From: Aigarchaeota archaeon
GTDB lineage: Archaea > Thermoproteota > Nitrososphaeria_A > Caldarchaeales > Wolframiiraptoraceae
Reading direction: 5' to 3'
Assembly (NCBI GenBank): GCA_025058515.1
Contig: JANXDW010000041.1
Location: 1-33,231, forward strand
Length of the DNA: 33,231 nt
Part shown: positions 1 to 33,231 of the stretch, piece after piece
Position numbering within the stretch: the stretch's first letter is position 1
How the letters are laid out: each line of letters begins with the position of its first letter
Program-made: the position numbers and the translations under genes
Notes under the pieces: model-generated
Seen by the model: the letters and a program-made list of their open reading frames with translations, nothing else
Told to the model about the DNA's origin: nothing
Database searches by the model: none

Positions 1-78
1 GTAATAGTGAGAAGAGAAGGATGTATTAATCTAACCAATCTTGCTAAATCTCTTTATCCAGAAGATTATACTTTGTAG
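1..78 (+). CDS. 3' end of an unidentified gene (partial)
   Basis: The first frame is open from base 1 to a TAG at 76-78 and encodes 25 residues ending in LAKSLYPEDYTL. It would be the C-terminal tail of a plus-strand gene that starts outside the window, running convergently into the ABC ATPase gene whose stop is 38 bases away. Codon use (AGA, ATA, CTA) matches neighbouring genes. The fragment is too short to identify a family, and an open frame of this length can arise by chance. Confidence 0.45.
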   Translation, partial: VIVRREGCINLTNLAKSLYPEDYTL

Positions 79-116
79 AATAGTGGTTTCCAATCTATAA
101 CGAGAACATACATCTA

Positions 117-1079
117 TTATTCATAGAGCCAACATCTTACAATATGATTGTCACCAACCTTAATATCAGGAGGCTCTTTCTCACTACAGATAGATTTTGC
201 AAATGGACACCTCGTATGGAATCTACATCCACTTGGAGGTTTCACAGCGCTAGGTATCTCTCCTATCGATTCTACCCCAGCTGGTTTTATCTTTTCATCT
301 TCACTACTAAGAGTAGGTATTGAAGATAAAAGCATCTGAGTATATGGGTGCATTGGAGATCTGAAGAATTCTTCTGTAAGAGCTTCTTCATATACTTTGC
401 CTAAATACATTATCATAACTCTATGAGATATGTTCCTAACTACACCGAGGTCATGGGTGATTAGAAGATATGTTAATCCTAACTCTTTCTGGATCTTTAT
501 CAATGTATTTAATACTTTTGCTTGTGAAGAAACGTCAAGAGCAGATGTAGATTCATCAAGTATTATGAAAGAGGGGTTTGAAGCTAATGCTCGTGAAATA
601 GCTACTAGCTGTTTTTCTCCACCTCCTAGCTCATGAGGATATTTAAACATGTATTCATCGCTTAACCCTACATACTCTAATAGTTCTGAAACTCTCTCAT
701 ATACTCTCTTCTTATCAACTACTCTATGTATCATTAATGGTAGGCTAATTATGTCCTTTACCATCCGCTTTGAGTTTAGAGATGTTCCAGGATCTTGGAA
801 TACTATCTGTATATCTTTCTTTAATTCAAGAGGTCTCTTCTTAATCGGTATCGATAGATCGTATCTACCTTTATAGATTAATTTGCCTTCATCAGGTGTA
901 TAGAACCCCATTATTACATGTCCTGTAGTAGTCTTGCCTGAACCAGATTCTCCAACTAATGCTAGCGTTTCACCATATCTTATCGAAAAGTTAACCCCAT
1001 CTACTGCTTTAACAATTCCTTCTCTTGTAGCAAAGTACTTTCTCAGGTTTAAAACATTTAGAATGTTATTGTCTAGCAT
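117..1079 (-). CDS. dppF: Dipeptide/oligopeptide ABC transporter ATP-binding protein (DppF/OppF type)
   Basis: One of two cytoplasmic ATPases that drive uptake of peptides or similar small solutes through the permease pair encoded upstream. The 320-residue protein has a Walker A motif GESGSGKTT at about residues 43-51, a Q-loop in FQDPGTSLN, an ABC signature reading LGGGEKQ instead of LSGGQ, and Walker B FIILDEST. The C-terminal oligopeptide-transporter extension carries the Cys motif CRFHTRCPFAKSIC. It is the last gene of a five-gene run (racemase, dppB, dppC, dppD, dppF), 7 bases after dppD, and a GAGGAG site overlaps the dppD stop. The substrate cannot be read from the ATPase. The nearby hydantoinase genes suggest peptides, cyclic amides or pyroglutamyl compounds, which is inference. 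Confidence 0.93.
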   Translation of the reverse strand: MLDNNILNVLNLRKYFATREGIVKAVDGVNFSIRYGETLALVGESGSGKTTTGHVIMGFYTPDEGKLIYKGRYDLSIPIKKRPLELKKDIQIVFQDPGTSLNSKRMVKDIISLPLMIHRVVDKKRVYERVSELLEYVGLSDEYMFKYPHELGGGEKQLVAISRALASNPSFIILDESTSALDVSSQAKVLNTLIKIQKELGLTYLLITHDLGVVRNISHRVMIMYLGKVYEEALTEEFFRSPMHPYTQMLLSSIPTLSSEDEKIKPAGVESIGEIPSAVKPPSGCRFHTRCPFAKSICSEKEPPDIKVGDNHIVRCWLYE

Positions 1080-1086
1080 GTTCTCC

Positions 1087-2055
1087 TCAACCGTATAAAT
1101 GACAACAAGTTATATGTTCTTTATTAAGCTCTATTGGCTCAGGCTTAATAGTATTGCACTTACTCATCGAATATGGACATCTCGGAGCGAATCTACAACC
1201 AGCAGGTGGATTTCTATAATCTGGTAATTTACCTTTTATTCCTTCGCTTATACCTTTTGAACTAAGCCTTGGAGCACTTGAGATCAATATCTGGGTGTAA
1301 GGATGTTTAGGTTTCTCGAAGAGTTCTTTTGTTGAGGCTTCCTCCATTATATCGCCAGCGTATAGTACATATGCTCTATCAGTCATCTGATAAACCATAC
1401 CTAAAGCATGTGAGACTAAGATAGCACTCAAATTCTTCTGAATTACTAGATTATGTATCAATTTTAGTATCTGGTCTTGAATTGTTACATCAAGATTTGT
1501 TGTCGGCTCATCTGCAAGTAGAAGCTTTTCTGCAGAAGTTAGAGCCATAGCTATCATTACTCTCTGCCTCATCCCACCGCTCAACTGGAATGGATACGAG
1601 TTCAAGACCCTTTCAGGATCTGGAAGCTTTACATCAGTGAGCATCTTCAAAGCTTCATCATAGAGTTCTTGCTTAGATGGATTGCGACCTTCACTAATCA
1701 TCTTATACTTCAGTATATCATACAGTTGGTCTTTAACCTTGAATACTGGGTTTAGAGCTGCCATAGGATCTTGGAATATCATCCCTACTTCTCTCCTCCT
1801 AATCTCAGCTAGCTTACTCTCTCCCAAATTTAAGATATCTTTACCATCATACTTTATCTCTCCTCTGATTATCATACCGTTCAAGGGAAGTATCTTTAAT
1901 ATTGATTTTAGAAGTGTTGTTTTACCACTTCCAGATTCTCCGATGACCCCGACTCTTTCCCCTCTTCTAACTCTCAACCAGACGCCATTCAATACTTTAA
2001 ATACGTACCAGTAGCTTTTATAATGAACATGGAGATTAGTTAATTCGAGCAACAT
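1087..2055 (-). CDS. dppD: Dipeptide/oligopeptide ABC transporter ATP-binding protein (DppD/OppD type)
   Basis: The second ATPase of the peptide-type importer, expected to form a heterodimer with the DppF homologue under the DppB/DppC membrane pair. At 322 residues it has Walker A GESGSGKTT (residues 39-47), Q-loop FQDPMAALNPVF, a canonical signature LSGGMRQRV, Walker B LLLADEPTTNLD, and the C-terminal CRFAPRCPYSMSKC motif of the family. The start ATG follows the dppC stop by two bases, with a GGTG ribosome site inside the last dppC codons, so the two genes are probably translationally coupled. The assignment as DppD/OppD rather than DppF/OppF rests on gene order and closer sequence type. Confidence 0.93.
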   Translation of the reverse strand: MLLELTNLHVHYKSYWYVFKVLNGVWLRVRRGERVGVIGESGSGKTTLLKSILKILPLNGMIIRGEIKYDGKDILNLGESKLAEIRRREVGMIFQDPMAALNPVFKVKDQLYDILKYKMISEGRNPSKQELYDEALKMLTDVKLPDPERVLNSYPFQLSGGMRQRVMIAMALTSAEKLLLADEPTTNLDVTIQDQILKLIHNLVIQKNLSAILVSHALGMVYQMTDRAYVLYAGDIMEEASTKELFEKPKHPYTQILISSAPRLSSKGISEGIKGKLPDYRNPPAGCRFAPRCPYSMSKCNTIKPEPIELNKEHITCCHLYG

Positions 2056-2057
2056 TT

Positions 2058-2957
2058 CTATTCACCTGCGAAGATGTCTCTTATCCCATCTCCAAGCAAG
2101 TTAAATGAAAGTATAATCAAGATTATCCCCATAGCTGGACCTAAGCTCATCCACCAATATTCTGGTAAATACTTACTGTATTCTGAAACCATCGTTCCTA
2201 GGTCAGGTGTTGGAGGTTGTGCTCCAAGACCTACGAAGCTTATCGCTGCACCTATCAAGATAACCCATCCAGCATCTAGAGTCACCTTTGTAAGTATTGT
2301 ACCTAACTCTATCGGTAGTAGCTCTTTAAAGATTATGTGAGATGTCGAGGCACCTTGAGCTTCAGCAGCAAGTATAAATGGTTCATTTCTAATAGAAGTT
2401 GTCATTGAATATGTTAGCTTTACATACCATGGCCACCACATTAATGAAACCGCCATCATCGCGTTGAATATATTTGGTTCAAGAATGGAGGCTATTGAGA
2501 GAGCAAGGACTAGAGGTGGAAGGGCTATAAATATATCTGATAATCTTACTATTAATGTTTCTATGAAGGTTCCTCTATAGTATCCTGCTATTAAACCTAA
2601 TACAACTCCAGTAGGTACTACAAGTGATAGAACTAGTCCGATCATCATGAAAGCGTATCTAAATCCAAAGATCACTCTACTGAAGACATCTCTACCATAC
2701 ATATCTGTTCCTAGAAGATGGTCGAGAGATGGAGGTTTATAGGCATCTCTAAAATTAATGTATAGTCCAGCATGTGAGGGGTATGGAGCAACATATTCAG
2801 CGAAAGCTGCTACGAAAAAGAGTATCAAAACCATCGATAAACCTAAAATAGATAACTTACTCTGCTTAAACCTAAACCACATCCTTCTCAAATTTTCTCT
2901 CTTAATCTTCTTCTCAAGCTCTAGATATCTTAATTCGAGGTCAGCTTCTCTTCCCAT
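2058..2957 (-). CDS. dppC: Dipeptide/oligopeptide ABC transporter permease (DppC type)
   Basis: Inner half of the membrane channel of a peptide-type ABC importer. The protein of 299 residues starts with a basic cytoplasmic segment, then a first membrane helix at about residues 33-54, the family motif HLLGTDMYGRDVFSRV, and further helices. The EAA coupling loop reads EAQGASTSHIIFKELLP and contacts the ATPases. An AGAGGTGA ribosome site lies five bases before the ATG, and the gene begins 4 bases after the dppB stop. The length and motif order are those expected of DppC/OppC. Nothing is missing. Confidence 0.93.
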   Translation of the reverse strand: MGREADLELRYLELEKKIKRENLRRMWFRFKQSKLSILGLSMVLILFFVAAFAEYVAPYPSHAGLYINFRDAYKPPSLDHLLGTDMYGRDVFSRVIFGFRYAFMMIGLVLSLVVPTGVVLGLIAGYYRGTFIETLIVRLSDIFIALPPLVLALSIASILEPNIFNAMMAVSLMWWPWYVKLTYSMTTSIRNEPFILAAEAQGASTSHIIFKELLPIELGTILTKVTLDAGWVILIGAAISFVGLGAQPPTPDLGTMVSEYSKYLPEYWWMSLGPAMGIILIILSFNLLGDGIRDIFAGE

Positions 2958-2961
2958 TTTT

Positions 2962-4011
2962 TCACCTCTTGTGTTTTACTCTTGGGTCAAGAACTGAGAC
3001 AAGCAACTCTATTAATATCGATGCTAACGTGTACGCTATCCCTATAACTAAAACTACTCCAACAATAGCATTTAGATCTTTTCTCAACATAGCCGTGATC
3101 CCATATCTTGAGAGTCCAGGCCAATTGAAAATCAATTCGACTAGGAAAGCGTTGCCCAACATAGATGCCATGTCTAAAGTCATTACGGTTACAGTAGGTA
3201 TCATAGAAGGTTTGAGAGCGTATTTAAAGAATATTATACTTTGTGGAATACCGTGGGAATAGAGATTCAAGATATAGTCTTTGTTTATATTTTCTATAAG
3301 ATTAGCTCTAAGGATTCTTGCTTCTTGCGCTATACATCCTATCGCAAGGGATAATGAAGGTATTATTAAATGTCTTATACCATCTATGAAAGCATTAATG
3401 TTTCCCGCCAATAATGAATCAACAGTAATTAAACCAGTGATACGTTTAACTTCTATGCCTAAGCTAAGCCTTCCATAAGCTGGGAGAAGATCCAACCAGT
3501 TAGCTAGTACAAGTTGTAGAATTATAGCCCAAACGAACGCAGGTATAGCTATGCCTGCATAAGCAAATATTCTAACAAAATTATCAATGAGAGAGTTTGG
3601 CTTTCTACCACTGAGGACTCCTAATATAAATGCTCCTGCTACATCTATTATAAGTGTGAAGATTATTAACTCGATGGTAGCTGGGAGAAATTCTAAGATA
3701 TCTGTAGCTACATCTCTAAATGTTACTAGAGATACTCCTAGCTTACCGTGAAAGACATCTACGAGCCAGTAATAGTATTGAATATAGATAGGTTCATTTA
3801 ATCTTAAAAGCGCTCTATATCGTTCTACAACGTCTTCAGGAGCTCTAGGACCCAGTGCAAGTCTCGCAGGATCTCCAGGGAGAACTCTAGCTATAGCAAA
3901 TATCAGTATCGAGAGACCGAATAATGTAACAATACTATAAGTTGTCCTCTTAAAATAGAAGTTATCTACCACCTTTTGTAATAACTTTCTCAACCGCATC
4001 TCTTCAATCAA
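2962..4011 (-). CDS. dppB: Dipeptide/oligopeptide ABC transporter permease (DppB type)
   Basis: Partner permease of DppC. It contains an N-terminal helix followed by the family hallmark RVLPGDPARLALGPRAPEDV, about six hydrophobic segments, and a divergent EAA loop around SHGIPQSIIFFKYALKPS. The frame opens with TTG at 4011, while an ATG at 3999 (codon 5) would give a more usual MRLRKLL beginning. A GGAGGG lies 12 bases before the TTG and 24 before the ATG, so the TTG is slightly better supported. A TATA-like TTTATAAC on the minus strand near 4043-4050 could give the transporter genes their own promoter downstream of the racemase gene. Confidence 0.92.
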   Translation of the reverse strand: MIEEMRLRKLLQKVVDNFYFKRTTYSIVTLFGLSILIFAIARVLPGDPARLALGPRAPEDVVERYRALLRLNEPIYIQYYYWLVDVFHGKLGVSLVTFRDVATDILEFLPATIELIIFTLIIDVAGAFILGVLSGRKPNSLIDNFVRIFAYAGIAIPAFVWAIILQLVLANWLDLLPAYGRLSLGIEVKRITGLITVDSLLAGNINAFIDGIRHLIIPSLSLAIGCIAQEARILRANLIENINKDYILNLYSHGIPQSIIFFKYALKPSMIPTVTVMTLDMASMLGNAFLVELIFNWPGLSRYGITAMLRKDLNAIVGVVLVIGIAYTLASILIELLVSVLDPRVKHKR

Positions 4012-4072
4012 TATATCTTCTAACCCTCCAAGTAATGTAGAAGTTATAAAGATAGATTTTATGCTCCACTTT

Positions 4073-4822
4073 TCATATTATTTCCTCTAAATTCCATGAG
4101 AGTATTTCAGAAGTTGGTGGAGACTCATAACTGCATATCTTACTATGACTCCATCCACAGAGCTTCTTCGCCTCGACCAGTAGCTCAGCATGTTTCAACG
4201 AAGCGATTATGGGATCTATTACGGGGATCTTATACTTTTCCTGAACTACTTTATAGAATCCGAAGAAAACTGTACACCCTAATATGATTACCTCAGCTCC
4301 TTCTTGTATGCTTTCCTCCACAGCCTTGTATAATCTTCTCTCAGTATCTTTCTCATCTTTATGTAGATCATATACTCCTAAACCTACATCTTTAAATGAT
4401 GTCAACCTATCCACCAACCCATACTCTTTCACTCTATTCATCATTAATGGTATCCATTTCTTTCTACCGACTATTATTGCAAACTTCTCTCCAAGTGATA
4501 GTGCAAGAGTTGTTGAAGATTCTAGAGGGGCTGTTACGATTATGTTACCTACTTCTCTAGCTTCTTTTAAACCTGGATCATAGAAACACCCAATAATGCA
4601 AGCATCGTATCCTTCCTTCTCTGCTTTTCTAACTTCTTTCAATATTTGAGGTATAACAATAGCATCGTAAGAATAGTATTCTAAGTGTTTTGGACCTTTT
4701 GAGAGAGATGTTACATGGAGAACGTTGTCTGGATTCTTGTACTGTTCTAAATACTCTTTCATAGGTTTATCGAATACGTCCGTCCCTACTGGGTTTATGT
4801 AAAGTATTTTACCCAATCTCAC
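4073..4822 (-). CDS. Asp/Glu/hydantoin racemase family protein
   Basis: A cofactor-independent racemase or epimerase of the Asp/Glu racemase superfamily, closest in motif pattern to hydantoin racemase (HyuE). The two catalytic cysteines are visible: Cys79 in IIGCFYDPGLKEAREV and Cys183 in VIILGCTVFFG. At 249 residues the length fits. The N-terminus KILYINPVGT matches the usual first strand. The frame begins at GTG 4822, but TTG at 4816 is preceded at 7 bases by GGGGTG and would start directly before KILYINP, so it may be the true start. It sits between the solute-binding gene and dppB, all in one direction and opposite a hydantoinase A/B pair. A role in racemising a hydantoin or related cyclic amide before ring opening is inference from this context. 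Confidence 0.85.
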   Translation of the reverse strand: MRLGKILYINPVGTDVFDKPMKEYLEQYKNPDNVLHVTSLSKGPKHLEYYSYDAIVIPQILKEVRKAEKEGYDACIIGCFYDPGLKEAREVGNIIVTAPLESSTTLALSLGEKFAIIVGRKKWIPLMMNRVKEYGLVDRLTSFKDVGLGVYDLHKDEKDTERRLYKAVEESIQEGAEVIILGCTVFFGFYKVVQEKYKIPVIDPIIASLKHAELLVEAKKLCGWSHSKICSYESPPTSEILSWNLEEII

Positions 4823-4885
4823 ACACCCCTAAAAAATATAAAGTGAAGATTGAGATAAGTCTTCACTCTTAGAATATATCCTACT

Positions 4886-6655
4886 TCACTTAGGCATCTT
4901 CTCTGGAAATACTTGGAACCATCTAAAGTCCATCTCGTACTCTGCTATTGGGATGATCTCTCCTCTAGCTGCTGGATAATCGATGTAATCTGCTTGATAA
5001 GCTCTTAGAACAACGTGTTCATACAGGTAAAGCGATGGATAAAGTTCTATTATCTTCTCTTGTATCTTATAGTATTTCTGTATTCTTTGATTATAATCTA
5101 TTGTGCCTAGAGCATCTTCTATCATAGCATCTATCTCTGGGTCCATCAACCATTCTCCCTGCTCCCAAGTACCTGTAGAATGTGAGTGGTATCGTGAAGA
5201 TAGTAGCGATCCTGCTTCAGCATAATGCGCCATTACGAATATGGATACAGCGTTAGGCGTAGTGTCCATCTTAGTCATACCCTCTACTACAGATAACCAA
5301 GGCACTTTCACAACATTAACCTTCAAGCCTATTTCCTCCATATTTACTTTGAACAATAATGCTACTCTCTCCTCCCACGGTACCTCAGCAATCCACCAAT
5401 ACTCAATCGGATACTTATCTAACTCACCCCAATACTTAGACTTCTTCAATTCTTCTTTCGCTGCTTCAATATTTCTCTCAATTGGCTTCAGACCTGGATG
5501 TGCTCCTGGAAGTATGCTTGTTACAGGACCGCTTGCTCTTTTTTCATAAGGCATAATGTCTTTTATAGCCGACTCGTAATCAAATGCTAAAGCTATCGCT
5601 TTCCTTACATGGATGTCATCAGTAGGCGGCTTCTTCGTATGCAGCATTATGTAAAATGTTAAGGCTTGTGGAATCTTTGCGATTTTCACACCCGGTATCT
5701 TAGCCATAGCTTCATAATTCTCTAGAGGCTGCCATTGATCAGTGATCTCTAATTGTCTCTTCTCGATCATTGTACGTATTGTCGTAGGCTCGGTGAATCC
5801 GTACATTATTACTTTTGTAGGAGCATTTGGTGCAGTCTCACCCCAATAATTATCGAATTTAACAAGTGTTACAGATTCTCCTCTCTTATATTCATGTAAC
5901 TTGTATGGTCCTGACCCTGCATCCATCTCACCCTTCATCAACCATGTCTTTCCATAGTCTTTCATCTCACCATAGGGTCCTTCAGCTAGATTCTTCTTTA
6001 CTAATTCGCTGTCTACAATATATAGTCTAATAAGCGTTATTAAGAATGGTCCAAATGGTTTAGTTAAAACTATCTGTACAGTATAATCATCGAGTGCTCT
6101 GGTCTTCTCAAGATCTACGTAAGGTTTAAACAAGTAACCATATCCTTCACCGATAACAATCATTCTCTTTAAAGAGAATACTACATCTTCTGCTTTAAGT
6201 TCTCTACCACTATGGAACTTAATACCTTTTCTTAAATAGAATTTCCATGTCAAGCCATCTGGAGAAACTTCCCATCTCTCTGCAACATGAGGTTTAACAG
6301 TGCCTTCTTTCGTAGGATAAACTAAAGTATCATATACATTGATGAAGTATGCAGAGCTTGCTTCATCTGATCCGACTGCTGGATCCATATATGGAACATT
6401 AGCAAAAGAGACTCTTAGTAACCGTTCTTTCGGCGGAGTCGGAGTAGTAACTGTAGTTGGTGTAGGTGTAGGAGTCGGAGTAGTTACAGTAGTGGGTGTA
6501 GGCGTAGTAGGTGGTGTAGTAACGGTTTGAGGAGCTGGACCAGTAGCTAAAAAGGCAGCTACTGCTATTAAAGCTATTAACACAACTACTATAACAATTA
6601 TAGCTGGTTTACTAATAGCGTATTTACACCTATGTACAGTTTTTACATTATTCAT
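4886..6655 (-). CDS. Peptide/oligopeptide ABC transporter substrate-binding protein (SBP family 5)
   Basis: Extracytoplasmic receptor of the DppBCDF importer. The 589-residue protein has a basic N-terminus, one hydrophobic signal-anchor at about residues 17-39, a Thr/Pro-rich stalk at about 42-75, then a family 5 solute-binding domain with YDTLVYP, VAERWEVSPDGLTWKFYLRKGIKFHSGRELKAEDV-type sequence and the long C-terminal lobe. There is no lipobox Cys, so the membrane helix and stalk probably tether it outside the cell, as in many archaeal binding proteins. The ATG at 6655 lies 26 bases from the centre of a TATA element on the minus strand, which implies a leaderless mRNA. It is the first gene of the minus-strand operon and is divergent from hyuA. 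Confidence 0.93.
   Translation of the reverse strand: MNNVKTVHRCKYAISKPAIIVIVVVLIALIAVAAFLATGPAPQTVTTPPTTPTPTTVTTPTPTPTPTTVTTPTPPKERLLRVSFANVPYMDPAVGSDEASSAYFINVYDTLVYPTKEGTVKPHVAERWEVSPDGLTWKFYLRKGIKFHSGRELKAEDVVFSLKRMIVIGEGYGYLFKPYVDLEKTRALDDYTVQIVLTKPFGPFLITLIRLYIVDSELVKKNLAEGPYGEMKDYGKTWLMKGEMDAGSGPYKLHEYKRGESVTLVKFDNYWGETAPNAPTKVIMYGFTEPTTIRTMIEKRQLEITDQWQPLENYEAMAKIPGVKIAKIPQALTFYIMLHTKKPPTDDIHVRKAIALAFDYESAIKDIMPYEKRASGPVTSILPGAHPGLKPIERNIEAAKEELKKSKYWGELDKYPIEYWWIAEVPWEERVALLFKVNMEEIGLKVNVVKVPWLSVVEGMTKMDTTPNAVSIFVMAHYAEAGSLLSSRYHSHSTGTWEQGEWLMDPEIDAMIEDALGTIDYNQRIQKYYKIQEKIIELYPSLYLYEHVVLRAYQADYIDYPAARGEIIPIAEYEMDFRWFQVFPEKMPK
6436..6507 (+). repeat. 36-bp tandem repeat coding for a Thr/Pro stalk
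   Basis: Two near-identical units starting at 6436 and 6472 (each opening GAGTCGGAGTAGT) repeat with a 36-bp period, followed by a weaker third. In the minus-strand reading they encode 12-residue TPTTVTTPTPTP-like units in the linker of the substrate-binding protein. The repeat stays in frame, so it is a spacer that can change length by whole units. Confidence 0.75.
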
Positions 6656-6672
6656 GATATCTTATGGATAGT

Positions 6673-6688
6673 CAGTGATATATAACTG
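6673..6688. promoter_or_regulatory. Near-palindrome over the binding-protein promoter (candidate operator)
   Basis: CAGTGATATATAACTG is a 16-bp inverted repeat with a single mismatched pair, centred on the TATA element of the minus-strand substrate-binding gene, inside the 98-bp space between two divergent starts (6655 and 6754). A regulator bound here would block TBP. The function is inferred from position only. Confidence 0.4.
6678..6685 (-). promoter_or_regulatory. TATA box of the substrate-binding protein gene
   Basis: Reads TTATATAT on the minus strand. Its centre is about 26 bases from the ATG at 6655, the usual archaeal TATA-to-start-site distance, so transcription should begin at the start codon. 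Confidence 0.6.
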
Positions 6689-6719
6689 TTATTTTAATTT
6701 CATAAATATACCAAACAAT

Positions 6720-6727
6720 ATTTATAT
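6720..6727 (+). promoter_or_regulatory. TATA box of the hyuA gene
   Basis: ATTTATAT with its centre about 30 bases before the ATG at 6754. The earlier in-frame ATG at 6730 lies only a few bases past this box and could not be in the transcript if the box is used, which is the reason for preferring 6754. Confidence 0.55.
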
Positions 6728-6753
6728 GTATGGTTGAATATGTCTGTAGTACT

Positions 6754-8808
6754 ATGGGATATCGTGTTGGTATTGATATAGGTGGTGCTTTTACAGACTT
6801 AGTAGCTTACGATGATGAAACTGGAGATTTCGTATGGGTTAAGGATGAGACAACACCTCAGGATCCATCTATCGGAGTCTTAAATACTATAATAAAAAGT
6901 AAGGTAGATTTTTCTAAAGTCTTTTCAATAATACATGGTCAGACACTAGTAATTAACACTATCATAGAGAGAAAAGGTGCTAGGGTAGGATTGATTACTA
7001 CTAAAGGGTATAGAGATGTACTTGAACTTCAGAGGTCGAATAGAAGAGATATGTATAATTTTAGATACAAGAAACCTGCATCACTCGTACCTAGATATCT
7101 TAGAATTGAAGTAGAAGAACGGACGATGGCTGATGGAAGTATCTTAATACCGTTAAATGAAAAAGATGTTAAAGAAGCTATCAACAAGCTTCTAAAAGAA
7201 GAAGTTGAAAGTATTTGTATCAGCTTCATAAATTCTTATGCTAATCCATTGAATGAGGTTAAGGCAGGTGAGATAGCTCGTCAGATGACTGATCTACCAG
7301 TTACTTTAAGCCATGAAATAATACGTGAATGGCGAGAATATGAAAGAACTGTTACAGCTGTACTAAATGCTTACGTAAAACCTAAACTTGAAACTTACTT
7401 AGAAAAACTAGAGAAAGAATTTGTCAAAAGCGGATTTAAGAGGATACCACTCGTTATGCTCTCAAGTGGAGGAACAGCTACTTTTGACTTTGCTAAAAAA
7501 TTCCCAATATATACTGTTGAATCCGGTCCGATAGCAGGAGTCATCGGTGGAATTTACTTAGCGAAATTAATTGGAGAGAAGAATGTCATAATCTTGGATG
7601 GGGGAAGTACGACGACAAAAGCAAGCTTGGTTGAGAATCTTATCCCAAGAGTACATACTGAGTACCATGTAGAGAGAACGAGGTTTACAACAGGTTATCC
7701 AGTAAAAGTTCCAGTAGTTGATATATTCGAGATCGGTAATGGTGGGACAAGTATTGCTTGGATCGATGAGATCGGTAACTTAAGAGTAGGACCTAAAGCT
7801 GCTGGCGCATATCCTGGACCAGCATGTTATGGGAAAGGTGGGAAAGAAGCAACTGTTACAGATGCCTATGTAGTAAACGGTTTGATCAATCCAGAATATC
7901 TTCTAGGTGGTGCAATGAAGATATACAAAGAACTGGCTGTTAAAATTATCAAAGAAAAGGTTGCCGACCATTATAATATATCTGTAGAAGAAGCTGCAGA
8001 AGGAATAATAAAACTAGCTAATGAAAATGCAGCTTACGCTATTAGAGTAGTCTCTGTTCAAAGAGGTTATGATCCTAGAGATTTCACTTTGATAGCACAC
8101 GGTGGGTCAGGTCCAATGTTTGCACCATTTATATCAGAAGAACTAGAGATTAAGAAGATCGTTATACCCGTTATACCTCCTGGCGTGTTCAGTGCATGGG
8201 GCATGTTGACAACAGATATCAGGCATGACTTGATATTCACAGAGATCGTTAGACTTGATAAGGAGAAAGCGGTAGAGAGGATAAATACTATCTATAAAGA
8301 GTTAGAAGAAAGAATCTTGAATATCTTCAAGGAAGAAGACTTTGACGTAAGAGAGGTTATAACACTAAGATATGCTGATATGAGATACTACGGTCAAGAA
8401 CATACAGTTAAAGTACCTATTCTAAGCGGATATATAGATAGTTCAGGGATCAATACTATTATAGAGAGATTCCACGAATATCATGAAAGAGCTTATGCAT
8501 TTAGATTAACGAGTCCAGTGGAGATAGTTAACTTCCACATAGTTGGAGAATATAAAGTTAAGAAATTCGAATTAAAAGAACTTAATAACAAGACATACTC
8601 GAGAGATGATGCAATTATGTATGAGAGAGAAATATACATCAATGGAAAACATCTAGAGGTACCTGTCTACAATAAGCAGAAATTATCGCCTAATATCACT
8701 ATAGATGGTACAGCTATAATTGAAGACCCTACGTCTACGGTATTAGTATTAAGCTCGCAGAAAGCTGTAGTAGATAAGTATGGTAATGTAAATATCTTGA
8801 GGAGGTGA
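6754..8808 (+). CDS. hyuA: Hydantoinase/5-oxoprolinase family, subunit A
   Basis: ATP-dependent amide-ring-opening enzyme subunit (N-methylhydantoinase A/5-oxoprolinase A type), expected to work with the B subunit encoded next. An actin-like ATPase fold is indicated by GIDIGGAFTDL near the N-terminus, then GHQTLVINTIIERKG-type sequence, LSSGGTATF, ESGPIAGVIGG, a phosphate-2 motif LDGGSTTTK, GNGGTSIAWID, and AYPGPACYGKGG. The usual phosphate-2 motif in this family is DxGGTSTD, so DGGSTTTK is divergent. The frame is open from ATG 6730 (692 residues). The promoter position and the start of the conserved MGYRVGIDIGG segment favour ATG 6754 (684 residues). Its substrate (hydantoin, N-methylhydantoin, 5-oxoproline or another cyclic amide) cannot be settled from sequence alone. 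Confidence 0.92.
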   Translation: MGYRVGIDIGGAFTDLVAYDDETGDFVWVKDETTPQDPSIGVLNTIIKSKVDFSKVFSIIHGQTLVINTIIERKGARVGLITTKGYRDVLELQRSNRRDMYNFRYKKPASLVPRYLRIEVEERTMADGSILIPLNEKDVKEAINKLLKEEVESICISFINSYANPLNEVKAGEIARQMTDLPVTLSHEIIREWREYERTVTAVLNAYVKPKLETYLEKLEKEFVKSGFKRIPLVMLSSGGTATFDFAKKFPIYTVESGPIAGVIGGIYLAKLIGEKNVIILDGGSTTTKASLVENLIPRVHTEYHVERTRFTTGYPVKVPVVDIFEIGNGGTSIAWIDEIGNLRVGPKAAGAYPGPACYGKGGKEATVTDAYVVNGLINPEYLLGGAMKIYKELAVKIIKEKVADHYNISVEEAAEGIIKLANENAAYAIRVVSVQRGYDPRDFTLIAHGGSGPMFAPFISEELEIKKIVIPVIPPGVFSAWGMLTTDIRHDLIFTEIVRLDKEKAVERINTIYKELEERILNIFKEEDFDVREVITLRYADMRYYGQEHTVKVPILSGYIDSSGINTIIERFHEYHERAYAFRLTSPVEIVNFHIVGEYKVKKFELKELNNKTYSRDDAIMYEREIYINGKHLEVPVYNKQKLSPNITIDGTAIIEDPTSTVLVLSSQKAVVDKYGNVNILRR
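8801..8806 (+). promoter_or_regulatory. Shine-Dalgarno site that sets the hyuB start
   Basis: GGAGGT in the last codons and stop of hyuA. It is followed by 7-8 bases and then ATG at 8814. The in-frame GTG at 8805 overlaps this site and so cannot use it, making 8814 the likely start and coupling hyuB to hyuA termination. Confidence 0.75.
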
Positions 8809-8813
8809 AGAAG

Positions 8814-10556
8814 ATGAGTAAAATAGATTTATTTACTTTAGAGATTATTAAGAATGGTCTAATTACTGCGAATGAGGAAATGTTCTATGCTTTTGGTAGA
8901 ACTGCTAAGAGCCCAGTAATATACGAAGTACTAGACTATGCGGTAGGGATCACAGACTCGAAAGGTGAGCTAGTTGCTCAAGCACCTGGTGTACCAGGAT
9001 TCTCAGGAGTATTAGACTTCGTTGCAAAGGAAGTAGTTGAAAAATGGGATGGAGAAATATCTCCAGGAGACGTCTATGTTTTAAATGTACCATACAAATC
9101 TGGGACTCATTTAAACGATGTTACCTTAGCGATGCCTGTCTTCTATAAGGATGAACTGCTTTCATTGATCTTGAATAAAGGTCATTGGAGTGAAGTTGGC
9201 GGAATGCATTTTGGAAGCTGGACATCAGATTCTACAGAAGTCTATCAAGAAGGTATGCAACTACCTTGTGTAAGACTGTATCGTGATGGAAAGCCGAATA
9301 AAGATGTTATAGATATAATTTTAGAAAACTCTAGACTTCCTGAACATACTCTAGGCGACATGGAGGCTCAAGTTGCATCTATGAAAGTTGCTTCAAAGAG
9401 AATAGAAAACTTAATAGAAAAATATGGTATTGAGATGGTCAAGTACTCTATGCAGAAGATAATTGATGATGGGTATAAGCTTGCTTTAATAAATCTTCAG
9501 AAATTGCCGAAAGGAGATTTTGAAGCTGAAGACTATATAGATGATGATGGATTAACAGATGAGCCAGTATATGTAAGGGTTAAAGTTACAATTAAGGATG
9601 ATGAATTTATTGCAGATTTTACTGGGAGCGGTAAGGCGAAAGGATCTATTGCATCTCCTTTCCCTGCTACAGTCTCTGGAGTCAGAGAAACATATATGGC
9701 TGTAACCGATCCTCATGCACATCTGAATGGAGGATACTTCAGACCTCTAAAAGTTATAGCTCCTATCGGATGCGTATTCTATCCTGTGAAGCCGATGCCT
9801 ACATCAACTTTCTGGGAAGCGATGTCTTATACTACCGACCTTGTATGGAAAGCTCTAGCACCCCATACACCTGAAAAATTGACAGCAGGTCACTTCCTTT
9901 CAATACTTGCAACAATACTCGGAGGTGTTGATGAAAGAACAGGCGAGCCCTTCGCTATTGTAGAACCTCAAGCAGGTGGATGGGGTGCAGGATACGATAT
10001 GGATGGAGAGAGCGGTTTAGTAGCATGCGGCGATGGAGAAACCTATATAGCCTCTAATGAAGTTTACGAAAAGCGTATGCCTATACTTGTAGATAGATAT
10101 TGTCTAAATATTGAAAGCGGCACAGGTCATGGAAAATTTAGAGGAGGGTTCGGCGTCATTAAAGATTATAGAGTACTCTGTAATGAAGCCTACTTTACTG
10201 TATCAATAGGTAGGAACAAGTTCCCACCATGGGGGGTTGCTGGTGGAACTAATGGAACACCTAACTACTGTGTAATCTATAAACAAGGTGAAGAACCAAA
10301 GATAGTGAGGAAGGTTGCTGCTGTAAAGTTGAAGAGAGGAGATGTGGTAAGTTTAAGATCTGGAGGCGGAGGAGGATGGGGAGATCCTCTTGAAAGAGAC
10401 CCTGAATTGGTAAAGATGGATGTAAAGAATGAGTACATCAATATAGACACTGCTAGAGATGTCTATGGAGTTGTACTAGATCCTAAAACCCTTGAGATAA
10501 ATTGGCAGGAAACTAAGAAACTTAGAGAAACTTTGAGAAAGAAGACTAAATCCTAG
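8814..10556 (+). CDS. hyuB: Hydantoinase/5-oxoprolinase family, subunit B
   Basis: Partner of HyuA in ATP-driven hydrolysis of a cyclic amide. The protein is about 580 residues, within the range of HyuB/oxoprolinase B. Family signatures run in order: IIKNGLITANEEM at the start, then GELVAQAPGVPGFSG, GDVYVLNVPYKSGTHLNDV, the DFTGSGKAKGSIASPF motif, GTGHGKFRGGFG, and a Gly-rich end LRSGGGGGWGDPLERDPE. The strong GGAGGT before ATG 8814 decides the start. The gene ends 45 bases before the convergent argH stop, with a T-rich stretch between. The pairing with a racemase and a peptide-type importer on the opposite strand points to a complete uptake and ring-opening locus. The precise substrate is unknown. 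Confidence 0.92.
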   Translation: MSKIDLFTLEIIKNGLITANEEMFYAFGRTAKSPVIYEVLDYAVGITDSKGELVAQAPGVPGFSGVLDFVAKEVVEKWDGEISPGDVYVLNVPYKSGTHLNDVTLAMPVFYKDELLSLILNKGHWSEVGGMHFGSWTSDSTEVYQEGMQLPCVRLYRDGKPNKDVIDIILENSRLPEHTLGDMEAQVASMKVASKRIENLIEKYGIEMVKYSMQKIIDDGYKLALINLQKLPKGDFEAEDYIDDDGLTDEPVYVRVKVTIKDDEFIADFTGSGKAKGSIASPFPATVSGVRETYMAVTDPHAHLNGGYFRPLKVIAPIGCVFYPVKPMPTSTFWEAMSYTTDLVWKALAPHTPEKLTAGHFLSILATILGGVDERTGEPFAIVEPQAGGWGAGYDMDGESGLVACGDGETYIASNEVYEKRMPILVDRYCLNIESGTGHGKFRGGFGVIKDYRVLCNEAYFTVSIGRNKFPPWGVAGGTNGTPNYCVIYKQGEEPKIVRKVAAVKLKRGDVVSLRSGGGGGWGDPLERDPELVKMDVKNEYINIDTARDVYGVVLDPKTLEINWQETKKLRETLRKKTKS

Positions 10557-10577
10557 ATTCTTAAAATCTAATCTCTC

Positions 10578-10592
10578 TTCTTTACATTTTTT
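10578..10592 (+). terminator. T-rich terminator after hyuB
   Basis: A pyrimidine-rich stretch ending in six T (10587-10592) lies 20-35 bases after the hyuB stop. Archaeal RNA polymerase terminates on such T tracts. No strong hairpin is visible. Confidence 0.45.
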
Positions 10593-10601
10593 CCTAGTCT
10601 A

Positions 10602-12038
10602 TTATATCATCATTGATAATTTAAACAGTTTATCGAGTCTTTCAAGAGTATCATTACACCATTCTCTTAATGCTTCAGCTCTCCTAATATCTACTTCAAC
10701 CATCTTCTTTACTTCTTCTGGATTAGAAGAGCCTACTGTTTTATACGAGGAAACTATTGTGTAAGGGTCAAACCAGCTTATAAATCTCTGATATTCAATA
10801 TTATTTACATCATATCTTCTAGCTACTTCTTTAAAGGTTTCTTCATTGAGCATGTTCTTCTCAAGGAGTATAGATAGCTCTCCACATAGTTGGTGTGCTT
10901 TTCTAAATGTTATTCCCGTTTCTTGGGTAAGCTTCTCCGCTATCTCAGTTAGTAGGATAATGCCTTTACATTTCTCGGTAGCTCTATCTTTATTAACCTG
11001 TATCTTCTCTATCATCTGAGAAAGTATTCTCGATGTATTTTTAATTTCATTAAATGCTTTCCATAATGTAGGAGTTACTTGTTGATAATCGAGGTTGTAT
11101 CCACTTGGTTGTCTAGACATTATAGACGCTGCCTTAACAACTTCTCCTAAGATCTCCGCCATCTTCGTTCTAGCGATCTCAGCTACTACTGGATTCTTCT
11201 TCTGAGGCATAATACTACTTGTAGAAGTATACTCATCTGGAATCTCTATGAGGTTGAATTCTTCAGTAGAATATAGGATCAGCTCTTCGGCTAAACATGA
11301 GTAAATTAATGCAGAATTTAGTAGATGTGTTAAGAGAGTGATTATGTAGTCTCTAGATGTAGTAGCATCTAGAGCATTTTCTAGCAAGTCTTCAAATCCA
11401 AGGAGTTGTGCTTCTCTCAACCTATCTATTTCTGTTGATGACCCTGTGGCTGCACCAGCTCCAAGAGGGGATAGATTTACTCTAGAGTAGAGGTTGATGA
11501 TATTTGAAAGATTTCTTAAGATCTTGCTTGCATAGGAGTGTAAGATGAATCCGAATGTTGCGGGTACAGCTCTCTGTAAATGTGTGTAGATGGGGAAGAG
11601 GGTATAAGCGTGTTCTCTAGCTTTCTCCAATAATATCTTTACGAGGTCTAGCTCAGATAAAGCTGTCTCCAATAAATGTTCTCTTGCTCTTACTCTAATA
11701 GCAGTGGCCACGGCGTCGTTTCTACTCTTACCATAAGATAACATTCCTGCAGCATACTCAGATGAAGATGCAATAGCTTGCTCTATATAGACATGGATAT
11801 CCTCGAGTCTTGGATCAAGTTCTTTCGGAGGGTTTTCAATAATCTCTTTCAAGGTCTTTAGAGATTTCTCAAAATCCTCTCTAGAGATAAGATGTTTTTC
11901 ATAGAGTATTCTTAAGTGGACTGAATTAACCCATACAGTAGCTTTCAAGATCTCGTAATCATGAGATAGGGAAGAGGTAAACTCTGCGGCTTCAGGGGTC
12001 ATCTCTTTCTTGAGTCTCGCACTTCTAAAGATGCTCAA
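10602..12038 (-). CDS. argH: Argininosuccinate lyase
   Basis: Cleaves argininosuccinate to arginine and fumarate in the last step of arginine synthesis. The protein of 478 residues belongs to the fumarase/aspartase superfamily. It shows KSRNDAVAT (residues 104-112), YTHLQRAVPATFG (from 151) with the active-site His153, and the superfamily signature SSIMPQKKNP (274-283) carrying the mobile-loop catalytic Ser. The N-terminal region reads FRSARL where many homologues have a GGRF or GRL sequence, a mild divergence. The start is a TTG at 12038 with no strong ribosome site. The gene lies 83 bases after argG on the same strand, so argG-argH is probably one operon. Confidence 0.95.
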   Translation of the reverse strand: MSIFRSARLKKEMTPEAAEFTSSLSHDYEILKATVWVNSVHLRILYEKHLISREDFEKSLKTLKEIIENPPKELDPRLEDIHVYIEQAIASSSEYAAGMLSYGKSRNDAVATAIRVRAREHLLETALSELDLVKILLEKAREHAYTLFPIYTHLQRAVPATFGFILHSYASKILRNLSNIINLYSRVNLSPLGAGAATGSSTEIDRLREAQLLGFEDLLENALDATTSRDYIITLLTHLLNSALIYSCLAEELILYSTEEFNLIEIPDEYTSTSSIMPQKKNPVVAEIARTKMAEILGEVVKAASIMSRQPSGYNLDYQQVTPTLWKAFNEIKNTSRILSQMIEKIQVNKDRATEKCKGIILLTEIAEKLTQETGITFRKAHQLCGELSILLEKNMLNEETFKEVARRYDVNNIEYQRFISWFDPYTIVSSYKTVGSSNPEEVKKMVEVDIRRAEALREWCNDTLERLDKLFKLSMMI

Positions 12039-12121
12039 ACACTCTACGCCTATGGTTAAGTTAGAGTTGAGCTATGTTTAAACATTTCTATATTTTAGAA
12101 GATTTGAGAAATATGCTCGTT

Positions 12122-13306
12122 TTACAATTTATGTCTTTTATGCCAAAGATGTGTTTCTAGACCCCATAGTCTTGAGAAGGCTTCTCCATCTTTTTGATGG
12201 AATACACTCTTAGAGCTGTACGTAATTAATTCAGGATGATATAGTGGTTTTTCAGCTCTTCTTCCAACTATCCGTGCAGTCCCTCTGTATATCTTTAATC
12301 TAACCTCTCCGGAGACTTCTTTCTGTGTCTCATCTATAAAAGCATCTAAAGCTTTTCTAAATGGGTCTAACCATAACCCTGAGTAAACAAGGTCAGCCCA
12401 CTTCTTCTCAATAATCGATTTAAACTCTAGGAGTCTTCTCCCGAGAACCATTTTTTCAAGGTCTATGTGAGCTTGGATTATTAACTGAGCTGCGGGAACT
12501 TCGTATATTTCTCTTGATTTTAACCCTATAACTCTATCTTCAATATGGTCTACATAGCCAACGCCGTACAGTCCACCTATAATATTCAACTCCATTATCA
12601 TTCTTTCTAGAGGCATCTTTACACCATCTAAACTTACTGGGACTCCTCCTCTAAAGCCTATGGTAAGTTCTCTAGGATTGTTAGGCGTCTCTTCAAGAGG
12701 TTTCAAGTATTTGAATGCTTCTATCGGTGGCTCGATCCAAGGGTCTTCAAGTTCTCCAGCCTCGATACTTCTACCCCATAAATTCTCATCTATACTGAAT
12801 CTACTCTTTTTAGGATTTATTGGTAGACCTTTCTTCAAAGCATACTCTATCTCTTCATCTCTACTCATATTCCATTCTCTTACTGGAGCGATGATCTTCA
12901 AGTCTGGAGCAACTGAGGAGAAGGTTATATCGAATCTTAATTGGTCATTACCTTTACCTGTACATCCATGTGCAACTGCATCACATCCTTCTTTAAGAGC
13001 TATCTCTGCAACTTCTTTAGCTATTAGAGGTCTACTTAATGCAGAAGAGAGAGGGTAGACGCCTTCATATAATCCATTAGCTTTGATGCATCTAGCTACG
13101 TATTCTTCAGCGAAAATCTTCTTTGCATCTATGAAGTAGTGTTTTATAGCACCACTCTTTAAAGCTCTTTCTTCTATCTCTTCAAAATCTTCTTCTTGTC
13201 CTACATCTACAGTGACTGTGATAACTTCTCCATTATATTTCTCTTGTAGCCATCTTATCGAGACCGTGGTATCTAGTCCACCGCTATAAGCTAGGGCCAC
13301 TTTCAT
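12122..13306 (-). CDS. argG: Argininosuccinate synthase
   Basis: Joins citrulline and aspartate with ATP to form argininosuccinate, the step before ArgH. The 394-residue protein starts directly with the PP-loop ATP-binding motif AYSGGLDTT (residues 6-14) and contains CTGKGNDQLRFD, the citrulline/aspartate-binding region, and SIDENLWGRSIEAGELEDP, all typical of the family. A TATA-like TTTTATTA on the minus strand (13329-13336) is about 26 bases from the ATG, so the argG-argH transcript is probably leaderless. Confidence 0.97.
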   Translation of the reverse strand: MKVALAYSGGLDTTVSIRWLQEKYNGEVITVTVDVGQEEDFEEIEERALKSGAIKHYFIDAKKIFAEEYVARCIKANGLYEGVYPLSSALSRPLIAKEVAEIALKEGCDAVAHGCTGKGNDQLRFDITFSSVAPDLKIIAPVREWNMSRDEEIEYALKKGLPINPKKSRFSIDENLWGRSIEAGELEDPWIEPPIEAFKYLKPLEETPNNPRELTIGFRGGVPVSLDGVKMPLERMIMELNIIGGLYGVGYVDHIEDRVIGLKSREIYEVPAAQLIIQAHIDLEKMVLGRRLLEFKSIIEKKWADLVYSGLWLDPFRKALDAFIDETQKEVSGEVRLKIYRGTARIVGRRAEKPLYHPELITYSSKSVFHQKDGEAFSRLWGLETHLWHKRHKL

Positions 13307-13328
13307 ACCTAATTTGACTTAAAAACCA

Positions 13329-13336
13329 TAATAAAA
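13329..13336 (-). promoter_or_regulatory. TATA box of argG
   Basis: TTTTATTA on the minus strand, its centre about 26 bases from the argG ATG. No Shine-Dalgarno sits between the two, consistent with a leaderless transcript. Confidence 0.5.
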
Positions 13337-13405
13337 GAATTACTTCATAAACTAATGAAATTTTAAAGAATTTTAAACGATATTATATAAACTATTGAAA
13401 AAGTC

Positions 13406-14995
13406 TTAACCTTCTCCAGTGACAGTGTACTTTTCTTCTATCTCTTTTAAGATCTTTTCATGTGTTTCTTTTAAGAGTTCTTTATCTATTCCTAGACGGT
13501 TGAGTAGGTTAGAGATATCTGGAGGTTTCTTATCAGCTAACTCTCCTGAGCATTTAGCGATAATCGGTAGATATTTTGCATAGATATTTAGTCTCTTTAC
13601 AGCAGTCTGCTTCTTCTCTATTTTCGAGAGGTATAATCTAAGTTGTCTAGCTGTTTCTCTTATAGCTATTACTAGTTCTCTCTCTATCTCAGGTCTATCT
13701 GCTACAGCTTCCTTACCTACACTCTTATAAGGAATCTTAGGAGAACATATGTGTGTAATAAGAGCAATAGGAGCTACCTTTGGTATCTTATAGTTTGACC
13801 AGTCTATCCTCTCAGTTACAACCTTCCATACAACATCTGCTCTCTCATCATAGAGTAGTGGTATCTTATTTGCAAATCTATATAGTTGGATGCTCTCTGA
13901 AGGTGGGATCTCTCCTCCATATGCTAGACCTACCTCTACGACGAATGGGTATCCAGAGTACGAAGATGGAGGACGTTGAACAACATATACGAAATCTGGC
14001 TTAAACATATTCTCTATACCGATTCTTAGAAGCTCTTCACCTATCGGGCTTACACTAGAAGGATCTGGAGGTCTGAATTTATTGTATCGTTTTATTGCAT
14101 CAACTAATGCTGCTACTTGTTCATGTGAAAGCTTCTTCGGGTCAGTTTCTAGAGGTATTCCAGCTAGTTCAAGGACTTCTCTAGCTGTCTTCTCTCCTAC
14201 TTTCTGGAAATTAGAGACTAGGAAGGATAACATACTCTTCTCCTTACTATTTGATAATAATCTATTCATCGCTTCTACATCTACTCCAACTGGATGTGGT
14301 AGAGATTCTACTGGAGGTTCTGGTACTTTCTCTGTAGCTCTTGGAAAATAGTACATCCGCCCTCTTACATCTATGAATAATAGTGATGTATGAGGGTTGG
14401 CGATAGCTGTATGCTTAAAGTATTCTAGTATCTTTGCTCTACTTCCAGTATAGTCTGCTTCTAGATAGAACTCTACTATAGTCCCTCTCCACTTCTCTTT
14501 ATTCTCAAATACTTCATGCTTAAAGACTTTAGGCTCATTCTTTACAATATCTATCATCAATACGAATTTATGTACTTCTTCACCACCTGTACTAGATATA
14601 ACTGTTGCAGGCTTGTTCGTAGTTATCTGACCGTAAAGTAAGGCCATGGTACCTCCTAATCCAAATGTTCCTCTATTCTGTTTATATCCATACTTACTCC
14701 CAAAGAGGACTGTTGCAAATGCTTTCGGAACATACTCTGGGGCCACGCCTATCCCATTATCTTCTACCTTCAACCTGTAGATCGATGTTTCCTCATTCTC
14801 CGAAGTCCCTTCACTAGTTAGCTCAACAACTATGTTCGGCGGGATCTTACCTATCTCAGCAGCATCTAGTGAATTTTCTACAAGCTCTCTAATACTAGTG
14901 TATAAAGCTCTTGAAGGATTACTAAATCCAGCAATATCTCTATTTCTATAGAAGAAGTCCGCTGGAGATATCTGCTCAAAACTTACTTCAACCAT
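13406..14995 (-). CDS. top6B: Type IIB DNA topoisomerase VI subunit B
   Basis: ATPase subunit of topoisomerase VI, the A2B2 enzyme that relaxes and decatenates DNA in archaea. GHKL-fold motifs are clear: ELVENSLDAAE with the Mg-binding Asn, EDNGIGV, the lid motif RGTFGLGGTM, and GTIVEFYL. These are followed by a helix-two-turn-helix region around REVLELAGIPLETDPKKL and the transducer domain. The length of about 529 residues is typical. The frame opens at GTG 15004, but ATG 14995 has GGGTG six bases upstream and gives the usual MVEVSFEQISPADFF beginning, so it is preferred. The A subunit is not adjacent here, although top6A and top6B are often neighbours in archaea. Confidence 0.96.
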   Translation of the reverse strand: MVEVSFEQISPADFFYRNRDIAGFSNPSRALYTSIRELVENSLDAAEIGKIPPNIVVELTSEGTSENEETSIYRLKVEDNGIGVAPEYVPKAFATVLFGSKYGYKQNRGTFGLGGTMALLYGQITTNKPATVISSTGGEEVHKFVLMIDIVKNEPKVFKHEVFENKEKWRGTIVEFYLEADYTGSRAKILEYFKHTAIANPHTSLLFIDVRGRMYYFPRATEKVPEPPVESLPHPVGVDVEAMNRLLSNSKEKSMLSFLVSNFQKVGEKTAREVLELAGIPLETDPKKLSHEQVAALVDAIKRYNKFRPPDPSSVSPIGEELLRIGIENMFKPDFVYVVQRPPSSYSGYPFVVEVGLAYGGEIPPSESIQLYRFANKIPLLYDERADVVWKVVTERIDWSNYKIPKVAPIALITHICSPKIPYKSVGKEAVADRPEIERELVIAIRETARQLRLYLSKIEKKQTAVKRLNIYAKYLPIIAKCSGELADKKPPDISNLLNRLGIDKELLKETHEKILKEIEEKYTVTGEG

Positions 14996-15219
14996 CTTCA
15001 GCACCCTTTTCTCTACATTATTAGCTGACCCGATATCTTAAAAATTATACTCTACAATATGCAGAGAGTTTATGCTCTTTAATATAGAAGAGATAGTTAT
15101 GGTTTATAGATACGTTTTGAGAACAGTACTAGATTTTTATATCACCCAGTATATGGATCTTTACGTTTAATTCTTCCTAGAGTATTCTTATTATTGGGGA
15201 AGGGAGAGGCAGAAGAAGA

Positions 15220-16674
15220 ATGCCTCTCGATGTAGATCTCCTAAGCCTTGCTAGAAATCTTTTAAACAATCCATTTACTAGAAGCATTCTGAGAAAACTT
15301 GCTGAAGAAGATCTTCACGGTTATCGCTCCAAGCTAGATCATGCTCTAACTTTAATTGCTGGAGAAAGCTCTAAGATTGGCATCTCGCTTGAATGTATAA
15401 TCAACTATAAGCTCTTCAAAGCCCTTTTAACAATTGCATTCAAGCGTATGAAGATCGATGAAGATGAATTTAGAATGGTGTTGAGAGACCCATCTTTTAG
15501 AAGAGGTTTAGAGATAGTATTTAGAAGCTTGATGATCTATGGGGTAACGTTACCTCAAAGGCTTTGCACACCTTTTCTCATAGTCTGGAACTTTACAAAT
15601 GCATGCAACCTAAAATGTAAGCATTGTTACCAAAATGCATCTACACCTCTACCTAACGAATTAAGTCTAGAAGAGAAACTAGATGTCTTAAATCAATTGG
15701 ATGAGATCGGGGTACCATTGATAGCTCTTAGCGGTGGTGAACCAACTATACATCCAGATTTTCTAAAGATTGTTGAAGAAGGCTCTAAGAAAGGGATATT
15801 CATGGCTGTTGCAACAAATGGTATAAGGTTCTCGTGTGAGGATTTTGCAGAGAAGGCTTTGAGGGCTGGATTAAAATATGTAGAGGTTAGCTTGGATTCT
15901 GTAGATCCAGAGATACATGATGAGATAAGAGGTGTTAAAGGAGCGTGGGAAAGAACGATTAAGGGTATCCGGAACTTGGTGAGAATGAATGCATCTGTAG
16001 GGATAGCTATGACTGTTAATAGATTGAATTTTAAAGAAGTTGAAGAGATGGTTAAACTTGGTGAAGAATTAAATGTAAAGAGGGTTATCTTCTTCAATTT
16101 CATACCCACTGGAAGAGGTAAAGAGATAGCTCAACTAGACTTAACCCCACATCAAAGAGAAGAACTTCTGAGAAAAGTGTATGAGATGGCATCTAAATCA
16201 AGGATTCAAATAGCTTCAACTGCTCCACAGCTAGCAAGAGTTTCATGGCAGATGAGCGGAGGAGAAGAGTGCATCCCTACACATTTCACACCATCTAGAA
16301 ACTATTCTCTCAGAGTTCTCGCAGAGTTTATAGGAGGGTGTGGAGCTGGAAGAATCTATGCAGCAATACAACCTGATGGTAAAGTTACACCATGTGTCTT
16401 CCTACCATTAATTATAGGGGACTTAAGAGATAGTAAGTTTCAAGATCTCTGGAATCATAGTCCTCTTCTTAGAACTTTAAGGAATAAAAATCTTTTGAAA
16501 TATCCTTGTGGAGGATGTTCGTATAAGTACATATGTGGTGGATGCAGAGCAAGAGCATATGGATACTTTAATGATTATTTAGCTGGTGATCCCGGATGTT
16601 TAAGAGGATTGCACATTAGTTTAGAGGCAGAACAGAGGATATTTGATATTCAAACGACCTCTAGAATTTCTTAA
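15220..16674 (+). CDS. Radical SAM/SPASM domain protein with an extra N-terminal domain
   Basis: A radical S-adenosylmethionine enzyme of unknown substrate. Residues 1-115 form a mostly helical domain, followed by the 4Fe-4S motif CNLKCKHC (Cys129, 133, 136), the SAM-binding ALSGGEPTIHPDF segment and the TIM-barrel core. A SPASM-type C-terminus has many cysteines (GGCGAG, TPCVFLP, CGGCSYKYICGGCRARAYGY, DPGC) that could bind two auxiliary clusters. The family includes peptide-modifying enzymes and the haem-pathway enzymes AhbC, AhbD and NirJ; I cannot tell which applies. The gene stands alone, divergent from top6B across 215 bases, with a purine-rich GGGAGAGG stretch before its ATG. It ends 18 bases before a convergent unknown gene. 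Confidence 0.88.
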   Translation: MPLDVDLLSLARNLLNNPFTRSILRKLAEEDLHGYRSKLDHALTLIAGESSKIGISLECIINYKLFKALLTIAFKRMKIDEDEFRMVLRDPSFRRGLEIVFRSLMIYGVTLPQRLCTPFLIVWNFTNACNLKCKHCYQNASTPLPNELSLEEKLDVLNQLDEIGVPLIALSGGEPTIHPDFLKIVEEGSKKGIFMAVATNGIRFSCEDFAEKALRAGLKYVEVSLDSVDPEIHDEIRGVKGAWERTIKGIRNLVRMNASVGIAMTVNRLNFKEVEEMVKLGEELNVKRVIFFNFIPTGRGKEIAQLDLTPHQREELLRKVYEMASKSRIQIASTAPQLARVSWQMSGGEECIPTHFTPSRNYSLRVLAEFIGGCGAGRIYAAIQPDGKVTPCVFLPLIIGDLRDSKFQDLWNHSPLLRTLRNKNLLKYPCGGCSYKYICGGCRARAYGYFNDYLAGDPGCLRGLHISLEAEQRIFDIQTTSRIS

Positions 16675-16692
16675 CAATATTTAATCTATCAA

Positions 16693-17232
16693 TTACTTCT
16701 TCTTCTGTGATTCTTTATCTCTTGTAGATGGATGATCGCCGGATTCCATTCTCTCGATCTCATCTAGTAATCCATCTTTAGCAAGAGAGATTATTAGCTC
16801 ATCATATGTTGCATCTATTATTCTTACGCATGATTCTGGAACTGAGAGATTTATCGGTATTCTATGTTTCCAGTAGTATCCATTGCTTACATTCAATCTA
16901 GTAAATATTCCTACTAATGAAGAAGCTAGATCATAGTTGAGTATGTTTAGTATGTATTCAACGAAACAGTTTTTGTAAGCTTTCTCGTATACATCTCCGT
17001 AGAAAGTATTAAAGAATAAGTATAGTGGATAGTCTTTTTTGTAAGTTTCCCAACTTGTGAAACGGCTGAATAATGGTTTCCAACCATCATCTCTTAGATA
17101 CATATCTTCTAGAGATATTGGTCTCTTCCAATAACTAACTAGATATCCTCGTTCTTCTAGCTGAGGGATAATGAAGCCTCTAATTATACCCTGTCTCATC
17201 AATTCTAACTTTTCCCTATCGCTAAGACTCAT
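16693..17232 (-). CDS. Unrecognised 179-residue soluble protein
   Basis: I do not recognise this family. The protein has no signal peptide, membrane helix or obvious catalytic motif. It is rich in aromatic residues (SYWKRPI, PLYLFFNTFYGDVYEKAY, SNGYYWKHRI), has a two-Cys pattern that is not a metal site (NCFVEY, ESCVRI), and ends in a charged tail ESQKKK. The N-terminus MSLSDREKLELMRQGIIRGF is amphipathic. It is convergent with the radical SAM gene (18-base gap), so they are not co-transcribed. Codon use matches neighbours, which supports a real gene. A cytosolic accessory or DNA-associated role is possible but unsupported. Confidence 0.7.
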   Translation of the reverse strand: MSLSDREKLELMRQGIIRGFIIPQLEERGYLVSYWKRPISLEDMYLRDDGWKPLFSRFTSWETYKKDYPLYLFFNTFYGDVYEKAYKNCFVEYILNILNYDLASSLVGIFTRLNVSNGYYWKHRIPINLSVPESCVRIIDATYDELIISLAKDGLLDEIERMESGDHPSTRDKESQKKK

Positions 17233-17366
17233 TATAGACCACTACTCAAAGTCCTTGCACTAACATTAACTGCTAAAAGATCGATAAATAACGAATTTTA
17301 AGTTTTCTCTTATATTTCACCTAAGCTTTAAATGGTGATACCGAATTATTATGGAATGGTCTGGTT

Positions 17367-17798
17367 TTAAACGATTAAGGTAGATTGATTAAATGATTTA
17401 GCGTTTTTGTATGCTGGGATAATCGATGAGAGTCCTAAGATGTGGGATATTGTACAGTATATGCAAATACTCTCGATAAGAAACAATTCTACTATAGTTA
17501 AGAATATTACAGATGGGATGCTTATAAGAGACCAGCTTAGAAGTAGTAAAGATGTAGTCTTACCTCGTTTATACATCGATGTAAGAGTAAGTGCTAAAAG
17601 TATTATAAACCACATCATTCCAAGTATGGCGAGCGAGATACCGAAGAATTTTGAGTAAGGACTTAACAAGACTTTTTCACATACTTCAAATCCTATAGGA
17701 CATGATGGTTGACTAGAGAGAAACTCTAAGTATGAAGATATTCCAATACCTAGTAGAGAGATTGCTATTAATATGTAGCTCCACATTTTACTCTTCAT
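17367..17798 (-). CDS. Vitamin K epoxide reductase (VKOR) family membrane protein
   Basis: A quinone-linked membrane oxidase that generates disulfides and passes them to a thioredoxin-like partner. In 143 residues it has four membrane helices. The outer-loop cysteine pair is at Cys33 and Cys40 with the conserved Ser and FGI sequence after it (VLLSPYSKFFGISLAILG), and the catalytic pair is CIYC (Cys112-Cys115) at the start of the last helix. Its ATG overlaps the stop of the thioredoxin-like gene by four bases (ATGA), so the two are translationally coupled, as expected for an enzyme and its redox partner. The length is short but complete for the VKOR core. Confidence 0.9.
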   Translation of the reverse strand: MKSKMWSYILIAISLLGIGISSYLEFLSSQPSCPIGFEVCEKVLLSPYSKFFGISLAILGMMWFIILLALTLTSMYKRGKTTSLLLLSWSLISIPSVIFLTIVELFLIESICIYCTISHILGLSSIIPAYKNAKSFNQSTLIV

Positions 17799-18454
17799 CT
17801 TGCAACCTCTTCGATCGCAGAAGTTAAAACATCTTCAGACATCGCACCTTCAAATCTATAGATGAGGTTATGAGCATCATCTAGTATGAAGAACGTTGGA
17901 GTACCAGTAACATTGTAATTTCTAAAAACTGTAAATCGACTATCATCTAAAAGTATTATTGGACTTGGCTCATATTCCTCGACTACTTTCTCAAGTTCTT
18001 TTACATCTGGTACCGAGATTATTATAAAGGTCATCCGATCCTTATACTTCTCATATATTTTCTCTACAGTTGGCAGCATCCTTATACAGTGGTAGCATGT
18101 AGGTGAGAAAAATTCTAGAAGTACTGGTTTCCCCTTGAAATCTGATAAACTTACCCGATTAAGAGTTTTGGGATTGTAGACTGTTAAAGTGAAGTCTGGA
18201 GCTTTCTTTAAGGTTTCTGTTAAAATGGTTGATGGACTTGATGTAGTAGTTGGGCTGGTCTGCTGGCTTGTGCTAGGAAGACCTACGAATACACTGAAGA
18301 AGACTATGATTAATATTATTAGAATTAATGGTATGCCAATTCTGATAGAGTAATACCGACTTGGATGGTCGGTCTTCATATGGGTTCTTAAACCAGCCTC
18401 ACTTCTAAACCCTTTACCACAGACTCTACATCTATACTTCTCTTGGTCTACCAT
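17795..18454 (-). CDS. Membrane-anchored thioredoxin-like protein with an N-terminal C2H2 zinc finger
   Basis: Three parts are visible in 219 residues. Residues 9-30 form a C2H2 zinc finger with spacing C-x2-C-x12-H-x4-H (Cys9, Cys12, His25, His30). Residues 38-59 form a membrane helix. After a Ser/Thr-rich linker, residues 85-219 form a TlpA/ResA-like thioredoxin domain with active site CYHC (Cys120-Cys123) and a cis-Pro segment TGTPTFFIL. By the positive-inside pattern the finger should face the cytoplasm and the thioredoxin domain the outside. The overlapping VKOR gene indicates that it is reoxidised by VKOR and acts in extracytoplasmic disulfide formation. The zinc finger's role is unknown; it could sense the cytoplasm, bind nucleic acid or simply stabilise the end. 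The ATG sits 26 bases from a TATA box. Confidence 0.88.
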   Translation of the reverse strand: MVDQEKYRCRVCGKGFRSEAGLRTHMKTDHPSRYYSIRIGIPLILIILIIVFFSVFVGLPSTSQQTSPTTTSSPSTILTETLKKAPDFTLTVYNPKTLNRVSLSDFKGKPVLLEFFSPTCYHCIRMLPTVEKIYEKYKDRMTFIIISVPDVKELEKVVEEYEPSPIILLDDSRFTVFRNYNVTGTPTFFILDDAHNLIYRFEGAMSEDVLTSAIEEVAR

Positions 18455-18618
18455 CGAAAACTTCTACATCATAACAATATAAAAGTTTTACAGATGAAGT
18501 ATCATACTAGCATGAAAGATGTGTTAACATCTGAATAGGTGCTTAAAGTTCAATTAACTCAAAGAAGAAAATCTATTCTAGAATCTGATCCTCGACATAA
18601 TTAAGATAATGGAGTTAA
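18455..18618. other. Intergenic stretch between the thioredoxin gene and the tRNA
   Basis: 164 bases without a plausible gene. It holds the TATA box of the thioredoxin operon and a small perfect hairpin, GATGT-GTTA-ACATC, near 18519-18532. A purine-rich stretch around 18565-18580 reads as a T-rich tract on the minus strand and may end the tRNA transcript. Confidence 0.4.
18477..18483 (-). promoter_or_regulatory. TATA box of the thioredoxin-VKOR operon
   Basis: TTTATAT on the minus strand, its centre 26 bases from the ATG at 18454, implying a leaderless two-gene mRNA. Confidence 0.6.
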
Positions 18619-18713
18619 AGCCCCGGGCGGGGTTTGAACCCGCGACCCCTGGCTCTTCGTAAACTTATATTGATCTACCAAGCCAGTGCTCTACCAGGCT
18701 GAGCTACCGGGGC
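18619..18713 (-). tRNA. tRNA-Thr (anticodon GGT) with an intron in the anticodon loop
   Basis: The minus strand folds into a complete tRNA: acceptor GCCCCGG/CCGGGGC, D arm GCTC/GAGC, anticodon stem CTGGC/GCCAG, five-base variable loop GGGTC, T arm GCGGG-TTCAAAC-CCCGC. Every stem is Watson-Crick paired. The loop between the anticodon stem halves is 28 bases, so about 21 must be removed. Cutting after position 37 leaves the loop TTGGTAA with anticodon GGT. The discriminator base is T73, usual for archaeal tRNA-Thr. CCA is not encoded. A cut after loop base 2 or 3 would instead give TTGAAGA (GAA, Phe), but T73 argues against that, since Phe has A73. The mature length is 74 bases. Confidence 0.9.
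18655..18675 (-). other. Probable 21-nt tRNA intron
   Basis: Placed between positions 37 and 38 by the loop-length argument. The expected bulge-helix-bulge is imperfect: three of four central pairs form with ACGA before the 3' cut. A competing six-pair helix (GTAGAT with GTTTAC) crosses the 5' junction. The exact boundaries are therefore less sure than the presence of an intron. Confidence 0.6.
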
Positions 18714-18888
18714 CAATCCTACCTTAGATTGTCTTCTAAGAAGTTAATGAACATATCTCAATTCTTTTATGAAGCATTTAGAAGATATTTTATCTAGAAT
18801 AATATTATTTTAACTTTGTTTTAATTGAGAGTGTTAAGAGGGTAGATTTATTTCTCTGAGATTGGCTTCTATTGTATGAATGTGTTGA
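18714..18888. other. AT-rich intergenic stretch between the tRNA and ggt
   Basis: 175 bases with no credible gene. It must hold the tRNA promoter and the 3' end of the ggt transcript, both on the minus strand. No standard TATA element or T-tract terminator stands out. Confidence 0.4.
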
Positions 18889-20460
18889 TTATCTTGCATA
18901 AGCTCCAGCTTGCTTTCTAGGGTCTGATACAGCTAAGAATAGACCATCTTTTTTAAAGACTGCTTGTACTGCTCCAAAGTATAGATCTGTTCCAGGATAC
19001 ATAGAGACTTCTCTAACTTCAGCTATTTTTAATCCTGCTTTTATTAAACTATGTAAGATCTTATCTTTAATCAAGTCTTCAAGAACTATTTCATCTCCTC
19101 TAATATGTATTCTGCCGTTGAGTATGGATGATACTGGATCTAGATATCTAATCAAGTAGTTTGAGAGAGATTGGATCATCGATGATATTATTCTCATGCC
19201 TCCAGATGCACCTATAACGATCAATGGAGTATCTTCTTGATCGAATAACATTAGAGGAGACATACTGCTCGCTGGTCTCTTACCTGCGTGTAGGGTATTT
19301 GGATGACCTTTCTGGAGAGTGAAGTCGTGTATCTCATCATTCATCAAGATCCCTCTAATGGTTATCCCCGAACCCATAAAGCATTCAATAGTCTCTGTAA
19401 GAGAGACATACATCTTATCCTTATTATCTACTACGCTTATATGAGATGTACCACCTCTATCTCTAACAAGATGATAAGCTAACCTCCCTTCCTCGATAGC
19501 TTGTAAAGACTCTTTTATATGAGTATCTGAGAGAAATCTCTTAATGTTTATCTCATTGAATAGTGGGTCGGATATTATAGAGCATCTTTCATCGATTATG
19601 TGGAAGAGAGTGTGAATGAGTTTTAAATAGTAATCTTCATCGCTTAACCTTATTTGAGATAATATCTTCAATGCTTCAACTAGAAGTATTGCTGAACTAG
19701 GTGGAGGCATAGCAACTATCTTTAACATCTTATCTTTAACTTCAACTTCATCTACGATCGGCTCTCTCCATTGAGCTTTATACCTCGATAAATCTTTTGA
19801 AGAGAGAAAACCATTATTATTAGAGAACACTTTTTCAATCTCTTCAGCGAGTTCACCTTCATAGAAATACTCTATGTCTTCTTTAATCATTTTCAGAGTC
19901 TCAGCTAATCTCGTGTAAGATATTTTAGAATTCTCAGAGTAGACTTCACCATCTTTAAGAAATGTTCTATAGCTTTCATGACATAACTTGAGTTTATATT
20001 TTGCTCTATCTAGATCCAAGCTCATACATTTACTCCACAATCGTGAGACTGGACATGATTCTGCATATTTCATTACTATATCAATTATCTTCTTCCAATC
20101 TATCTTTCCAAATTCTTGATGAAGCATCCAGAGACCTTTTAATGTTCCTGGAACAGCTACAGCTTTATAGCCGATCGACATATCTTCTTCATCTCTATAA
20201 TCTTCAAGTCTTACTTTTAGTGGAGCTACTTCTCGGTAATCTAAAGCTTTGAACCCAACGTCTTCTGAGTAGATTAATGCAAATCCTCCACCTCCTAAAC
20301 CACTCCAACCTGGTTCAACTACATTTAATAGTAATGAAGCAGTTACAACTGCATCGACTGCATTACCTCCATCTTCCATTATTTTCAGTGCTATAGATGA
20401 GGCTATAGGTGAATGTGATGCTATAGCGTTCTCGCCTAAACAATAAATGTTGCCAGACAT
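18889..20460 (-). CDS. ggt: Gamma-glutamyltranspeptidase family protein
   Basis: Ntn-hydrolase that transfers or hydrolyses gamma-glutamyl groups. The predicted self-cleavage and nucleophile residue is Thr338 in DRGGTSHISVVD. Other family motifs are GGNAVDAVV (31-39), GWSGLGGGGF (51-60), VAVPGTLKGL (101-110), MNDEIHDF, the glutamyl-binding RPASSMSPLML, and GASGGMRI. The protein of 523 residues has no signal peptide, unlike bacterial periplasmic GGT, so it should act in the cytoplasm. It lies 4 bases after the metallophosphoesterase gene and downstream of an amino-acid permease, with a gamma-glutamyl ligase homologue divergent from that permease. The substrate is not determined; some family members act on other amides, such as oxamate. 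Confidence 0.93.
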   Translation of the reverse strand: MSGNIYCLGENAIASHSPIASSIALKIMEDGGNAVDAVVTASLLLNVVEPGWSGLGGGGFALIYSEDVGFKALDYREVAPLKVRLEDYRDEEDMSIGYKAVAVPGTLKGLWMLHQEFGKIDWKKIIDIVMKYAESCPVSRLWSKCMSLDLDRAKYKLKLCHESYRTFLKDGEVYSENSKISYTRLAETLKMIKEDIEYFYEGELAEEIEKVFSNNNGFLSSKDLSRYKAQWREPIVDEVEVKDKMLKIVAMPPPSSAILLVEALKILSQIRLSDEDYYLKLIHTLFHIIDERCSIISDPLFNEINIKRFLSDTHIKESLQAIEEGRLAYHLVRDRGGTSHISVVDNKDKMYVSLTETIECFMGSGITIRGILMNDEIHDFTLQKGHPNTLHAGKRPASSMSPLMLFDQEDTPLIVIGASGGMRIISSMIQSLSNYLIRYLDPVSSILNGRIHIRGDEIVLEDLIKDKILHSLIKAGLKIAEVREVSMYPGTDLYFGAVQAVFKKDGLFLAVSDPRKQAGAYAR

Positions 20461-20464
20461 TCTT

Positions 20465-21412
20465 TCAACCTATTCTATACCAGTTTCTCAACCCATTTTT
20501 ATCTATCTCAAGTATCAATCCTTTCAATATTCCTGAAGAATACTCTGAACCTGGATTAAATACGATGGTCTTTTCTACTCTATCGTATCCAGGTGATTCG
20601 TGTATGTGTCCATGTAATCCTATTAGTGGTTTGTATGTCTCGAGAAACTTTCTCACAGATCTACTTCCAACATTTACTTTCTCTATCTCTCCTAGATGAT
20701 ATACTGGTCTCAGATTCTTATCTAATTTAGGTGCGACATCTATAATTGTATTATAGGGTGGTGGATGGAAGCAGCATATTATTTTGCTCCAATCTCTATC
20801 AACCAAGTTTGCAACATCCTCTAACATCTTCCATAGTTTATTCTCATCTGCTTCTCTAGGCGTATTCCATGGAGTAGGATTAACGTACTCAAAAGAGATC
20901 ATGCCGTATCCATGGGGTAGCTCCACCATTCTACCTAGAGGGTATAGGTCTCTTTCAGATCTCTTAAGAACTGGATCTATATCGAAGATATCATCATTTC
21001 CAGGCATAGTAATAACTTGCTTATCTCTATCGATATGCTCTTCTATCATGAGAGTCCATTTATGGATATTCTCAATTATCAGCTTGGAGAATAAACGGTT
21101 CACTTTTTCAGGGTCTTTCTTTAACTCTTCTACTTCTTCTCTACTACAGACATATGGGTAGACACCACAGTTTCTTAACTCATTCTTTACTTCATCTAAT
21201 TCTTGTTCTTTAATTATTCTGGTCTTTCCTTTAAATGTGTACTGGTAACAACCTTCTCTAAGATCTATTATAGGAATTATTGCTTTTCCCGTTAGGTCTC
21301 CCGATAGTATCATAACATCTACATCATGGTGTTTTGGAATTGAGAGGAATTTTCTAAATACGAGATCGCTGTTATGTATATCAGCTACAAAGAATATCTT
21401 GAAGGAGGACAT
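20465..21412 (-). CDS. Calcineurin-like metallophosphoesterase
   Basis: A binuclear-metal phosphoesterase. Motifs in order: DIHNSD (Asp11, His13), GDLTGK (Asp39), PGNDD (Asn139), CCFHPPPYN and LHGHIHES near the C-terminus. The usual GNHE/D motif reads GNDD, as in a subset of archaeal and bacterial members. The length of 315 residues and the insert between Asp39 and Asn139, carrying three cysteines and charged helices, are somewhat larger than a minimal domain. It is soluble and has no signal peptide. It sits between the permease (71 bases upstream) and ggt (4 bases downstream), so it is probably in their operon. The substrate is unknown: a nucleotide, a phosphodiester or a protein phosphate are all possible. 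Confidence 0.88.
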   Translation of the reverse strand: MSSFKIFFVADIHNSDLVFRKFLSIPKHHDVDVMILSGDLTGKAIIPIIDLREGCYQYTFKGKTRIIKEQELDEVKNELRNCGVYPYVCSREEVEELKKDPEKVNRLFSKLIIENIHKWTLMIEEHIDRDKQVITMPGNDDIFDIDPVLKRSERDLYPLGRMVELPHGYGMISFEYVNPTPWNTPREADENKLWKMLEDVANLVDRDWSKIICCFHPPPYNTIIDVAPKLDKNLRPVYHLGEIEKVNVGSRSVRKFLETYKPLIGLHGHIHESPGYDRVEKTIVFNPGSEYSSGILKGLILEIDKNGLRNWYRIG

Positions 21413-21483
21413 TCTCCGCCCATCCTATAAGACTTAAACCATAATATAAAAAGAAGAGATAGAGATTATAAAAGATTTATCGG

Positions 21484-23136
21484 TTAAGCTGGAGGAACTT
21501 CTGCGAAGATCTTCTCTGTCTTTATACCTTTCTTCTTATTCGCCCAGTTGTAGTATAAGTATAGCAGGATGGCCAGTAGAGTCCATCCAATCATCCATGC
21601 TGGAGATACAAGAGTTACATCTTCAACTACTTTCTGTAGACCTAGTATTAAGAGGATGAATGTTGCAATTACCGCTGCTCCACCTACGATCGATACTACT
21701 GGAACTTTCCCAATTGTTTTAGTGTATCCTTCTTTATATATTTCAGGTCTTCTATAAGGTAAGAGCGTTGTAGCCACAGCTGATAAGAACCATCTAACAG
21801 CTACAGCCGTTACTGCTGTTATTGCATAGAACAGTGGACCAAATTCAGGTGAAGCCAGGACAAAGATCATCAGTATGGCTCCAATTACTACTAAAGCTAT
21901 AGACCAGTGTGGTGTCCTAAACCTGATATTGACTTCTGCAAGCTTCTCAGGGAAGAATCTATCAAATGATAGTGCGAAGGCTATTCTCGATGGAACCATC
22001 ATGTATACTGGGATACCGTTCATCACCCACAATGGTACAGCAATAGTTATGATAACTGCAAGTATGGGAGCCCAACCTCCAAAGAGTGAGGCTAGGAATA
22101 CAGCCCATGTAGGTGTCTGGACTGGGTTGATCTTAACTTGATCTGATGCCTCCATCATTACGTATTGGTAGGCTGAGTAGAATTCTTTAAACCCTATGAG
22201 GGTTAGAGATGAGATGAGGAGATAGTATGCGAAGACTAATACTATGGCTCCGACAGTTCCTATGAAGAAGTTTCTTTTCGGTCTATCTATCTCTCCAGCC
22301 ATGTAGTTTGCGTATTCAAGACCCCAGAAAGCATATGCTGAGATCACGATGCTTATCGATAGTGTTATCTCAAGAGACCATGGACCAGGCCAACCCCACC
22401 TGGAGGGATCACCTGTAGCCGATGCGATATACTCTTTCCAACCTGCTGCTTCTGCTATACTCATTATCTCATCGTACGCTCCAGTACCATAAGTCATATC
22501 CCAGAGATTTCTGATCTGAGCAGGGGTTAAAGATGCAGCGTATGCAGCTCCAGCTATTGTAATAACTCCTGCAAATAATGCTACTGCAAAGAGTATGTTT
22601 ACAACATATTTATAGATTTTTGTCCCAAGTAAGCTGATGAATCCAAATATTAATACGAAGAATATTCCAAGACCTATTGCTGCGCCTGTATCTGTTGAGA
22701 GCCATTCTCCTAATGCGACTAAACCACTATTATGTGTTGCTAATCCTACTTGGATTATAGCGCTCCCCCAGAACCATGCCATGAAGAAGGATAGTGCGCC
22801 GACGATCCAGATGTGTACTCCGAAGACTAGTATTGCTTCAATATATCCAAGTAGTGGGTGGAGAACTCTAGAAACTCCGATATAGTCTGATGCTGTTCTA
22901 GGCATAGCCATGGTTAGAAAGATTACAGCAAAAGCAGCTAAAGACATAATTAATCCTCCTATAAGTAGTGCTAAAGGTATGTTTGCTCCTGGAGCATAGT
23001 ATCCTTGTTGAGCTGTAAATAGGTAGAAACCATCGGCTATAACATAGTTTGCGGCCATGGCCATAACCGAGAATGCGCCGATCTCTCTAACAAGACCTGA
23101 AGTTCTCCTTACAAATACGATCTCTTCTGAATTCAC
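21484..23136 (-). CDS. APC superfamily amino-acid/polyamine permease
   Basis: A secondary transporter of the amino acid-polyamine-organocation superfamily with 550 residues and about 12 membrane helices. The first helix region (GAFSVMAMAANYVIADGF) holds the unwound substrate-binding segment. A long outer loop at about residues 210-245 contains MTYGTGAYDEIM and WGWPGPW. The helix 6 region FWGLEYANYMAGEIDRPKRN carries the conserved glutamate and the charged cytoplasmic turn of the family. The start is a GTG at 23136, about 27 bases from a TATA box, so leaderless. It is divergent from the gamma-glutamyl ligase gene and upstream of the phosphoesterase and ggt. This suggests import of an amine or amino acid that is then gamma-glutamylated, by analogy with PuuP. 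Confidence 0.92.
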   Translation of the reverse strand: MNSEEIVFVRRTSGLVREIGAFSVMAMAANYVIADGFYLFTAQQGYYAPGANIPLALLIGGLIMSLAAFAVIFLTMAMPRTASDYIGVSRVLHPLLGYIEAILVFGVHIWIVGALSFFMAWFWGSAIIQVGLATHNSGLVALGEWLSTDTGAAIGLGIFFVLIFGFISLLGTKIYKYVVNILFAVALFAGVITIAGAAYAASLTPAQIRNLWDMTYGTGAYDEIMSIAEAAGWKEYIASATGDPSRWGWPGPWSLEITLSISIVISAYAFWGLEYANYMAGEIDRPKRNFFIGTVGAIVLVFAYYLLISSLTLIGFKEFYSAYQYVMMEASDQVKINPVQTPTWAVFLASLFGGWAPILAVIITIAVPLWVMNGIPVYMMVPSRIAFALSFDRFFPEKLAEVNIRFRTPHWSIALVVIGAILMIFVLASPEFGPLFYAITAVTAVAVRWFLSAVATTLLPYRRPEIYKEGYTKTIGKVPVVSIVGGAAVIATFILLILGLQKVVEDVTLVSPAWMIGWTLLAILLYLYYNWANKKKGIKTEKIFAEVPPA

Positions 23137-23159
23137 GGGGAATATATCATAAAAACTTG

Positions 23160-23167
23160 TATATAAA
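23160..23167 (-). promoter_or_regulatory. TATA box of the APC permease operon
   Basis: TTTATATA on the minus strand, its centre about 27 bases from the GTG at 23136. Confidence 0.6.
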
Positions 23168-23170
23168 ATT

Positions 23171-23186
23171 TTTATAAATTTATAAA
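23171..23186. promoter_or_regulatory. 16-bp perfect palindrome in the permease/ligase divergent promoter
   Basis: TTTATAAATTTATAAA is its own reverse complement. It contains TATAAATTTATA, which recurs exactly at 26938-26949 between the aminotransferase and nucleotidyltransferase-like genes. It could be back-to-back TATA boxes or a shared operator. Confidence 0.4.
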
Positions 23187-23272
23187 TAAATGTATGAATA
23201 TTTCTTGATTTACTTCTCTTCGAGATATCTTCTCTTAAAGTTAATTAGTTCGTAGAAGAGATTTCAAATATT

Positions 23273-24640
23273 ATGAGTAAAATAGAAGAAGTTATAGAGA
23301 GTGTAAAGAAGAATAATATCGAGCTTGTTAGGTTTATCTATGTTGGACTAGATGGAGTCTTAAGAGCTAAATCATCTTATCTTGATGAGCTCGAGGATCA
23401 TCTCACCCATGGCATAGGCTTGACTATGGCCATGCAATCGTTCACAGCCCTCGATACACTTTTATCAGAACCACGATTCGGACCTGAATCAGAAGATATA
23501 TTCCTAGTTCCTGATCTAGAGACTTTCTCAGCTATACCATATTCACGAGGTCAAGGTAGAGTACTCTGCGATATGAGGTTAAAGAATGGAGGAGAATGGG
23601 ATTTTTGCACTCGAAGTCTTCTTAGAAGATCGTTAAAGAAGTATCAAGAAGAACTTGGAGTTAATTTCATAAATGCTGCTGAGACAGAATTCTACATCTT
23701 GAAGCAGACTGCTCCAGATAGAGTTGAACCAGTAGATTGGGCTAAATGTTTCTCTACAGTTGGATATGATACACTTGGAGAAATTGTCTTAGAGATAATT
23801 AATGCTCTTAAAGTATCTGGGATAACTGTAGTGAGATTTATCAAAGAATACGGTCCAGGACAGTTGGAGATCAATATGAAGCATAGAGATGCTTTGAGAT
23901 CTGCAGATGATATGGTGATTCTAAGAGATGTTGCAAAAGGTGTAGCGGCAAAACATGGGCTAGTGGCCACATTTATGGCGAAACCATTCGACTGGCATGC
24001 AGGGAGTGGTATGCACTTCCACATTAGTGCAGTAGACCCTAAAACTGGTAGAAACGTATTCTACGATAAGAATGATAAGAGAAGATTAAATCTATCACCA
24101 TTAGCATACCACTTCATAGGTGGAATCCTATATCATATGAAGTCTTTATCAGCAATAGTTGCTTCAACTGTAAACTCTTACAAGAGATTGATCCCCGGTT
24201 CATGGGCTCCATCAAACATATGTTATGGATATAATAATAGGTCTGCAGCGATAAGAATTCCAACAACAAGGGCTGATAGAGAAGAAAAAAACATTAGAAT
24301 AGAGTTTAGAACTCCTGATGCAGCTGCAAACCCGTATCTAGCTTTAGCAGCAACAATAGCTGCAGGTGTACATGGTATAAGAGAAGAGATTGATCCCGGA
24401 GAACCAGTTAACGTAGATGCCTATAAGCTTACAGATGAAGAGAGGATTAAGAAGAATGTAGAGCTACTGCCAAGAAGTTTGAGAGAAGCATTAGATTATC
24501 TAGATAAAGATAGTTATCTTAAGTCTGAGCTAGGATCTGAGTTGATAGAAGAATATATTAAGATAAAGAAGGTTGAATGTGATTCCTTTGAACATTATGT
24601 AAGTCCGTGGGAGATTAAGAACTATGTCCCAGTATTCTGA
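23273..24640 (+). CDS. Glutamine-synthetase-family gamma-glutamyl ligase (PuuA-like)
   Basis: ATP-dependent ligase that probably joins the gamma-carboxyl of glutamate to an amine. The 455-residue protein has the complete synthetase core: AETEFYIL (Glu137, Glu139), GQLEINMKHRDALRSADD (Glu199), GSGMHFHIS (His248, His250), NSYKRLIPGSWAPSN and IEFRTPDAAANPYLA. The N-terminal domain is the short type with FIYVGLDGVLRAKSSYL, as in gamma-glutamylpolyamine and gamma-glutamylisopropylamide synthetases, not the housekeeping GlnA. The gene overlaps the next one by 17 bases. Beside an APC permease and a class III aminotransferase it recalls PuuA of putrescine breakdown, but the amine is unknown. A biosynthetic role cannot be excluded. 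Confidence 0.9.
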   Translation: MSKIEEVIESVKKNNIELVRFIYVGLDGVLRAKSSYLDELEDHLTHGIGLTMAMQSFTALDTLLSEPRFGPESEDIFLVPDLETFSAIPYSRGQGRVLCDMRLKNGGEWDFCTRSLLRRSLKKYQEELGVNFINAAETEFYILKQTAPDRVEPVDWAKCFSTVGYDTLGEIVLEIINALKVSGITVVRFIKEYGPGQLEINMKHRDALRSADDMVILRDVAKGVAAKHGLVATFMAKPFDWHAGSGMHFHISAVDPKTGRNVFYDKNDKRRLNLSPLAYHFIGGILYHMKSLSAIVASTVNSYKRLIPGSWAPSNICYGYNNRSAAIRIPTTRADREEKNIRIEFRTPDAAANPYLALAATIAAGVHGIREEIDPGEPVNVDAYKLTDEERIKKNVELLPRSLREALDYLDKDSYLKSELGSELIEEYIKIKKVECDSFEHYVSPWEIKNYVPVF

Positions 24641-25601
24641 GATTAGAGAGATTCTGAGCACGTTGAAAGAGGTTGATGTTGATAAAGTCCTTTCAGTAGT
24701 AGGTGATAAGATAAAGATCTATCCTGTCTCCCATTATCTATCGACTCATAACGAATACATTAAAGAGCTTGACCAGAAAGAAAATTTCTGTGGAGCCTTC
24801 ACTGCTTCATACATCTTAAGAGGTATGGGCTACAGAATACATAAGAAAGAAAGAGTAGATCAAGATTATATTGCCTATCTCTCACGGGTAAACGTTGACC
24901 CACATGACTTGGCAAAGATAAGGAGGTTAAAAGATGAGATAGCTAAACTCTCTAAAGAGGAAGCTGATGAAATTATTGAGAAGAATAGGAGTATATGGTA
25001 TAGGTTTGATGATCTGCCTACGACTTTGAAACCACAAGAACTTGGAGCAAGTCCAGAGGGGATCATCTACGCAGTACATGAAGTGAGCATGTCTAATCTT
25101 AGAGCAATACCAGTGAAGACTGTGAGTAAGATTGAAGGAGGTCTCTTAACAAGAGATAAGATGGAGGTTTTTCTAGATTTATTGAAGAGATCGGAAGAAT
25201 ATGGAGCACAGTTCATACTTAATTTGAATACTAAATACTTGTTAGATTCTGAGAAGATTGTTAAATTATCGGAGAAGTTATTGTTGAGAGAGAGTTTTCA
25301 AGAAGTCTTCAGAGAGAGTGTTGGACATTATGTTGGATGCGGAGGCTTGATAGAAGTTGAGGGGAGTTTCTTTATTATCATTAGAGAGACTTATAGGAGG
25401 TATGGAGTACACATCCAGCCTGTTGAATATGTTAGGAGAGCGCTTATTAGAGAAGATGGGAGAGAAGGTGGAATAATAATTATCGTGCCTACAGAATTTG
25501 AAGAAGATTTAAGAAAAATATTGGTGAATAAAGGTTTCAGAATTGAGATGTGGGATAATGGAAGCCCGTTTATTCCTTTCACCATCCAGAGAACTTCTTA
25601 A
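24624..25601 (+). CDS. Putative papain/C39-like cysteine hydrolase of unknown function
   Basis: I do not recognise an experimentally defined family. The 325-residue sequence has a papain/C39-like layout: LDQKENFCGAFTASYIL gives an oxyanion Gln51 five residues before a candidate nucleophile Cys56 on a helix. Then DQDYIAYLSR follows (76-88 region), and GHYVGCGG carries His235 before a strand SFFIIIRETY (Glu255) and GVHIQP (His263). Residues 95-125 are charged helix. There is no signal peptide or membrane helix. Its ATG lies inside the ligase gene (17-base overlap), so the two are translationally coupled and likely work on one substrate. A gamma-glutamyl amide hydrolase replacing PuuD, or a glutaminase-like helper of the ligase, would fit. 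Both are inference. Confidence 0.85.
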   Translation: MSQYSEIREILSTLKEVDVDKVLSVVGDKIKIYPVSHYLSTHNEYIKELDQKENFCGAFTASYILRGMGYRIHKKERVDQDYIAYLSRVNVDPHDLAKIRRLKDEIAKLSKEEADEIIEKNRSIWYRFDDLPTTLKPQELGASPEGIIYAVHEVSMSNLRAIPVKTVSKIEGGLLTRDKMEVFLDLLKRSEEYGAQFILNLNTKYLLDSEKIVKLSEKLLLRESFQEVFRESVGHYVGCGGLIEVEGSFFIIIRETYRRYGVHIQPVEYVRRALIREDGREGGIIIIVPTEFEEDLRKILVNKGFRIEMWDNGSPFIPFTIQRTS

Positions 25602-26913
25602 CCTTCTCTTTATCTACTCTATCTTTTTCTACATCATCTAATGCTTTCTCAAATATCTCTAATGCCTTCTCAACATCTTCAACACCTATGGTTAATGGTG
25701 GAGTGATCTCTATAACGTTAGAATAGGTTCCTACATAAGTGGTGAGTAGTCCGAGTTCATAAGCTCTAAAGACGAGGCAAGCTGTTTCGAAAGCGGCCGG
25801 GGTCTTAGATCTATGATCTTTAACGAGCTCAACCCCTAAGATCATTCCCCTACCTCTAATATCGCCTATTAATCGATGTTCTCCATGAATCTCATTTAAT
25901 CTCTTCAAGATGTATTCTCCAATCCTAGAAGCTTTTTCAAGAATCTTATCCCTCAGAATTATGTTTATTGTTGCTAATGAGGCTGCACAGCTAACTGGAT
26001 GAGCGCTACTTGTAAATAAGTGAGCTGCTAAGGCTGAATCCATGATTTCATCTCTTCCAACGACTGCGCTTAGAGGGAAGCCTGAAGCCATCGGCTTAGC
26101 CATCGATATAACGTCAGGAGCTATATTGGAGTGTTCTACTGCGAAGAATCTACCTGTTCTACCAAATCCAACTTTAACCTCATCTACTACGAAGCTTATC
26201 CCTCTATCTTTACAAATCTTGTATAGATTGGGGATGAACTCTGTAGGTGGAACTACTACTCCGCCATCACTCTGTATTGGCTCAACGATTACTGCAGATA
26301 GATCTTCAGGTGGAGCATTATCTATTACATTGTTCTCTATAAAGTCTAAGCATAGTAATCCACATTCTGGATATTGTTGCTTGAATGGGCATCTATAACA
26401 GTATGGGTATGGAGCTTTGATAGTATTTGGGAAACCGATAAACCTTGTTAAAGCTTTGTGACCTGAGAGACTTAATGCTCCCATAGTCTGTCCATGATAA
26501 GATCCTTGGAATCCAAGTAATCTTCTTCTATTAGAGTATATCGGCATGATCTTATATATGAACTCATTAGCATCAGATCCCGTTAAACCAAACCAGACCT
26601 TCTTCTTGAAATCTCCTGGAGTTATCTCTACCAATCTTTCAGCTAATTCTATTCCTACAGTATTTGGGAAAGTAGTATGAGAAGAGAATACCAGTCTTTC
26701 AAGTTGTTTCTTAACCGCTTCTATTACTTCAAGATTGTTGTGTCCTAGATTTGTTACAGCCCACTGTGAAGAGAAATCTATATACTCTCTACCTTCTACA
26801 TCCCAAACCTTTGAACCGCTAGCTCTATCTACTACAATCGGATAGAACCTTATCCCAATAACTTTACCAATTGTTCTCTCTTCTCTTTCAAGATACTCAA
26901 ATACCTTTGACAT
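25579..26913 (-). CDS. Class III PLP aminotransferase (4-aminobutyrate/omega-amino acid type)
   Basis: Transfers an omega-amino group, probably to 2-oxoglutarate or pyruvate. The 444-residue protein shows GSDANEF (112-118), GSYHGQTMGALS (137-148), the PLP-binding Asp in VVDEVKVGFGRTG (Asp244) and the Schiff-base Lys273 in SMAKPMASGFP. A four-Cys insert CYRC(x8)C(x3)C at residues 172-188 is seen in a subgroup of archaeal and bacterial GABA/ornithine-type enzymes and may bind a metal or form disulfides. Its 3' end overlaps the convergent cysteine-hydrolase gene by 23 bases. A TATA box lies 26 bases before the ATG. In the cluster it would take the place of PuuE, or deaminate a gamma-glutamylated diamine directly. 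Confidence 0.92.
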   Translation of the reverse strand: MSKVFEYLEREERTIGKVIGIRFYPIVVDRASGSKVWDVEGREYIDFSSQWAVTNLGHNNLEVIEAVKKQLERLVFSSHTTFPNTVGIELAERLVEITPGDFKKKVWFGLTGSDANEFIYKIMPIYSNRRRLLGFQGSYHGQTMGALSLSGHKALTRFIGFPNTIKAPYPYCYRCPFKQQYPECGLLCLDFIENNVIDNAPPEDLSAVIVEPIQSDGGVVVPPTEFIPNLYKICKDRGISFVVDEVKVGFGRTGRFFAVEHSNIAPDVISMAKPMASGFPLSAVVGRDEIMDSALAAHLFTSSAHPVSCAASLATINIILRDKILEKASRIGEYILKRLNEIHGEHRLIGDIRGRGMILGVELVKDHRSKTPAAFETACLVFRAYELGLLTTYVGTYSNVIEITPPLTIGVEDVEKALEIFEKALDDVEKDRVDKEKVKKFSGW

Positions 26914-26935
26914 AGTCTATATTCTGCTCATACAA

Positions 26936-26951
26936 GATATAAATTTATATA
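26936..26951. promoter_or_regulatory. Back-to-back TATA boxes for the aminotransferase and nucleotidyltransferase-like genes
   Basis: The minus-strand box TTTATATC (26936-26943) has its centre about 26 bases from ATG 26913. The plus-strand box TTTATATA (26944-26951) would start transcription near 26974, nine bases before TTG 26983. Together they contain TATAAATTTATA (26938-26949), identical to the core of the palindrome at 23171-23186. Confidence 0.55.
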
Positions 26952-26982
26952 TAATCACAGTAGACAATATACCCGAATTAGA

Positions 26983-27792
26983 TTGATTGATGACTTTTCT
27001 TCAAAGGTATTGAAGATAGCTCTAGAAATTGTGGAGAGAGCGAGTGAGAGAGGAATAGTAACGAGAATTCTAGGAGCGGTAGCGACTTATCTCCATTGCT
27101 GTCATGATGAGTCAACCTTATTCTTCTTCAAGAATGCAGGTAGACTTAGCACTGGAACAATATTTACTGATGTAGACTTGATTGCTTATAGCAAGCAGAA
27201 TAAGCAATTGATATACTTTATGAGAGGATTAGGCTTCGACGAGAATAAGATCATAAATGCTTTATTCGGACATAAGAGATTGACATTCTATAAAGATCAA
27301 GTAAAAGTAGATGTATTCTTTGATAAATTAGAGTTTAGCCATGATGTATTCTTTGGGAGTGAGCCTGGGAAGGGTAGGCTTGAAATAGATTACCCGACGA
27401 TAAGCTTGACAGATCTAATGTTGGAGAAACTTCAGATCCATCATATCAATAAGAAAGATATAATCGATATGATTGCTATCTTGATGACACATGAGGTAGG
27501 TGATGCAACAGAGAAAGAAGTTATAGATGGAAGATATATTGGGGTTATACTATCTGATGATTGGGGTTTTTGGTATGATGCTCTAGAAAACTTAAAGAAA
27601 GTTGAATATTTTACAAAAAAGTTTAGAGATGATAACCTGATCTCTTTAGACTCGTCTCTAAAAGTTCTTCAAAACATTGAGAAGATTAGAACTATTATTG
27701 AGAATACTGAGAAAACTAAGAATTGGATTAAACGTTCAAAGACAGGTACTTCTAAACCATGGTATAGAGAAGTTGAAGAGCTGAATGTATAG
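26983..27792 (+). CDS. Nucleotidyltransferase-fold protein of unknown substrate
   Basis: The sequence has the layout of the Pol-beta/MNT nucleotidyltransferase superfamily: ILGAVATYLHCCH as the strand-helix before the active site, GTIFTDVDLIAYS with the metal-binding pair Asp63 and Asp65, and a third acid Asp110 in VKVDVFFD. A helical C-terminal half includes LMLEKLQIHHINKKDIIDM. The usual GS(x)SD turn is degenerate (GRLSTGTIFTDVD). At 269 residues it is larger than a minimal MNT and has no HEPN partner beside it. The start is TTG 26983, behind a plus-strand TATA box. It shares its promoter region with the aminotransferase, so co-regulation is likely. It may nucleotidylate a metabolite or a protein; no direct evidence. 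Confidence 0.75.
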   Translation: MIDDFSSKVLKIALEIVERASERGIVTRILGAVATYLHCCHDESTLFFFKNAGRLSTGTIFTDVDLIAYSKQNKQLIYFMRGLGFDENKIINALFGHKRLTFYKDQVKVDVFFDKLEFSHDVFFGSEPGKGRLEIDYPTISLTDLMLEKLQIHHINKKDIIDMIAILMTHEVGDATEKEVIDGRYIGVILSDDWGFWYDALENLKKVEYFTKKFRDDNLISLDSSLKVLQNIEKIRTIIENTEKTKNWIKRSKTGTSKPWYREVEELNV

Positions 27793-27815
27793 CCGTAATT
27801 TATACTTTATACTGC

Positions 27816-27860
27816 TATACGTAATGAAAGATAATAGTTTTTAAGAAACTTTAACGTATA
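27816..27860. promoter_or_regulatory. 7-bp inverted repeat flanking the lysJ core promoter
   Basis: TATACGT (27816-27822) and ACGTATA (27854-27860) are exact reverse complements 38 bp apart. A TATA-like TTTTTAAG (27837-27844) lies between them. Such spacing could fit a dimeric repressor or an Lrp/AsnC-type regulator. This is a position-based guess. Confidence 0.35.
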
Positions 27861-27879
27861 TCGAATGGAGGAATAGTTT

Positions 27880-29061
27880 ATGGTGAGGTTAATCCAGTTT
27901 TATAGTCCTCGGGGTTTAAAGCTCTCTAGAGCTGAGAATCAATATGTCTGGGATATCAATGGTAAAAGATACCTCGATTGTCATGCTCAATATGGTTCAC
28001 TATTTCTTGGACATAAAAACATGAAAATAATCAATGCTATAAAAGAACAACTTGATAAGATCTATGGAGTATATCCAGCGTTTGATACCGATGTAAAAGA
28101 AAAAGCTCTGGAAAGTCTAAGCAAGATTCTCCCCAAGAGACTAGAATATGTATATTTTCTGAATGGAGGAGGGGAAGCTGTAGAGCTATCATTAAAGATT
28201 ACGAGAAAACTTACTGGACGTAAGAGATTCATCTCATTCATCAATGCATTTCATGGAAGAACTATGGGAGCTCTATCAGTAACTTGGAATCCTAGGTATA
28301 GAGAAGGATATGACCCATTCCCATGGGATGTAAAATTCCTCCCTTACAATAAGGTTGAGGAAGTTGAGAGAGAAGTTGACGATAATACAGCTGGAGTAAT
28401 AGTAGAAGTAATACAGGGAGAGGGAGGTCTTAATGAAGCATCAATAGAGTTCTTGAAAGCTATTAGAGAATCATGTGATAAGACTGGAGCACAGATGATT
28501 GTAGATGAAGTACAGACGGGGTTCGGTAGGACGGGATACATATGGGCTTATCAGTATGCTGGGATAGAGCCAGATATACTGGTTGCTGGAAAATCGTTGG
28601 GAGGAGGGTTCCCAGTAAGCTTAACGGCTGTGAAAACAGAGCTTGGAGAGAAATTAGCTGAGGGAGATCATGGCTCGACCTTTGGTGGAAACCCACTTGC
28701 ACTAACAGCCTTGACAGCATCGATTAATGTTCTTTTAGAAGATAATGTTGTAGAAAAGACTGTACAGAAAGGATCGATCTTCAAGAAAAGATTAGAAGAG
28801 ATAAAGTATGAGTATAAAGATGTTGTTAGAGAAGTTAAGGGTAGAGGGTTGATGATAGGTGTAGAGACTAGATTCGACCCAACCGAGATCTTAAAGCGAT
28901 TACAAGATAATGGAGTAATATCGTTGAAAGCTGGGAGACTGGTTGTAAGATTTCTACCTCCATATCTAATAACATCTGAAGATATAGAATTAGTTGTAGA
29001 AGCATTTAGAAGAATTCTTAATCAAATAAGAGAAGAGCAGAAATATAAGCCGTTAGCGTAG
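27880..29061 (+). CDS. lysJ: LysW-gamma-amino acid semialdehyde aminotransferase (LysJ/ArgD type)
   Basis: PLP aminotransferase of the carrier-protein (LysW) lysine and arginine pathways. It converts LysW-bound aminoadipate or glutamate semialdehyde to the amine form. The 393-residue protein has the LysJ-type start FYSPRGLKLSRAENQYVWDI, LNGGGEAVE (94-102), AFHGRTMGALSVTWNPRYRE, VDEVQTGFGRTG (Asp209), AGKSLGGGFP with Schiff-base Lys238, and GDHGSTFGGNP. The overall pattern is very close to Sulfolobus LysJ. A strong GGAGGA lies seven bases before the ATG. The lysW, lysX, lysY, lysZ and lysK genes are not in the window, but argG and argH are, so it may serve both pathways. NAGGG replaces the commoner NSGTEA in this family at residues 95-99. 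Confidence 0.9.
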   Translation: MVRLIQFYSPRGLKLSRAENQYVWDINGKRYLDCHAQYGSLFLGHKNMKIINAIKEQLDKIYGVYPAFDTDVKEKALESLSKILPKRLEYVYFLNGGGEAVELSLKITRKLTGRKRFISFINAFHGRTMGALSVTWNPRYREGYDPFPWDVKFLPYNKVEEVEREVDDNTAGVIVEVIQGEGGLNEASIEFLKAIRESCDKTGAQMIVDEVQTGFGRTGYIWAYQYAGIEPDILVAGKSLGGGFPVSLTAVKTELGEKLAEGDHGSTFGGNPLALTALTASINVLLEDNVVEKTVQKGSIFKKRLEEIKYEYKDVVREVKGRGLMIGVETRFDPTEILKRLQDNGVISLKAGRLVVRFLPPYLITSEDIELVVEAFRRILNQIREEQKYKPLA

Positions 29062-29161
29062 ACATACTACAAAACTTATTGGGTCTATATCCACATTTAA
29101 AATTTTACTCAAAACTTAGATTAGATTTAGTCTATATCTAGTAAGACATGGTAAGCTTCTC
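29062..29161. other. Convergent spacer between lysJ and the membrane-protein gene
   Basis: 100 bases of AT-rich DNA with no reading frame of note and no clear T-tract terminator. Confidence 0.35.
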
Positions 29162-29686
29162 TCAAGTTATTCTCTTACCTAGATATCTATTCCAGATTTG
29201 AGCAATCAAGTATCCTGCTACCAATCCATTTAAAGTACCTGCGATGAGCACCATGATATAGATCTGGTATGCAGCAGGCATAACTCCGGCTCCTACAGTT
29301 ACATACATCGCTGAAACACCAACAATTATTGAAGCTAAGGATAGTGCAAACATTAGCCTCAGACTACTTACTGTTCTCTGAGAAGACCTAATCCTAAATA
29401 GATATATGAAGAAATCTATCATTAATCCATAGATTAAGGCAAATAGAAATGTGAAAGGTATGAAGACAGGTCTCCATGTTTGAACTAGGAGTCCAGAGAT
29501 TGCTCCAACAACTGTGCCTCCCAATCTACCAATTATGAAGTTCGCCATCGCATAGGAGAGAGGTTGGATTAAAATAAACATCTTATCTAGAGGAGTTGGT
29601 AAGAAAATCTTAGAGATAAAAACTACTATAGAAAATAATGCTATTATCGAGATTTTTTTAGATATTGCTAGACCATGCTTATTCAT
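29162..29686 (-). CDS. Small polytopic membrane protein resembling an ECF transporter S component
   Basis: About 174 residues with five or six membrane helices. It resembles the substrate-binding (S) component of energy-coupling-factor vitamin transporters in size and in the motif-like opening (ALFSIVVFISKIFLP, then ANFIIGRLGGTVVGAISGLL). No energizing ATPase or T subunit is nearby, as is usual for group II ECF systems with a shared module. The frame opens with TTG 29689, but ATG at 29686 is the second codon and a TATA-like element (29709-29716, minus strand) points to a start near 29687, so ATG is chosen. The substrate is unknown. Another small membrane family is possible. Confidence 0.7.
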   Translation of the reverse strand: MNKHGLAISKKISIIALFSIVVFISKIFLPTPLDKMFILIQPLSYAMANFIIGRLGGTVVGAISGLLVQTWRPVFIPFTFLFALIYGLMIDFFIYLFRIRSSQRTVSSLRLMFALSLASIIVGVSAMYVTVGAGVMPAAYQIYIMVLIAGTLNGLVAGYLIAQIWNRYLGKRIT

Positions 29687-29778
29687 CAATAAAATTATCT
29701 AGCTAGAAGAATAAATCTTTAATTCATTCACTAGTATGAGTAATGTAAATCAATTGAGTATATCTTCCAATCTACATC

Positions 29779-29786
29779 TTAAAATA
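29779..29786 (+). promoter_or_regulatory. TATA box of the C/D box sRNA
   Basis: TTAAAATA with its centre about 27 bases before 29810, exactly where the sRNA terminal stem begins. A second box, TTTATATG (29802-29809), could start a transcript near 29832 for the downstream genes. Confidence 0.5.
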
Positions 29787-29810
29787 TTGGATTAGCGTTT
29801 ATTTATATGC

Positions 29811-29875
29811 CCTCAAGATGATGAAAATGACCTGCACAGATTGTGGTGAAGATCATGCACCTCACTGACTTGGGG
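29811..29875 (+). ncRNA. C/D box sRNA (2'-O-methylation guide)
   Basis: All parts of an archaeal C/D guide RNA are present: terminal stem CCTCAAG (29811-29817) with CTTGGGG (29869-29875), seven pairs with one G-U; C box ATGATGA (29818-29824); 12-nt guide; D' box CAGA (29837-29840, variant); 5-nt spacer; C' box GTGAAGA (29846-29852, one change); second 12-nt guide TCATGCACCTCA; D box CTGA (29865-29868). Both guides are exactly 12 nt, the archaeal norm. The D-guide complement contains GAGGUGCAUG, which from memory matches archaeal 16S rRNA in helix 34 near the decoding base C1054. The rule of the fifth base from D would modify the G equivalent to about E. coli 1051. The D' guide target was not recognised. 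It lies 22 bases before a protein gene, on the same strand. Confidence 0.85.
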
Positions 29876-29896
29876 GATACTTTTAGGTGAATAATC

Positions 29897-30163
29897 TTGA
29901 AGATAGAGTTGGTCGGTCCACTGAGAAGGATAATGGATGTCTCAGAGATTGAGTTGGAGGTAAATGAGAGAACGATGCTTGTTGAAGTATTGAATAGATT
30001 ACCTGAAAAAGTTAAGAAGCATGTTCTAAAGTCAGTAGATACCGTGTCTCCGCAGATAATGATATTAGTTAATGGTGTAGAAGTAAAAAGTATTGGGATA
30101 GAGAAAGTATACGTCGAAGATAAAGATAAGGTAGTCTTGATACCGATAATTCATGGAGGATAG
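29897..30163 (+). CDS. MoaD/ThiS/SAMP-like ubiquitin-fold protein
   Basis: An 88-residue beta-grasp protein ending in Gly-Gly (VVLIPIIHGG), the tail that an E1-like enzyme adenylates for sulfur transfer or protein conjugation. It could be the small subunit of molybdopterin synthase, a tRNA-thiolation carrier or a SAMP protein modifier. The sequence LVNGVEV and DKDKVVLIP are typical of the fold. The start is TTG 29897, with AGGTGA six bases before it. Its Gly-Gly codons GGA GGA double as the ribosome site of the next gene. No MoaE or E1 gene is nearby, so the exact role is open. The C/D box sRNA lies directly upstream. Confidence 0.85.
   Translation: MKIELVGPLRRIMDVSEIELEVNERTMLVEVLNRLPEKVKKHVLKSVDTVSPQIMILVNGVEVKSIGIEKVYVEDKDKVVLIPIIHGG
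30155..30160 (+). promoter_or_regulatory. Shine-Dalgarno made of the Gly-Gly codons
   Basis: GGAGGA encodes the C-terminal Gly-Gly of the ubiquitin-like protein and stands six bases before the GTG start of cgi121, coupling the two genes. Confidence 0.75.
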
Positions 30164-30166
30164 ATA

Positions 30167-30727
30167 GTGGAGATAATCCAGTATCAAGATAAGTGGATTG
30201 GTGCTGCAGTATACCGTTCAGTTAAAAAAGAATTTCTAAAAGATGCTACAAGACCTCTTAATGAATTATGTAGTGAGAAAGTAATAATGAATATATTTAA
30301 ATCTGATCCAGTGATCTCGTTGAAACAGATTCATGCTGCAGCTATCTCTTCTCTACTCGCATTCAAGTCTAAGTCAAATATAGCGAAAAACTTGGGAATA
30401 GAGATCTTACTCAGAATTTCATCGGAGACTCAGATAGAGAGAGCTTTAAAGAAGCTTGGTATAGATGAGAGTGCAGAGGAGGCTGGGGTATGCATCATCT
30501 CAGAAGATTATAATGAGCTGGAAGAAGCTAGAGGTATGTTGTCTTTGCGGATAGGTGGAGTTGAGCTAAGTGAAGAAGATCTACATGATAATAATAGAGT
30601 AGTTAGAGCATTAGAGTTCTACAGTATCAAGGATGAAGATTTAAAAGTTATTCAAGCTAAGAATTTGTATGAAGCTGCATTATTCTTGATATTAGAGAAG
30701 ATCGCTACGTTGGATCTCTACAGATAG
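30167..30727 (+). CDS. cgi121: KEOPS complex subunit Cgi121
   Basis: Small subunit of KEOPS, which makes the t6A base of tRNAs that read ANN codons; Cgi121 binds the tRNA 3' end and the Bud32 kinase. The hallmark segment is QIHAAAISSLLAFKSKSN followed by KNLGIEILLRISSETQIERALKKLGI, where archaeal Cgi121 has an alpha-helical HA-type motif and an RQI-like sequence. It has 186 residues, somewhat longer than many archaeal forms (about 150), the extra part being C-terminal helix. The start is GTG 30167, set by the GGAGGA in the preceding gene. The other KEOPS genes (kae1, bud32, pcc1) are not in the window. Coupling to a ubiquitin-like carrier is unusual. Confidence 0.85.
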   Translation: MEIIQYQDKWIGAAVYRSVKKEFLKDATRPLNELCSEKVIMNIFKSDPVISLKQIHAAAISSLLAFKSKSNIAKNLGIEILLRISSETQIERALKKLGIDESAEEAGVCIISEDYNELEEARGMLSLRIGGVELSEEDLHDNNRVVRALEFYSIKDEDLKVIQAKNLYEAALFLILEKIATLDLYR

Positions 30728-30740
30728 TTGAAAGGGTCTC

Positions 30741-31388
30741 TTAAGGCTTTAATGCTTTTAGGACTTGCTGTAAGAATATTGGTTCTGGAACAGCTCCCTC
30801 AAAGAATATTTCATCATTCACTACTGTTTTAGGTACTGACAATACATTGTAATGTCTTGCTAAATCTTGAAATTCCAATGATTCTATCATGTCTCCAGTT
30901 ATCATTGTATTCTCTATAGCGAATTGATGTGCTAGTCTTACCATCCTTGGACAGTAGGGACATGAAGGTGTAACAAAGACTTGTATATGAATAGGTTTAT
31001 CTATCTTTTTGAGTACGTCTTTGGTTTTAGGTGAGAGTCTACTAGTTCTTCTAGAGACATCGATTATGTCTTCGATAAACGTGGTGAACTCGTACCCTGA
31101 AGGTAGTCCGAAGAATCTAACCCAATACTCTTTCTCACCGAATAATAGTGTTGCAGGAACTTTATCTATACGCCATTTAGAAATAAGTTCTTTATCTTTC
31201 TCTAAATCATAAAACTCAGGTTTAAGTTTCTCTGAGATGAGTGAAATTTCTTCTACTAGTTGTCTAGCAGTTTCACAATATTCACAATCTTCTTTCTTCG
31301 TTATTAGCACGATCCTAACATCATTTTCTAATTCTTTCTCAAACTTCTCTTCTAAAACCTCTCTATCTTCTTTTCTTATTAACTGCAT
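30741..31388 (-). CDS. Protein disulfide oxidoreductase (PDO, two thioredoxin folds)
   Basis: Cytosolic enzyme of thermophiles that forms and shuffles protein disulfides. The 215-residue protein has two thioredoxin units: CEYC in the first (Cys35-Cys38, with KVPATLLF as its cis-Pro segment) and CPYC in the second (Cys143-Cys146, with SVPKTVVN). The C-terminal CPYC is the canonical PDO active site. There is no signal peptide. The ATG lies about 29 bases from a TATA-like TTTATGTA (31414-31421, minus strand). It is convergent with cgi121 (13 bases). With the VKOR-thioredoxin pair it shows separate internal and external disulfide systems. Confidence 0.92.
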   Translation of the reverse strand: MQLIRKEDREVLEEKFEKELENDVRIVLITKKEDCEYCETARQLVEEISLISEKLKPEFYDLEKDKELISKWRIDKVPATLLFGEKEYWVRFFGLPSGYEFTTFIEDIIDVSRRTSRLSPKTKDVLKKIDKPIHIQVFVTPSCPYCPRMVRLAHQFAIENTMITGDMIESLEFQDLARHYNVLSVPKTVVNDEIFFEGAVPEPIFLQQVLKALKP

Positions 31389-31413
31389 TTCTGTAGATAC
31401 TCTAGAAATCTTT

Positions 31414-31421
31414 TACATAAA
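31414..31421 (-). promoter_or_regulatory. TATA box of the PDO gene
   Basis: TTTATGTA on the minus strand, its centre about 29 bases before the ATG at 31388, so the leader would be 0-3 bases. Confidence 0.45.
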
Positions 31422-31441
31422 CTTTGTCTTTGAGCACCTAT

Positions 31442-32617
31442 CTATATATTTTTTGTGGAGGAGTAAAACTCTTTCAAAGGTTTACTTTCATCTATTTCTA
31501 GTCCAAGGGAATTGAGTACCTGTACTAGAGAAGATATAGTGTAGACGATGTAATGGTGTGAGGCTGTTAAACCCATATGCCCTACTCTGAAAGCTTTCCC
31601 TTTTAGTTCTCCAATTCCACTGGAGACCATTATATTAAACCGCTCCAACATCTCTCTAATGATCTTACCGCAGAATTCTTCTGAAGATCTTATAGCTGTA
31701 ACAGTTGGAGAAGCGTATTCTTCTAATGCTACTACTTCTAGACCCATAGCTCTTACAGCTTTTCTAAAACCTAGAGCTATCTTCTCATGTCTTTCATACC
31801 TCTTCTCCAATCCTTCATTTAAAGCAATCTTTAATGCTTCTCTCAATCCAACTATACTATGGGTTGGAACTGTTGAAGGATATGGATGACCGATCGGTCT
31901 CCATTCTTCTATATACGTTCTCCAAACCTTAAGATCTAGAAACCATGAAGAAGGATCCCATACTCTATTCTCGATAAATTTAAAGACTTCAAGCCCTATA
32001 GCGACTGGTGCTATCCCTGGAACTGAGGCGAGAGCTTTCCCTGCGTATCCTACACAGTAGTCTATTCCCCAATCATCTACTTGGAGTTCTACTGCTCCAA
32101 AAGATGATATAGCATCAACTATGTAGAAGAGGTTATTTTCTTTAGCTACTCTTCCATATTCCTCTATAGGATTTATTACACCCGTAGAGGTCTCATTATG
32201 AACTACTGCTAAACCTTTTGCATCTTTATGCATCTCTAAAACTTCTTCTAATTGTCTTACATCTACAACTTTTCCATAATCTGCTTTAAGCAAGACCACT
32301 TTACAACCTAGATGTCTTGCAATCTCTACTAACCTCTCTCCAAAAAAACCATTAGATATCACGATAATCTTCTCACCAGGTGCGACTAGATTAGATATAC
32401 CCATCTCTAGAGCTGCTGAACCAGGTCCAGGGAAGATTATAACCTCTCCACTTGTATTGAAGACTTGTGTAGCGAGCATTGTAGTCTCTTCGTATATCTC
32501 TGCCCACTCTCTTCCATAATGTGGGTAGACGGGCATAGAGACTGAGGCTAAAACTTCTGCTGGAACCTCGGTAGGTCCAGGGATCATTAATATAGGTCTA
32601 CGAGATGACTTGATCAT
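31442..32617 (-). CDS. Class V aminotransferase (alanine-glyoxylate / serine-pyruvate type)
   Basis: PLP aminotransferase of fold type I, class V, probably moving an amino group between alanine or serine and glyoxylate or pyruvate. Motifs: MIPGPTEVPAEV near the N-terminus, FPGPGSAALE, NETSTGVINPI, IVDAISSFGAVEL, and the Schiff-base Lys in GYAGKALASVPGIAP (Lys202 in the longest frame), then RVGHMGLTA near the C-terminus. The longest frame begins at TTG 32641. An ATG at 32617 (codon 9) fits the family start and lies after the start site expected from a TATA-like TTTTTAAAG (about 32651-32660, minus strand), so 32617 is preferred. It stands alone. Roles in glycine/serine metabolism or glyoxylate removal are family knowledge. 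Confidence 0.9.
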   Translation of the reverse strand: MIKSSRRPILMIPGPTEVPAEVLASVSMPVYPHYGREWAEIYEETTMLATQVFNTSGEVIIFPGPGSAALEMGISNLVAPGEKIIVISNGFFGERLVEIARHLGCKVVLLKADYGKVVDVRQLEEVLEMHKDAKGLAVVHNETSTGVINPIEEYGRVAKENNLFYIVDAISSFGAVELQVDDWGIDYCVGYAGKALASVPGIAPVAIGLEVFKFIENRVWDPSSWFLDLKVWRTYIEEWRPIGHPYPSTVPTHSIVGLREALKIALNEGLEKRYERHEKIALGFRKAVRAMGLEVVALEEYASPTVTAIRSSEEFCGKIIREMLERFNIMVSSGIGELKGKAFRVGHMGLTASHHYIVYTISSLVQVLNSLGLEIDESKPLKEFYSSTKNI

Positions 32618-32708
32618 AAGTGATCTGCCAACCTTATCCAATCATATTCTCTTTAAAAACCTTTATCCTTTATCTGTAACTAGCTACTGACCTTATCTTA
32701 AGAGAATT

Positions 32709-33107
32709 TTATCTATTTTCTTCTATTGCTTTATTGGCAAGTCTATCTGCTTCTCTATTCTCTTCTCTATCTATATGTATTAATCTAACTTTAAGCTTCT
32801 TCATCAACTCTTGAGCAATACTATGTAGCTTCACGATCTTCTCATCTCTAACTTTGTACTCTCCATTCATCTGCTTAACCAAGAGCTCACTATCAGAGTA
32901 TAGTTCAACCTCCGATACACCTAGTCTTATAGCTATTTCAAGAGATTTAATCAAAGCTAGATACTCAGCTTCATTATTAGTCTTGAAACCTATGTAATCT
33001 GAGAATCTAGAGATCTCTCTTCCATCTTTATCATAAATTATTAATCCTATTCCAGAGGGGCCAGGGTTTCCATGAGAAGATCCATCGAAGAATATCTTCA
33101 ACTTCAT
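32709..33107 (-). CDS. rnhA: Ribonuclease HI
   Basis: Degrades RNA in RNA-DNA hybrids. The 132-residue protein is the compact archaeal/short type I form lacking the basic protrusion. The four catalytic acids are in place: Asp8 (FFDGSSHGNPGPSG), Glu46 (TNNEAEYLAL), Asp72 (LYSDSELLV) and Asp121 (NREADRLANKA). The ATG at 33107 begins the first strand KLKIFFDG directly. The gene lies on the minus strand behind a short AT-rich region shared with a plus-strand promoter. Nothing is missing. Confidence 0.95.
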   Translation of the reverse strand: MKLKIFFDGSSHGNPGPSGIGLIIYDKDGREISRFSDYIGFKTNNEAEYLALIKSLEIAIRLGVSEVELYSDSELLVKQMNGEYKVRDEKIVKLHSIAQELMKKLKVRLIHIDREENREADRLANKAIEENR

Positions 33108-33160
33108 CTTAAGCTAGGTCACCTTCAATCAGAATATTCAGTAGATAAATAATTTAAAAG

Positions 33161-33168
33161 TTTATAAG
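33161..33168 (+). promoter_or_regulatory. TATA box of the gene at the right edge
   Basis: TTTATAAG preceded by an A-rich BRE-like AATTTAAAAG. Its centre is 26 bases from the GTG at 33190. Confidence 0.5.
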
Positions 33169-33189
33169 GTCTTTAGAAGAGTAGTCAGT

Positions 33190-33231
33190 GTGACCGAGTC
33201 TTTCATACGGGTACCTTATTCCCACATTATC
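33190..33231 (+). CDS. 5' end of an unidentified gene (partial)
   Basis: From GTG 33190 the frame stays open to the end of the window and encodes MTESFIRVPYSHII. There is no Shine-Dalgarno, but a TATA box lies 26 bases upstream, the arrangement seen before several other genes here, so a leaderless mRNA is likely. Fourteen residues do not allow a family call. Confidence 0.45.
   Translation, partial: MTESFIRVPYSHII

Follow-up and report, generated by a model that had tools for sequence, protein, structure and literature searches.

The window, i.e., the whole stretch of 33,231 nucleotides that was analyzed from an Aigarchaeota archaeon, harbors a cassette of seven genes around a glutamine synthetase (GS)-like ligase. 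All seven are intact open reading frames at the positions given by the first-pass annotation. They are listed below together with two candidate promoter elements.

18889..20460 (-): gamma-glutamyltranspeptidase (GGT) homolog (PF01019, 360 bits, E 2.6e-107)
20465..21412 (-): calcineurin-like metallophosphoesterase (PF00149, 30.6 bits)
21484..23136 (-): APC-superfamily amino-acid/amine permease (PF13520, 91 bits, E 1e-25)
23160..23167 (-): TATA-like box TTTATATA (as read on the minus strand), candidate for the permease operon
23237..23248 (+): AAAGTTAATTAG box, approximately 25 nt upstream of the ATG of the ligase gene
23273..24640 (+): predicted GS-fold gamma-glutamyl-amine ligase (PF00120, GS catalytic domain, 382 bits)
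24624..25601 (+): DUF6885 protein, papain-like putative cysteine amidohydrolase (PF21819, 147.5 bits)
25579..26913 (-): fold-type-I class III PLP enzyme, racemase/epimerase-like (PF00202, 333 bits)
26983..27792 (+): nucleotidyltransferase-fold protein (AF2 model with pLDDT 92, and Foldseek)

The ligase and DUF6885 genes overlap by 17 nt (24624-24640), and the DUF6885 and PLP enzyme genes are convergent with an antiparallel overlap of 23 nt (25579-25601). The PF13520 match agrees with the APC importer noted earlier. By Pfam, none of the seven genes encodes PuuB, PuuC, or PuuD, which bears out the earlier statement that these proteins are missing from the cassette, and a cassette-level search for a PuuB oxidase or PuuC aldehyde dehydrogenase found neither among the seven genes nor at their flanks. 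In eight aligned intergenic regions, the ATA core of the TATA-like box TTTATATA is invariant, and this box probably serves the permease operon as core promoter. The AAAGTTAATTAG box has one match in the window, with 0.45 expected when up to one mismatch is allowed, and the TTAATTA within it is invariant at eight loci; it is probably the core promoter of the ligase–DUF6885 operon.

Recurrence of the cassette and of the ligase–DUF6885 pair

The seven-gene order recurs at eight loci, i.e., the window and seven others, in two genera of the Wolframiiraptoraceae (Caldarchaeales), between which the flanks of the cassette differ. This recurrence is beyond chance, and the seven genes are a real unit. 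Throughout the class, DUF6885 matches and ligase matches of at least 80% identity coincide at these same eight loci; DUF6885 is present in 7 of the 44 genomes, always beside such a ligase. The pair is rare in the Thermoproteota (11 of 398 genomes, 10 of them above the cut-off), and the distribution of the cassette is patchy inside one family, which fits the expectation for catabolism.

Ligase and DUF6885 genes are neighbors in three archaeal lineages, i.e., Caldarchaeales, Methanomethylicia, and Haladaptatus, with an APC permease near the pair in all three. The ligase directly adjoins DUF6885 in Methanomethylicia, and in H. halobius the pair and its permease are additionally accompanied by a PLP enzyme that is 38% identical to the one in the window. 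The first-pass annotation had named a lack of co-occurrence in related genomes as grounds for giving up its proposal. Ligase and hydrolase do occur together in the three lineages, joined by the PLP enzyme in two of them, and the unrelated putative cysteine hydrolase is a stable partner of the ligase. The proposed gamma-glutamylation logic in an archaeon is likewise supported.

In the genome contigs, members of DUF6885 were detected by an alignment-based scan, whereas a scan with a single protein returned nothing. No DUF6885 was found in viral contigs. Plasmid searches yielded true relatives in Haladaptatus only; the 59 other matches, of low identity, look like chance. G021 and G022 also contain GS-like genes that resembled members of related clusters; these were discarded, as their neighbors are unrelated and the DGSS motif is retained.

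Predicted properties of the encoded proteins

The best NCBIfam model for the ligase is gamma-glutamylputrescine synthetase, at 433.6 bits vs a cut-off of 650, and the protein is approximately 30% identical to PuuA of E. coli. It shares approximately 38% identity with the Haladaptatus ligases; the DUF6885-linked Haladaptatus ligase exceeds that cut-off (702 vs 650 bits). The ATP-, glutamate-, and metal-site residues are retained (E129, E131, E212, E220, H269, H271, R321, R339, R344, R355, E357, and R359), as in glutamyl-organic-amine synthetases (GoaS), while the ammonium site is altered by replacement of S53 by L, Y179 by C, and E327 by W. Among the residues expected of a glutamine synthetase (D50, S53, Y179, and E327), only the aligned Asp50 is kept, in which the ligase departs from GoaS; the remainder of the DGSS motif is not. 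All DUF6885-linked ligase copies have S53, Y179, and E327 replaced. That glutamyl-amine synthetases do not accept ammonia is attributed to the loss of ammonium-site residues (PMC11335346; PMC8394153). Such a loss is shared by GoaS (e.g., NpaA1) and by AtdA1 with its GAT-like hydrolase (PMC11335346) and by the archaeal GS-like ligase GlnA-2 of Haloferax mediterranei, in which E327 and Y179 are altered, for which glutamate–putrescine ligase activity has been shown, and through which putrescine gamma-glutamylation has already been demonstrated in an archaeon (PMC8394153). Judged by its residues, the protein is a ligase other than glutamine synthetase and should make no glutamine, in line with the PuuA-like ligase proposed before.

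The putative cysteine hydrolase belongs to DUF6885 (PF21819), with 147.5 bits vs a gathering cut-off of 27, which is also exceeded by the partners in Haladaptatus and Methanomethylicia. A literature search found no paper on DUF6885, nor an activity for any member of the family. When the PDB was searched by sequence with the profile of DUF6885, only chance matches resulted, so that a fold search was needed. The AF2 model, built from eight sequences only, has a pLDDT of 82. With this model, Foldseek found staphopain (E 2.6e-4) and the C39 peptidase of ComA; the two PDB matches at E <= 0.001 are both staphopains. TM-scores to papain-like enzymes are modest, i.e., approximately 0.34 by query and 0.60–0.70 by the best targets. 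Cys56 and His235 are invariant across the three lineages and located at the papain positions; Gln51, Cys56, His235, and Glu/Asp255 are the candidate catalytic residues. DUF6885 is thus predicted to adopt a papain-like (clan CA) fold in which Cys and His are suitably positioned. It shares with clan CA peptidases such as staphopain and the C39 peptidase of ComA the predicted fold, a Cys at a helix start, and a His at a strand start, but it has a long insertion (residues ~70 to 160) and its partner gene encodes an amide ligase. By Pfam, a PuuD-type hydrolase with the class I amidotransferase fold is not found in the cassette. In the genome, the sole match to Peptidase_C26 (PF07722) is limited to the C-terminal half of the model and lies in an open frame of 557 codons, which is not PuuD-sized; PF07722 is a weak test of PuuD absence, as the model also picks up GuaA, PyrG, and similar domains.

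The best solved relatives of the class III PLP enzyme are amino-acid racemases, and PuuE scores far lower. In a tree, the enzyme groups with the racemases of α-amino-ε-caprolactam (ACL) and amino-acid amides. With these (2zuk, 6gio), it shares the SDGG and DEVKVG motifs and a Glu at the gate-arginine position; the class III fold-type-I architecture is common also to the archaeal BAR and ASR enzymes (9wrf, 9wqz). The catalytic Asp (ACLR D210, ASR D234) and the PLP Lys are present, with alignment of the SDGG and AKP motifs; the counterparts of these two residues in ASR have been mutagenized (PMC6047364). The enzyme scores below the NCBIfam cut-off for leucine/methionine racemase (401 vs 800 bits). 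The first-pass annotation had described it as a PuuE-like aminotransferase, which is not upheld by this grouping, nor by the Asp that it carries at Glu211 of GabT and the Glu at Arg398. A PuuE role appears unlikely, since the sequence has amino-acid/lactam racemase determinants, whereas the gate arginine that marks GABA transaminases is absent; an epimerase is more likely than a transaminase.

The nucleotidyltransferase gene has no Pfam match, but Foldseek matches its model to LnuA and ANT(2''), and D63, D65, and D110 are invariant. At many further loci, paralogs of the metallophosphoesterase adjoin genes for APC permeases and nucleotidyltransferases, and the metallophosphoesterase and nucleotidyltransferase recur with APC permeases across the Thermoproteota beside many different, unrelated catabolic genes. 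They are a separate, general partner pair of APC permeases and are not pathway-specific. As they recur with APC permeases in the absence of a nearby GS gene, the ideas that they are pathway enzymes or that they adenylylate the ligase were rejected.

Proposed pathway and its alternatives

The reading toward which we lean, if only somewhat, is that the locus is a unit-conserved catabolic cassette for an amine or amino acid that the cell imports, including steps by the ligase, the PLP enzyme, and DUF6885. The substrate would be taken up by the APC permease. Using ATP, the ligase probably couples glutamate to it, and its residues suggest that a gamma-glutamyl amide would be formed. The racemase-like PLP enzyme may act on the amino-bearing carbon of the substrate, either free or glutamylated. 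DUF6885 probably cleaves the glutamate off this product again, a step carried out in bacteria by PuuD or AtdA2, and would thus stand in for PuuD while having an unrelated fold. GGT would be a second gamma-glutamyl enzyme, in the Caldarchaeales version only, and the metallophosphoesterase and nucleotidyltransferase would stay outside the gamma-glutamyl chemistry as part of a general permease module.

With Puu of E. coli (PuuA, PuuB, PuuC, PuuD, PuuE, and PuuP), the cassette shares an APC importer, a GS-fold gamma-glutamyl ligase, a dedicated hydrolase gene, and a class III PLP enzyme. However, PuuD has a class I amidotransferase fold where DUF6885 is predicted to be papain-like, the PLP enzyme of the cassette is racemase-like, PuuB and PuuC are lacking, and GGT, metallophosphoesterase, and nucleotidyltransferase are added. 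AtdA1-type systems also pair a ligase with a hydrolase cleaving the gamma-glutamyl amide (PMC11335346), as the cassette is suggested to do, but in GoaS/AtdA1 the partner hydrolase has another fold, and the cassette contains no dioxygenase genes.

The division of labor between the two hydrolase candidates could also be different, with GGT removing the gamma-glutamyl group and DUF6885 cutting another bond of the substrate (amide, lactam, or peptide) or acting as a transferase. Papain-like folds indeed include dipeptidyl and gamma-glutamylcysteine transferases. GGT keeps the gamma-glutamyl-site motifs and the predicted nucleophile Thr338, the residue from which the small subunits of solved GGTs align. 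It scores below the NCBIfam equivalog cut-off (304 vs 357.85 bits), and a signal peptide is not obvious in its sequence. In G042, the order APC–metallophosphoesterase–GGT–ligase places GGT directly beside the ligase. This division seems unlikely nonetheless, as GGT is seen only in the Caldarchaeales version and is lacking in Haladaptatus and Methanomethylicia, whose clusters keep DUF6885 together with the ligase, and as it is DUF6885 and not GGT that overlaps the ligase gene.

Under an improbable alternative, which follows the first-pass annotation, polyamines would be processed in a Puu-like manner, with the class III enzyme serving as a genuine transaminase in place of the amine oxidase or PuuE, and the aldehyde would be oxidized elsewhere. 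The top NCBIfam model of the ligase and the archaeal precedent acting on putrescine (PMC8394153) point in this direction, and Wolframiiraptor uses tungsten ferredoxin oxidoreductases (PMC9246946); tungsten aldehyde oxidoreductases, for example, could then oxidize the aldehyde. The racemase-like residues and grouping of the PLP enzyme, the low score of PuuE, and the fact that the cassette encodes neither an oxidase nor an aldehyde dehydrogenase speak against it.

Gamma-glutamyl bonds can be formed by GS-fold ligases and by GGT. The cassette could accordingly be biosynthetic, producing a stable gamma-glutamyl compound (a compatible solute, a storage compound, or part of a cofactor) that the hydrolases trim or recycle, and a D-configured partner could come from the racemase. 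This is quite improbable given that an APC importer goes with the ligase–DUF6885 pair in each of the three lineages and that the cassette is patchy within the family, as catabolism would predict. A conventional glutamine synthetase amid incidental nitrogen metabolism is scarcely credible as a reading of the ligase despite its GS family domain, since other residues stand at S53, Y179, and E327 of the ammonium site, all three of which are kept by another GlnA of the same genome, and gene order is conserved across genera despite different flanks.

A more far-reaching version of the catabolic reading is put forward only tentatively. DUF6885 may be a new papain-like family that hydrolyzes gamma-glutamyl amides and takes the place of PuuD in archaea; together with a racemase-type PLP enzyme, it may define a new route by which an amino acid, amide, or lactam is gamma-glutamylated, connected to a general uptake module of archaea that consists of APC permease, metallophosphoesterase, and nucleotidyltransferase. 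The analysis brings this recurrent module to light and provides a first, testable hypothesis for the function of DUF6885. The PuuD step would likely have undergone non-orthologous replacement, and catabolism by gamma-glutamylation would be extended to uncultivated hyperthermophilic lineages.

Conservation of the cassette in Caldarchaeales

The window is one contig of an archaeal draft genome of 1.47 Mb, and the topoisomerase VI B, KEOPS subunit and LysJ genes on this contig fit an archaeal host. Genus mates of the source are Candidatus Geocrenenecus, and the sister genus carrying the same cassette is Candidatus Wolframiiraptor; we take Wolframiiraptoraceae to be the family of both. The order of these genera is Caldarchaeales (PMC9246946).

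All seven cassette genes called in the first-pass annotation are intact open reading frames with unchanged coordinates, and their families are as named there; its 'cysteine hydrolase' can now be assigned to DUF6885 (PF21819). The GGT, metallophosphoesterase and permease genes lie on the same strand, the ligase and DUF6885 genes are divergent from them, and the PLP enzyme gene is convergent, followed by the nucleotidyltransferase gene. This arrangement is found at eight loci in seven genomes of two genera (the window and seven others), with cassette proteins of the relatives being 58–86% identical to those of the window. In one genome (G036), the last cassette gene, nucleotidyltransferase, sits at the edge of a separate contig. 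The flanks are as in the window in one genus (g1) and different in the other (g5), and the conserved segment is therefore bounded by GGT and nucleotidyltransferase. The ligase and DUF6885 genes share 17 nt, and the convergent DUF6885 and PLP enzyme genes overlap by 23 nt, a length that is identical in the relatives. Judged by conservation, the 136-bp divergent intergenic region contains a candidate core promoter element for each of the two directions.

DUF6885 is present in 7 of the 44 genomes of the class, each time adjoined by a ligase of at least 80% identity, and neither was found without the other in these 44 genomes. A rearranged cassette is present in G042 (L036, 1–4853), where permease, metallophosphoesterase and GGT all run in the same direction as a 58%-identical ligase, of which just the start is present because the contig terminates inside it. 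Genome G028 has two cassette copies (L011 on contig C6 and L017 on C21, with widely differing contig coverage, 7 and 29), perhaps reflecting two strains binned together.

The window contains additional genes outside the cassette. At 117–10556, an oligopeptide-type ABC transporter, an Asp/Glu/hydantoin racemase and HyuA/HyuB are encoded, the best NCBIfam model for HyuA being caprolactamase alpha (530/1000 bits). This group, conserved upstream of the cassette in G028, lies outside the conserved cassette and is possibly tied to the recycling of lactams or 5-oxoproline. A Urm1/ThiS-like small protein gene is located immediately 5′ of the KEOPS subunit Cgi121 gene (29897–30727), and two proteins without Pfam match (29162–29689 and 16693–17232) are kept beside the cassette in genus mates.

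The ligase and DUF6885

Outside the class, DUF6885 scored above cut-off in three Methanomethylicia genomes, in the order APC permease, ligase (50–52% identity to the window) and DUF6885 (38–40%). An ornithine-cyclodeaminase/alanine-dehydrogenase-family gene adjoins this cluster in both loci whose contig continues. In Haladaptatus, two plasmids have glnA2 and DUF6885 together with genes for an M20 hydrolase and an APC permease, and the H. halobius cluster has in addition a PLP enzyme with 38% identity, over full length, to that of the window. The constant core in these three archaeal lineages is thus ligase, DUF6885 and permease, with the PLP enzyme common to two of them.

Ligases were aligned to E. 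coli GlnA, using Salmonella numbering. E129, E131, E212, E220, H269, H271, R321, R339, R344, R355, E357 and R359 are kept in all DUF6885-linked ligases of Caldarchaeales and Methanomethylicia, and in the haloarchaeal ones except for R359, which is Lys. S53, Y179 (to Cys) and E327 (to Trp) are replaced in every DUF6885-linked ligase, while the aligned D50 is retained; the other GS of the source genome (contig C53) has S53, Y179 and E327 in place. Haloferax GlnA-2 has been shown to ligate glutamate and putrescine, and its authors draw attention to the missing E327 and D50 and to the exchange of Y179 in this enzyme (PMC8394153). Comparable reasoning has been applied to glutamyl-organic-amine synthetases (PMC11335346). 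The Haladaptatus partner ligase passes the NCBIfam gamma-glutamylputrescine synthetase model (702 bits; cut-off 650), while the window ligase (433.6) and the one Methanomethylicia ligase tested (378.5) score below it. Judged by its sequence, the window ligase is not a glutamine synthetase; from residue pattern and model scores it is therefore named a putative gamma-glutamyl-amine ligase.

No mention of DUF6885 was found in the literature searched. Its AlphaFold2 model (pLDDT 82, built from eight sequences) matches staphopain (E 2.6e-4, probability 1.00) and the ComA C39 peptidase domain (E 5e-3) in a Foldseek search against the PDB, so that the predicted fold resembles papain-like cysteine hydrolases. 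In the model, Cys56 opens a helix and His235 opens a strand, the same placement as in papain. Neither residue varies among the three lineages; Gln51 precedes the Cys, and position 255 is acidic. We infer that DUF6885 releases glutamate from the gamma-glutamyl product, because bacterial gamma-glutamyl ligases of amine catabolism come paired with a hydrolase gene, as illustrated by PuuA with PuuD (locus L051) and AtdA1 with a GAT-like enzyme (PMC11335346).

The PLP enzyme and the permease module

The nearest solved relatives of the PLP enzyme, which had been annotated as an aminotransferase, are BAR, amino-acid-amide racemase and ACL racemase (324–346 bits), with GabT (about 268) and PuuE (about 242) behind these amino-acid racemases. 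Where GabT has E211 it carries an Asp that corresponds to D234 of ASR, whose D234A mutant is inactive (PMC6047364). Besides a DEVKVG motif, it has Glu at the GabT R398 position, like the ACL and amide racemases. The Haladaptatus enzyme shares these determinants, but with DEVKAG, and both are placed apart from PuuE and GabT in a tree. Racemase scores, Asp, DEVKVG, Glu and tree therefore make racemase or epimerase chemistry the likelier prediction over transamination.

Three of the cassette genes form a triad:

20465–21412, metallophosphoesterase
21484–23136, APC permease
26983–27792, nucleotidyltransferase

At 14 other loci that were sampled in the class, paralogues of the metallophosphoesterase and nucleotidyltransferase stand together next to an APC permease. 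Their neighbours include acetamidase/formamidase-like genes (a single gene cluster of that sort at ten loci) and enolase-superfamily dehydratase-like, F420-dependent luciferase-like oxidoreductase, proline-racemase-like and FGGY kinase genes. The metallophosphoesterase is present in 94 of 398 Thermoproteota genomes, and the triad in most of 20 hand-picked regions; the nucleotidyltransferase is missing from the G360, G250 and G118 regions, and the triad is likewise absent from L079 and L084. Close to the metallophosphoesterase gene of the G360 region (L070, 1–6159) there are a GS-like gene and an APC permease that seems to be split, with no nucleotidyltransferase seen. From the window and loci L054–L067 and L074–L087, the triad is recurrent across Thermoproteota, next to varying catabolic genes. 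No paper on this triad in archaea was found in the literature searched, and we know of no description of it.

A probable variant of gamma-glutamylation catabolism

Beyond the observed gene content, conservation, residues and predicted folds, we infer all reaction steps: substrate import would be followed by attachment of glutamate to an amine or amino acid, epimerisation and glutamate release by DUF6885, with GGT as a possible alternative or salvage deglutamylase. The racemase-like enzyme and the Methanomethylicia ornithine-cyclodeaminase-family gene are hints that the substrate is not a plain polyamine but an amino acid, amide or lactam, while the haloarchaeal ligase points to a putrescine-like amine. 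The cluster had been likened to Puu, the E. coli putrescine pathway. Since the tested features of PuuD and PuuE were not found, the cassette is not a member of that pathway, although it may still work alike. In all, the cassette is a genuine and conserved one, for which a variant form of gamma-glutamylation catabolism is the best description.

What the first reader, a model, noticed from the sequence alone, without database searches (positions are those of the whole stretch)
29811..29875. C/D box sRNA with a predicted target beside the ribosomal decoding site
Both guides have the archaeal 12-nt length, the boxes are in order, and a seven-pair terminal stem closes the RNA. The D guide is complementary to GAGGUGCAUG, which from memory is archaeal 16S helix 34 next to C1054; the modified base would be the G at about E. 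coli 1051. Gene finders for proteins will miss it.
Basis: partly seen in the sequence, partly recalled or inferred. Interest (0 to 1): 0.6.

Follow-up and report, generated by a model that had tools for sequence, protein, structure and literature searches.

The report
Archaeal guide RNA for ribosomal helix 34
This is a gene for a small archaeal RNA whose two guide sequences pair with the two opposite strands of one helix beside the ribosome's decoding site; it belongs to a well-known class of RNA, but it was not in the RNA family library, it is widely conserved, and its two predicted methylation sites match two sites that eukaryotes methylate with two separate guide RNAs.

Summary
The small RNA is real by every computational test available. 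It spans 29810-29876 (+), with boxes C, D', C' and D in order, two 12-nt guides and an 8-pair terminal stem. It is the only C/D-type hit in the window; none appeared in 400 random windows. The same two-guide RNA recurs across the phylum: 135 of 398 genomes match the model at E <= 0.01. It sits upstream of the same urm1-like gene in relatives, and guide changes track 16S changes at 1201 and 1203. By guide register, G1051 and G1197 correspond to eukaryotic Gm1271/Gm1328 (snR40/U32A) and Gm1428/Gm1490 (snR56/U25). It is a new family of a known kind: a dual-guide archaeal C/D box sRNA that probably methylates and transiently holds apart both strands of the decoding helix. Expression and methylation are untested.

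The parts
29778..29786 (+). TATA-like promoter element (CTTAAAATA), about 27 nt upstream of the RNA's 5' end
   Evidence: A similar (T)TAAAATA element lies at the same place in G001, G003 and G004, and a variant (TTAATATA) in G002, in otherwise diverged flanks; inference from sequence only
29810..29876 (+). C/D box sRNA, whole predicted RNA (67 nt)
29810..29817 (+). 5' arm of terminal stem CCCUCAAG
   Evidence: 8 pairs with 29869-29876; stem kept with changed sequence in relatives; mean stem length 3.44 against at most 2.64 for re-paired flanks
29818..29824 (+). box C (AUGAUGA)
   Evidence: UGAUG core invariant in 14 homologues
29825..29836 (+). D' guide AAAUGACCUGCA, target 16S G1197 (helix 34, 3' strand)
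   Evidence: 8 contiguous pairs with own 16S; covariation at 1201 and 1203 in relatives
29837..29840 (+). box D' (CAGA, one change from CUGA)
   Evidence: CUGA in many wider relatives
29846..29852 (+). box C' (GUGAAGA)
   Evidence: RUGARGA in most homologues
29853..29864 (+). D guide UCAUGCACCUCA, target 16S G1051 (helix 34, 5' strand)
   Evidence: 10 Watson-Crick plus 1 G-U pairs with own 16S
29865..29868 (+). box D (CUGA)
   Evidence: invariant in the 14 homologues
29869..29876 (+). 3' arm of terminal stem CUUGGGGG
29897..30163 (+). urm1/ThiS-like gene just downstream (syntenic neighbour, possibly co-transcribed)
   Evidence: Pfam Urm1 7.7e-8; found beside the sRNA in 13 of the 14 loci tested
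30167..30727 (+). CGI-121-like gene, second syntenic neighbour
   Evidence: Pfam CGI-121 4.1e-11; synteny

Best explanation
It is an archaeal dual-guide C/D box sRNA. With L7Ae, Nop5 and fibrillarin it would form an sRNP whose D guide pairs with 16S 1047-1057 and whose D' guide pairs with 16S 1194-1201, the two strands of helix 34, and would direct 2'-O-methylation of G1051 and G1197. Because each guide occupies one strand, the sRNP should also keep helix 34 open and its strands, about 145 nt apart in sequence, close together until it is released, acting as a folding chaperone of the 30S head. Shown here by sequence: boxes, guides, complementarity to own rRNA, phylum-wide conservation, synteny, and guide-target covariation for the D' guide. 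Inferred: expression, sRNP assembly, methylation, chaperone role.
For: Boxes and stem, with zero chance hits in 400 random windows. Both guides fall on opposite strands of helix 34 in the organism's own 16S. The D guide's score is reached by 16 of 1500 shuffles anywhere in rRNA; the D' guide's score in helix 34's 3' strand is reached by 242 of 200000 shuffles. The model matches 135 of 398 phylum genomes, and a strict pattern finds 31 stretches in the named genome collection, all with archaeal titles. In 55 distinct homologues the GACCUG core keeps one register to the D' box, pointing at G1197, while the D guide points at G1051 in 36 and G1050 in 19. Covariation: all 7 family-f2 genomes with a held 16S have A1201G together with guide U to C; 6 of 7 genomes with C1203, in three families, carry guide G, whereas most genomes with U1203 carry guide A. 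The terminal stem exceeds re-paired flanks. Fibrillarin, Nop5 and eL8/L7Ae genes are present in the genome.
Against: No RNA or methylation data. In this species the D' half is weaker than in most relatives: 8 contiguous pairs, box CAGA, and A opposite A where U-U is usual; alone, its rRNA match is not significant (270 of 1500 shuffles), and it is below the 9-pair rule of Dennis et al. (PMC4644070). One congener (G002, L138) has lost a clear D' box. The f2 covariation may be a single event, and one genome (G026) breaks the pattern. The wider comparison is within one phylum.
Confidence: 0.92

Rival explanations
1. It is a single-guide sRNA in this species: only the D guide (G1051) is active, and the D' half is a decaying remnant of the ancestral dual guide.
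For: Degenerate box D' (CAGA), A opposite A at the k-loop position, 8-pair duplex with a mismatch at 1202; G002 has lost a clear D' box while keeping the D half (L138).
Against: The 8-nt D' guide core is identical in the intact family-f1 homologues. Noncanonical D' boxes are common in this family and sit with intact guides across several genera, which is not the pattern of decay.
Confidence: 0.25
2. The conserved role is mainly to clamp and fold helix 34; the exact methylated base on the 5' strand is secondary.
For: The D guide drifts along one strand (G1051, G1050, and G1048 in family f2 by hand reading) while remaining paired with it. Dennis et al. (PMC4644070) propose such a chaperone role for sRNAs that target both strands of helices 28 and 30.
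Against: The D' register never moves (always G1197), which suggests that the methyl group itself is selected at that site.
Confidence: 0.3
3. The stretch is a 5' leader regulatory element (L7Ae-binding k-turn) of the urm1-like gene rather than a guide RNA.
For: It lies about 20 nt upstream of the urm1-like start and is syntenic there. L7Ae-dependent translational regulation has been suggested in archaea (PMC5539422, title and abstract only).
Against: Guides covary with 16S. Homologues keep both guides in many families across the phylum; neighbouring genes there were not tested. A TATA-like element sits at the right distance for the RNA's own start.
Confidence: 0.04
4. Chance resemblance in intergenic DNA.
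For: The D' match taken alone in one species is not significant.
Against: (0 in 400 windows).
Confidence: 0.01

Closest known systems
Archaeal dual-guide C/D box sRNAs, in particular N. equitans sR15 and sR17 (helices 30 and 28; PMC4644070)
   Same: Same class, boxes and spacing; two guides that sit on the opposite strands of one long-range 16S helix
   Different: Different helix (34) and guides. Table 3 of that paper, covering seven species, lists no sRNA with this pair of sites as far as its own numbering can be converted
Pyrococcus sR43/sR42 (Rfam RF01128)
   Same: Its consensus AAAGCACCUCCA-CUGA pairs with the same helix 34 5' strand, register G1050
   Different: The second guide is unrelated; no G1197 guide
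Yeast snR56 / human U25 (SNORD25), 18S Gm1428/Gm1490
   Same: Same register on the helix 34 3' strand; relative L120 shares GACCUGUACUGA with Rfam snR56 RF01188 (25.3 bits against gathering 54)
   Different: Separate eukaryotic snoRNA without the G1051 guide; below Rfam threshold, so homology of the genes is not shown
Yeast snR40 / human U32A / plant snoR21 (Rfam snoZ221_snoR21b RF00300), 18S Gm1271/Gm1328/Gm1272
   Same: Guide UCAUGCACC in the same register on the helix 34 5' strand; site equivalences from the table in PMC8817022
   Different: Separate snoRNA; 17.7 bits against gathering 44

Membership tests
archaeal C/D box sRNA | boxes C (RUGAUGA) and D (CUGA) | tested here: met
   perfect at 29818-29824 and 29865-29868
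archaeal C/D box sRNA | internal C' and D' boxes | tested here: met
   GUGAAGA and CAGA, one change each; CUGA in many wider relatives
archaeal C/D box sRNA | about 12 nt between boxes on each side | tested here: met
   12 and 12 nt
archaeal C/D box sRNA | terminal stem | tested here: met
   8 pairs; mean in 55 homologues 3.44 against at most 2.64 in 200 re-pairings
archaeal C/D box sRNA | D guide complementary to RNA target with a Watson-Crick pair at the fifth base | tested here: met
   10 Watson-Crick plus 1 G-U, C opposite G1051
archaeal C/D box sRNA | D' guide complementary to RNA target | tested here: met
   8 contiguous pairs, C opposite G1197; under the usual 9-pair rule in this species, but covariation in relatives
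archaeal C/D box sRNA | partner proteins L7Ae, Nop5 and fibrillarin encoded | tested here: met
archaeal C/D box sRNA | stable RNA bound by these proteins and 2'-O-methylated targets | not testable with these tools
   no RNA data held
any described Rfam family | score at or above the gathering threshold | tested here: not met
   only a tRNA in the window; best C/D match sR17 22.9 against 36; 18 relatives none
eukaryotic snR56/U25 or snR40/U32 lineage | same guide and target register | tested here: met
   this is register only, homology by descent was not tested and membership is not claimed

The most novel reading that the evidence does not exclude
A single archaeal sRNA guiding both G1051 and G1197 of helix 34 is an old design shared with, or ancestral to, the pair of eukaryotic snoRNAs (snR40/U32A and snR56/U25) that methylate the same two positions, so the decoding-helix methyl pair would predate eukaryotes and its guides were later split onto two RNAs.
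Probability: 0.3. Interest if true: 0.65.

Novelty: new member of a known kind. Interest (0 to 1): 0.42.

Why it matters
Few rRNA methylation sites are shared by distant archaea, and guide drift is fast. Here one guide register (G1197) is kept across much of a phylum, beside a second guide for the opposite strand of the same decoding helix, and both sites coincide with eukaryotic ones. That gives a clear case for testing whether archaeal and eukaryotic decoding-site methylation is inherited, and whether dual guides act as folding clamps.

Tried and rejected
Chance box pattern: rejected. Match to a described Rfam RNA: none at threshold. Split or intron-bearing 16S suspected from matches on two contigs: rejected, the contig ends simply overlap. 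Alternative C' box GUGGUGA at 29843: rejected because GUGAAGA at 29846 gives 12-nt guides and matches relatives. In one search the row for G007 picked a wrong stretch; its true guide, TGACCTGCA, is (L045). Literature searches for this helix 34 pair in archaea found nothing in the held library; supplementary tables of Dennis et al. could not be read, so prior prediction of single sites there is not excluded. A count on a hand-written structure failed for length and was replaced.

Full report
Observation. The stretch 29810-29876 (+) reads as a complete archaeal C/D box sRNA: stem CCCUCAAG, box C AUGAUGA, 12-nt guide AAAUGACCUGCA, box D' CAGA, 5-nt loop, box C' GUGAAGA, 12-nt guide UCAUGCACCUCA, box D CUGA, stem CUUGGGGG. 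A scan for the box pattern found only this place in the window, and none in 400 random windows with the same dinucleotide make-up. Rfam has no family that matches at its threshold.

Target of the D guide. The organism's own 16S lies on two overlapping contigs. The D guide pairs with GGAGGUGCAUGG there by ten Watson-Crick pairs and one G-U. Aligned with E. coli K-12 16S, the base opposite the fifth guide nucleotide is position 1051, in helix 34, three bases before C1054. Of 1500 shuffled guides, 16 do as well anywhere in the rRNA.

It pairs by eight contiguous pairs with GGCAGGUCAGUA of 16S and points at position 1197, on the other strand of helix 34. Over the whole rRNA such a match is not rare (270 of 1500 shuffles), but in the 21-nt 3' strand of helix 34 it is (242 of 200000). 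Conservation and covariation then make the case.

Conservation. Relatives in the same genus and many in the family carry it. A sequence model made from 14 homologues matches 135 of 398 genomes of the phylum at E <= 0.01; the weakest of these matches are partial. A strict pattern over 84,980 named genomes gave 31 stretches, all with archaeal titles: Candidatus Geocrenenecus, Wolframiiraptor, Terraquivivens, Benthortus, Brockarchaeota, Marsarchaeota and others. Two same-genus matches (G003 and G004) have the contig lengths of the Ca. Geocrenenecus records, so the window most likely comes from that genus (inference). In 55 distinct homologues the GACCUG core keeps the register to the D' box that points at G1197. 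The D guide points at G1051 in 36 and at G1050 in 19; most members of family f2 have CAUGUCUCCUCU, which by hand reads as G1048. In the window's family the RNA sits just upstream of an urm1-like gene followed by a CGI-121-like gene. A TATA-like element lies about 27 nt upstream of the 5' end in four of the five congeners, with a variant in the fifth.

Covariation. In family f2 the 16S has G instead of A at 1201, and all seven f2 genomes with a held 16S have C instead of U in the guide at the pairing place. Of the other genomes all but one (G026) keep U, once the misread row for G007 is corrected. At 1203, six of seven genomes with C have guide G, in three families, while most genomes with U have guide A. 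Such changes are expected if guide and 16S pair. The terminal stem is also kept with changed sequence: the mean longest stem is 3.44 pairs against at most 2.64 in 200 re-pairings of flanks. In several genera (for example L020, L119, L128) the short D'-C' loop is replaced by a hairpin stem whose sequence differs between lineages.

Mechanism. Fibrillarin, Nop5 and eL8/L7Ae are encoded. By the established rule (methylation opposite the fifth base before box D or D'; PMC4644070) the sRNP would methylate G1051 and G1197. Because each guide covers one strand of the same helix, helix 34 cannot fully close while the sRNP is bound, so a clamp or chaperone role follows, like that proposed for N. equitans sR15 and sR17 on helices 30 and 28 (PMC4644070). 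The first part is well supported by sequence; the second is inference. The D' half may be weak in this species: box CAGA, A opposite A at the k-loop position, a mismatch at 1202, and loss of a clear D' box in congener G002 (L138).

Comparison with the known. Rfam alignments show the D guide in the same register as plant snoZ221/snoR21b, and the D' guide of relative L120 in the same register as yeast snR56. The table in PMC8817022 equates AtsnoR21 Gm1272 with yeast snR40 Gm1271 and human Gm1328, and snR56 Gm1428 with human U25 Gm1490. PMC5464676 places Gm1271 in helix 34, and PMC8351944 counts three helix 34 sites in yeast and human. So one archaeal RNA covers two sites that eukaryotes treat with two snoRNAs. 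All these Rfam scores are below threshold; they show the same register, not descent. Pyrococcus sR43 (RF01128) has a guide for the same 5' strand at G1050. No paper in the held library was found to describe this pair in archaea, but the site tables of Dennis et al. could not be opened.

Verdict. The eukaryotic coincidence of both sites and the fixed G1197 guide raise it above routine annotation, but the class and the mechanism are well known.

Noticed in passing
18618-18714 (-): tRNA-Thr(GGU) gene 97 nt long, longer than usual and probably holding a short intron.
   Followed up: no
29837-29852 and homologues: At the k-loop position where U-U is usual (C' base 5, D' base 2), genera of this family have A/A (Geocrenenecus), G/G (Wolframiiraptor and others) or A/C (most Terraquivivens), as if the two bases change together.
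   Followed up: partly
L138 (G002): A congener has lost a clear D' box and the exact D' guide while keeping the D half.
   Followed up: partly
L192 (G032:C13) and L182 (G032:C1): A second copy of the sRNA in one genome with a damaged C box; a duplicate or strain mixture.
   Followed up: no
L141-L144 and L139, L140, L157, L158: Genomes that match only the D' half or only the D half of the model, suggesting that the two guides are exchanged as modules between sRNAs.
   Followed up: partly
L004-L006 (own 23S, contig C2): The stretch between 23S model positions 1423 and 2143 takes 1517 bases, about 800 more than expected, so the 23S gene probably carries an insertion such as an intron.
   Followed up: no
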